A stretch of DNA of 64,000 bases from Rhizophlyctis rosea (lineage: Eukaryota; Chytridiomycota; Chytridiomycetes; Rhizophlyctidales; Rhizophlyctidaceae). Of this stretch, positions 1 through 64,000 are shown one piece after another. The notes below the pieces were generated by a model. It saw only the letters and a list, made by a program, of their open reading frames with translations, ran no database searches and was not told where the DNA came from. The translations under genes and the position numbers were made by a program. The stretch spans positions 1 through 64,000 of the forward strand of contig JADGJC010000032.1 in the NCBI GenBank assembly GCA_027596075.1. Reading direction: 5' to 3'. Within the stretch, counting starts at the first letter, position 1, and each line of letters starts with the position of its first letter.

Positions 1-58
1 CCGTTCTGACACTGTACGGCTATGTATGTAAAGTTTGTAAGCAGATAACACTTTCAAG

Positions 59-583
59 TCACAATGGAACGGATGTTAGCGTGGTGGTGGGCCATATATA
101 AGCCACAAGTTGGCGCCCTACGTGGGGGTGCACCTTTGCGTTGAAGGGGACTGTAATCAATTCCGAGATGTGCGCGATGCATGCTACGTCAGCGGCCAGA
201 GGCCCCTGCGCAACTTTGCTCAACCCCAGCTTATGCTTCCGCAACTCTAATAACCATGTCCGCAAGAGATCGGTATCACGTTCGCATTCAATGTGTGCCA
301 CTTCCAGGGGTCCTTGGACGCCGCCATCTACTACAAGAGTGACTTGCAATTTGAGGTCCATCTCCTTGTGCGCCTCACGTAACCATGTTCTGAGATGTTC
401 GGATCGATGTTCCAGCATTATATCGTTGATTTCTAGGGAAGCGAAAGGTTCCAAAGGTGCATTGGAGGATAAATAGTGCGTTGGGAAGGTCGTGGAGAAG
501 GACCGTACGAGGTTGCAGAGACGGGGGTGGAATAGTCGCTTCCCATGCTTCATGTGAGGAAAGGACCGTAATAAAGGAAGCAT
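59..583 (-). CDS. Hypothetical protein, possible mitochondrial presequence and internal repeat
   Basis: Single open frame of 174 codons starting with ATG at 583; a second in-frame ATG lies ten codons later. I do not recognise a family. The first about 45 residues are rich in Arg, Ser, Leu and Phe and poor in acidic residues, with an RSFSTT-like segment, which resembles a mitochondrial targeting peptide. The rest contains two imperfect repeats of roughly 35 residues, each beginning with LRTWL followed by a charged stretch and a QGPL motif. There is no transmembrane segment and no catalytic motif I can name. Its upstream neighbour lies on the opposite strand beyond about 1 kb of non-coding sequence. 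It could be a true small gene or a chance frame; the repeat structure and the ATG favour a real gene. Confidence 0.45.
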   Translation of the reverse strand: MLPLLRSFPHMKHGKRLFHPRLCNLVRSFSTTFPTHYLSSNAPLEPFASLEINDIMLEHRSEHLRTWLREAHKEMDLKLQVTLVVDGGVQGPLEVAHIECERDTDLLRTWLLELRKHKLGLSKVAQGPLAADVACIAHISELITVPFNAKVHPHVGRQLVAYIWPTTTLTSVPL

Positions 584-1540
584 TTGAAAGCGAAGTGTTT
601 AATGAGCAGCGCGATACTTGAGCAGTTGGCGACACAGACTCGGAGAGAACATACGTTCATTTCTGACCTGGAGTTTCTTGATCATGCCACAAAGGGATTG
701 ACCCACCACGTGCCACGGGAGTCGACAATCCCTGAGCGGAGAGTGAGATTGGGTTTCATTTTGCACATCTGCAGGTCGACGTTTATTTAGCAGTGGACTT
801 GTGAGCCCCCGCTGAAAATCGCTCGTTTGCCAGAATGTCAATTATTGTTGGGGCGGCTCAAACTCTCAAAATCTGTCGAAATCGTCTTCTCACAACCCAC
901 TTCTCCCACAGCAACCCATCATTCATCGAAGACACTTAAAAGTCGGTAATCGAAAATCAAAATGACCTGAAAACCTGAGAGCTTTAGACGTGCTTTTCCG
1001 CTCCTGCCCCTAGGAAGTTTCGCAACCTCCAGGAGCCGTTGTTCGGCAAGGTTTCAGATAATCATTCGACGAGCAGGAAACGGAGGTGGACGGGCGGAGG
1101 GATAACATATGGGAGGTCAGTGCATGGGCATAGGATGAGAAGCTTGATCATGGAGCGGATTCGTCTGCTGCTGTACCCGTGGGAAGGTGGATATGAAGCA
1201 TCGTCCAGGTCGGAAAGCATGCTTTAAGTGTTGACTCCTTATTGGTGGGTCTTGTTCCAAAGATGACTATGTTTCCCGAAAGGTCATACCCAAAGCCGTG
1301 ACGGCAAAATGCGAGCCTAATCTGAAACCCCACAGATCCTATGTCCTATACCGGTCAATTCGAAAGACAATGTCACGACATGCGTCGTTGCTGCATCAAG
1401 CTTGTTGGAACGGGGCATGCATAACTTGAGACATCAACGCGGTCACGGTTGCGTCTCACAACCAGCAACTGCCTTCCACATCCAAAGTCTGTTCACACTG
1501 AACCATATTCCACTTCTCACTTCTCATTTGTGTATACACA
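584..1540. other. Intergenic, no gene seen
   Basis: I see no coding region, RNA gene or repeat here. The right end is the likely 5' flank of the dynamin-like gene and carries pyrimidine-rich runs. Confidence 0.4.
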
Positions 1541-1585
1541 ATGTCGCCCTCCAAACTTGCCCAACAGGACCAAATGACATCCTAA

Positions 1586-4432
1586 CAACAAACCCTCCGC
1601 AATTGCCTTGACCGCCTCATCACCGCTCAAGAATGCGTGCAGTTGCTCGAAAGCAAGTCGCGGTCACATCACAAGGAGCTGTCTTCGATGGTGAACAGCT
1701 CTCTCTCTGATCTGCAGTTTATTATCATTGGACCGCAGAGCTCCGGTAAGACCTCGGTGACGTTTTCAATGACGGGCGTGTAAGTTAATTGGGAGTTGGT
1801 ATGCTTGCATCTGGATGGTGTAAGTTCATTGACGAGCTTTCCCTGACAGACCCAACTTCGTTAGTGCCGGCACCGCAACGACAGCACCGGTCATCTGGAG
1901 GCTTGTACCGAGGGCACTTGAAGAGGACACGGATTATGCGGAGATTTATGTTGAATCTGAAGCTGATAACATGAAGAGGACGCCAGAAGTCATCGAAGTA
2001 TGCGCTGTCCATTCATCTGCAAGCCGCCACCACTTTATCCTCATCTCTCCTATAAGGACCTGAACGACCTCCCCATCCGTCTTCGTGAAATCATGCGCTC
2101 GGCAAGCGACGACAAATCCAATTTACACTCGTCGTCCAATCAACCTGCGCACAAGTCAAGAGATACATGTGACCGTTTACACCTCCCGAACCAACAACCT
2201 CTGTTTCATCGATTGCATCGGCATGGCTACCCACTTCGATAAGACAGTGTACAGGATTGATGGGAAGCAGATGAAGCCAGAGGATACGAGGTCGGCGGTC
2301 GAGAACTTGAGTAGGAAGTACTTGACTAAGTGTAAGTTTTTGGTGACGGTTTTTTAAGAGTGAACCGTCACGTCAACGGATGACCTTCCTGCCAGATCCA
2401 TCGGCCATAATCTGCTGCATACACTCTGCGGAAGGAGACGCACAGCACAACTTCGCGTTTAACTTGGCGCAAGAGGTTGACCCTTCTGGCGAACGCACTA
2501 TGTGCATTTTGACTCATATGGACAAGGTTAGAACCATCCTCTCAGCCTTCGCGCTTAGTCTTGTAGTAATCCACTCATACAGGAGTTCACAAGCGAGCAA
2601 CAAGTCATCCTCAAAGATCTCATCACCAAGCGCGAGCGTCAAGGCCGGGGCAAATTCGGTCTTGGTATCTTTCCTGTCGTAACCGTCATGCCGTCGGACG
2701 CTTCCAACCAAAACGTGCAGTTAATGCATGATCACGAAGAAGCACTTCGAAGTGACACCTCCAAATTCTTTGGCCAGCTGAGCTCGACCACTGGAATTGA
2801 GACTGGTATCAAGGCGTTGGAAGCGCGTTTGGCGAACGAACAGATCAAGCGTCTTGCCGGCCAGTTGCCGGGCTTCTTGAGTTCCGCCAAGTCTGTCGTG
2901 GAGCAAGCAGAAAGGAAGTTGAAGGAGTTGCCGCCTGAAGATACCAACCAGTCAGTCCATATCAAGGTGACACCATTCTATGCGTTTGCGAGAACGGCTT
3001 CCCTGCATACAATAACTGACATATCACACTACGTAGGTCGTGACCCAAGTCACACAACTCATCCGCGACCTCCAAAAACGCACCGACATCCGCACTTCCA
3101 ATGCTGACCCTACCCGCATGATCTACCGCCTTTTCGCCGAATCCACCTCCAAAACCCTCGAGAAAATCAAAACCCACTCACCTTACATCCTCGAAGACCC
3201 CTCCTACATCCTCGCCCTCTCCACCTCAGCAGAACAAAACCCCAACCATGAGCGCACAGTCGAACAAGACTTCACGATCTTCCATAAAGTCCAGGAAGAG
3301 CTCCATGCTATGGGGTTGGAGCTCATCGCGGCGCTGCAAGAACTGCTCATGGACGAAGTGGGACACCTCTCGGCGAGTGTATATCCTCCTAAACTCGGCG
3401 AACTGGTTCAACCAATTCTCGAGGAAGAAGTAGAACGCGTCTCCGAGTGTGCCAGCGCCGACCTCCAAAATCGCATGAGTGCGCAGTCTGTCACTGCTGC
3501 ATGTGGCAAAAGCCAGCGAAGCAAGAAGGTCGATTTCATGGTGCAACAGTTGAGGGGTGTGCTTGACGATGTGGAGGGTGATGAGGAATTGAGCGAGAAA
3601 GCTAGCTCGAAAGCGGGGAGGGTCTTGCCTCCTTCGTTTGCAACTCTGATGGAATGTGCTACGGAGAGTTTGCGGAAGTGTGGGCATGATGGGTTGATTG
3701 AGGCTTTTGAGGAAGGTCAGGCGTTTGTGTGCAAAGTTACTGCGCGCTTCTCATTGAAGTTTACTAATTGTGTTCGCCGTTTCTGATCTGTCTCCAGCCA
3801 TGGGGAGCATCAAAGAATCGAAGGACGGCATCAACGTGGCTGTCATTGATCGCAGTTTGAACCTTGCCGGGAGTGGAGTACAGAATACCAGCGCGTGGAA
3901 AGCTGACAGATTCAACATTTTGAGAACCCTCTGCCAAAACTACGGTACGTGTTCACCCCCTCAACCTGAACCAAAAGGTCGCAGATTGCTGGTTTGGGGT
4001 CAGGTGCCTCCTTTCCTAATCCCTTCCCCCATGCATCTAACAGTCTTCTACACCGACGTCATCCTCACTCGCACCCTTACCTCCATCGAAGACGTCGCCC
4101 GCAGATGGTTCTACATGTTCGGTTCGGAAACGATACCGCTTACAGTGGACGGCGTGCGGGGCACGGCGGGTTGCGACCAACTGCAAGCCTATCTCCTATC
4201 CAGCTTGCTCGGCAATGAGGGCCTCATGGCGGCAGTTCAGCGGGACGGTTATGAGGAGCGGATGGCGGAACGGAACGACCGTACTGAGTTTTGGAAGGCG
4301 GCAAAGGAAATTTTGATGGCTTTGAGAGATGTGGAGGTGTTGGTGAAGGGCAATCGAGATGCCAGTGATGGTGGAAGTGGTGTTGGCATAGGTCATCGGG
4401 ACGGGAAGAGTCCGAAGAAAGTTCATGTGTGA
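1586..4432 (+). CDS. Dynamin-family GTPase, divergent
   Basis: Proposed exons: 1586 (or ATG 1688)-1779, 1850-1997, 2057-2331, 2396-2526, 2583-2966, 3037-3715, 3798-3944, 4044-4432, stop TGA. Dynamins are large GTPases that assemble on membranes for fission, fusion or organelle division. Visible motifs: G1 GPQSSGKT; G2 Thr in SAGTATTAP; G3 DCIG where dynamins have DLPG; G4 THMD where the family has TKxD. These are followed by a VDPSGERT segment, then a stalk with an IKRLAGQLPGF motif and a C-terminal GED-like helix region. No PH or proline-rich domain is visible. The true start is unclear: an ATG at 1541 is in frame but followed by TAA at 1583, so either translation starts at 1688 or a 5' exon is missing. 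Exon 3 changes frame near 2114-2116 (an AAA run), and removing one A restores a family-like sequence. Family assignment is firm; membrane and role are unknown. Confidence 0.8.
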
Positions 4433-4830
4433 TCAAGCAGCATGACCTCGAAAACATGCATTGCAAGGCGCATAGCGTTCCTGAATAAGTAAAGTGTGTC
4501 ATGTACGACATCATTGATAGTGTGCACATCACGCATCGGTTTTCCGGCATGATTGGATAGTGTTGATGGAGTCATATGATGCTAATCGGACGACCTGTAT
4601 GCGGCATAGTAGTATTGAATACGAACAAAGCTCACACAAAATACCGGCTGCAACGAAACGGTTGTGCAAAATCGCGAAAATATTTTTGTACATGTATAAA
4701 CAGGTTCTCTCTAACATTCAAAGAGAGTGGTTTTCCGACCGCCAATCATTACAGCAAGAAGCCTGGCGCGCGTGCTGCCTTAGCAGTCCTCAACATTCAG
4801 AGTGGCATCTTATCCTTATACAATGGAGAA

Positions 4831-5741
4831 TCAGGCGTCGGCGGCCCATTCGTTTTCCCTGTTTTTGATAAGAGTCAGTGAGTACTCACGCCAAAAATGC
4901 GAGCTACTCCGATTCTGAATATTACCTCCTGATTTGCTCCTCCTCTTCCGGTGTGAAGTCGTTTTCGATGTTGAACATCGTCCGAATTTCATCAGGAGTC
5001 TAGCAAATATCCATCCGTTGAGCATCAAGTGTTCGAACCAAAAGCCAAGTCATCACATTCCCACCTTTCCCTTGATCATGTTGGCAACGGTCTTACAGCC
5101 CAAATCCAACAGAGGCTTGATGTCGAGGTAGTTTGCGGCAAGGATGATTTCGAAAAGTTCCTCATTGTCCACCTTAATGAATTGAGCGTCCCACTCATCG
5201 ATGTCGTCACTTCGCTTGCGGGAAGAGTCGAAGGAGTCTTTTTCGTCGTCATTGGCGGGGGTGGGGTCATCCTTGTGGTGGGTGCAGTATTCAACGACCT
5301 TTTGAAAGCATAATCAGACACCTTCAATACTTCATTCTTGATTTCATAATTTTCTCTCATCCATCCCTGCTTGATAATCATTCAATCTCCCTCAATCCCT
5401 CCTGAATTTCCCCCAAGTTGTAAGGGAGCATCAAGTTTCAAAACAAAACGCGTTGCCGCTTCCCATGCACTATTGTGCTCTCGCTCGACACAAGCCAAGA
5501 AAATACCGCAAGGGCCTTTCCACTTCCCAGATTCAAGACTGCCGGAAGGATCACGAACGCCCACCTTCTTCAGAATTTTGGAAGAGACGTTGGGCAAAGG
5601 GATGGGTTCCGAGGAGGATTCGGTTCCCACATCCTCAAGCATGTTCTTGAGAAGAGTTGACCGCTCCGCAACCTTCCTCTCCACAACCACGCCCTCAGCG
5701 CTGTCCAAAGACTTGAGAGTAACCTTTGGTTTTTCGGCCAT
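4831..5741 (-). CDS. SKP1: SKP1, SCF ubiquitin-ligase adaptor
   Basis: CDS complement(join(4831..4858,4926..4999,5065..5298,5565..5741)), 170 residues, all junctions in phase. SKP1 bridges cullin-1 and F-box proteins in SCF E3 ligases, and also acts in kinetochore and V-ATPase assembly complexes in fungi. The N-terminal BTB/POZ fold begins [13 protein letters not shown]. The usual acidic linker and WDAQFIKVD follow. The F-box-binding C-terminal helices contain [40 protein letters not shown] and a final ENEW. The last residues are AADA rather than the usual Cys-Glu-Glu ending. Length is normal for fungal SKP1. It is the natural partner for the F-box proteins found later in the window (31-48 kb), though it is not physically linked to them. 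Identification is near certain. Confidence 0.95.
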
Positions 5742-7217
5742 TGTTTTTGTTGCGATGATGTTCAGGCAGGTAAAGGCGATGGGAAGATTGGGTAGAAGTG
5801 TATTTCCAATGGGTGCTGTGTTTGGAACTTTGACTCTTGAGCTCTACCCGGGAAAAGGATGAGCCGACTGCAGCCTAAAACTAGCCATGTCACGTGACAA
5901 TCCTGGATTGAGATGGCGAATTGGCCCCGAAATACCCAGACCAACAATTCACACCATTCACAGCTTTTCCCCGATGCAATGTGAAGTGAATATATGAAAG
6001 AAAGCATGTCTTATCGTCGAAGCAAGCATGGACCTTGCACCACCGAGCAACACTCAGGAAAGGAAGGGTCATCCCAAATTGGAGGGTGAATTTACGTGAT
6101 GAGCTTGACGGGTTGATGCAGGGAGAGACTCGTAAAGGCACGCATCCGCCTCGATCGCATAGTCTTTTTTCCACGGTTGTTTGAGTCCCATGCACTGCCG
6201 CACGTCATGCCGTTTTCATGGATATGCCACCGCACCCGTGAAGCACATGATGCATTTAGTCACGAAGGAACCTGGAAGGCAACCGTGAAGGTTGTTCTGG
6301 TGACGCATTTCTCTCGGCAGTTGCCACCATCACGTCCGTCGGAGCATGGACACCGTCCTTCAAAATCGCAGGACGGAGCCGATCTCAGCCCGCACCTGGG
6401 CCTCGGTGGCTTGTGGAGTCGAGGCGCACCTGGCCCGAATGGCTGGCTTCAATTGGCTTCCCACGTTCTGACAGACACTCTGCCAACTGACAGTGCTTAT
6501 CCAATCCACTGACAGTGCTTATCCAATCGACTGGGAAATTGCAGAGGGGCCCGCATGGATTTCCCGAGTTGGAGACTGAGGAGGGGCGCCAATTTTGCAC
6601 ACGGCGGAAGGCGCACTAAAAGTCGGGAGCGGTTGGAATTTGGCAGGCTGGGTGTTGTACGCATACTATGCAATGGTGGGACGGGGGTTGCTCTCCCAAG
6701 TGCTATCTGCATTTACCAGCAAAATGCAAAGTGTCTGCTGGGAAACTTGGCAGAGCTGGGTGAGCTGCGTGCAGAGCTTTTTTCAACCATCAGCGGCCTG
6801 GTGCGGTTTGATGACCATCCCCAATTGAGGCTGAGAAGTGTAGTCCTCCTCCCAGTTGGACCCGCTAACACACCCAAATTTTGGTGCATCTTGTTGGGTG
6901 GAACAAAGTAAACAAAGCCCTTTCCATAGGAGAGTTAGAGCTCGATTGCTTTGTCAGGGAGAGCTTTAGCATATACCTTCCACTCTTCCTCCCAGCTCAA
7001 CCATAGTAAGCAAAAAGTGGTCTCCGCTCACATCTCCACTTCGCTAAGAATCTGCCTGCAGTCTCTACTCGAAACCGTTTGGCAGGTCCTTGCGTCGTGC
7101 TACTCTCAGTCGAAGGCCCAGGCCTTTCCAACCAGCCAAGGCCTGGTTGACTTCGCTCGTTTCCCCATAGCTCATTTTGAGGCACCTTAACGTCCGAGAG
7201 GAGTTGAGAACGGAAGC
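5742..7217. other. Intergenic, 1.5 kb, no gene supported
   Basis: Short frames on both strands overlap one another and lack motifs, so I call none. The stretch carries a tandem 22-bp duplication near 6486-6528. It is flanked by the 5' ends of SKP1 (-) and the STK32-like kinase (+), so it is a shared divergent upstream region. Confidence 0.5.
6486..6528. repeat. Tandem 22-bp direct repeat, two copies
   Basis: The 21-base unit actgacagtgcttatccaatc occurs at 6486-6506 and again at 6508-6528, one spacer base apart. Nothing links it to a function; it may be a slippage or duplication product, or paired regulatory sites upstream of the kinase gene. Confidence 0.7.
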
Positions 7218-10084
<2,867 letters not shown>

Positions 10085-11009
10085 GGTTTCATGGTGATGG
10101 GATCGGTTTTGAATGAGGCGGGGAAGTTGTAATCGGGGTTTGGAGGATTTTGGAAGGATTTGGGACGTATATTCTGGAGGTTGGGGGGGGGGGGGGGGGT
10201 TACCAATTGAATTGGTGACGTTCTATATAGGCTTTTCCCCCCTTTTTGTCTCTTCCCTCTTTACTTTAGTTACCCGCCCCCCGTTTTCTTTGTTACTTTT
10301 TTTCTAGTTTTACAACATAGTTGTGGGTATCTGACGAGATGTTTGATTGTGGACACGTTGGGGAACGGAATTAGGTGGTACCGATGAAAATTTAGGAAAG
10401 GGAAGGAACATTTTTTTTTGTATTAGAATACCCGCCGCGGGAAGGTTTATGATAAACAGTCTTGGGCGGCATGTGCTTCTATGTTCGTTTTTTTGGTTGG
10501 GGGGTTTGGGGATGGGAGGGTTAGGAGAATCGAGTATGAGTGGGGGCCACAGAACGTCCAAAAGAAGCTTTGTTCTATAATTTCACTTTTTTTTTTCTTG
10601 CGCACTAATATGCAAGCTTTCTGTCTGTACATGCATGATTGTTGAGTCTGCTGGTGGTTCCGTTTTGGGATAGCGAAGGTGCTGAAGGAAGTTTGGGTTC
10701 GACAAGGGTGCTTCATTTAGTTTCATTTATCAGATGATGCATCATTTCTGACCCAAGAAATTTGGGAATCCTAGGGTGGGCCAAGTTGGGGCTAAATCGC
10801 ATATCTGAACACATACATTGAAACCTATTGATGGCTGCAAAAGCTGCTATATTATCTATCTACTTATTGCGTCGCCCTTCTTCCGATGCCCCCCGACCGC
10901 TACAGAATACCCTAATACCTGTACCCTTCCCCTCACTGCACATACATCAATGAAAAACGGCATCAATGGTGACTTACTCGGGAATTGACCCCGACATTAT
11001 CGAGGGGCG
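10085..11009. other. Intergenic with 3' end of kinase gene
   Basis: Contains a 17-base G run at 10183-10199, T-rich stretches likely belonging to the kinase 3' UTR, and nothing I can call as a gene. Confidence 0.5.
10183..10199. repeat. Poly-G homopolymer, about 17 bases
   Basis: Uninterrupted G run about 100 bases past the kinase stop codon, transcribed-strand G. Such runs are prone to assembly length error. Confidence 0.85.
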
Positions 11010-12474
11010 TCAAAAAACATAGCATTTCACCTGCTTCTCAGCCTGTACATTTCTCAAGCTTGACGTAGCACCAAATCCCATCAATACTCCAATCCATTCT
11101 TCAGCTCCCGGATTAAGCCGCTGTGGCAGTGCAACGTCCACAGGCGTGCGCCCCTCGTGGTCAAGCGCATTCACATCAACACCCTGGCACACCAAGAGTT
11201 CCACGCATTCCCGTTTCTGCTTCCAAATCTCCTCATAACTAAGCGGATATTCCTCTTCTTCCGGAACGTCACCTTCCCTCTTGAAACCACCCTCCTGCAT
11301 CCACATGCCCGCTTTATGAAGAACCGTCATCTGTTTCCCTACCCGTCCCTTTTGCGGATCCGCCCCAGCTTTAGCGGCAGCGCCGTGCACCGCCACGAGC
11401 GCGCCATTCTGATGAGCGTGAAACCCGACGGTTCCGAACGGGACACTGCCGAACCTTTGGTCTGGTCAGGGTTGATTTTATCTCGCGATTGGGTGAGTAT
11501 GAATTGGACGGTGCCTAAATTCCCGTAGGCGACGGCGTTGAAAAGGGCCCACCAGTCTAGTACGGCACCGCGGTCGAACAGGAGTTTCACGAGGGGTAGG
11601 CCGGTTTGCATCTGAGATGCTACTGCTATTGGTGTTGGGCCGAACTCTAATTTTTGCGGGTTTGAGGCGTTGATGTCCGCGCCTTGGTTGATGAGCCAGG
11701 TAGCGAGGTCGTAATGTTTAAATAAGATTGCCCTCATGAGAGGGGTGTCCCCATCGTCGTTTCTTTCATCAATGTTAGCTCCAGCTTGGAGTAAGATTGG
11801 CAGTATTTCGATATTGGTGGTACTGGCCATTGAGCTGTGTTTCTGATCTCCCCTTTGTATCCTGACACCCTTCGAGAGCAGGTACTGCACCATTTGAATG
11901 GACGCGATGGGAGTTATGTCAACGTTGTGAAGCGGTCGATTGTAGTTTTCCACCATCAATTCCATCAATTCCATCAATTTGATATTTCCGCTGTATCTGA
12001 TGTTGTCCATATGCATTTTTCCGATGATTTGTGGTCTATCCATTGGCCAAGAAAAAATCGTAAGCCGCTCCATGGAAGACCCAGAATATCTCAAGAAACA
12101 TCTTCAGAAACTTTCACATGTTCCCCGGGTCAACAAACGTACCCAAATTTGTTCACAAAATAGTCCACCACTTCGGTATGTCCCAACGAACAGGCAGCCA
12201 TTAATCCCCGCCCACCAATTAGCTCTACATCGTCATCATTGATGTCTGCACCGGCCGCAACGAGGAGTTCGAGCATGGGCAGAGATTCTTCCTCCATAGC
12301 ATACATGATGGGTGTCGCGTTGTAGAAGTCCATCGCATTCACGGAAGCTCCATGGGATAACATAACCTTTGCGAGGGATAGATGTCCCTTACCCGCGGCC
12401 AGGTGCAACGGTTGGCATCTGTCTGTGCATAGGGTGTTGATATCAGCACCTCTTCATATGAGGATTTCCGCTAT
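11010..12474 (-). pseudogene. Ankyrin-repeat protein, interrupted
   Basis: Reading leftward, ankyrin repeats are recognisable by LHLAAGKGHLSLAK, GASVNAMD, LLVAAGADIN, LLQAGANIDERNDDGDTPLM and LINQGADINASN. One intron with donor gtacgt (about 12094-12142) joins KFG to YSGSS in phase. Two breaks disrupt the gene. An in-frame TGA at 12454-12456 sits inside a repeat (AEILI, stop, RGADINT). A one-base frame change near 11454-11458 (AAAGG on the coding strand) is repaired by adding one base, giving FGSVPFGTVGF and then VAVHGAAAKAGADP. The last repeats end at a TAG/TGA-type stop near 11010. A possible upstream exon ends at a gtaagt donor near 12570 but does not look ankyrin-like. The sequence could be a decaying member of an ankyrin family or two breaks caused by sequence error. 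Partners are unknown. Confidence 0.6.
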
Positions 12475-14221
12475 CTGATTGAGGTGCCGACGAAAAGACA
12501 AACGAAAGCGTATCTCAGTCAAAATGCTCGGGGTGCCAACCGCTTGTGGCTATGGTACCACTTACCTTATCCTCAGAATGAAAATATAGGAGAGGTAGGT
12601 GACTGAGGGACTGCCTGCCATGGCGTGACCACACAAATTCACAAACTATTGGAAAGCACACATAAGTGAGCATATAATTGGTGTGCGCAAACTGAACCAC
12701 TGTCATGGGCTCACGCAAAATATCAGGTCGGATGTGGAAATGGCGGTTCTGACAGCTTTTGAAAGCTGAGGTAATGAACGCGCCTGCGACGGGCAAAGGA
12801 AGGAAATTACCACACTCCAAACCATGGCCGTGTTGTGGGTGTTTTCGGTTGGCATACTGTCTGACTGCTGTATATTGGCACTAACCATTATGATTATAAG
12901 CACAGAGATGAATACGACTGAGTGACTATTTTTGTGGTTTGGGTGCCAGAAAGTCAAGGGTTGGAGTGGGAGGTTCTGTGCTCGTTTTTTGTGCCCATGC
13001 CTGAGGACCTTCTTAATGACCTTGTCTTGCTGTAATTCCCACTTCAAAAGATGTAGAGTGCGAGTCACGCTACATACGTTTTTGGAACCTTGCGAATAGT
13101 ATAGTCCCACGGATCGGTTGTTCACGTTGTTCCGAGCGCCAATAATCTAATGTTGATAACGAGGTGTTCAGCACGAAGATGATCAAAGGGACAGCGACAT
13201 CCTACTTGAACAGCCAGTACAAACAAGACGTACGTGGTAAAAGGGCGGTCATAAATAACATGGGGCTTGAGGATTCAGAGGGATTCTGACATTTCGGGTT
13301 GATCCTGGCTAACCTACTTCACCTTGTTTGGTGGGTCGGTGATCCGATCGTTGACAGATGAACCAAACTGCCCAAGCGCTGAAACACTTACCGTAATATG
13401 GGCCGATGGTTCGCAAAATGCCCAATTTTGAGTTTTCTCAGGCGTTGCTATTTCCAATTTTGTAATCAAGCTCCCGGCAAGGTCCAAAATGTAATCAAAT
13501 GTCAAATCGTCAATGTGACAACCTACGGTACTTTCAAGGACGCAATATCCAACATTTCTTTTGGGGAATCGGAAAAAGAGCGCAAACCGCAATATCTTCA
13601 GACAATCACTTAACATTTCAAACATCAAAACAAAGAAATTTTGTTACAAAACGATCACCATATTGTATGACGCTCAACAATCTGTGTAACCAAAACTTAA
13701 CAAAGCACCTTTGGCCGGGTGCCACACCATAATTAGATCATCGAAAATTTCAAATTGGAGGTTACAAAGGATACGCACAATCCGCACTACCTGCAGGCAT
13801 TTCTTATTTCGATCCAAACGCAAAACCAAAGTAAAGTTCTGGAAAAACCCTCAATATAGGCTTATCATTCGTCATTTTGTGTAACGTTCAGGTCGTAGTC
13901 TCGAGAGGGGTGAGTTCCAATGCATTTCTTTTCATTTTCCTCGCGATTTTCCAGCGCAGGAGCTTTTTCTGAAGAGGACGCAACCCTCCTGTGTGCAGAA
14001 CTGAAGTTCGGTCGCAGCAACTTCAACGATCACATCACAATCAAATTCGGTGAATCACTGATTTATTACTGCAAAAAAGTAGATATATTACTTGCAAGAT
14101 CCTCCCATTGACAATACCCCTCGTGCAAATGCATGTATGTACAAACAGAATCCACCCCACCGATCCAACTATCTTACATAACCCCTTCCCCACAGAATCA
14201 TCCAGTAGTCACATCCAACCT
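12475..14221. other. Intergenic, no gene supported
   Basis: About 1.7 kb with only short overlapping frames. A short stretch at 12570-12830 on the minus strand ending in a gtaagt donor might be an exon of the ankyrin gene upstream of its broken repeat, but I see no ankyrin consensus in it. The remainder is AT-richer and featureless. Confidence 0.4.
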
Positions 14222-17200
14222 CTACTGTTGATTACACTGACTAGCAGCCTTCCCCCCATCCTCCTCCCCCCCACCCTCATCAATCTTCTGCATCGTCCCC
14301 GGCCGAATCGTCATCCTTCTCTGCTTCCCACGCGCCTTACTAGTCTGCTGCACACCCGACGTCCCCTTCCGCACAGGCGACCCCGGCAAACTCGTCGCTT
14401 CCGTCATTTTCCGCACCGGCGACGCAGACCCGGACCCAGAACTTTCCCTCAAGTCGGCCGTCGGTCCCCTCACGTTTTCAACAGACCCTTCCCGAACCCT
14501 TTCGACCCGCGAAGACACCCGAGTCGGACTGCTCCCAACCCTACTACCATCACCACTTCCCGACCCCTCCCTCCTCAAATGACTCAAGGCATCACCTCCA
14601 ACCGTAATCCTCCTAGACTTGTGCACCCCAGGCCCACCAGGCGACTGCGCAACCGGCGGGCGCTTCGACCCAACCCTCGCAGCAGGCGAACCAGGTGGTA
14701 CCGCATCACTAACACTCTGCATAGTCACATCCTGCTGGTCCGCAGCCGCAGCCGCAGCCGTCGCCGTCGCCCCCGTCCCTGTCCCCGCCGCAACCTTACT
14801 CGACGCTTGAAGTTTCGCCTTCACTTTCCATGACTCCAACTTTGTCTTCGTCCTCTCCAATTCCCGTTCAAGCTTCTCATTCTGCCTCAAAACCGCCGAG
14901 TACTTGTCATTCAACTCCTCATTAAGCTGCATGTTCTCATTGGCAGTCGCTTCCATTTCCTTGTACTGCTCCAACGGCACCGAGTCAGACCCAGCAAGGT
15001 GCATATCCGCATCCTTTTTGGACTTCTCATGGTCGGCCTTCACTCCCTCAAGCTCCTTCACACGAGCCGCCAAATCATCCGAAGTCGAAACAAGTTCCGC
15101 CATCCGTACTTCCATGGACTTCAACTCCTTCTCTTTTTGCTCCATCTTCTTCTGAGCCGAAGTCACCGCCGCCTCATGATCCTTCAGAGCCTTCTTCGCT
15201 TCCCGCAGCGCCGTCTCCGCTTTGGACAGCCGTTCCTCCGTCTCAGCCAATCCCTCCTCCGCCTTACGACCCCTGTCCACTTGCTCTTGCATGCGTTCCA
15301 GATCCTTTTGCACCCCTTCAAGCTGCTTGCGGAGATCGGAGAGTTCTTCCGTACGCGTTTCCAAATGCTCTTGACTTTCCTTCAAACGCGTCTCAAGTTC
15401 ACGAATTTCCGCCTCGTTCTTTTCCAACTGCAACGAGTTCACGTCAGCGGTTTCCGCCACCGTCGCCTCTTGCTCCATGCGCGCAAGCTGATCTTTCAAC
15501 TCCTGCATCCGTCCCTCGCTTGAAGCCACTTGTTCCTTAGCGTTCTCAAGCTCCCCCTGCAACGAAGTGCTTTCCGCCTTCATTCTCAGAACCACTCCCT
15601 CAAGGGCCACCAATGACTCCGCAGCAGTCACCTTAGCCTTCTCAAATTCGTCCCGCTGATTTTCTGCATCCGCCACCCGTGCTTCCAATTCCTGGTACTT
15701 GATCGCTGCTTGTTCTGTTGCCGAAACCATGGTCTTCTCAAGCGCGTCCTTCTCCTTGGTAGCATTGTCCAAATCACCGGTCAACCGATGGAGTTCATCT
15801 TCAGCCCCGCTGATTTTGAGGAGCAAGTCGTCCTTTTCCATCTGGTTGTTGTCAATCACGGCGTTGAGCTCGTCGATGATGGCTTGTAGTTTTGTCATTT
15901 CGATGCTGCTGTTACTGTCCGTAGTGGTTTCGACCGTCTGTTGCTCTTTCAAGCGCAGCTTGTGGCTCAGCTCGGAAATGTCTTTCATTGCCAAGTTATA
16001 TGTCTCTTGAGACACATGAGCAGCCTGCATACAGGGTCAGACCGGAACATCAAACAAAAGACCCAATATAAACAAACCTGAGCGCGAACGATCTCTGCCC
16101 TCAACTGGCCACATTCAGCTTCCAAAGTAGCAACCTTCTCCTTCTCAGCAGCCACCTGACTTTCGTACAATCGGATCAGCTCCGCCGTCTCTTGCATAAG
16201 CCGCATGGGCAAGGACTCGGCTTCCGGAACACCAGCGGCAGTATCAACAATCTGAGATAAAACCATTAGTTGAAACTTCTGCAACAAACGATAACATATA
16301 CATACGTACCATAGCCAATTCCGCAACCTTCGCAGCAATAACTCCCTGCTTCTCCCTCACACTCTCCCCCAACTCCTCAACCGTCCTCCTCAACGTCCCA
16401 TTTTCCTCCTCAATCCTCCTTCGTTCCTCCTGCATCCTCGCCAACCCCTCCCTGCTCTGCTCCAGCTCGCTCCGCAACCGATAAATCTCCTCCACATCCA
16501 CATTCCCGAACACAACCCCATTCGCATCGCCACTTTCAACCTTACTTCCAGTCACACCATCAAGCTCCTCCTTCAACTTCACCAACTCCTCCCACAAACC
16601 CTCGCTCTCCCCACGCCACCTCTCAACCTCCTTCCTAAGCTCCTCAACAACCCCTTCCGCCGCCTGAAGCTCCTTCCTCAAATCATCCTCCCTGCCAGGC
16701 TCCCTCATCCCAACCTTCTCCAACTCCATCTTAACAACCTCAAGCTCCTCCTCCAACTCCGTACTCTTCAATATCTGCTCCTCCCACCTCTTCTCAGCAG
16801 TCCGCACATCCTCCTCCCGTTCCCGAACCCGAGCTTCAACCTCCGTAATCACAGTCTCCTTCTCCCGAACCGCAACCGCAACTTGGTCGTCAACCGCGCT
16901 CCGGAGACTCTCAAACCGTGATTTGCATTCCTTAAGCTCCTCATTGAGCACATCAACACTCTTGTTGAGGTCGCCAATCGTATGGTTGAGCGTCAAAACA
17001 TCCGATTCAAGAACATGCACCCGCTTCGTTTTGACTTCCACCGCTTGATCCATCTGCACAAGCCGATTTTGCAGCTGATCAATGTCCGCGGCCTGTCTGT
17101 CAATCTGGCGAGTCTTCTCCAAGAGCAGTGCTTGATTTTCTGAATCCTTCGAAGCGAACTCGACTTGCAGTAATCGCAGCCGTTCTTCGGCTTCCGATGC

Positions 17201-20200
17201 CGCCTTGGTGCGTACTCGACACTCTTCAACGGCAAGTGCACATTGCTCTTGCTCATACTTCAGCTCTTCCTTCAACTCCCTCAACTTGCCCGTCGACGTA
17301 TCAAGCTGTTTCGTGATAGCTTCCACCTCACCCTGCATCGCTTGCCGCTCGTCCGTGACCGCCATCAACTCCTTCTGCGTCCGTTCGAGTTGCTCTTTCA
17401 CTCGCTCCAAGGTAGTTTCACGCTGCGTCGTCGCTGCTTTGAGCTCCTCCGCCGAAGTAGACGCTAACGCCATCTGCTCCTCCGCACGCTCGACATCACG
17501 ATCCTTGGCCTGGATCATCGCCTCCATCTCTTGAATACTCCGATCCTTAACCTCCAGCATCTCTTTCGACTTCCCAAGTTCCTCCCTTAACAGCTTCATC
17601 TGGCTTTCCAAAGTCTCAAGGCGCTCCGCCTCCCCGCTTTGAGCCGCAGCATCGATCCGGTTCGCCAAACCACCCTCCAATTCTGCAATACGGACACGAA
17701 GCGAAGAGGCAGCTTCTTCCGCCAACCGGGACTGGTTTTTCAGCCCACTCACTTCGTCCACCAACTTCCCTCGCTCATTGGTACCATCAGCCAATTCGAC
17801 CCGTGCTGCTTCCAATTGACGTTGTAATTCCTCCGCCCGTTGCTGCTCCAATCTTACTTTCTCCTGCATCTCGTCACGAACCCCCGTCATCCGACGAACC
17901 TCACCCTCCAGAGATCCAAACTTTCCATGCGCAGCTTCAACTTCCCTCTTCCAACCATCAATCTCCCTTTTCAGCACCGCAACCTCTCCTTCCTTCTCCT
18001 TCAACAACTCGGCCCGTTCCTTAGCCAACCTCTCCGACTCAGCAAGAACTTCACCCAACTCCACCCTAGCCATCTCCGCCTTGTTGACTCGCCCCTCAGC
18101 ATCCTCAACAGCCTTCTCATTCTTGACATTTGCCGCTTCAACGTGATTCAAATCACCCTGCAGACGCATGACCTCCTGTCTCAATCCATCAATCAGCTCT
18201 TCCAGGCGCGAACACTCCTCCTGAAGGTCTGAGCACTGCGCCTCTTTGGTCACCAACGAGTCATTAGCGTCACGCCACTCGGCAATACGCTTCTGTACTT
18301 CCTCCTGCGCTGTTCGCAACTCCGTCCGAGCACCATCCAAGGCCGCTTCCGTATCCTTGAGTGTAGCATCCCCTTTAGCAACAAGCAGCTCAACCTCCTC
18401 CAATTGCGAATCCTTTTGCTTAATTTCCTTCCGCAAAGCAGCGACTTCTCGGCTAAGCTCTTCCTCCGAACGCTGGACGCTGCGCAGTTGCTCCTCCAGG
18501 GCGACTCGTTGACCTTCCACGGCATTCGCATCCGTTTCTGTCCTTTCCAATTGATCCACCAACTCCTCAATTCTCCTCTTCCCCTCCTTCACTTCCTTCT
18601 TCAAACCATCTCTCTCCGCAATCACATCCCGCATTTCGCTCTCCATACCCCCAACACGTCCCTGCAACACCCTCACTTCGTCCTCACGCCTCACCAGCTC
18701 ATCCTTAGCTTTCACCAACTCCCCTTCCACTCGCTCAACATTCTCCTCCTGCCTTCGCTTCTCCTCCAACACAGCTTCCAACTCCCTCTTCAAACTCAAA
18801 ACCTTGCCCTCCGCCCCCTGCGCCCTCCCCGTAACTTCCTCAACATCACGCCGACGCTCCTCCACCTCCTTCTGCAAAACCTCAAGCCTCTCAACCACAA
18901 CAGCATACCTCCCCTCAACTTCCTCAACATCCGCCAAAGCCCTCTGCATCTCCGCCGAACGCGCTCTCTCCTTCTCCTGCACAACATCCTCCAATTCCCG
19001 AACCCTTTCCCTCAAATGCCCTTCAACCCCACCCGCAGTAATCTTCTCCTCCTGCAACCCATCCAAAAGCGTTTTCACACCTTGCAATTCCCGCTTCACA
19101 TCCGCAATCTCCCGTTCCCTCCTCTCAAGCTCCCCATCCCTCTCAACAACAACCGCCTCAAGCTTCTTCTTTTCTTTCTCAAACACCTCAACCTGTTCCT
19201 TCAACCCCACAGCGCGCTCCTCCATCTCCGCCAACGCCGTCTTCGCATCACTCACTTCCCTTTTCAACTCCTCAACTTCTTCCATCTTCTTCTCAATCTC
19301 CCCATCCTTTTCCCTGACCGCTTCCTCCATCGCCATCCTGCCCTCCTCACCCATCCGCACCTCCTCTTTCAAAGCATCGGCGCCCTGACGCAATGCTGAA
19401 ATCTCTTCCCTACCCCGCGACACGTCTTCTTCTGCATTCCTCAAATTCTGCTCCATGGAAGCAACAGAAGCATTCGCGTCATTCAGTTCCCTCTGAAGCT
19501 TCTCACACTCCTCCTCCTTCATCCTCATATCTTCCCGACCCCGTTCCACCAACTCATTGAGCTTCTCCACCTCTGCCGCCGCACCACCCAGCTGCTCTTT
19601 AAGCTCCTCCGCCTGCTTCGTCATCTCATCCACCGTCGCCTGACGAGCCAAAAGCTCTTGCCCCAACTCTTCCTTCACCCGCTCCAACTTCTCAGTCGCC
19701 GCCGCCAGACGATCCCTCGCGTCACCACCCTTCGAAGTCTCCTCCTCCAGCTGCCGTCGCACGGACGAACGATCCTCCTCCAAAACGGCGAGCTCCGTCT
19801 TCGCACCTTCCAAATCCCGTGCAAGCTGCTCGCATTGAGTGTCCCTCCTCACAAGCTCCTCCTCACAGCTCTCGACCTGCGCACGAAGACTCTCGGCCTC
19901 GCTCTTTGATTCTTCCAACCGCTGCTTACCCTCCGCGACCTCGGCTCCCAACTCACGAATCACCGATCCATTCGCCTCAATCGTCCCCTGCAACTCCTCT
20001 CGCTGCGTTTCCATCTTCTGCGTTTCGGAAGCAAGTACGTCCCGAAGGTGATTAACCTTCCCAGTCTCTTCCTCCAACTGCTTCTGAGTAGCCGAGAGCT
20101 CTTCTTCCCAATTAGCGCATTCGGCCCTAGCCCCTTCCAACTCCACCCGCAACGACTCCCTCTCAACCTTCCCATCACGTACCTGCCCTTCCAAAACCTC

Positions 20201-23200
20201 AATCCGCCCCCTCATCTCCTCAACAGCCCCCTGACTCCGTTTCAAATCCTCCTCCCTCTCACCAATTTCCCTCTCCCTCCTGCCAATCTCACCCTCCAAC
20301 TCCACAACCCTCCCCTCCAACCTCCTCCTCTCCTCCTCCCCACGACCCCCCTCCTCCTTCAACCTCTCACAATCCCTCTCAAAACTCTCAACAGCCGCAC
20401 CCAAAGCCGCAATCTCCCTCGCAGCATCATCATACTCCTCCGTCTTCTTCGCCAACTCCCCTTCCTTCATCTCAACCTCCTTCCGAAGCTCTTCACACCG
20501 TCGGGACTTATCCTCACTCTCACCGCGGAGTTCCTCCACTCGCTTTTCGAGAGTCTGTGCCCGTTCATGCGCATGCGCGATCTCCCCTTCGTACCTTTCT
20601 ACGGTCGCACGGAATTGTTCAATGTCTGCAGTGCGTTGACCCACTTCACCGCGTAACCGCTCACATTCCGCTTCCGCTTTTTCAACATCCTGCACCAACA
20701 CCTGAATTCTCCCTTCCGCTTCCCTCAACGCATCTCCCATTCTCACTTGTTCGCTCTCAGCATTCTCCTTCACGAGTTTCATCTCCCCCTTCAACTCCCC
20801 CAAAGACAATTGAAGCGCACCGATATCCTCCCTTGTCCTCTCCTCAGCCCTCACAGCTTCCTCATACCGCGCTTCAATATCTTCGCTCTTCACCCTCTCT
20901 TCCTCCCTCAACTCCCTCTCACTCTCCAACTCCCCAGCCCGCTTCTCAGACTCCATCCTGACTTCCTCAAGCAGCCTCCCAAGCTCCTTCTTCTCAACTT
21001 CCCGCTCGTCACCCTCCTTCCGCAAAGCAACGATCTGCTCTTCTACTTCCCTGACCCTCTCCTCGGCCGCCCGCGCCTGCTCAGAAGCAGCATCCCTAGC
21101 CGCCTCAAGAGCCGCCACGTCCTCCCGTCTGGCCAACTCGCCCGTAACGAGGTCCTCCTCGATCTTCATCACCCGAGTTGCAAGGACTTGACGATCATTC
21201 CGAGCTTCAACCAGCGCATTCTCCACCGCCTGCTTTTCCGTCTCGACGGTCATGAAGCGCGATTGAAGTTCCTCGAGATTGTGTTGCTCGGTGGAAAGGT
21301 CATCCTGCAAGCGCCGCTTCTCCTCCTCAGCACTCTTCAACGCTTCCTCAAGCCTTCCAATTTCGCTTCGAGCAAGATTGAGCGCCTCCTCCTTCCCCAC
21401 GCCAACCTCATCCGCCCCCTCCCTAACTCCTACAATATCCCTCTTCAGCCCCTCAATCTCCTCCTCCAAACACCTAATCCTCTCCTCCCGTTCACCCAAA
21501 ACCTTCCTCACACCCCCAATCTCCACCTCCCCTTCCCTAACCCGCTCCTCCGCACCCTTCTTCTCCTCCTTAACCTCCTGCAACCTCTCCTCCATAACCC
21601 TCAAATCCTCCTCCAAAGAATCCAAATCCTCCCTCGTCCTCCTCAACACATCCTCAACCTCCCTCTTGGCATCCTCAACCCCCGCAAGCCTCCTAACCAA
21701 ATCCTCACTCCGAATCTCCTCGTTCGCAAGCTTATCAACCATCCCCTCATACCTCTTCCCAAACTCCTCAAGCTTCTCCTTCGCCTCCCGCGCTTCTGCA
21801 GAGAGCGAAGACATCTCCTGGATAGCACTTTCGTGCCGCTCCGTCATTTCGGACAGTTTGCTTTCGAGATCGGTTTTGGTGAGGTTGAGTTGTTCTAGTT
21901 CTTCGGTGCGAGCTCGGAGCGCAAGTTCCAGCTCCCGTCCAGTCCTGTCGTGCTGTTCAGACAAGGAGGCCGCTGTCTCTTTTGCGGCAGCAAGAGCAGA
22001 CCGCAGGGAGTCGCATTCGGTCGAAACTTCGCTCAACCGGCTCTTCGTCCCCTCCAAGTCGCCTTGCATCACCAACATGCTATCGGCAAGCTGCGACTTC
22101 TCGCTTTCCCATGCATTTTTCTCGTCCATCAGCACTTGGATTTTCCCTTGAGCTTCCTTCAACATATCTTGCGCTCTTTCCTTCGCCTCACCTGCCTCAT
22201 CCCGCTGGACTCGCAGACCTTCAATAATCTCCCTCATCTTGGTCGTCCCAGCGTCCGAATCGCTACAATGCGCTTCGAGCTCTTCTCTGGCACGATCAGC
22301 TTCCCGCCTAACTTTGTCCAGCGAATCCCTCAACTGCCGAATATCCTCTGCCGATCTGACTTCTGCGGCCGAAGCGATCTCCAGCTTCTGTTGCAGCTCT
22401 GCAACCGACATTCCCAACTTGTGCTTCTCGGTCACCAATGCTGCCATCGTTTCCCTGGCGTCGTCAAGTTCTGGAGATTTAACGTTCAACTGCTGAACAA
22501 GACTTTCAGTCTCCTGATGCTTCGCCTCGACCACTCCCTCCAGCTCCGCAACCTTCCTTGTGAGCGTGTCGTTTTTCCCACCCATGATTTCCAAATCCGC
22601 CTCACAACTAGCCAACTCCTCCTCAGACCGCCCACACTTCATGACCGCCTCATCCCTCACCCTCCCCGCATCCGTCAATTTCCGTTCCAAAGACCTCACC
22701 CTCTCCTCCAAACCTTCACACCGCTCAATAGCTTCATCCAACGCCTTGCGCGCCTTCTCCGCCTCACCAAATTGCTCAGAAAGAATGCTCTCACGCTCCT
22801 CCCGCGAACTCCTCTGAGCCTCCTCAAACCTCTGCACCTGAACCTTCAACTCCTCAACCAGTCCCTGTGCTCCCTCCAACTCCCTCCTCAACCCATCCCT
22901 CTCCTCCTGCACCCGTTCAACCACATTCCTCGCCTCAGCAACCTCCTCCCCCAACTCCACAACCTGAACCACCAACTGCTCCTTGGCTTCAATCGTAATA
23001 TCCAACTTCCTCTCCGCATCCTCCTTAGCATGCTCCAAATCCTCCACCCTCATCTGCGCATCCTCAATCGTCCTCACCATCCCATCTTGTTCCTCCTGCT
23101 GCTGCTGCCTCGTCACCTCAAGCTCCTGCCGAAGAGACGCGATCGTTTCCGTTCCAGCTCGCACATCGGCTTCCAAATCCTCGATCCGGGATTCGAAATT

Positions 23201-25752
23201 TGCCCGATCAACGGCATGCTGGTCGATGGTCGCCAACAGCTGAGAATTCTGCTTGCTCAGACCTTGCAAATCTGTTGTCGCTTTCTCAACGTCCATTTTC
23301 GCGGTCTCGGCGATAGCGGTCAGATGTTGCAATTCATCCTCACGGCTCGAAAGCTGCCTGCCCGTTTCTGTAAGTCTTGCCTCCACCTCGTCAAGGCTAT
23401 TCCTCAATGTTGCAACCTCGTTCACCAACTCCTCAACCCGTACTGCATGTTCCTTCCCCAAATCCGCAACTTTCCTCTGCAGCTCTACCACAAGCACATC
23501 GGCCTCTCCCTGCACCTTGCTGGCGTCCCGGACCTGTCGTTCTGCAACCTCAACCCTCCCCTCATACTCCACCCGAACCTTCTCAACAGCCTCTTCCGCC
23601 CTCTCCGCCCTCCCCTGCGCTTCCTCCATCTCCAACTGTAAGTTCATGATGATCCCGTCCCTCTCAGCAACGGTCTCATGAAGCTTCTGTTCAGCCGTCT
23701 TCGCTTGCTCCACCTCGAACTGCAACCTTTCTACCATTGCCTCATTTTGCCGAGCAGCTTCAATAGCTTTAGCAAGATCATCCTTCAAGGCCCCGATATC
23801 TTGCCTCGCCTTCACAAGATCCTTCTCCCCTTCGGCAACTTGTGCCCGCAGCCGCTCCATAGCCTGCTCCAACTCTCGCTTGTCGTCCGTGAGCCGCTCA
23901 ACAACAGCAGGATCAATCGACTCCGCTTCCTTCAAAGCAGCCTCCCGAGCTCTTGACGCCTCCAGCAACCCTTCCAGCTTCGTTTTCATTCCTTCCAGAT
24001 CCCGATTCTGCCGCTGTAAGGTCGATACCGACTGCTCATACCGAGCGCCCTCTTCTTTCAATTCTTGTCGGAGCTTAGCTTCTCTTCCCTCTGCTTCGCT
24101 GCTCTTCTCTTTAAGCGTCTCAACAGCATGCTTGCACCTTTCCAGCTCTTCCCTCGTTCGTTTGACTTCCGCCACTCGGTTGTTGAGGTCGGTCTGCGTC
24201 ATGTCGAGTCTCGACGCCACCCCACGCAACTCATCAGCATGCTGTTTCTTGAGCTGCTCCATCTCCTTCTTCTGATGTAAGTTGATCTCTTCCAAGCTCT
24301 TGACCGCTTGCTTCTTCTCCTCCCCGGCGTCGCGCAGCTTGCTGGTCATGTCCCCGACGATACGCTCGGATTGCTTGATGGAGGCCATTTTCTCGTTCTC
24401 GAGCTTGACGATGGTGTTTTCGAGATTGGCCACCTTGCGCTTGGAAGCTTCAACTTCAGCCTCCAATTGCCTATTTTGAGCAAGGAGGGCGGAGTTGTCA
24501 TCGGAAATGGCGTCTGCCTGGCGGGATGTAGTGTGGGAGAGACTGCGACGATGTGCGGCGTTGGTGCCGCTTTGATCTTGCTGTGCGTTGTGCGATGTGC
24601 TTGATTGCTGTGTATTGCGTTCTTTCTGAAGCTGCAATAGCCAGTTATTAAGATGCAGGCAATATTTTGAAAAGTATATTGCACCTCATACCTCTGTTTT
24701 CAGACGTTCGTTTTCTTGTTGCAAGCGACGCAGTTCGGAAGAATCCCATGATGATAGCTCCGTCTATGCAATGCGTAAGTTAATAATCTATGATTACTTG
24801 ATAATGGATGCATGATCATAAATTACCTTGTGACTTGCAGCTGCCATCTTTGCATCCGCAACTTGCTTGCCATCTGCCCTGCTCCGTTCATCATGAAGCC
24901 GACCATTGTCCTGTTGTACCTTCTCATGTGCTTGCGTGAGCCGCTCAAAATCTGCGCATCCAAGAGTCAGTGCTTTTCCTATCCAGAAGTGGAAAGGTAC
25001 GGTAGGTAGCGTACCTGTTTCGAGTTTTCTTGACTTGAGCTTTTCTCCTTGGAGCTCCTTTTTGACATTGTTCAATTGGAGGCTGATGTTGTCCATTTTC
25101 AGCTCCTTTTGCTGTAATGTCTGTTCGAACAATCGCGAGTAAATTAGTTGGCTGCTTGCAACCGCATCGCGGTCATGGTTCACACTTACATCCTTTGCTT
25201 GAGCTAATTGCCGTTCCAAACTTGTTACTCGCTCGGTTTCGGTTATCAGCTACAGAAACAAAATGAGAACGTCAAACATAAAGCACGGTGCGTGAGCGAC
25301 GCCATTCATATCGATTAGCGTACCTTCCGTTGATTTGAGTCGGCATCACGCTTTTGGTCCGCCAGTTGCTGCTTTATTTTCGTAAGGTTCGTTTCGTTCG
25401 AGTCCAATTTGAGCTCTACAGGGCATACCAATGTTTATAAGCGGTTGGCCAAAGCGTGGAACAAAGTATGATACCAAATATGAAACCACCAACACATACC
25501 TAACCGCCGAATCTCCTTCCTCAAAGCCTCATTCTCCTCCTCCGCCGACTTCTTCTTAGCCGTTTCCCCAACACCAGACCCACCCCTCGCCGTATCCATT
25601 CCCCCAACTTTCGCACTACCCCCAAAGACGCCGCCCACCCCGCTCATTCCCCCCGTCCCGCCATCACGATTCGTACTTGTGGGTATCCGTGTATTCCGAT
25701 TGCCGGTGTTGCTTGGTTTGTCGCCGCCGGCGCCGCCGTGGAACCAGGACAT
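14222..25752 (-). CDS. Giant coiled-coil protein, about 3,668 residues
   Basis: CDS complement(join(14222..16024,16078..16251,16310..24631,24692..24763,24827..24951,25015..25120,25190..25249,25324..25415,25500..25752)); every junction keeps phase and one exon is 8,322 nt. The N-terminus (MSWFHGGAGG then Gly/Ser/Thr-rich, about 70 residues) is followed by more than 3,000 residues of E/K/R/L/Q-rich heptads with virtually no proline. The last about 200 residues are basic, Ser/Pro-rich and disordered, with repeated SPxR/K-type sites (SPTR, SPVRK twice) and two RRxT sites (RRIT, RRMT). No motor, GRIP, calponin-homology or zinc domain is visible. Giant coiled coils of this kind serve as Golgi tethers, spindle-pole, kinetochore or nuclear-basket scaffolds. 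The MSW start recalls some golgins, while the CDK/Aurora-like tail sites fit a mitotic or nuclear scaffold. Family not assignable from sequence alone. Confidence 0.85.
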
Positions 25753-26641
25753 TTTTAATTAGTGCTGGTTTGCCGTTGGTGTGGGCGGTGCGGGGTGGGT
25801 CGGGTGATGCGCGTTTTTACGCGTGGGAAAGTTGTTGATCAACAGGTGTGTGTTGGTTGTTGTTTTGGGTATATTGATGATGGGGTGATCAGTGTTTGTG
25901 CACCATTTCCGATACCCTCTACTACCAAGAGTTTGAGTAAGATAGAGGTTCACCGTATATGTAGCACGGTGGTATCAAGATGGTGTTGCTACGTGGGAAA
26001 GAAGGGAGTGTTAGTGGAGACTGATGGAGTGTGGGAAAGTGAGGGAGAAAAGCTTTCACAGAGTGTGCAGTCAGTGTGGCGAGGTGTTGCATGCAAGGAT
26101 GAGTTCAGAAGGCCGGACACCAGATGAATGTGGCACGGGCAGGTGCTGTGCCACCGCTCCCTTCACGATCTTGAGCCTACTGTGAGCCTTCACGTACGCT
26201 CAAGGCCAGCCATAGCAAAGTTATCATGCTTGTATCAATCGTGCACAACAGCCGACTAGCATTGCTATGCATGGAAACTGGCACTGTCAATGCATCCCCA
26301 TTCAGTGAAGTCACTGTTGTATTCCTCTTCAACCACCTAGGGCGGATGCATGTCGAACATCCTGCAGTACCCGACGATCGCAACTGATGGCAGATGGCCA
26401 TGGTCTTTGTCAACAGGAGAAGACCATACGGAAGTCGCCTCACACGGCGTTGGGTAATCATGTCAATCGCGCTCAAATGTATCAAAGTTGGTTTTCTTCA
26501 AGGAGGGGTCTTCGGGCATTCTTGTCAATGCAGAGATCAGACTTCTCAGCCATGCGAGAGATGCAAAAATCCAACCAGATCTTTGCTTCCAATTGGAAAC
26601 TGTCAGCCAAAACGCTTATTCCGAAATAACATAATGGTACC
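25753..26641. other. Intergenic, no gene supported
   Basis: 5' flank of the coiled-coil gene. Small frames on both strands lack motifs and codon-level support. Confidence 0.5.
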
Positions 26642-27197
26642 TCAAACGATTAGACTCCGAAATCCTTGGCGATCGAAAAACAAAAAGTCATCAGCAACGT
26701 TTTTAGCTGGACCCTTGTGAACGAATTTGCCACCATCAAGAACCAGTGGTTCCTGTCCGAAAATTTTACCGTTTTTGATGATGTCCAGAATGTGACTTAT
26801 GTCATGCCCCACAATTTTATCCCAAAGGTTTTCCCGCACTTTTCGCAAAAAGTGCTGGTCAACCACTTGCCTGGACCCTCTGCGTTCCAGCTTTTCTTGT
26901 CCACTTCGTCTCTTCCGCTGCAAAATCGAAAACCGAGGAGCGAAACAAAATGCACGACACAACCTTACCACTCTCGCCATCCTTCCATGGGGCATACTTC
27001 GATTCTTCCCCGACCTCCTCTACCTCCTCACACATCCCCTTCTCGAATTCACTCTTCTCACACCCGAAGTCGCCCACTACCTCCAACCACTCACACCGAC
27101 CCAGCAACGCCTCCACCTCCCCTCCAGTAGCAGACGCCCTCCTCATAGCCCTAAGCCTCGGCACACCTCGCACAAGCACAGCACACCGAAACAACAC
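26642..27197 (-). CDS. Possible small gene or fragment, unrecognised
   Basis: Two minus-strand frames overlap at 26859-26995. The upstream one is acidic, with an EVEEVGEESKYAPWKDG-like stretch. The downstream one contains RKVRENLWDKIVGHDISHIL, EPLVLDGGKFVHKGP and ends DRQGFRSLIV. Deleting one T from the TTTT run at 26892-26895 joins them into one coherent frame with a charge-balanced composition. A splice acceptor (cttag) near 27160 could bring in an upstream exon. The opposite strand also carries open frames through the same stretch, including an ATG-started 152-codon Ser/Thr/Pro-rich frame at 26950-27408, so the strand is not certain. I recognise no family and infer no function. It may be a remnant. 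Confidence 0.35.
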
Positions 27198-27922
27198 TCA
27201 ACTCCGCACAACCTCTGCCCACAATGCAACTTCACAATCACCAACACCCGCCAAATCACTGAAACTGTCTCTGAAGAAGCGTATCAGACTCGCATTCCAT
27301 GTTTTGGTCAAAGGACGCACAACGTCCCATCAGGCACCCACCGCCCAAAATCGTCGATCCAGTGATAGAACATCATTCATCGACGCTCCTCTCCCCTACT
27401 CAAAATGAAACTGCATCCAGTCTTTCTCCCAGTTCCGGCCCCTCAGAGCATTAAACATTGTATATATCCAGCATCACACCCTCAAAAGACAGTGCACATC
27501 ACCCGCACAAACCCCAATTGTAACTAAACATTTCATCCACTCATACAATAAATGTACAAACACCCTTCCCCACAACTTCACAATCGTCTTTTAAGATGTC
27601 TCATGGTATTATGTCTTTTTCTTTCAAACTTCATACATCATCCAATCCCCCCACCTACATCGTCGCCTCTAAAACTAGCAAAACTAGCATTCGACGGGCC
27701 CCGACCACCAACCAACCAAACATATAAATCATACATATTTCCATTGTACCTAAATCGTACCCGCCAAAAAAGGATGAATGATAGAATGACGAGACCCGCC
27801 CTTACACCAACCACTCTACATACAGAGAAACAAACAACACATTATACACCAATCATCACATACAACCAACTAAGGCGCATAAAGGTAATAGAAAAAGGTG
27901 CCCCTACGCATTACACCACCCC
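27198..27922. other. Intergenic / 3' flank of the E3 gene
   Basis: AC-rich sequence with overlapping unconvincing frames. The right part is probably the 3' UTR of the adjacent CHY/RING gene. Confidence 0.4.
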
Positions 27923-29969
27923 TCACGTCCGACTAGAACTCCCAATCCCCCCTTCCTCACCCCCAACATCAACCCCCCCACCCGCACTCCCCTCAACCGG
28001 CCCCGCAGCCCCCGCAACCCCCCCAACCCCCTCCTCCCCAACCCCCATCAAAACACTCCTCTCCCCAACTCCCAACTCAACAGTCTCAAGCACCTTACTA
28101 TTATACCCCCCACACTCCCCACACTTATGATACAAAAAATGAAACTTCGCAAAACTCTTCTTCTCGCAATCGTTACAATATATATGACTCCGCGTATTCG
28201 CATACTCCGCCGGCATGGTGTGTTGTGCCAACATCGCGTCGATGCGTTTGAAGTAGTCTGTCATGTTCGCGAGGGATTTGAAGCAGGTCGGGCATTGGTA
28301 GGAGGTTTGGATGTATTCTTGGTGGCATTTGTAGTGGATGCAGTGGCCGCAGGGCTGCGCGGGGGAAGGGAGGGGAGGTGTTAGTTTGCGTGTACATAAG
28401 CGGGAGTACTGGAGCACGACACAGAAATCCCACATCTAGAAATCTCAAAACACCCAGGGGGGGGGCCCCGCCGCCCCACAAAAAAAACCCAAAAAAAAAA
28501 AACAACCCCCACAAAACACACAAAAAAAAAAACAAAAAAATAGATAGAAATAATTAAAACAAACCAACAAANNNNNNNNNNACCCCGCCCACCCACCCGC
28601 AAAAACACACAAAAAGCACTCGCGACCCCCCAAAAAAACTCACCATAAAAATAACCGTCGTAGTACTCGTAAACATATACTCCCCACAAATCGGACAATC
28701 ACTCTCCAAATTCCTCTCAATACACTTATGCTTCCCCTTCAAACTAATCGCCATACACACATTACACTTCTTACAATGGAAATAATCCTGCCCAAGCCCC
28801 TTCCCAATCCGACAAATCCCACAATCAAAACAATGGTAAATGTTCTTCCGTGGGTCGTCGTCCCACAATTTACATTCCCCGCAATAGTAGCGTGCAACCG
28901 GTAAATCGCAAGCGGGGTTGGTACAGTGTTGGGAAGCAGGTTGGACGGTGGAACAGTGCATGCACATCATGGTGGTGGTGAGGTTGCGCACGATGTTGTG
29001 GTCGGAGACTTCGTCGTGGCAGAAGCGGCAGGTGAACCATTTGCCACAGCAGTGGGCTTGGAGTTTGGTGGAGCGTTGGTAGTGTTTGCAGCCTAGGATG
29101 CCTTCTTCTCTGTCCTGTTTTTTTAGAGAGGGAGCGAAAAGTTGTTTAGTATTCCTTCCATCTAAAGTGTTTATTCAAGTAATACTCACATGGTATGTCT
29201 TTTGCCGATCAAAGTCCGTCACAACGTTGAAATCCGCTCGGCGGTTCTCTAGTTTGTTGCTGGCCAAAGATGCGCGGCTCCCTTGTGATTTTTGCTTCGT
29301 CGTCCATGAACTTGACATGAGTTCCTGTCAAAAAAGTGTGGCGTCAGCGTGTTGTTAAACACTTTCACCCAAGGCTTGAATTAGGTCAAGTACAACACAT
29401 ACCTGTATCCGCTTGGCTTTCTCCTGTGGTGACAAAGATGTATCGCCCTGAATTGCCACAATCCGCTTCCTCATCTCCTGCTGCTTGTTTTCAAGCACCT
29501 GAGGATCGTCCTCCACTTTCGACGGTCGTCGCTGTTGCATAAAGCCCGACTGTCGTTCCCCACCCGTGACCGTCCCCGTCCCACCCTCGCTATCACTAAC
29601 TTCATCATACTCCACCCCATCCTCCTGCCCATCATCCGAACCCTCCCCTTCCTCCTCCTGGTCATCGTCTTCAACATCTTCCCACAACTGCGACTCAGCA
29701 TCTCCTTCCCCGTCCTCCGCCTCCATATATTCCTCCTCCCCTTCGTCCGACTCAGTCCCCGCATCGCTCATTTCTTCATCCATAGATTCGTAGTCGTCCG
29801 TGCCGTAGGATGATGCTTCTGAGTCGTGCATGACTTCGTCCGTCGGTTCGCCGTATGGTGTGGCGTTGCGTCGGTTTGAGGCGGGGAGAATGGCGGGTGG
29901 GATGAGTGATGCCGACGAGGAGGTGGTGGGAGTGGTGGTTGGACCAGTGTAAGAGTTTTGGTGTGACAT
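27923..29969 (-). CDS. CHY zinc-finger and RING E3 ubiquitin ligase (RCHY1/PIRH2-like)
   Basis: CDS complement(join(27923..28354,28644..29114,29190..29324,29403..29969)), 534 residues, in phase throughout. The N-terminal about 190 residues are Ser/Thr-rich, then strongly acidic. The CHY zinc finger begins near residue 235 (ILGCKHYQRSTKLQAHCCG) with the expected Cys/His pairs. It is followed by the CTCHY domain (YYCGECKLWDDD, YHCFDCGICRIGKG, FHCKKCNVCM, HKCIER). Next comes a RING finger (CPICGEYM, then PCGHCIHYKCH, then YQCPTC) and a C-terminal zinc ribbon (YCNDC, HKCGECGGYNS). Animal PIRH2 ubiquitylates p53 and others; fungal and plant homologues are less well understood. The acidic extension is additional relative to animal PIRH2. 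The RING is split by an intron holding the N gap, but the coding junction is complete. A Ser/Gly/Val-rich tail ends the protein. Confidence 0.93.
28572..28581. other. Assembly gap (10 N) inside an intron
   Basis: Ten N bases in the last intron of the CHY/RING gene, flanked by homopolymer-rich C, G and A runs from about 28450 to 28640. The true intron length is unknown. Confidence 0.98.
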
Positions 29970-31306
29970 GACGGATACGTGTACGTGGGCAGAACTATGC
30001 AGTTACCCGTCAAGGGCGAACAGACCTGCCGTAGTTGTGAACGTGTGCGTGGTGGATCTCCGAATGCGTGGCAGTGATCTTCGCAATCGGTGGCGGGTAT
30101 GTTTGGTTACTAGTTGGGTGTGTGGTAAACTGTATGAAGCTTATCAGGGGAGCAGTAAGGTAGACTGTATGAGAAAGTCGGTCGCTTGGCGTATGGGAAA
30201 TAGATGGTGGTGGGAGGGCGTGATATTGTGACCTGAAGGGATCGAGTACGAACAAGCGAGAAAAGAGCAGGTGGCGGGAAAGCGTCAGTAAATATTCCCG
30301 GGGGACAATCGGCAACGTGCGAAACCTTGCTAGGAATCGCGTGTCCGGGTATCCGTCTATTCCCACCCTTGCCGCTTCTTGCTGAAAAAGACGAGACTCA
30401 ATTACCTACCGTCTACGCTAACGAGTGGGAGGGAAGAGGTGCTTTTGTGTGGCTAGACGCGAGCCGGGTTGTGTGGAGGAAGGGGTCCAGACTTTATGAA
30501 ATGGACCGTGGGTCGTTGAGGTTGTCAAACGATGGGGTTACCCTTGCTAGTGTGCAACCGAACCGAAAGTTAGCGAACAAGTGCCAAAAAAGTGGTTGTT
30601 CAGGGTGGGGGTCCACGACCGTTGGTTGCTTTCAGGTGGTGAGGTTGGTTCACAGTCTGGGTGGGAATTGACCGAGAGTGTTGTTGGCAACCACCAGTCA
30701 GAACTGCGGGCGCACTGACAGGGTCATATGAACACGGAGGGAGAGCGGGACTGAACACAAAGGGCTTGGAACTGTGAGCGGGCTGTTGGGGCTGGTGGAC
30801 CGTGGGTGGGTAATGAAGTTCACTGTTGGATGGTTGTTGCCCCACTCATGACCTCACTGTCACTCCCAACATGAGGCAATCGGTGCACCATTGATCCAAT
30901 GGTCCGAATGAATGCGATCGACAGTGAGCGGTCAAGTGGACAGGTGAATTTTACACTCCCAGGGGGGTGCCACCGCCACCCGTAGAGCCGTACTTGGAAA
31001 TTCCTCCACAAAACGCGGTCGAGGAGACACCCGGAAATGGCGCATGCCACGGCATGGCGCACACTGCATGTCGCCACATTATGTCCGGGCGCTCAGACGT
31101 TCCACTTTGTTGCTCAATTTACCTTTCCTCAATAGGTATCTGGGAACGTCGAATAAAGGGGGGGAGTGGCATCCAGGACCCCATTGATCAACTATTTCAT
31201 TCCTCCTCCATTACCAGTCAATGGAAAAGCCAATGTATTGAGCAACGGTACAGGTAACAAATATCGCAAACGCACACGTCCTTCGACTGTCACTGACCCA
31301 ACTATT
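29970..31306. other. Intergenic, 1.3 kb, no gene supported
   Basis: Lies between the 5' end of the E3 gene and the 3' end of F-box gene A. Only short frames with no motif; no repeat or RNA gene seen. Confidence 0.5.
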
Positions 31307-32778
31307 TCACACTATCCCCTCCTCACCCACTTCAATTTTCACCATCGGCCGATGAAACAAACGCGTCGTGCCCGGCGCCCCCGTCCTCCGTCCCACCCCA
31401 TCAACCGGGTACTCATTAATAGCAAAGCAATATCCCGTCATCACATCATTCTCATCTACCGTATGATGTCGCACCTTCCTAGTCTTCGGATCCACCACAA
31501 TAAGCTCAACCCATGACCACGATAGGTCGTCATCCTCGCTATTATACAGCTTCTTGAAAACCATCCGCTCCTCAAAGAAATTCAAGTTGTCGACGTCTAC
31601 GGGCAAGAAGGAAGAAAGATCCAGGATCTGAATAAGGTCTGCATTGAAGTCGAAGATTGAAAATCGTAGTCTGGCGTGCAAAAAGATGTTGAATCTGGTT
31701 ATTTTCAGATGCTGGCCAATTGGCGAGATGTCCGGCGGGATGGGGCGCGAAGCGACGATATGTTGATCTTCCAGACGGATGAGGGTAAGGAGATATACGT
31801 CGGTTGCTTCATCGCGAGATATATGTGCTAAGATTGTACCATTGAAGTCGAATGTGATGAACTGCATCGCGCGATGGGTGAAACGAGAAGAAGGGTTGAC
31901 CAATGATACGATGTGGAAATAGAGACCATCCGGACGACTTTCAGAAAGGTGAGCACGCGATTGGCAGATGCGTACGACGTCAATATCGCGCTGGTAGCAC
32001 TCCAAATCCATGATCATCACGAGGTCGCCGCTAGTCCAATCTTCGAACCTAAGTGACCTATGTCGACCGTCCTTCATTGTACGGGCCACAATTGACGTCC
32101 TTTCGTATTCCCCGGAAGATAAATCGGCATACTTGCGTAGACTACCGGAAGACTCCGAGAAGACCGTGTCATGCAAGCCGCAACCTTTGCCTCTGCTGCT
32201 CAACAAGCTGTACATGACTTGTCCATCTGGCCGCACCCCGTTTGCGTAGCCGTAACCATCAACAGGACGGGAATCGGCCCAAATCAGGTCCCTCACAACC
32301 CCACCACCCGTCCTGGTCAAAGTCTCCCCAACAATGAGTACCTTCACGTCTTCCTTCCCACCGCGCCGAGGTGTCCAACGTCGGTTCCAAGCCCACCACA
32401 GAGTCGCGACATCCCGCCAAGTTTCATGTCCCACAAGCTCAGGCAAACAGCCCGCCGGATATGCCTCAAGCAGCTTTGGCTTCCAGATCTGCATAGACAG
32501 CAATGCGAAGTGAGAAAGGTGATTTACGTCCGACTTTGGCGAAACAGCAACTCTTTTCGCACAAAAAGCATTGTGCCAAAACACGTGGCCCAAGTAAACA
32601 AAGCGTCTCCCCCGCTCATACAAATGCAGAGCGGTTTACACACCTGAACATGATTAACCCTAGACAACGTACACCATTGCTTGCACACACGTTCACAAAT
32701 AAGCAGCTCGGGCACCGACACGTGCGGATGGGCGAAGAGCAGTGTGAGAATCTCGGGAGAAGTTAGAACGGAGGCCAT
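31307..32778 (-). CDS. F-box protein A (paralogue of the gene at 38.3-39.7 kb)
   Basis: CDS complement(join(31307..32488,32644..32778)), 438 residues. The ATG at 32778 opens an F-box-like N-terminus: SPEILTLLFAHPHVSVPELL then VCKQWCTL. The 155-nt intron follows codon 45 in phase 0. The remainder (IWKPKLLEAYP, then WRDVATLWWAW) has no named domain but shows repeated hydrophobic/beta-like segments such as FDFNGTILAHI and FSIFDFN. It ends with NEYPVDGVGRRTGAPGTTRL, a block strongly shared with paralogue B. F-box proteins recruit substrates to SKP1-cullin ligases; the substrate is unknown. The shared intron position and about collinear sequence show that A and B arose by duplication. They flank the HET-ankyrin gene on the same strand. 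Confidence 0.8.
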
Positions 32779-33584
32779 CGTCTCGTTTTTGCGAGGACTG
32801 TGTGGGAATTTGGTAAAGTGTTGACAATTGCTGGTTGGTGGCACGCGCAAGTGTTGTGAAGATGGAGATTATGGTGAAGTCGGTGGAGGCAGGCGCTCCC
32901 TCTGAGATTGTGATGCTTCTCGGAATTGGATGGGAAAAGGTTTGGGAAAGGTTCAGAGGCAGGGCAGTTCATTCAAGCGCGATCATTGATGCCATCAAAG
33001 TGTGGCTTAGATGTGAACAGTCCAGCCAGATTTCAGGGTCCTTCTCGCTTTTTGCTGAATGACGGACTTCTTGCTCTTTGTCATTTACAACGTATATTCT
33101 CTAACGCAATATAATTACCTGAACCATTCAATTCGCTGGCAAGGGACTCTTGGTAAAGGCGGATTGATGTCCCAATTTGGAGAAGCTTGGGAGGGAGAAG
33201 CTTGGGAGTACAACCTCATGACAGGGGAGCGCTCGCAGCTGGGGCTAACCCCATTCGGATGCAATCGGGCCGAAATGCAGCACCAACTTCCTGAACACAT
33301 AAAAAACTAAATACCATTTTGCAGCTCTTTTCGAAGCGGTCAGCATTGACCTGAAGTTTTCCACATCACCATTCAGACGCCACTCGTGCTATATTACGGT
33401 CGCCGGCCACTGTAACTTGGGTCCATCCAACACATGCACGGGAAGCACGCTCGAAAGAAAGGGTCCCATCGCCATTCTATAGAGTGTTTGATAGGAATTG
33501 CCTCCTCTCGGTGGGTAATCCGCCCCCTTAATCCCTCCCCCTCTCTTCCCAAAGACCATCAGACACAAACAACCGTCGCCCCCA
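32779..33584. other. Intergenic, no gene seen
   Basis: Separates the 5' end of F-box gene A from the 3' end of the HET-ankyrin gene. Contains a short imperfect duplication (gaagcttgggaggga then gaagcttgggagtac, about 33182-33212) and no convincing frame. Confidence 0.4.
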
Positions 33585-36500
33585 TCAAGGCTCAACCGCA
33601 CGCACGTCGCCGCCTCCCTCCCTAATTCCTCCCATCCCTATCCTGTTCTTCAGAATACCCACCACATCAGCATGTCCATTGCCCTCAGCCATCTGTAAAG
33701 CGGTGAAACCAAATGAATTCTTCAAAGATGCGTCAGCGCTATGATCCAGCAGGACAGTCACCACATCCCCCTTTCCGTTCCAAGCCGCCCAGTGGAGTGG
33801 AGTCTGACCATGTTGGTCTGCCAGGTTGATTTCAGCTCCCTGTGTTGCCAATGCATTGACGACCTTGGCGTGGCCTGCGGATACGGCAACATTTAGGGCG
33901 GAGTTTAGATTTTGAACCGAAGCGGACGTGGAGAGCACGTCAACCGTCGCCACGTGCCCTTTGAAAGCGGCAGCGCCTAGCGGAGTAACTCCTATGTTGT
34001 TCACCTTCTCCACATCGGCGCCATTTGCAACAAGGTATTCACAGACAGCGGTATGTCCGTTTAATGCTGCCAGAAACAATGGTGTGCCCGCCGTCGGGGC
34101 GTCAAGGTTTACATCAGCCCCTTTATCCACTAGTAATTGCACTTCCTCAAGCTGGCCGCAGCTGGCCGCATAGTGAAGGGCTGAGGAGTTTCCAACCGTT
34201 TGAACGCCACCCATTTCGGCTTGAGCATCTAAACATGACCGCACAATTGCGATGTACTCCTCCTCCTCCTCCTCCTCCTTTTCCTGCTTCCCATTCAACA
34301 ACAACGCCGTCTCCTCCTCTTGCAACACCCCGGCCTCCAACGAATGACGTACAACACTCGGTTTGTCAAACATGACTGCACATCTCAACCCGCAGCGCAA
34401 AGCAAACACCGGTGCATCCGCCCCCAATCTCATCAGATGCCGCTCAACATCCGCCTCGGTCGCACCCTCAGTAACTACAGACTCACTCCCAGAACACAAC
34501 TCCACCCTCACCAACTCCGTCTCAACCGCCGGAGATGCCAAAGCCCCACCCCCAACTCTAACAACCCCCCCATCGCCAACTCTAACCCCCGCAACACAAT
34601 GCTCCATCCCCACCTGCGCAACAAGCACCACATCCCCCTCCGTAGCAACATCCACAAACCAGTCCGCTTCATCCGTCACGCCAAATCTCCAAGGTAAACA
34701 TGCCGGATCCGCAAAATCAAAGCCGTATTTTTTCTTCGAGCCACGGGAGAGCATATCGGCCATTGTGGCTTGTTGCTCTGTGTTTGTGAGAGAGATTTCG
34801 TTGAGGCGGTATGGGAAGAGGGAGGGGATGTCGAAGGTGGGTGGACGACAGGGTCTGGGGGTTTGGTTCCATATTTGGAGGCATTCGATGTAATGAGTGA
34901 ACAACATTTGAAGGGCGATTTCTAAGTCTGGTGGGTAAGGTGCTCCAGCTTCCGTGACAGTTCCTTCCATGTGCTCTCGCCTCAACAATGCAAGGAGGAC
35001 TGCCTTCCAATCACAAAGAGAAAATAATAAACGCGATGGAATAGCGTCGACCTCCACGGGGGTTTCTTTGATTCGGGTGGGGACGGTGTTGAAATGGAGG
35101 GCTATGTGTTCGACTGTGGCGTCGGTTGCGTTATCGTAGGTCACAAGAAGAGTCAGATGGACGGCCATCAGCTTCTCCCCTATCCCAAGCGCGCCGTCCG
35201 CCTTAGCTGTTCCTTTCAACCGTTTCGCAAACCATTGATAACTCCTCCATGCCGCATATGGATAGACGCTTCCCTTCACGGGTAAAATCACCCCACTATA
35301 AAGCGCCCTATCCCCCGCGATAGAAACATCCCAACGATGATCGTCCCTCTCAACACCCATCATTCCTTCAAACGTAACATGCCTATACAAATCAGCCGTA
35401 TGGAACCCTTCCCACAGATTAGCAGGTTCAGGAATAACAATTGTTATTCCACCCCCCACCAAACATCCCCTTCCTCGGAACGCGTCCTGTTGCCACCGGA
35501 AAAAGCGCAGTCTCTATCAACAGATCAAACCATCGCTCCAAAAGCCCGTCGAGCGGAGATGCGTAATCAACCGGGAGGGGTTGACTAGGCCACAACCCTA
35601 TCATGGCGTACACAAGGTCATGAGACACAGAACAACTCCGAAGTTGATCCAACATGGCGAAAATGATGTTTCGCCAGGGTCTCTGTCCCAGTTCGACGTG
35701 GTGGATGGATTGGAGGATTCCCATTAGACGGAAGGCGTCTCTGACTACACTTTCCACGGATAACGCGGTGAGGGCGGAGTCGTTTAACGAGAGTGTGACG
35801 TCCATTTGATCCGATGTGCTAGTACTTCGGCGTGTTGTAATTGGTGGTTGCTGGTGGTTTAGTGTTTCGCGTATCCATGTTTGGGCGTGGTTGCGGAATT
35901 TGACGAATTGTGGCCAGGCGGAGTGGAGGTTTGATAGATGTTTTGCGGGATGGGTGTAGGATAACGCGGAAACTGTGATCAAAAGGTTTGGCATGGTGCC
36001 CTGGGTGTGACGCAAAGATAATGTTGTATGTTGTGATGCACTCTCCGCGTAAAAGTCATGGATACGTGGAAAGGCCGCCTCCTGAAACGTCCATACTCTC
36101 TTCATCCAGTTCATGTCCGAAATAGCAACCCGTTCCAAAGCCTTGACCGTCTTCATATCCAGAACCTCCGCTTCACAACTTTCGTTAAAAACATCAAACC
36201 AGCCGTCAAAGATACCCCCATCCCGCTGATCAAGAAGAACAACACATCGCCGCGCAGCCTTGTGCACCCGTCCCATATTCTTGACAGCCTCAACTTTATC
36301 GTCGTCGCTGGACTGATCGATGCAGAGCACGTCGCACCAGAACCATCCGCCGTCGTCCGCTGCGATTTCGAGAATGTCGGCGAATTTGGAAGAGGATGAG
36401 ATGGGGACGGCCCAAGGGAGGCCGATTTGGAGGGGTGGAGTTGGGTAGCCCCAGACGTGGGAGATGGCTGTAAAGGTTTCTTTGATTAGTTCGTCGTATG

Positions 36501-36720
36501 GGAGACCGGTGAATGTGACGGAATAAGTTAGGTCACAGGGGAAGTCTTGGACCGTTGGAGGGGGGGGAGTGGAGCAGGCCAGGAATTCGCAGATTTGCCT
36601 AAGTCCCACCAAAATATGGTCGGAAATTTTGGTGCAAATTCCTCCTCTTGTACAGTCCACGAAGCCCCCTGTGACCTCAGACGACACCCCCCGGTCGACC
36701 CGAAACAGTCTGCCGACCAT
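33585..36720 (-). CDS. HET-domain and ankyrin-repeat protein with one frame break
   Basis: ATG at 36720. The 3,136-nt span becomes one 1,044-residue frame if a single base is removed from the G6 run (plus-strand C6, 35452-35457). All three HET blocks are visible. These are FTAISHVWG (residues 83-91), then WFWCDVLCIDQSSDDDKVEA with NMGRVHKAARRCVVLL (127-162), then MKRVWTFQEAAF (206-217). A poorly conserved middle contains a Glu8 tract encoded by GAG repeats near 34255-34280. The C-terminus has about six ankyrin repeats (ALHYAASCGQLEEVQLL, ADVNLDAP, TPLFLAALNGHTAV, TPLHWAAWNGKGDVV, TALQMAEGNGHADVV). HET domains trigger heterokaryon incompatibility and cell death in ascomycetes, usually downstream of NLR-like sensors; ankyrin arrays act as binding platforms. 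No NACHT or NB-ARC is present. The break may be real inactivation, programmed shift or assembly error. No introns are apparent, unlike its neighbours. Confidence 0.82.
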
Positions 36721-38264
36721 TGCTTTTCTGACGTCGGGAATGGGCGGTGTGGAGTGTTTGGATTAGGTATTGCTATTTGATGGAGCCAAAGGAAGCGGCG
36801 AAGCTACAGCGCTGTTTTGACAAAACTTAAGAACAAAAACCGTTTTGTCAGTCAAATGCCCATCAAGTGCAGCACAAAGGTTTGGACAAGGGGGTTGGTT
36901 ATAAGATCATCACAAACTAGTCTGGTTAGCGCCCAGCTCCTTACCCAGGAGTTGTTTACTATTCACAGGCAGACTGGCGTTTTCATCAATGTATTTGTCA
37001 GTGATGTTGGAAGAGGTGACCGGCGAATTTATACTGAAATAGTTCAAGTATCAGTACACTTCACGACCACCTGTATGGTTACCTTGGGGGCTTCGACTAA
37101 AACAAGACGAATTTGTGCGCCGGTCAAAGGCAAGAAAGGGGACGAGGCGAGAGGGAAGGAACAACTCAGGAACTGACGGGGCTTGGATACAGGACTCCAG
37201 GGGGGGTAACACGGTGGCAAAAGGATGGGCACAAGCGCAGGGGCAGGAGGTGGCTCGGTGAACCCGAAGAAAGAAGGAGGTGAGAACGGAAACGGAGATG
37301 GGAAGCCGAAGGTGTGGACACATTATGGCGTTGGACCACACTTCACCAGTTGTGGAAACGGAGGTGACCGGAGCCACCGGGTGGGAGGGATAGCCGAGCC
37401 CGTCACCCAAGCCATTTACGTCTGAAGTAGATGCAGACTTGTGTTCGTGTGTTGAGAGAGTGTCGTTGGGGTGGAAGGAAATGGGCAGGAAGTCGGACGT
37501 TCGAAAGAAAGTGTCTGGCATCGTTGGCATAGGATTCTTGGTGTACGCTTAAAACATGGGATGGAAGGTCAATGGTCCGCAGCGGACTTTCATTTGCTCC
37601 AGTGTGCTGTTGAATACGGCACCATCTCTCGATAGGGATCTGGAGTATCTGCTGTTGCGCAAATGTTGGGACATACAGTGACTGATGTGGAACGAAGATT
37701 GTCAAGTGGGAGTTTTGGCAATATCGGAATAGGATGTAATTTCCAGCGCCAACATTGTTATAATTATAATGCTTGCGGAGGCGGATGGGGAAAAAGTGGG
37801 GGAGTGGCGAAAAGAGGGCAGCACACCTAGCAGTAAAAAGAGGATAGGTCACGGCAAAGGAAACCTGCAAATGGGATCTAAGCCATTCAATCGGTAATAC
37901 AACAATCATAACTAATGTTTGAAAAATGATGAGTGTGGTGTGAGATCTCGATCACAGCGCCTACTGTAGAATTTGCAATGCTTCACCTGCTTGCTTGTCA
38001 TGGCAGAGGCCCGAGGATTTGTTGACGGTAACACCACAGATGGGGTAAGATGCAAGGAGATTTCCATCCTACATCCATCCTACCACAGCAACTGCCCACT
38101 CCAAACTGATATGACTTTACAAAAGCTTTGAAATTTGCAAGATCGGCGACTAACCCGCCAAACGAGCCACGCCGGTAAGAATGAACGAACTGCGTATCCC
38201 GCCAAGACATGATGCAGTTGCCAAATTGCCCTCCCTATCCCATCGCACCAACAACTACCCATAC
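36721..38264. other. Intergenic, 1.5 kb, no gene supported
   Basis: Upstream region of the HET-ankyrin gene and downstream region of F-box gene B. Frames here (for example 37403-37909, minus) lack motifs and have AT-rich, hydrophobic-random composition, so I do not call them. The end of F-box gene B might extend slightly into this stretch through a gtgagt donor at its last codon. Confidence 0.4.
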
Positions 38265-39705
38265 TCACCCCCAACTCCATCCACCCATGGACCGCCAACA
38301 CAAACGCACCGCACCCAGTGCCCCAGTCCTCCTCCCGTCCCCATCAACGGGATACTCATTCATACCAAACCAATACCCCCCACTACTCTCCATCACATAC
38401 CCCCTCGCCTCCGTCCTTTTAGGATCAACCACAATAACTTCATTGAACTCCTTCCCCTTTTCCAATCCCAACGTCCCTACTGGTTCATCATACTTAACCA
38501 CATCCCTCCCGATCACCAACCAATCATCATACCATCCCCTCACCTCCGCATGTTCAGGCATCCACGACAAGTCCAGTTTATGAAGGAAGTTGCCCCTCAA
38601 GTCAAACACTTCCGTACACCGAGTCGTCTCATCATGTAGACACACGTTGAGTCTTGTCATCCGCACGTCTGGAGGTAAAGAAAAGGAGATCGGATTGGAC
38701 GCAATGGTTTGTTGTCCTTTCAGGCGGAGGAGGGTAAGGTAATACGCAGGATTGCTGTCCATGACTTTAAGAGTAATGTGCGCAAAGGTGGTGCCGTTGA
38801 AATCCCATCGTAGAAGTTGCCTCGAGGAAAAAGAGAAATGGAAGGACGGGTCATATGGTGAGATGATGTGATATGTGGGGCCGTGTTCCATAAGCACCAC
38901 GTATGATTGGCGGACAAGAAATACTCTTGTTTTATCAGGAAGGTGCCTAACATCTTTACTGGTCATGATGATGTCGCCGGTATCCCAATTTTGGAAGATG
39001 TGTGTGCCGTCGGGCGTCGTGCGGGCAAGGATGGTCGTTTGTTCGTGACGAGAATACAAGATGTCCGTGTATTGATGCAGAATGGTTCCGGAGAATACTG
39101 TGTCAAATTTGGACCCAACCAAGCTGTCGTGGTAGATGACTTGGCCATCTAGTCGCGCTCCATCGATTGTCAAGTCCCCTCTATGGAGATGCCCGGCCCA
39201 TGTCAAATCCCGAACCACCCCTTCACTCTTCCTGCTAAGTGTCTTGCCGTATTGAAGGTTCAATACATCTTGACTTCCGCCAATTTGAGGGGTGAAGGGT
39301 CGCCTCCACGCCCACCACTTGGTTGCGACATCACGCCAATTTTCACTGCCGATCAGCTGAGGCAGGCAGCCATCTCCAAACCCTTCAAGCAGCTTTGGCT
39401 TCCAAATCTGAGCGAGTAAAATATAGAGGTCAGGTTTGGTGCCCAAACACCAGCAGGCGTCCACCTTTAAAGGGTTCACCGCAACTTTGTCGAGAAAACA
39501 CGGGCCACACCATCTCTAGCTGGTGACCAGCAACATATGAACGCACCTGGCTATCATTAGTCCGCATCAACGTACACCACTGCTTGCACACCAGTTCAAA
39601 GTTGAGGAGGTCTGGTACAGTGACGTCAGGATGGGAGAAAATAAGCGTGAGAATGTCGGCGAAGTTTTCAAACGATGGCATTTTCTTCTCCAGTGTTATT
39701 GACAT
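38265..39705 (-). CDS. F-box protein B (paralogue of F-box protein A)
   Basis: CDS complement(join(38265..39407,39547..39705)), 433 residues. ATG at 39705. The F-box-like start is ADILTLIFSHPDVTVPDLL then VCKQWCTL. The intron sits at the same codon as in paralogue A, just before IWKPKLLE. Shared blocks: WRDVATKWWAW, GVVRDLTWAG, RLDGQVIY, WDFNGTTFAHI, IVVDPK and NEYPVDGDGRRTGALGAVRL. It stops a few residues after the last block. The final Gly codon overlaps a consensus donor (gtgagtatgg), so an additional 3' exon is possible. Role by family: SKP1-linked substrate receptor; substrate unknown. It sits between the HET-ankyrin gene and the USP7-like gene, all on the minus strand. Confidence 0.8.
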
Positions 39706-40185
39706 ATCGGTGCTGGTGCTGGCTTGCAAAGAACCGCAACGCCACTATCGTGATAGTGAATCCAGAACACGGATGTGTAGGTTGCTAAGTCAACTCTGAA
39801 GCGATGCCAAAGACACTGCACAGATCGTCGGTGATTGTTGAACAAAGTACAGAAAGGTCGAGTTGCCACGAGTCAGGAACTCGGGGCCTGGGCCCCATGG
39901 GGCGTGACCCAAATTCACCCAATCTCACATAAAACCTCCTGTTTTCAAATTTCCAACACCCCCGTTCCCCACTTGGAGTCTCGATTCAGATTGACAGACA
40001 AAGACGCGTTTTCAATGGCTTTCGGCATCCATGCGATGTTCACTATGTTCGCAGGCCAATTTTACCCATCCAAAACTTCGAGATCCATATGACCACCAAA
40101 AAAGAAGAAACGAAAACTGTCTGGATATCTTTATTCAAGCACATATTACCAAAATCAATTTCTGATATGATTGCGATCAAAAGTC
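39706..40185. other. Intergenic, 480 bp, no gene seen
   Basis: Holds the upstream region of F-box gene B and the 3' end of the USP7-like gene. Contains tttattcaag and TA-rich stretches consistent with a 3' UTR. Confidence 0.4.
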
Positions 40186-43100
40186 TTATGGTTCCACTAA
40201 CTCATATCGCAAGATTCCCTTCTCCCCATATGCAAAATCTTCAGACTTGATTCCAGTGACCTCTCCAATGCGAGACGTGGGCGATGGGACGGCCCCAACT
40301 TCTGTCGTCAAGCGAATTGTGGAGTCGGAAACTTTCAATTCCTCAGCCAGACGAATCATAGCCTGCAAAAGAAAGATATTTAGTATGCCGGTGGCATGCA
40401 GGGACGGTGGAGACAAAAAGGAGAAGGAACGACGAAGAGTCTTGATTCCTGAGCACATGAACGCACCCGTTTGCAGGTACTATGCACATTCAATGTCAAT
40501 GCATACTCAGCACCTGCTCGATTCGGCTGGAACACAATAGTTGCGACATTCAAAAGATCTCCGTAATGTTGCAACATCTCCTGTACAACATTGCTATTGA
40601 AAAGAATGAGAGATTTTGAGCTGATGGATGAACAAGACTACCATCTGCGTTGTTGTACGGCCACTCACGATGGACAGAACGTGATGATATCCCCATCCCC
40701 AATTTCAGCTTGTTGGAATGTCAAATTAGGTCGTATTTCCTCAATCAGATTGGGTTTCACCTCCTGGGGACGTGTCAGTCAGAGATTGCGATGATGAGTA
40801 CATTCAATAGGCTCGGCCCATTGCAAACAAACCGCAGCTGCAATAAAAAAAAAGGTTCATTTACCTCACAAAATGCCAGCTCCATGTCTTCCAGCCACTC
40901 CCACCGACGCTTGATGGCGTCCGGAAGCAACGACATATTCGAGGACCGAGCCACTTTGACAGTCCCGAAGAAGCTGATATCGACAGAGTTAACAGTGCGT
41001 CAATGCACCACAAGGCGACGGCAAGTTGGAAAAGACGTCACATAGGTTCAATGACGGACTGGCCGCCTTACCTCAATTGTTTAGAAGTCGCATCGTAGTA
41101 CTTGACAAACAGGGTTTGCAGCAACGATGTTGGTACATTAGTCGGATTTACAGTGATCTGATAATGTTTATGAGGTGAGAATATCGCATACCAAACATAT
41201 CAAGTGGCGGTGTCGCATTCGGGATGAGCAGAATACACAAACTCCGACGCGGACTTGATCCATAACATACCGAAGCGTCCAAATATTCAACATACAGTAT
41301 CGCAGGACTGTCCTTCCGGAAGAGGCTGTTGACACCTGTTGAATTTCATTTTCCGCATGTCTCAGCGAATGCGTACGCAACACGATCGTGAAGTAGTTGA
41401 TCATCACAAGATCAACATACCGACATCATCCGCGGGAATCAAATCAGGTCGCCAAGTCTTATTCTGCCGGTTCGCGATTGTCCAGACACGCACTTTGTCC
41501 ACTGTCGTGCCCAAACTACTGCAGATGGTTTGCTGGATCATGACGGGAAATAATGACATCAATTGAAGTAAATAAAAGAGATGTTTTTTTTGCAGAGCAC
41601 CTTGCAGGGGAAGCAAAAATACTCACTTTGGCTTTCCCGAACTTGTCAAAAATATCGAAATCGAATAACTTCAAATGAACGTTATTGCGGTTGAAATGGT
41701 CAACTCTACTGCGCTTCCCTTTGTCTCCCCAATGATCGAAAAGGTCGAAGCCTTGGTGTTTTGAGATGTCGTCGTTGGTCAGAACCTGTGCATATAGTCA
41801 TTTCAAATTCATTGGGAAATCTTGGACTATCTGGAGCAGATATGTTTCAAGTCTTCAAAGTTTACCTCCACCAACACCTTCGAAGCGTTCCGTTCCCATA
41901 CTTCCCTCGCAATCCGCATCTTTGCATCATCAGCGGCAATCCCTTCCCTAACATGCCTAGGTATATCCGCCTCCGTTATCGGCGCCATGACGTTGCTTAT
42001 ATCCGACTCTCTGATATACTGCAGCCCATAGGCAATAACAGCTCGGCCGGTACTGTCTGTAGATCCGTAAAAGCCTTCTACCGCTTCGCGCTCTAATGCC
42101 GGCGTCACGCGGTCATCATGGAACTTGAACCAGCGGTCCGAGTTGGCTGTGGGTGGGTGACTGAGATAAGGGCGGGTGTAGAGCATGTACTGATTATCGG
42201 TTCCATCCATCGTTCCCTGGAACCCTATCACGCTGAGCCGAAATTATCATATTAGTCGTAAGGCAGGAATCAATAACAGGTCAAGCAAGCCTGTCTCATA
42301 AACCCTTGAGTGCATCAACACAAGCGAGTCATACCTGTGGAGGATGTACTTCTGCCGTACACTCTTGTCAGCTTCAGCCGACATGAATCTATCAAGCTCA
42401 ATCGTCAGTGGATACTCAAACCTGTGACGTAACTTATGGAGATGACCGTCAATTGCTGCGTCATCACTCAAGGTAAATAAGCAATTTGTCCAACCTCCAC
42501 CATCCGGTCCTTCTCCACATCATATTGAAACCGCTGAAGCTGAATCTGCAACACCGGCGGCAATTTCTCGAAAATCCGGCCTTTCCTAGCATCCTGTGGG
42601 TCGGTGGATGCATTTCAAAAGGGAGAACAATGAGCCGTCCGGATTTCTCTGTCACCTTATACCTGCAACCCGTGAACCTGACACCAATACTGGTTCATTC
42701 CATCCAACAACTCAGTCGCCACATATTCTTCGAAAGATTGCATAAGGTTGCTGAAACCGTAAGTCCTCAAAGCGATGTCGTAAAACCTTTCGTCACGGGA
42801 CATCTTATGGTTATGTTTGATGCAGGTGATGTAGCTTGATTCGGTCCCCATGCAGAATTCAGTGGTTTTCTGTAAAGTAACATAATGGAAACCCGTCAAA
42901 ACATACGAGGTGGAACCATATGTCAAATTCTTTGATATGAACCCGAAACAGCGTACCTTGGATTTCTGCTCAAGATTGCCTTGCAAAACCCTCAAACATT
43001 CAAAAACATCATGCGGCATGTGCAGATCCAAACTGCTCCATCCAAATGCTTTCGTCAACTCCAACGGGTTGACGATGTCTTGGGAATGCTGCAGTCGGTA

Positions 43101-44733
43101 GAAAACACGCTGCAATGCGAGGGCAACATCTTTTTCTGGATCAGCCTTTTCGGTGGGGATTTGGAAGACAGCCTGCAACAGGTATTGGTTTGGGTGAGAC
43201 CAATAGCGAGTCACGTGCTGCTCTGAAATGCATGCAGTTGAATAATGACTCTTACCCTCCGTGCAATGTTCGTGCAGTACATCTGCTGTAGGATAATGTT
43301 CAAGTACCCAGTTGCTCCCAAATTCTTCAAACCGACGAAACCGGTCGCTTCTTTGGAGTCATATCTATGTAAGAAAAACCTTCAATATCATTTCTGGTTC
43401 GGAGGTGGAAAGTTCCGGCAATTCATCATGGTACCCAGCCCAATTATGCCACAGAACGCCAGTTGGATCCTCCACTTTTCGGATGATGCCGATGAGCGTC
43501 AAACTGCCATCAACAATGTAAGATCCTAATTGTGATAAGGTGATGAAGTGACCGAAACCCCAGTCCGTAGTTTCAGGCGTACAACGATAGTGTGCGTCTG
43601 TAAAATGATGAAAACAGAATCAGAGGAGAGATGCATGCCAAATGCACAATAAACAACAAGTCGGGATATTTGCTTGATCACCTTACGAACCCCCTACCTT
43701 TCGAAACGGACAAATCTATCTGACCAGTATGGGGCAACATTATGGCAAACCTGCAGCACTGATGCCACTTCTCTCCTTTCCTCTCCATGGCATCAACATT
43801 TTGGATATACACTGACAGGTTTTGTGTCTGACGGTTGCCACGAGGGTAAATGAGGAATTGCCTGTAAGTGTCAAGAACATTTTTTCCTGCTGTAAGATTG
43901 CACAACGATAGTCAATCACTAACCAGCGTGTTCCATGAGCTTCAAAAGTTGGACTGGTCACAGATGGTTGCGTAAAAGATGCCCAGTTCTTGATCCGCCA
44001 TTGCACCACATGTCGCGGACTCTCGTCCAATTTTGAATCAGCAGGAAGGACGTTAGGATAAGTATCCTCCGCAAGCTGCACGATTTCAGGTGTGGGTGAC
44101 GATGTGTGCGCGGGGCTCGTTGAAGACGGCGGATTGGATGGTATTGGAGTAGCGGGTGCGGCTGAAGGGAGTTGTGCTGACGACACTGTTTGCATTGGTG
44201 GCCTTGATGGCAGCAATGATGTTGGAGGGACAATTGCGGCTGTAACAGACGGAGTCACATCGGTTGAAATGGCTGGGGAGGACTGTACGCGCGTCAGTTT
44301 AATCAAGTCATGCAAACAATGATGTCAGCACTGCAATCCAGTAAAGCCCAACCTGATTTAGCTCAGGCTCAATCTCAGCAATTGAGGTTCCATTTTCACG
44401 CTCATCCTCCTTCTCCCCTTGCACCATTCCCCGCGACAAGGTCGCGCGGAAGCTGTCGGCGATAAGGTGTGCATCCTGTTCACTCAAATTGATGCGGGAG
44501 TTGTTGGCGGCAGCTAAACCCCCAGCTGCTCCGCCCGCTTCTGCCGTCGTTAGCGGCTGCGGCGTTCCTGCTCCTTCGCCCGTCAAAGTAACTACTTCTG
44601 TCGAAATGTCGTCGCGGCTCACGTTGTTTGTTTCGTTCAAAGCTGCTGATGAAGACGAGATGGGAGCTTGCTCGTGCTCCTTGGTCTTTGTGCCCTGCCC
44701 TCCCTTTTTGAAAATCTTCTTGAAGATGCCCAT
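40186..44733 (-). CDS. MATH-USP7/Ubp15-like protein lacking the catalytic triad (pseudo-deubiquitinase)
   Basis: Eighteen exons, all in phase, 1,030 residues: 44353-44733, 43924-44282, 43698-43861, 43435-43597, 43256-43364, 42957-43172, 42663-42869, 42495-42593, 42335-42432, 41866-42232, 41627-41785, 41421-41532, 41271-41335, 41072-41157, 40865-40973, 40669-40763, 40467-40593, 40186-40362. Order: low-complexity N-terminus; MATH domain (about 175-345, RHVVQWRIKNW, DWGFGHFITLSQL); USP fold (TGFVGLKNLGAT onward, LALQRVFYRLQHS, KAFGWSSLDLHMPHDV, LPPVLQIQLQRFQYD); and USP7-type ubiquitin-like C-terminal repeats (EVKPNLIEEI, GDGDIITF). Catalytic Cys is Gly375 (GGG codon 43307-43309), the HY-box His is Gln613, the FDDD Asp is His637, and the VEGTI loop is missing. 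Family members remove ubiquitin; this one should bind, not cleave. Gene structure argues against simple decay. Confidence 0.9.
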
Positions 44734-45343
44734 CTCTAGATCCGCTGCATGACGAAAGGAACGAGGAAAGGGGAGCTAGAGGAGGGAGTGCCTAGTGCAA
44801 GACGCCAAAGGTTTGAAGGTGATTGTGTTCACGGAAGGGGGTTTGTGTTACACCCTTTACCTCCACCCCTGCGACGCGAGGGTCCACAAAACCTTGCCAC
44901 TGCCAACTGGCGCAGCTTCAGGCCCTAAACATCCTCTGTTTGCTGGCTGTTAGGGGAGCATTGTAGGCGGCACAAATCCTACATATTGAACACACGCTGA
45001 TGTGATTTGGGTAAATGGTTGCTGAGGTCACAAGGATGTTGCAGCTGTGAGCTCAACCTGTCCATAAATGTGTGCAAATTCGAGATAGGCCAAGCTACTT
45101 GATGGCGTCTCAAAAATATCAAACTTATCAATGTGTCAAGGCTCTGTTTTCAAGGGCAGACGATCCCCCAGCTCCTTGTGTGGCTTGACTTGACTGATGT
45201 CTGCGATTCTCCTGCCTCGTCGATCAAGGCAGCTTTGCTAACAGTTTCCCTACTTTCGAATACTTTCAAAATCCTTTCATCCTCTTGAAATATTTTGAAT
45301 CGTGAAAATCGCTCAAATTCACCTCAAATCAACCCGTTACAAC
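44734..45343. other. Divergent intergenic region, 610 bp
   Basis: Lies between the 5' ends of the USP7-like gene (-) and F-box-like paralogue C (+). It is therefore a shared upstream region; no gene or clear motif. Confidence 0.45.
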
Positions 45344-46275
45344 ATGAGCTGCGCCTTGACCAACGGCAGAATCGTTTTCCTATTGAACTCGAAAGCTCAT
45401 TTAGGTGCAAGCACGAAACGGGTCCCGTCTCCATTCCTCTTTCTCCCCATTGAAATCTACCCAGATCTTCTACGCTACCTGTCTCTCATTGAGGTCAGCC
45501 GTCTCGTTGAATTACACCCTTGGCTTGAGCCTTCCCGTTGTCCCACCACCTACCGGCTCGTCAACGACTACCTGACCACCAGAAAACCTGTTGTTACCCT
45601 CTGGCGAGACGACTACTGCCCCTACGAGCTGCAATACGTTTCCACCCCACCCCCTCCACAGGTCCCAAACAAGCCCATACCAATAACCATATTCAGATTC
45701 GCACCCACCAAACAAACCCCCATTAAATTTCACGCGTTAATGGGCGGCGGCCCCAATTCCGAAATGGGCACCGAGGAAAACTGGTTCCTTCATTCCAGTT
45801 TGTGGACTGACGACGAGCCCGTTTGGGAACAAGAGGACTTCTGGAACCAAAGGATCGACCCAGTATTCTGGCCTAACGAGGCCATCATCCATGAGATACA
45901 TAATTTTATTCCTCCTCTAAAAACTGTCGGAGAATATCCCTCCATCAATGGTCACGCGTGGGTGGGGTCCGGGCTTCGAAGTATGTATATGCTAGTGACA
46001 ACAGAGATCCGGATGATGATGAGGAGCCCATGGACGGTGAGGACGACTGGCCGAAAACAGTTGAGGGGAAAATCACGCATGTAGATGTAAGCTTGTCATG
46101 GTTGGTGTCGCGGGTGGAGGAAGACGATAGTGGTCATGAGGGTAGCGAGAACAATGTCGGCGATAACGGCACTGAAGGGAATAGTGATGATGAGGGGACC
46201 GAAGGGGATAGCTACGATGAGGGTAGCGAGGGCGGCAGTGAAAATGAACAACCCAATAACGACTTCAGCGATTGA
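45344..46275 (+). CDS. F-box-like protein C, tandem paralogue with one frame break
   Basis: ATG at 45344, stop TGA at 46273-46275. The N-terminal LPIEIYPDLLRYLSLIEVSR segment resembles an F-box helix pair. Further blocks shared with the next gene: LEPSRCP, IFRFAPTK, NWFLHSSLWTDDEPVWE, HEIH, YPSINGHAWVG, DDWPKTVEGKIT, VSLSWLV, and an acidic Glu/Asp/Gly/Ser tail. The frame changes at the G4 run at 45964-45967. Adding one G keeps alignment with paralogue D straight through (AWVG to VRASKYVY, matching AVVGFRALKLVY), so the break is a single-base deletion or an assembly error. Without correction the protein ends early, about 35 residues beyond the break. Function unknown; possibly an SKP1-linked receptor (inference from the F-box-like start only). 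Confidence 0.65.
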
Positions 46276-46933
46276 TTAGTTGTAGTCTGGTCATGTACAT
46301 CGAGGAGTTCAGTTGTATCTCCGACAGTGTAGAACTTGAAACCTCTTGGTATTGGCAGAATATATCCTACATGATTGAAGAGCCTTTGCCGTCCCCTTAT
46401 TAGGGGATGTCAAGACGACAGTTCCTTATTCAATCAAAACAACCTGCACCGATGTGTTGTTGCGAATAGATAGCCACGCATCATAATGAAATTGCGACCT
46501 GCTCGTGACGATCTCGAAAGTTGCGTTCTATTTCATTCATGCTGGGTGCCTGGAATGGAGGTAGAGACTTCATTCGTGGCTTGGATTGACTGTATGTTTA
46601 TGGTGCATCACGGCCAATCCCATTTATCCCCATCTTGATGATCACCTCTTCAACCTCTTTCACGAACGTGTCAATCAATATTTGAGGAAATCATATACAG
46701 AGTGCAGGGGAAAGTCTATCAACGCCATATGTGTACATTAGTAGAGCTTACCCGAACGACAACTTTCCCTCTTGAAACTTCCAACATCTCCCGCCAGAAC
46801 AGAATCTTGCCAGATTGGATGGCGTACCACCACTTCGCAGCCACTCATTTTTACCCGAGCTCGCCTTTGACAACTAAAAGCAGAACAGCTACACAATTGA
46901 AACGCACAAACTTCTCAAGGAGCCAGCGCAAAG
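46276..46933. other. Intergenic between tandem paralogues
   Basis: No gene or repeat seen. It carries the upstream region of paralogue D. Confidence 0.4.
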
Positions 46934-47836
46934 ATGACAACTCGTGGTGCTCTATCTCCCTTTCCCCTCCTTCCTAAGCCCGTCTGTCCAACCCTACTCC
47001 GCTACCTTTCCCTCCTTGACATTGGCAACTTCGTCAAATTGCACCTGTGGCTCGAACCATCCCGCTGTCCCATCGTTCACAGAGCTGTCAATGCCTACCT
47101 TGACTTCTACAAACCCGTCATTACATTCTGGCGCGACGACGATTCAGCATATGGCAAAATCTACGACCTAGACTACTTCCCAAGGCCACCCTGCAAGCAC
47201 GTCACAAACGAATCCACAGCAAGGACCGTCTTCAGATTCGCGCCCACCAAAGAAGAACCTATCCAGTTCTCTGCATCCATGGGCGATGAGGATGGAGACG
47301 TGGAGGTCGAAACAAATTGGTTTCTCCATTTCATTCTGTGGGATACCGAACCTGTTTGGGAACTCGAAGATTTCATCGACAACCGAGACGGAATTACATA
47401 CTGGCATAATGAAACTATCTGGCATGAGATTCATCTCGAGTGTCCACAAATAAAAGAAGTCACAAGATACCCCTCAAATAATGGGGAAGCAGTTGTAGGG
47501 TTCCGTGCTTTGAAACTCGTATATAGTAAGGCTTGGGGTGCTGAGGAGGAAGATGAAGAGTGGGAGGCGGACGACGTTTACAATGATGATTGGCCTACAG
47601 CTGTCGACGGGGAAATCACTGGAGTCCTCGTCAGCTTATCATGGTTGGTCTCTGCAATGAAGCAGGGCAAATCAGTTTACAACGTCAAGGAGGGTAGTGA
47701 TAGTCTCGGTGGGCAAGATTCGGAGGAGGACGGAGTAGGCAGCAGCGACGATGAGGATAGCAAATGGGTTACTGGCGACGGCAATGACGAAGGCTTCACT
47801 GATGATTGGTACAGCGAAATCAACGAGGCCGATTGA
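46934..47836 (+). CDS. F-box-like protein D, tandem paralogue, intact
   Basis: Single exon of 300 residues from ATG 46934 to TGA. It is collinear with paralogue C: CPTLLRYLSLLDIGNFVKL, LEPSRCP, VITFWRDD, VFRFAPTKEEPIQF, TNWFLHFILWDTEPVWE, VSLSWLVSAMKQG, then a Ser/Asp/Glu-rich tail. The N-terminal leucine-rich helices resemble a short F-box but are weak. No known C-terminal domain. The central about 200 residues with alternating hydrophobic and charged residues may be a beta-rich recognition domain (inference). The acidic tail may be disordered. Together with gene C it gives a local tandem duplication next to the USP7-like gene. Confidence 0.7.
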   Translation: MTTRGALSPFPLLPKPVCPTLLRYLSLLDIGNFVKLHLWLEPSRCPIVHRAVNAYLDFYKPVITFWRDDDSAYGKIYDLDYFPRPPCKHVTNESTARTVFRFAPTKEEPIQFSASMGDEDGDVEVETNWFLHFILWDTEPVWELEDFIDNRDGITYWHNETIWHEIHLECPQIKEVTRYPSNNGEAVVGFRALKLVYSKAWGAEEEDEEWEADDVYNDDWPTAVDGEITGVLVSLSWLVSAMKQGKSVYNVKEGSDSLGGQDSEEDGVGSSDDEDSKWVTGDGNDEGFTDDWYSEINEAD

Positions 47837-48875
47837 AACATGGTCTCAGCCGGCGATTGGCTTGTTAGCTTTCAGTGTACCTCCGGGATTCACATACAAA
47901 TTTGTATGATTAGTATACTCCACTTCCAAACATCAGAACTCAGTTGAAGTGATTGAAGTGAGTCATGAGCGATGTTTTTTCACTTCACAGGCTTTTGCAG
48001 GACTGTTTGCCCTGTCTCCGAACCATCACTGTACACTGGCGAAGTCATCTGAGACACAACAATGGTCGCACTCTTTGCACAACAGTTGGGACCGCTACAG
48101 ATGCCGCAAGTCTGTACTTTTGCTCCAATCATGCGCACCTTGACAAGCGACAAGGTAACAGGTGCAGTGCAGTCGACACCGCAAATAAATCTGTTCTTGC
48201 AATGTCATGATATATCGCAAGCCCCTCATATGCTCCAAATGCCTCACAATGCAGCCGTCATGACTTTATAAGTTCACAAACGTGATTGATCTCTCTGCCT
48301 CCGAAAACTCCGTTCGTCCCCTGGGCAGCTTGGGACCGGACGTTTTGACCCTGAATTCAAGACACACCCCTGAATTGCGGGTCAGACCTCAGCCTCGCCC
48401 CCAATCACGGCCGATGGTGAATCCAGAAGGCTTTGCAGGCTGGCCCATTCTTCTTCGGACCAGCTTGGGGGCATACTGGGATCTAGATCACCATCATTGC
48501 ATTGCCCCCACGGGTTCACTTTTGTCGGATTGTAACATAACTTGAGTTTTTGGTGAAGCTGACTTTTTTGAACAGCCGCTCTTGTTAATCAGTGGATGTT
48601 GCCCAAGCTTTCAAGTGCCGAGATGAGTTGCAGTAACCCAGGAGCTTCGGTTTCCTGTTGAATTTTCTGGGTGGGTGATTGTGATTGCTGGAGAGGGACC
48701 CTCGCGTTTCGTTCAGTGTATTTTTAGACTTCCCACTTATGTTTGCCATCCTTTTCACAATACACTACACCAATCAGACACACACCTTACATTTGAGCTC
48801 ACTATCCTTAGACGCAAAAGGGGAATTTTGTTTGAGACAAAGCGTTAGTCCTCCACCACGAGAACACAATACAAA
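47837..48875. other. Intergenic, 1 kb, no gene supported
   Basis: 5' flank of the RasGAP gene and 3' flank of paralogue D. Short frames at 47949-48545 have no motif. No repeat or RNA gene recognised. Confidence 0.4.
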
Positions 48876-51800
48876 ATGAGGACCAAACCATTAAGCCAGT
48901 CCCGCTTTGGGGGCAGCAAGAGTATGCAGAGTCTTGTTGGGATGGAAAAAGCTGTAAGTTGGCATCAAGAGCAAACTGCAATACGTGACTATCCACCTCG
49001 AGAGCTGCTTGGGGCTGATTCTCATCCACAAACTTGTACACACTATAGGCTTCACCAGACCAACAGATCGCCGATCTTCTCCTTGCAAACAACTGCGAAC
49101 TCCTCGCCGTAATATGTCAGGCGTCATTCGTGGGTGATACAGCCGCGAGCGTCAGTGAAGGCGTTTTGAGTCTTTTGAGGAGGCAGAAAGGGAGGGGCAC
49201 GGAGATGTTTTTGAAGAGGCTTTTGAGAGGACGAATTGCTCAATATTGTGAGTTACTGCATGCTGTAAAGCTTTTGGGTGTTTGAAGAGACTTGGAGCCT
49301 CATATTTGAATTCTTCGGTTCTTCTTTGTGGCCGCTAGTAAAGAAAAGCCGCGACCTATCCGATATCATCCGCGACAACAGTATGGCTACCATGCTACTA
49401 AACGCCTTTGCTCGTCACGAAGGTCAATACTACATTTCACAATCCCTTTTGGAGCCGCTACGAACCATTCTAGTATACATCGACCAATGCGAGATCGACC
49501 CACAGAAACTAATGATGGCAGCTGGTGTAAACGCAACAAAACCAACACCAGCACCACCAGCATCAGCAACAACCGCCACACCCCCTACCGCACTTTCCAC
49601 CACCCAGACATCATTCGCACCCGCTTCCGCTCCTGCGGGATCTCACCTAACAGACACAACCAACCCACCGTCCACAGCGAATGCATCCGTCCCAACAGGC
49701 ATAAATCAACCCGACGCACCCACCACCACATCCATCCCAACCTCAAGCTCAGAAGACTCACCCTACCCCGACGCAATCGTAACCCAAGTCGAAGAAAACG
49801 AAGCGCGCCTCCAAAAAGCATGCGAAGAAGTCCTTAACAGTATTATTGGCAAACAGGAAATGATGCCCATGGCTGTTCGGCGGATGTGCTGTTTTCTGAA
49901 AGTCACCGTGGAGGAGATTTACAGGGAGTTGGGGATGAGTGTTGTTTTGGGTGGAGCGGGCGGTGGAGGTGGTGCTGCTGCTGGTAGTGGTGGTGGTGGA
50001 GGGGGAGAAGGTGTAGATGTTGGACCGAGTGGAGCAATTTCGCCGAATGATACTGGTACCAAATCTGGGGTCAGCTCATCAAACCCAGATATAACAACAA
50101 CACCAACCCCCCGTCCAAAACTATCCGACCGCGAACGTCCGAAATCTATGGTTGAATCTGCAACAATGAATTCTGCCGCTCGGAATGCTGCTGCTGCTGG
50201 TGGGTCCGTTACGGCATCACCGCTGGGAGGTGCACCGATTAGTGGTGGTAGTAGCTCGACTGTTTTGGGGATCGGTGCTGGGAGTAGTACGGGAGACGTG
50301 AGGGGAGAAACATTGACGGAGGAACCGGAAGGGGAGGGGGGTAGTAGTAATGGAGTGGCGGGAACAGGTGCATCACCGTCACCTTCTGTCGGCAGTTTCC
50401 GAATGCTACGAAAGAAAGCGAAAAGCAGGGATAGTCTGGGTGGAAACAACACCTCTGCGGAAAGTGTTGTTGCACAGGGGCTGGGACATGAGAGGGAGAG
50501 ATCGATTTCCAATGCTAGTGCGACTGGTCCACCGAGTGTTGCGGGTGCTGCAGCTTCCGGAACAGGTACAGGAACAGGAGGAATCAATCCCACACCACCC
50601 CCCATCCCACAATCGAACACCCTCCCCAAAGACTTCCGCAAATCCATCATCATAACCCGAAACGCCTCATCCACCTTCCGTGGCCGGTCCGCCAGTGCCG
50701 ATGCTGAGAAACAGGCTACTTCGCAATTGAGTAAACCCACGCCGGCCGTTCAGGGGAACTCGGTCTCCGCATCGGCGGATACCGTTAGTGTAGGAGCAGA
50801 GGCAGCGCCCGCAGCAACAGCAACAGCCACGCCGGTGGGGACTGGAGCGAGACGGAAGCGGAGCACGAGTGTTTCGAGTGTGGCGACACAGAGGAGTATG
50901 AATACGTTGACGGTTTCGGAGAAGGTTGTGGGGAGTTTCCTGTTTTTGAGATTTTTTGTGCCTGGTACGTTTCTCCTCAGTCACTTTGTGCTGCGTTTTT
51001 TTCCTTTTTTGGGAATGCTACTTTGAACTGATTTTCCCGCTCCAGCTTTGACTGCACCAGACATGTACCGTCTGATAGACACAAAGATCTCTCCTTCATC
51101 ACGGCGTGGGCTAGTACTGTGCGGAAAGGTCTTGACGGCCATGTGTAATGACGTGGAATTCGGAAATAAGGAGAAATACCTGATGCCCTTGAACGGGTTT
51201 CTGCGGGCGAATAGGGATAGAGTGAAAGATTTTTTGTTGTTTGCTTCTGAAGAGGTATGTTTGGATCTTTTTGGATGTGGAATGCTTAGATCGTTATTTT
51301 GTGCTTGATTTTGTGGGACTTGACTGTATTGACGTATCGATCTGTTGAAAGGTGGACGATAAACCCGAAGCAGAAGAACCATCCACACAACCCACCCCAG
51401 CACCCACCCAACAACAATCCCGAAACAAAGTAGCCCCCCTAAACCCCGCCAGCACAAACTCCCCCCGCACATCAACAACCGACCATCACCCACCCCCCCC
51501 CCGGCCCCCCGCCGGGCGGGGGGGCAGCAAAGGCCGGGGCCGCGGCGGGGCCGCCCGCATAGGGGCCGGGCCCGCCCCCCGCGCCTCTCCCGCTCCCTCC
51601 CCTCCCTAAAAGACGCCGTCCCAACCCCCTCCGCCACACCTCCCCCCTCCTCAACAACCCCCTCCAAACCCTCCGGCCGCCGCCCCTCAACAACCCCCGA
51701 CTTCCCCTCAACAGACTCCCTCTTCATCTACCTCGGCAAATCCCTGCACAAGATCTCGGCCGACCTGGAGGAGCAGACTGCCACGTTAGCGCCCGATCAG

Positions 51801-52372
51801 AGCGAGAGGATTTTAGCGGATTTCAATGAATTGAAGAGGGTTGTGGAGGGGAGTGTGTATTTCCAGGATCCGGCGGGGGTAAAGGGCAAGGGTGGACGGG
51901 GTGGTGCGGGTGGTGGTGGTGGTGGGGAGGGCGGGTTTTTTGAGAGGTTGGGAAAGAAGTTTGGGTTGTTTCAGGGAGGGTGAGTTCTTTTCTGCTTTCG
52001 GTTCTGATTTTGGGATTTGCGTGGGAGAGTGGAAGTGTTTGGCTTTTGAAAAAAAAAAAACGCGGCAGAGGGATCGTTTGTAGGTCTTGATAGAACACAA
52101 AAGTGGGGAGAAAACCAAACAGTATTGGAATGGACCGTAGACCAATCCACGAAGGGGGAAACCACATGATCACATCACATTGCCGGATACTGAACCAATT
52201 TTCCCCTTTGTCTAACAGGAAAGGAAACTCTTCATCCCTGGACGATGTCCGAAACACCACATCCTCGGCCCGTTCCTCGAGAACAGCAGCAAATCGTTCG
52301 TCCATGCAGTCCTTCCAACGCGGATCAGCAAGCGTCGATACGGGAAACCAACGCGGGTTCATGGTAACATAA
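48876..52372 (+). CDS. Ras GTPase-activating protein with disordered insertions in the GAP domain
   Basis: Proposed exons 48876-48953, 49067-49247, 49339-50964, 51046-51254, 51352-51979, 52219-52372. RasGAPs accelerate GTP hydrolysis by Ras. The GAP domain is split by sequence inserts. The first part (LLLANNCELLAVICQASF, FLKRLLRGRIAQY, DIIRDNSMATMLLNAF) contains the arginine finger Arg in IIRDNS. An about 85-residue Thr/Pro/Ala insert follows, then QKACEEVLNSIIGKQEMMP with RRMCCFLKVTVEEIYREL. Next is an about 330-residue Gly/Ser/Ala/Pro/Thr insert, then KVVGSFLFLRFFVPALTAPDMY and RRGLVLCGKVLTAMCND with FGNKEKYLMPLN. A C-terminal helix (LGKSLHKISADLEEQ) and a Ser-rich last exon end it. Exon 5 changes frame inside a GC-extreme stretch (51480-51580), so its sequence there is unreliable. 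The GAP identity is firm. Confidence 0.85.
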
Positions 52373-52867
52373 GGCGGGTCGGGAGGTTTTTATTTCATAT
52401 ATCTAGATTTCTTATTGGTTTGGCTGCGGCGGTTTGTTGTGAATGTTTATGTCTCGCTTTTGCTGAGGGCTGGGTCTTTGCAGGGTGCTGGGTGTAATGA
52501 TGGGGATACTGGTGTTGAGTTCGTTGGTTTGGGCGGGACTCGGAAGCACTGAGAGGGTGAGGTCCTTTGATGTATTGTTTTGAAGATTGAATACACGTAA
52601 TTCGATGTACTGACGCAAAAGGAACCAAACAAGCAATAAAATCATGTATGGACAGGAATGGCCATACAACCAGAGCGCCGTATCGGACAAGTCAACCGGC
52701 CATCCATTGTTTATGATCGCTGATTTGTTTTTATTGCAAATGATCTGCCATGCAGAAAAGGACAACCACATTGTCCTATGTGACTCGTTCCCCGCATATA
52801 AGTAGCACCGAACGGACCTCCCTTCACTCACAGCGCACTGACCCACCAACACCCCACCCACACACCA
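52373..52867. other. Convergent intergenic region, 495 bp
   Basis: 3' ends of the RasGAP (+) and BTB (-) genes. No gene seen. Confidence 0.5.
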
Positions 52868-53709
52868 TCAACAAAGTCCCGCAACATCCTTGAACCCCTC
52901 AATCCCCAGAAACTCCGCCTCACGACAAAGCCTCTGGAGTTTGTCCGCCTTCTTGGGCAAGACGGCCTTCTCCCCATCACGAAGGAAATCAAAGATGTAC
53001 CCGTAGAGCTTCCCGTTACGGTCGATGAAGATCTCTTCTTCCTTGTTCGACCCGTCCCAGTCGCGGAGCATTTCGTGGAAGAACGTGCTTTTGTTGTTGA
53101 GGAGGGTGGAGAGACTGACGGTGAAGTGCGCGCCGCCAATGTTCAGGTGGACCGTGTCCGGTTGTTTGTGAAGAGGTTGGGGCGGATGGGCCGTCTTTAG
53201 TTGAATTTCAATACAGTGGTGTGGGTGCCAAGTATCAATCTGAGCCCTTACATCATGTTTTGACTGTTTGCCATTTTCCTGTTCGCCATCTTGCCATTGA
53301 TCCCACTTCTGCTGATTGGCATCAAACTTGTTCCTCCGCTCTTCCTTCTCCTTGTCAAACAGCTTTTCCTGGAAGGTTTCCTTCAACTTGCGTTTCTTTT
53401 GCTCCGATCATCCGCATCCTCCCGCTTGCGTTTCTTGACGTCGGGTATCGTCGTCAGATCGATGATTGGAGCCACCGACGTGCAACGGACGGGTGGCACT
53501 TCGGGAGAGTTTTGTCGGGCTGCGTTCTCCGCAGCGGGCTTGCAGACCACAAAAGCTAATGTGAAACCATTAAGGTACGTTCCCGACTATAGCTGGTAAC
53601 TATTTCACAGTCTATTTTTACTGGGAGACTGAGAACGCGTTCGTAGACCTCGAGTGCGAATCGGAGGTCCACCGATGATAACAGTGCGACTTGGACGTTC
53701 TCGGGTCAT
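52868..53709 (-). CDS. BTB/POZ (T1-type, KCTD-like) protein with one frame break
   Basis: Exons 53622-53709 and 52868-53555 (donor gtaaaa, acceptor attag, phase consistent). ATG at 53709 (MTRERPSRT). The N-terminal third is Arg/Ser-rich, then basic (VKKRKRED). A charged helical stretch (KEERRNKFDANQQKWDQW) leads to a C-terminal T1/BTB_2 domain (DTVHLNIGGAHFTVSLSTL, FFHEML, FIDRNGKLYGYIFDFLRDG, REAEFLGIEGF). KCTD proteins use this fold to oligomerise and often recruit cullin-3. The frame breaks near 53402-53406 on the coding-strand CGGAG. One added G gives a smooth charged sequence, so I take it as one gene of about 258 residues. It lies 70 bases downstream of the RRM gene on the same strand; the two could be one transcript. 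Confidence 0.72.
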
Positions 53710-53779
53710 GGTTGCAGGCGGGAAGTATGACCTTTCATCAATCTTCGCCCAAGGTCTGGGAGGCCTTCGTGCCCACTAG

Positions 53780-54206
53780 TTATTGAGTAGTCAGTGGAAA
53801 GGTAGTCGAGAATGGCAACAAGTATAAAAACAGCGGGCTTGCCCTTGTCGTCACACTTTTGCCATCAACCGTCTTGCCGTCCATATCGTAATAGCCCATT
53901 TCAGCATCCTTGCAGCCTTCAAACTCCACAAAGGCGTAAGTCCTGCAACTATGTTGGCATTTTCATCCAGCTGGTAGCTCGCATATATATGGACTCCTCG
54001 TCACCTGGACCCTTCCATGCGGCCGTATTTTGGAATGGTGGTACGGACAACCTTGCCACACCTGCATGTCAATCAAAAAGATTGGTATCTTAATATTTTT
54101 GTGGAGATCAATCATGCACTCACTTTTCGAATGTTTGTGCCAGTTCCTTTGGTCGGGTGGAAGGGTCCACGCCATACACAAAGATGGTATCGTGGGTTCC
54201 GACCAT
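53780..54206 (-). CDS. Small RRM RNA-binding protein
   Basis: CDS complement(join(53780..53942,54005..54061,54124..54206)), 100 residues, in phase. ATG at 54206 (MVGTHDT). RNP2 is TIFVYGVDP. The loop and helix follow with STRPKELAQTFEKCGKVV and IPKYGRMEGSR. RNP1 is RTYAFVEFE, followed by CKDAEMGYYDMDGKTVDGKSV. That is one complete RRM fold with the aromatic Tyr and Phe in RNP1. The C-terminus after KSV is hydrophobic and unlike an RRM tail, so the real third exon may end earlier and splice onward. Splice targets and RNA ligand are unknown. Single RRM proteins of this size act in splicing or mRNP assembly (family-level knowledge). Confidence 0.75.
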
Positions 54207-54639
54207 TTTTGGATGAAGGGGCAGAAGATACGATGTAAGCAGTTGTGTTTGAACGCTATGCACTTCTTAGAGCAGTCAATTGTCTAGTATCAACGTGGGA
54301 AAGGGAAAACAGATGTCGATGATGAGCGTGGGAATGGGGAAGATGAGGGTGGGGAAGTTGGGAATTGGGGTGAAGCATGTGAAAGCGGCACAGTCCTGGC
54401 TGATTGTGGCTTGTAGATCAATGTGACTGGGAACGCAACGCCTCCACGCGTGAGTTGGTCGGCAGACCCCAAACTGCCATTGCTTCTGGTGGGCCCGGTC
54501 ACGCCTTCCGGCACAAATTGACAGCAGCAACAAGAGCAAATTTATGGCGGAATCTTGCATATAAGAACGAGCATCACATAGGTTGAACATCGGTTGCTTA
54601 GTAAAAGTTTGTCAAATGCAATAGCAAAAGTCAAAAAAG
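54207..54639. other. Divergent upstream region, 430 bp
   Basis: Between the RRM gene (-) and L-serine dehydratase (+). Purine- and pyrimidine-rich runs; no gene seen. Confidence 0.45.
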
Positions 54640-57271
54640 ATGCAGTTATCACGTCAACTACAGAAGTCCACCTCAAAGGTAGTCCGGCAGACGCCCTCTT
54701 CCACCTCTTTAGCGCGACCGCAATACTTCCCACCTACCTCACTACGCACATACACCTCCATTCCTCGCCCTTACTCCACCCACATACCCCCCAGCACCCA
54801 CCCCACATCCCTCCCCACCCCAACCATCCCAATACCCCTAACCTCCACCGGCTCCTACATAGAAGCCCACGCGCATGACACCCCATCCTCCACACCAATC
54901 CACCATGCCGTAGTCTCCACATTCGACCTCTTCTCAATCGGCGTAGGACCCAGCAGCTCACATACCGTCGGACCAATGCGTGCTGCGCGAATCTTTGTAG
55001 AAGATTTGAGGACTTTGAAAGTTTTGGATAGAGTGCATAGCTTGAGAGCGGAGTTGTATGGGAGTTTGGCGTTGACGGGGGAGGGACATGGAACTTTGGA
55101 TGCTGTTCTCGTAAGTTTCCTAACTTTCCATCTCGTTCTTACTACCACTCACCACCAACCCGCACCACACCCCACACAGATGGGCCTAGAAGGCGAAACC
55201 CCCGAATCAATCGACACAACCTCCATCCTCCCCCGCTCCGCCAAAATTCACTCCACAAACACTCTCTCAATCCTCTCCCACCACCAAATCCACTTCAACC
55301 CCAAACTCCACCTCCTCCTCCACCGCCAAAAATCCCTCCCCGAACACCCAAACGGCATGCGCTTCTCCGCATTCTCCTCAACAGGAGACCTCCTCGCCAC
55401 AAACGAATACTTCTCCATAGGCGGCGGGTTCGTCGTCAACGACCACACCAAAACCGAGGGTGGTGAAAACGCATTCTACATGGACACACGCCTAGACCAC
55501 GCCCAAAAACTCTCCCCCGAAGTCGTGGAGGCGGGTAAAGCCGTACCATTCGGTCACGGTGAACAGTCCCTCCCAAAACCACAACGCAAAAAAGCTATGG
55601 CCAAACGACGGGAACAGAAAACCGTCGTTGCCGCCTTACCCTTCTCAAACGCAGCGGAACTCCTCGACGTATGTAAACGAGAAAACCACACCATCGCCGA
55701 AGTAGTCTACAGAAACGAACTCCAATGGCGCAGCCCGGAAGAAATCCGGTCCCGCGTTCTCAACATCTGGAAAGTAATGGACCAAAGCATCGTTAACGGT
55801 ATTTCCGCTCCGGAAGGACTCCTCCCGGGGCACTTAAGCGTCCGTCGACGCGCTCCAGGTCTATACAAACGCCTGATGGAAGGCCTGCAGGGAACGGAGG
55901 GTGGGGACATGCCTAGCGAGGCGAAGGGAGATTTACCGGCGAATGGAGGGAAGAGGGAAGCAGAAGTTTTGATACATGCGAGGAGTGGTGGACCACCAGC
56001 GTTACCTGTTCCACTTGCTGCGAGGAATTTGCCGGCGTTGGATTGGATGAGTCTTTATGCTATTGCTGTGAATGAGGAGAATGCTGCGGGGGGTGAGTTG
56101 GTTAGGCAAGGAGCTTGAGACGGCAGGGAAGGTGTTTGAGAACGGTGATGTTTGCTGACGATGTTTCCGTTTCCTTTCATCACAGGAAGAGTCGTAACAG
56201 CACCCACCAATGGCGCCGCAGGAGGTAAGCCCCACCTCCCCCCAACCCATTCTCCCCCACTAACCCCTCTCCCCCCTCCACCTAGTAATCCCCTCAACTC
56301 TAAAATTCTACCTCACATTCCTGCACACGGACCCCTCCCCCCGCTCCCGCGACAACGCCATCATAACCTTCCTCCTAACCAGCGCGGCAATCGGGATGCT
56401 CTACAAGCGGGGTGCGTCGATTTCCGCGGCGGAGGTGGGGTGTCAGGGCGAGGTGGGCGTGGCGTGTAGTATGGCTGCTGCGGGGTTGTGTGCTGTTATG
56501 GGTGGGGGTGTGGGGCAGGTTGAGAATGCTGCTGAGGTAAGGTTTTGGGGTGGAAAGAGGGGGGGGTGGGGTGGTTGGGGGGGGGGTGGGGGGTGGCCGT
56601 TGTCGCGTGCTGCGCTTGTTGTTTTGTTTGGGGCCCCGGGGGGGGGGGGGGGGGGGGGGGTTTGATTGGCTAAGGAAGGCGTTCGACAAAGTCGTCTTGA
56701 CTCCCGACTAATTGACTCATGTCTCCATTCATCTTCAGATCGGAATGGAACACAATTTAGGGTAAGCCGCCCTCTTTACCATCCACAAAGTTCCAAATAG
56801 ACAGATCTAACACACCCCTCTTCCCCCTCCCTCTCGCACCCTCCACATCCACCCAACCCAGCCTAACCTGCGACCCCGTCGGCGGCCTAGTCCAAATCCC
56901 CTGCATAGAACGCAACACCATGGGGGCCGTCAAAGCCCTCACCGCAGCCCAACTAGCCCTCCACGGCGACGGCGTCCATCGCGTGAGTCTAGATCAGGTT
57001 ATCGAGACTATGGTAAGATATTCAATATCCTTCCTGTTGTGCGTTTTAAGCAGCGGTGTGTTCGCTGACGCTGCAGATATTGACTGAATCATTGCAGAGA
57101 CAGACCGGTGTTGATATGATGAGCAAGTATAAGGAGACCTCGTTGGTAAGCTCTCCTGACTCCCTGCAGTTTCAATGGCAACTTCCCCCAAATTTCCTTG
57201 GATTGGTAGCAAGGATTTAACACCATGCTTCTTCCCAGGGCGGCTTGGCGGTCAACGTTCCCATGTGTTGA
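54640..57271 (+). CDS. L-serine dehydratase, bacterial SdaA-type iron-sulphur enzyme, likely mitochondrial
   Basis: CDS join(54640..55110,55180..56092,56186..56224,56286..56536,56739..56761,56862..57012,57098..57145,57239..57271), 642 residues, all phases consistent. It deaminates L-serine to pyruvate and ammonia with a [4Fe-4S] cluster (family knowledge). The first about 85 residues are Ser/Thr/Arg/Pro-rich with few acidic residues, consistent with a mitochondrial presequence. Then come [20 protein letters not shown] (alpha/beta domain start), [53 protein letters not shown], and the cluster-binding segments [10 protein letters not shown] and [17 protein letters not shown]. It ends YKETSLGGLAVNV. 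The three expected cluster Cys are present. One about 45-residue linker (residues near 415-460) is extra relative to bacterial SdaA. A 23-base G run lies in an intron. It is tail-to-tail with MetZ. Confidence 0.93.
56638..56660. repeat. Poly-G run in an intron of the serine dehydratase gene
   Basis: Twenty-three consecutive G bases (after GGGGCCCC) within intron 56537-56738. The surrounding intron sequence is also G-rich. Length may be misassembled. Confidence 0.85.
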
Positions 57272-57645
57272 GTCAACAGAGAGGTGTGGAATTACATGTT
57301 TGTGGTTTCAACAAGAGGGCTCGCCAATTTAGTTGAGCATGTTCATCCGGGTTTTCCGGGTGTGTAGATAATCATCATGTATGTTGAAGGAGATACCTTG
57401 ATATGAAGAAGAAAGAACATTATGACGGCCTCCCCAAAAATCGTCGGATGATCAACCGGAACTGATCAGATTCAAAGTCCCCTTTGCTACCCTTCCGTTC
57501 TATTCAAGAATACCCCTCCGCGTATCTACAGCAACGTGAATCTACACATTCTATGCTACTTCCTTTTCTAGGTCAAACCAGCAACCTATGCCCGAAAACA
57601 ACGAAACAAAAAAACATCTATAATCTACTGAAGTTCCCGCCCCCG

Positions 57646-58830
57646 TTAAACACCCGCCAAAGCCCTCTCCAAATCCCCAATCAAATCCCTCACATCCTCA
57701 ATCCCCGCACTCAACCTCAACATCCCCGGCCTAATCCCCATCTCAACCCTCTGCTCCTCCGAAAACCGATGATGCGTCGTCGTGGAAGGATGACAAATAA
57801 GACTCTTCGCGTCCCCTAGGTTATTCGAAATCTTCACGATCTTCAATGCATTTGCGAGACGGAATGCTGCGTCTTTCCCACCGTGGACTTCAAAGGTTAT
57901 GACGGTCCCTCCGGACTTCATTTGTCGTTTTGCGAGGGCGTGTTGCGGGTGGGAGGGGAGGAAGGGGTAGAGTGTTGTGACTATTTTTGGGTGGGTGGAG
58001 AGGTATGTTGCGATTTGGAGGGCGTTTGAGACTTGTTTTTCTATTCTTAATGGTAAGGTTTCGAGACCTTTCAGGAGGACCCAGGCGTTGAAGGGGGAGA
58101 GGGATGGGCCGGTTTGGCGGATGAGGGTTTGGAAGTTATCTTTAATGAATTGTTTGGAGCCTAGGATGACGCCGCCTAGACAGCGGCCTTGGCCGTCTAT
58201 GTGTTTTGTTGCGGAGTAGACTACGCAGTCGGCACCGAGGCGGAAGGGAGATTGGAGGAGGGGTGTTGCGAAGACGTTGTCAACTGTTAGGGTTATGGAG
58301 TGTTTGTGGGCTATTGCCGCTATGGCGGGGATGTCGTAGATTTCTAGAGTGGGGTTGGTGGGTGATTCGAGGAAGAAGAGCTTGGTGTTGGGGCGGATGG
58401 CGGACTCCCACTGGGATAGGTCGCTGCCGTCAACAAGGGTAGATTCTACACCGAAACGCGGGAGGTGTTCCTCAACAACGAAACGGCAGGATCCAAAAAG
58501 AGCTTTGGCGGAGACGACATGGTCCCCAGCCCTGAGTTGTCCCATCAGCGCAGTAGTCACCGCCGCCATCCCAGTCGCAGTCGCAACCGCCGCCTCAGCC
58601 CCATCCTCCAACGCAACCACCCGCTGTTCAAACATAGCCACCGAAGGGTTGGAAAACCGCGAGTATATGTATCCTTCCGTGTCTCCTTTGAACCGAGCCT
58701 CTGCCGCCTCTGCACTCTCATAAACATAGCCCTGAGTCAGATAGAGTGCTTCGGACGTTTCCCCGTGCTGCGAGCGGATAGCACCAGCATGGACGAGGAG
58801 AGTGGCGGGATGAAGACCAGGATCTGCCAT
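57646..58830 (-). CDS. metZ: O-succinylhomoserine sulfhydrylase (MetZ-type), intronless
   Basis: One uninterrupted exon, 394 residues, ATG at 58830, stop TAA. PLP-dependent Cys/Met-metabolism enzyme that makes homocysteine from O-succinylhomoserine and sulphide (family knowledge for MetZ). Motifs: LVHAGAIRSQHGETSEAL, GYVYESAEAAEARFKGDT, YSRFSNPSVAMFE, GMAAVTTALMGQLRAGDHVV, ALFGSCRFVVEEHLPRFGVE, ESPTNPTLEIYDI, DNVFATPLLQSP, the PLP lysine in YSATKHIDGQGRCLGG, RQTGPSLSPFNAWVLLKGLE and ISNNLGDAKSLICHP. The overall match is to alphaproteobacterial MetZ rather than to fungal Met17 or Str2. It could alternatively act as an O-acetylhomoserine enzyme; substrate choice is not readable from sequence. 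Being intronless among intron-rich genes supports bacterial origin. Overlapping frames on the other strand are shadows. Confidence 0.94.
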   Translation of the reverse strand: MADPGLHPATLLVHAGAIRSQHGETSEALYLTQGYVYESAEAAEARFKGDTEGYIYSRFSNPSVAMFEQRVVALEDGAEAAVATATGMAAVTTALMGQLRAGDHVVSAKALFGSCRFVVEEHLPRFGVESTLVDGSDLSQWESAIRPNTKLFFLESPTNPTLEIYDIPAIAAIAHKHSITLTVDNVFATPLLQSPFRLGADCVVYSATKHIDGQGRCLGGVILGSKQFIKDNFQTLIRQTGPSLSPFNAWVLLKGLETLPLRIEKQVSNALQIATYLSTHPKIVTTLYPFLPSHPQHALAKRQMKSGGTVITFEVHGGKDAAFRLANALKIVKISNNLGDAKSLICHPSTTTHHRFSEEQRVEMGIRPGMLRLSAGIEDVRDLIGDLERALAGV

Positions 58831-59299
58831 AGCGAGGAGTTTGAGGTATTAGTAGTATGTTCCGAATTGAGCAGCTGGTGGTTTGTCCGAGATTGTTGAA
58901 AAGTGTGAGATCCTGGTGGGGGTGCAGATGGGATGAGGAGAGGTGATATATTTTTGGAGTATATTTTTGGGTAATACTTGGGAATAGGGAATACACACCG
59001 GGATCAATGCCATGCTCCAGCCATCCAAGTTTCATGACTTTGCCGCCCAGCTTTGCTCACTGTGCCATTACACTTTGTTTCATATTGTCATGCCGCTTCC
59101 TGATTGCGACAGTTCATTTGTCTTGATTGGGTTACATACGGAGTGCACAGCCACAATCATCCTGCCCTTCCTTGTTCTCAGCTTCCCTTTCTTTTCAAAC
59201 CGTTCCGACAAAAGTACCTACAAGGACACCCACCCAAAACACAAAAGTCAAACCTCAACTGCTTCTGTTTCACACCCCAAAACTACGCTGTCGTCAGCA
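58831..59299. other. Divergent promoter region, 469 bp
   Basis: Between metZ (-) and an unrecognised gene (+). No gene in it. Any regulatory element would serve both divergent genes (inference). Confidence 0.45.
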
Positions 59300-60519
59300 A
59301 TGGACGTGATTGACAAACTTGTGCACGATATCGACGCAACCAATGACATATCGATGTTTATGGAGCTCATGCGAAAACTTTACAAGCTCAAAGCTGAAAG
59401 AGCAGGTGTGGACGATAAAGTCCTAGGTTCGTGTTTGGAGTTAGAGCCCTCGTCCCCCCTCTCTTGCATTGTGAGTTATACTTGCCAAAATTCGTTTCTT
59501 TACCTGCTCACACATACCCCCCCCCCTGGTCCCAACACTCCAACCCCGGCCTTTTCCCCCGGGCCAAGAGCTTCTCAAAATGGAATTGGACTGAAGTGCG
59601 TTCCTACCTCCGTCTCCCGGCCAAGCTTCCCAAAACCCCAATTCGCAATGTAAAGCTCCCTGTCCCTACCACCCTCATTGAAAACATGATCAATTCGATG
59701 GAATTCGCATCCTACTCCCTTGGCGACTTGAAATCAGGAAAGGAGATGAAACGTGCTCTAGCAACCTTCTCTGTAAGAAATTTTCCCCCTCCCCCCCCCC
59801 CCCCAATTTTCTCCTTTCTTTCGCACCACACATACAAAAGCCGCGCATCTGGAAAACCTGGCACTAGGCGTGGACCTCCCTGTTCTTCTTGGTGCAATCT
59901 CTCTTGGATAGTCCTTCATCTTCCTCGTCTATGAACCAAAAAACGCCCATCAAAAATTCACGGAATACGGCCCCGCTATCACCTGCGATTATGATGTCCG
60001 GCTCATGAATGATGAACAAAAGAAGCAGTCCCTGCGGACGTTGGCTGAGGTTGCTTTTGGACTTTTTGCTCGGGGCTGGTTGGGAGCTTTGGAGGGCTTG
60101 AGTGAGGCTCAACGGCTGGAGTACAGCCGTGCCACGATATCTCGAGACTCTCTTACCGGAGAGGAAGGGGCCCAGCAAGAAGACTTGGTGGGTCGAGCTG
60201 TACAAAGGGCGCGGGCCATCATCGGCGCTATCGGGGAAGCGGATATGCGGAGTGAAGGGGAGGAGGAGCGTCTAAAAACGCTCTTTAGTCGTCTGCAGTA
60301 AGTTATGATGAACAAATTTGCTTGTTTTTTCACTTTTCAACCTCTCTTGTACCCGGGATCAAGTTTTTCTTTCGACTTCTAAGAAAATATAGCAGTCAAA
60401 TGTTACATTTTTACTGATACGTTATGTTCTGTTTTTATTTATTTATTCAATTTACCTTTAGCCGCCTAGCCGTGCTCTTCAAACTCAAGAATCTTATGGA
60501 TGCAATGGATGAAGCTTAA
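59300..60519 (+). CDS. Unrecognised spliced gene
   Basis: ATG 59300 (MDVIDKLVHDIDATND, then MELMRKLYKLKAERAG). Later exons: one ending at 59773 (RSYLRLPAKLPKTPIRNVKL, IENMINSMEFASYSLGDLK, KRALATFS), one from 59911 (SFIFLVYEPKNAHQKF, then PAITCDYDVRLMNDEQKKQS, RAIIGAIGEADMRSEGEEER) to 60297 ending before gtaagt, and a last exon 60462-60519 (RLAVLFKLKNLMDAMDEA). The junction between exon 1 and exon 2 is uncertain (donor gttcgt near 59427, acceptor near 59595). The intron before 59911 contains a 14-base C run. The protein would be about 245 residues, mainly helical and charged, with one short hydrophobic stretch (SFIFLVY). I recognise no domain. The 5' end lies opposite metZ. Confidence 0.6.
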
Positions 60520-61251
60520 GAGGTGTTTTTTCGTTGGAACTACTAGTGTATGCCCGCTGATGGGTGACGGGGGTGAAGTTGTTTATGTGCGAAGTTTTCG
60601 CCCATTGATCACATTTTGAGGACGGCAACGTGCGCAGTCCGCAATCATCGAGTCATTTATTTCTCTCCCTGCTTTTTCTGTATTTTGTTTTTTTCTGTTT
60701 ATTGCGTGGGTTATCGTTTTTGTAAACCTTTTTGTTTGTGTCACATGCAAATTTGGTTTTGATTGTGTTTGAATAAAGGTCAGCAAATGCTTTCCATCTC
60801 AGTGTTGAGCGCTCAACGACTCTTGACCGATTTGCTTGGAGTTGATTGGGGTTCCCTACAGCAACTTACAGCAAGCCTAACTTGTCTGACGTCCCCGCCG
60901 GTTCTCCAACCATTCATGGAGAAACCTTTCGTCGCCATCTCGCACATGTGGCCAAAAGACTGCCTCACACCCGAATTACTAGCGACTGTTTCCCAAATCG
61001 AGTCAGTTGTTTCCGCCTGTATTCTAAGTGTGGGGCTCCAGGACTGGCAGGACCATGAGGCATTTTCGTCCATGAGCAGTTAATATACCTTGATTGGGAT
61101 ACACTGGATCCCAAGCCACACTCATATGCGGCCCTGACGCGGCCTCGTCCCCTCAAATTGTCCCCAAATCGCCCCAGCTCCACACTTTCCCACGCTTTGG
61201 AGACATCCTCTTTTTCGAAGGGGTGTGACTGGGGTGTAACTACAACAGCCA
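60520..61251. other. Ambiguous region, possible 5' exons
   Basis: Plus-strand open frames at 60787-61083 and 61085-61240 may be 5' exons of the next gene. The second (LIYLDWDTLDPKPHSYAAL, preceded by a cag acceptor at 61079-61081) looks coding. I could not connect them with consistent splice phases. Confidence 0.3.
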
Positions 61252-64000
61252 ATGGAGGTGCTCATCGACGTGAACGAGGATGGGCAGTGGAGAGACGACT
61301 TACTTCCGGACGTAGAAAGGTTGCAGTTACCAACTGAAGGTCGGTCACCTGTCGCACGACACGAAAACCCCGCAGACTTCCCACAAACCCAATGCCCTAA
61401 TACTAAAGTTCAAACCTCTTTAAATCATACAAAGACTGGGCAGATACCCAACTCTCGTTAACCCTGTCAAACAAACTCCAACCTGTTCACCACGTGGACA
61501 ATCAGCTCCCGCCAGTCGACACCGACCTATCGGCGGTGCTGGGCTTTACACCGCAAGGGTCTCAAGACGCAGATGCATATGACGCGACTCACACTTCCAA
61601 TGCTCTTCTTGAGGAGGTTCTGGGCATTGACGACGATTGGACGTTGGACGAGTCTCTCTTTCATAAAGGCGATTCAGTGACCGGCCAGCCGACGGACGGC
61701 ATGGATGGGTTGGAACTCTGTGATGAGTTTACTCTGCTGGAGCAACTGGCTTCCGGTGACATAGAGGGAATACTAAAAGTGTCCTTGCAGAGCTATTTTG
61801 AGGGTAGGCCTTCGCGTTTGGAGCTGAGTCGCCACCATTTGCCTAACCGACAAATGCTCATCCCATCATATCCCAATCAATCAGCATTTTTGAACCGCAA
61901 AGCGTACCCCACAGAGCTCGAGCCACCAATCCTTTTGGCTTGTGCAACTCATACGTCCAAGAAGACTGCGTGTGATCCACCCATTGTTCCATTATCGGCT
62001 CTGGCAAACCGTCTTCCAAAGCTCAATCCCGTCATGCCACCAGACTTTGCCACCGTTCCAGTTCTTGATATATTGTACGTATCGCATGTTGATTCCAACA
62101 ATAAGGAGCTCACATATATGCCACTTCCAGAACGGAAGATGAAAACATAACAGTATCCTCGGAGTCCATACAATTGCTATCGGACGTGATTGACCCCATG
62201 TCGTCAGTGCAATCGAGCTGCACCAATGAAGACGAGAAAATAGCCAAAATTGCGATGGAATGGACGGCACGAAAAGTATATCTCAACTCCGCCACAAACA
62301 TTACCTGACTCTGACCATATGAACAGGTTGCGCGCACTGCGGTATTCGATTTTGAACTGCCCTTGATACCATCAGCTCGGGAAAAAACGCCGGACAAAGG
62401 ATGCATCGTCAAGCCGCAGTCAGTCAACTCTTCAGCCGGTCAATCGGCAATGCCGCAGAACTCGCCGCAGGGCACGGAGCTGTTCGAGGTTCTGAGCAAA
62501 TACGGAGGGCTCATTCCTTACGATGCGGTTGATTCGCCAGAGCAAACAGTGCCTTCAAGTTTTGGCGAGATATTTGGGGGTAAAGCACGAATGACCTCCT
62601 TCCTTGCGATAATGACTCACAGCCTGGTAAAATGCAGCTTCGCAAGGGATGGACATTGATCCAACTGATCCGGCGCACAAGTTGAAACTTCAGCTGGATG
62701 ATGCGATACGCGAACGGAACAGCGCGGAGGATATCCTCGCTTTGATACAGCCTGCGGAGGATGCTGATGGGGAGAGCGTTGGGGGAGGATCGATGATTCG
62801 CAAGCGGAAGAGCTTACAATTGCTGGAAATGGGTGCGTAATGAGCCCCATCTGGGAAACACAGACCTTGCGTTGTTGACAAACCCTATACTCAGAAGCGC
62901 CGATGTTTCCAAGAACCCAAGAACCGGAACTTGGAGTGAAGTGAGTCCTTTGCAATGCATGTCATACCGGACAGCTCTGAAACCTCTGCTTATGTAGGCG
63001 AGCACGACGAGCCGGAAGTCTGTCCCCATCACTTCCGTATGTAATCGATTTTCATAGGCGCAACATGATGACCCAGCAACCCGGCTAACTTTCAATGTTA
63101 GTACCATGGCTGAAGCCCATGAGCTAGCGGCTGCGCATCTGAACGAGCATCCTCCCAAACTTTCGGATTCCGTGACCACCGAATCCGCTCAAGCCTCATT
63201 GAACAAAGATATAACCACCACTCTCTTTACAGCGCTCCAATCTCTCCGACCACTCCCCCTTCCCACCCTTCTCGACACGCCATTCGACGTCCCATCCTCA
63301 AAGCGACTCCTGCCGCCGACCTTGCATCCGCCGCCTCCATTCCATGCAACACCAGATCCTTGGCCGGATTATTCCACGTTTGTGAAGGAGTTGAAAGGGA
63401 TGCAGGAGTATAGGAATATGAAGGGAGTTGAAGTGGAGATTTTGTGGTGGAATCCGATGAAAGCTGTTGAGGAAGGGTTGGGCAGGGGCGTGTTGTCGGG
63501 TGGGAAGTGCATCATGGAGGGGGTTGATGATTGGGTTGGGAAAGAGACAGGGGACGTGGTTGTGATGGATTGGGGTCGGGAGGTGGACCAGATGGATGAA
63601 ATGGTCAGAGGTGAGTCTTGCTGTCCATGCAAAAACGTCCGAGTTAAAGGGAAATAACAGCACTTATTTAGCAACATTGACATTGAATACTCGAGAGAAT
63701 GTGGATGACAGCAATGAATTCATCACAACATTTGCAATGGATGGCATCTCTGGTCGACGCATAGCACCAAGTGCTGAATTTTCGCCGGGAAGCCCGACGT
63801 TGACGCCGCGAGCGTCGCCACGACAGGCTGCGCATTCGCCACATGTGACACGACGAGAGATCACAGTCGATCCATACCGAGCAGCCCGAAAACAGCCTGA
63901 TACAATGGAAGCTGGGAACGCGGCAGGCGGAATGCGTACGCCGGTCACAAAGTCAAGCGTGGTCCAATATCACGAAACAGAGGGTCGACAAAACCTGAGG
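61252..64000 (+). CDS. Unrecognised multi-exon gene, 3' end beyond the window
   Basis: Well-supported exons: about 61506-62074, 62131-62275, 62327-62579, 62638-62832, 62895-62940, 62998-63036, 63102-63610 and 63672 to the edge; all join in phase. The 5' end is uncertain: an ATG frame at 61252 (MEVLIDVNEDGQWRDDLLPD) may be the first or an internal exon. Composition is acidic and Ser/Pro/Leu-rich at first (TDLSAVLGFTP, LLEEVLGIDDDWTLDESLF). A helical stretch follows (KLKLQLDDAIRERNSAEDIL), then a basic SMIRKRKSLQL. A folded-looking segment (PWPDYSTFVKELKGMQEY, KGVEVEILWWNPMKAVEEGL, DVVVMDWGREVDQMDEMV) precedes a Ser/Pro-rich tail with PGSPTLTPRASPR. I do not recognise the family. A nuclear or meiotic factor is possible, but nothing proves it. 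Confidence 0.65.

What the first reader, a model, noticed from the sequence alone, without database searches (positions are those of the whole stretch)
40186..44733. USP7/Ubp15 homologue with all three catalytic residues replaced but an intact 18-exon frame
Seen: the Cys-box reads NLGATG where active USPs have NLGATC (Gly codon GGG at 43307-43309); the His-box ends NQYMLY instead of GHYVVY (Gln at 42190-42192); the following Asp motif reads KFHDD instead of KFDDD (His at 42118-42120). The VEGTI-type loop is also absent. Yet MATH domain, USP fold, ubiquitin-like repeats and 18 splice junctions are all preserved. Known: USP7 needs Cys-His-Asp. Inference: a pseudo-deubiquitinase, perhaps a ubiquitin reader or a dominant-negative competitor of the true USP7.
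Basis: partly seen in the sequence, partly recalled or inferred. Interest (0 to 1): 0.87.

Follow-up and report, generated by a model that had tools for sequence, protein, structure and literature searches.

The report
Catalytically dead USP7 copy in chytrid
A soil fungus carries, besides its normal ubiquitin-removing enzyme USP7, a second intact copy that has lost all three residues needed to cut ubiquitin, and other fungi seem to have made such dead USP7 copies several times on their own.

Summary
The minus-strand gene at 40186-44733 splices into an open 1,030-aa USP7-type protein (18 exons). Its Cys, His and Asp positions are Gly375, Gln613 and His637, at exactly the stated codons. The window is Rhizophlyctis rosea: NCBI's HDV00_006590 is this gene under a model that drops half the MATH domain. 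The genome also holds an intact USP7 (HDV00_001353). Ten of 17 intron positions are shared with it, so this is a DNA-level duplicate, not a retrocopy. No stop lies in 812 core codons; random drift to 44% identity gives 24 on average, at least 14 in 100 runs. Among 211 USP7-like proteins from two searches, 15 lack the Cys; these need 8 changes on the tree, and one origin is rejected. Best reading: a constrained pseudo-deubiquitinase working through substrate binding, as decoy or scaffold. The dead active site is near certain; selection is indirect (no orthologue, no expression data); the role is inferred.

The parts
40186..44733 (-). whole gene: 18 exons, 17 introns, 1,030-aa USP7-type pseudo-deubiquitinase; NCBI HDV00_006590 of Rhizophlyctis rosea lacks residues 285-356 of it
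44704..44733 (-). N-terminal basic amphipathic start MGIFKKIFKK (residues 1-10), a possible membrane anchor (inference)
   Evidence: 11-residue windows starting at residues 3 and 4 rank 4th and 1st in the protein by hydrophobic moment (0.71, 0.72)
44422..44502 (-). N-terminal motif NNSRINLSEQDAHLIADSFRATLSRGM (residues 78-104), shared with one other place in the genome (C179); predicted helix at 85-103 of low to medium confidence
43494..44003 (-). MATH domain (residues 221-336, spliced), DWGF intact
43554..43565 (-). DWGF (D313-F316), the columns of human D164-F167
42082..43336 (-). USP/UCH domain PF00443 (residues 366-649, spliced), catalytic residues absent
43307..43309 (-). Gly375 in place of the catalytic Cys (human C223)
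42190..42222 (-). altered blocking loop 2 (residues 603-613), ending in Gln613 in place of the catalytic His (human H464) at 42190-42192
42118..42120 (-). His637 in place of the catalytic Asp (human D481)
40291..41493 (-). UBL1 to about UBL3 (PF12436, residues 788-996, spliced)
40689..40706 (-). UBL2 acidic pocket E918, D921, D923 (human E759, D762, D764), intact

Best explanation
The gene encodes a catalytically dead paralogue of USP7/Ubp15, a pseudo-deubiquitinase, kept under purifying selection in Rhizophlyctis rosea beside the active-type enzyme. Shown by sequence: triad gone, blocking loop 2 altered, UBL4-5 and activating tail gone, substrate-docking pockets kept, frame intact, intron-rich duplicate of a canonical USP7 gene. 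Inferred: it works by binding USP7 clients through MATH and UBL2 without removing their ubiquitin. It would thus act as a decoy that lets clients be degraded, or as a scaffold that holds them, possibly at a membrane because of its added basic N-terminal region.
For: Triad columns G/Q/H, where 196 of 211 USP7-like proteins have C/H/D. PF14533 and the tail absent with no significant remnant in the window; that module drives activity in human USP7 (PMC6335408 and PMC10919355, passages seen). DWGF 4 of 4 and UBL2 E/D/D 3 of 3 kept; E759, D762 and D764 are each needed for ICP0-peptide binding in human USP7, and D762 and D764 for GMPS (PMC4457826, passages). Conserved columns kept: MATH 15 of 19, USP 98 of 147, UBL1-3 13 of 26. 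No stop in 812 core codons, where random substitution to 75% amino-acid identity gives a mean of 10.8 stops (minimum 5 of 100 runs) and to 44% a mean of 24.1 (minimum 14); already at 90% only 3 of 200 runs had none. Predicted USP domain matches USP7-ubiquitin aldehyde (1nbf) at TM 0.88 by target length, rmsd 2.4 A. Intact USP7 in the same genome (P0006, C30). Dead paralogues recur elsewhere in fungi.
Against: No expression data, no orthologue and hence no dN/dS; the protein evolves fast (end branch 1.6-2.0 against a median of 0.11-0.12). UBL1-3 keeps only half of its conserved columns. NCBI's model lacks half of the MATH domain including DWGF; if that were the real transcript, the decoy reading would weaken. 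DWGF and the UBL2 residues are conserved in nearly all live relatives too, so their retention here is expected of any constrained copy. No binding was tested.
Confidence: 0.5

Rival explanations
1. Ubiquitin reader: the dead USP domain still grips ubiquitin and links ubiquitinated proteins to partners of the new N-terminal region.
For: Fold kept; W285, Y224, D295, E298, L406, R408, F409, Y411, Y465 and Y514 columns kept.
Against: Channel and switching-loop positions are kept only at about the domain average (12 of 17 against 98 of 147); H456F, D459T, K420E, Q297F and the Gly-to-Asn change before the former His alter the tunnel; UBL4-5, which raises ubiquitin affinity in human USP7 (PMC6335408, passages), is missing.
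Confidence: 0.2
2. Regulatory partner of the canonical USP7: it pairs with the active copy and tunes it or carries it to a place.
For: Both copies lie in one genome and share most of a domain plan; pseudo-DUBs are reported to act as allosteric activators or scaffold parts (PMC10919355, passages); human USP7 constructs show a monomer/dimer equilibrium (PMC6335408, figure legend seen).
Against: Nothing here shows an interaction; the tail that could act in trans is missing.
Confidence: 0.12
3. A young pseudogene or a gene in early decay.
For: Long branch; no orthologue among the listed hits; fragments of canonical-type USP7 copies lie on C363 (two in-frame stops) and C121 (a frameshift) of the same genome, so USP7 copies do decay here.
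Against: No stop in the core and all 17 introns with GT..AG ends at 38% identity to the paralogue. Free drift of 10% of residues leaves 3 of 200 simulated cores without a stop, 7% leaves 11 of 200, so little of the divergence can be unconstrained; a gene silenced very recently is not excluded.
Confidence: 0.1
4. Still an active protease through another residue, as claimed for USP52 and debated for USP39 (PMC10919355, passages).
For: Such cases are reported; other cysteines exist in the domain.
Against: All three triad residues, blocking loop 2 and the activation module are gone or altered together.
Confidence: 0.04
5. Sequencing, assembly or gene-model error.
For: Single assembly, no cDNA.
Against: GGG differs from either Cys codon at two bases; the surroundings are diverged too; 10 of 17 introns match the paralogue in place and phase against 0.26 expected.
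Confidence: 0.02

Closest known systems
USP7/HAUSP (human), Ubp15 (budding yeast), Ubp5 and Ubp15 (fission yeast), Ubp5 (Cryptococcus)
   Same: MATH + USP + UBL1-3 in that order; the best PDB hits by sequence and by fold are USP7; DWGF and UBL2 acidic pockets; 10 shared intron positions with the canonical gene of the same genome
   Different: no catalytic triad, no UBL4-5 or activating tail, altered blocking loop 2, about 220 residues before the MATH domain (about 46 in the canonical copy)
Pseudo-DUBs of the USP class (USP39/Sad1, USP52/PAN2)
   Same: USP fold without a standard triad
   Different: those are not USP7-type and have other domains; USP39/Sad1 acts in splicing (PMC10919355, passages); PAN2's role in mRNA decay and the domain details are recalled
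Other Cys-less USP7 paralogues found here (Rhizophagus, Mycena, Panaeolus, Pisolithus, Blyttiomyces)
   Same: USP7 plan with the Cys replaced by Gly, Ser or Ala, sometimes His by Gln or Arg or Asp by His
   Different: separate origins; 8 of these 14 keep PF14533 and all stay much closer to live relatives
Fission yeast Ubp5/Ubp15 pair
   Same: two USP7 homologues in one fungus, one of them at the Golgi through a partner (PMC2935449, passages)
   Different: that paper assays Ubp5 against a C222S inactive control, so it is treated as active; here one copy is dead

Membership tests
USP7/Ubp15 family (by descent) | MATH, USP and UBL (PF12436) domains in order | tested here: met
   MATH_2 3.1e-14, UCH 2e-35, USP7_ICP0_bdg 1.6e-35, all over the cut-offs
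USP7/Ubp15 family (by descent) | USP7_C2 (PF14533, UBL4-5) and C-terminal activation tail | tested here: not met
   absent, present in P0006 (1.5e-47); no significant remnant in the window
USP7/Ubp15 family (by descent) | shared gene structure with a canonical member | tested here: met
   10 of 17 introns at the same place and phase, 0.26 expected
Active ubiquitin-specific protease (MEROPS C19) | Cys-His-Asp/Asn triad | tested here: not met
   Gly375, Gln613, His637
Active ubiquitin-specific protease (MEROPS C19) | cleaves ubiquitin | not testable with these tools
   needs an assay
Pseudo-deubiquitinase (functional) | USP fold kept without catalytic residues | tested here: met
   TM 0.88 (by target length) to 1nbf, rmsd 2.4 A, on a predicted model
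Pseudo-deubiquitinase (functional) | retained under selection, not a pseudogene | tested here: inconclusive
   no stops against simulation, but no orthologue for dN/dS and no expression data

The most novel reading that the evidence does not exclude
Fungal USP7/Ubp15 is a repeated source of pseudo-deubiquitinases. Duplicates lose the catalytic Cys again and again (6 to 8 changes on the tree) while keeping the client-binding pockets, giving a class of natural USP7 decoys or scaffolds. The R. rosea gene is the most remodelled member found here, having shed the activation module and gained an N-terminal region with a motif shared with a membrane-protein-like tail.
Probability: 0.3. Interest if true: 0.7.

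Novelty: new variant of a known kind. Interest (0 to 1): 0.55.

Why it matters
USP7 is one of the best studied deubiquitinases and a drug target, and catalytically dead USP7 mutants are ordinary laboratory tools (general knowledge). A natural dead paralogue that sheds the triad and the activation module but keeps both known client pockets would separate docking from cleavage in evolution. If the repeated loss in fungi is real, it offers several natural replicates for asking why genomes keep dead deubiquitinases.

Tried and rejected
Retrocopy: rejected, introns shared. Assembly error of single codons: thought unlikely, see rivals. Single origin of all dead copies: rejected by the AU test (p 5.7e-42; the group was named after the tree had been seen, and the near-copy P0090 was left out of the 50-row set). 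Placing this gene: sister to the canonical copy of the same genome (p 0.34) and sister to Blyttiomyces P0014 (p 0.27) are both not rejected, so the age of the duplication is open. Special preservation of the ubiquitin channel: not found (12 of 17, near the domain average). dN/dS against the paralogue: dS saturated, not usable. N-terminal motif in the protein database: 107 candidates, none at E <= 1 (the search is insensitive for so short a query). N-myristoylation: residue 6 is Lys, which does not fit the PROSITE pattern as I recall it. Loss of PF14533 among dead copies: 7 of 15 dead against 4 of 196 live lack it in the precomputed Pfam lists (counted by eye; Fisher p 5.5e-7), but many of these are short or partial models. 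Without models under 900 aa it is 2 of 10 against 0 of 191 (p 0.002), so this is a lead only. Literature: the listings (10 to 25 papers each, often a small part of the papers found) showed no paper that names a USP7-type pseudo-DUB in fungi; the library is open-access only, so this is weak.
Full report
What is there. The minus-strand gene at 40186-44733 was rebuilt by hand from GT-AG junctions: 18 exons, 17 introns, 1,030 residues, ATG at 44733, TAA at 40188-40186, no stop inside. The only odd junction is the exon 8/9 acceptor (AAG), placed there because it restores the frame and the USP7 reading; its position equals an intron of the canonical gene. Pfam finds MATH_2, UCH and USP7_ICP0_bdg, all above cut-off. 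Of 82 PDB sequences matched, the 60 listed begin with USP7 (1.2e-100) and are all USP7 or other USP-family hydrolases.

Where it is from. The protein database returns HDV00_006590 of Rhizophlyctis rosea (P0001), which equals residues 1-284 joined to 357-1030 of this protein: the end of exon 3 and exon 4 are missing. Its contig length (216,011) equals that of the contig on which the window lies. The skipped stretch holds DWGF, is conserved in the other family members, and the introns that flank exon 4 are shared in place and phase with the canonical gene; I therefore take the 18-exon form as the main one, but an isoform is possible.

The intact copy. Searching the own genome (44.1 Mb, 634 contigs) finds the canonical USP7 on C30, NCBI HDV00_001353 (P0006), with Cys-His-Asp present. 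Its gene was rebuilt exactly, with 18 introns. Ten of this gene's 17 introns share position and phase with it, where random placement gives 0.26 on average and 3 at most in 2,000 draws. So the two arose by DNA duplication of an intron-rich gene. Identity over 827 aligned residues is 38% (USP 49%, MATH 34%, UBL 29%).

What was lost and kept. Lost: the triad; the Q297, H456, D459, K420 and M407 columns (human numbering; fungi have Lys at 407) and the Gly just before the catalytic His; the AEGAI loop; UBL4-5 and the C-terminal tail. Human USP7 needs UBL4-5 and the tail for full activity (PMC6335408, passages; PMC10919355, passages). Kept: DWGF of the MATH domain, E759/D762/D764 of UBL2, and W285, H294, D295, V296, E298, Y224, L406, R408, F409, Y411, Y465 and Y514. 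Mutation of any of E759, D762 or D764 abolishes ICP0-peptide binding in human USP7 (PMC4457826, passages). That DWGF forms the MATH peptide pocket is recalled; PMC13376213 (passages) gives the bound motif but not those residues. The channel residues come mainly from PMC6188144 (passages). Over columns at least 95% conserved among 111 live homologues, the gene keeps 15 of 19 in MATH, 98 of 147 in USP and 13 of 26 in UBL1-3, against 18, 144 and 26 for the canonical copy. The ubiquitin channel and switching loop (17 positions at least 94% conserved in 196 live homologues, 12 kept) are thus kept at about the domain average, not better; this speaks mildly against a ubiquitin-reader role.

Is it constrained? 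No orthologue was among the 120 listed best hits of 534, so dN/dS could not be measured, and against the paralogue dS is saturated. Indirect evidence: random substitution of its own core (812 codons) gives 10.8 stops on average by 75% amino-acid identity (minimum 5 of 100 runs) and 24.1 by 44% (minimum 14). At 95%, 93% and 90% identity, 15, 11 and 3 of 200 runs have no stop. The gene has none, so little of its divergence can have been free; very recent silencing is not excluded. As an internal contrast, fragments of canonical-type USP7 in the same genome on C363 and C121 (tblastn identities 40-82%) carry two in-frame stops and a frameshift respectively; a third on C526 has open exons, which is against the contrast. 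GC at third positions is 0.549 against 0.430 in its introns. The AlphaFold2 model of P0001 (44 sequences, mean pLDDT 73.1, pTM 0.57; in residues 281-600, 28 of 32 ten-residue blocks at 70 or more) matches 1nbf at TM 0.88 by target length and rmsd 2.4 A over 349 columns. The model used NCBI's shorter protein, so the MATH domain was not modelled whole.

Is it alone? No. Of the 120 listed best homologues, 9 lack the Cys-His-Asp set; with a second search seeded on Mycena galopus P0112 (120 listed of 3,901) the count is 15 of 211, the present gene included, and all 15 lack the Cys. The second search was seeded on a dead copy and both lists are capped, so this is no rate; a minority of the 211 are unnamed metagenome proteins. 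The other 14 are in Rhizophagus irregularis (4) and R. clarus (1), Mycena (6), Panaeolus papilionaceus (1), Pisolithus croceorrhizus (1) and Blyttiomyces helicus (1). In R. rosea, M. rebaudengoi, P. papilionaceus and P. croceorrhizus the set also holds a live copy of the same species. With the triad columns left out, 8 changes are needed on a quick tree of 211 rows and on a careful tree of 50 rows (14 dead; P0001 and P0090 left out); starred branches alone force 6; one clade for all dead rows is rejected at p 5.7e-42, the group having been named after the tree was seen. Some of these may be pseudogenes or partial models (four of the six Mycena models are 538-893 aa), and the Blyttiomyces case rests on one record.

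N-terminal region. About 220 residues precede the MATH domain (about 46 in the canonical copy). They begin MGIFKKIFKK, a short amphipathic basic stretch, and hold a motif NNSRINLSEQDAHLIADSFR with a predicted helix at 85-103 (block pLDDT 63-68 for residues 81-100). The motif was found at one more place in the genome, on C179, in a 486-residue frame that by eye looks like a single-pass membrane protein: Cys-containing part, Thr-rich stalk, hydrophobic span, then a cytoplasmic-looking part with the motif; no Pfam family there reached its cut-off. The database search for it gave nothing. In fission yeast the two USP7 homologues work in membrane traffic and polarity and one sits at the Golgi (PMC2935449, passages). 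Membrane placement of the present protein is therefore a guess and no more.

Mechanism. Steps shown: no catalytic residues, fold kept (predicted), client-pocket residues kept, activation module absent, frame kept. Steps inferred: translation, client binding, and the effect. Binding clients without removing ubiquitin would compete with the canonical enzyme (decoy) or hold them in a complex (scaffold). I give the dead active site above 0.95, functional retention about 0.85, and the decoy or scaffold role about 0.5.

Verdict. It is a new variant of a known kind: pseudo-DUBs of the USP class are known; USP7-type ones in fungi were not seen in the listings. The wider pattern of repeated loss is the more interesting part and is what should be tested next.

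Noticed in passing
own genome C363:16647-18174, C526:74009-74983, C121:7455-7960 (L073, L074, L075): Three non-overlapping fragments of canonical-type USP7 (MATH; UBL1-2; UBL4-5). C363 has two in-frame stops, C121 a frameshift, C526 open exons with introns.
   Followed up: partly
own genome C179:12795-13124 (L076): A frame that looks like a single-pass membrane protein carries the same motif of about 20 residues as the N-terminus of the pseudo-USP7 (73% identity in the aligned stretch).
   Followed up: partly
43365-43750: NCBI's model HDV00_006590 treats this stretch as one intron and so drops the second half of the MATH domain; homology argues for exons here.
   Followed up: yes
14001-24000: Strong negative GC skew (-0.34 to -0.55 per 2 kb), stronger than in any other 2-kb block of the window.
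   Followed up: no
31307-32635 and 38265-39515; 45299-46084 and 46901-47836: Two pairs of similar reading frames of unknown family near the gene, by eye; they look like local duplicates.
   Followed up: no
33585-36762: Reading frames that look like a HET-type and ankyrin-repeat protein (by eye and from memory).
   Followed up: no
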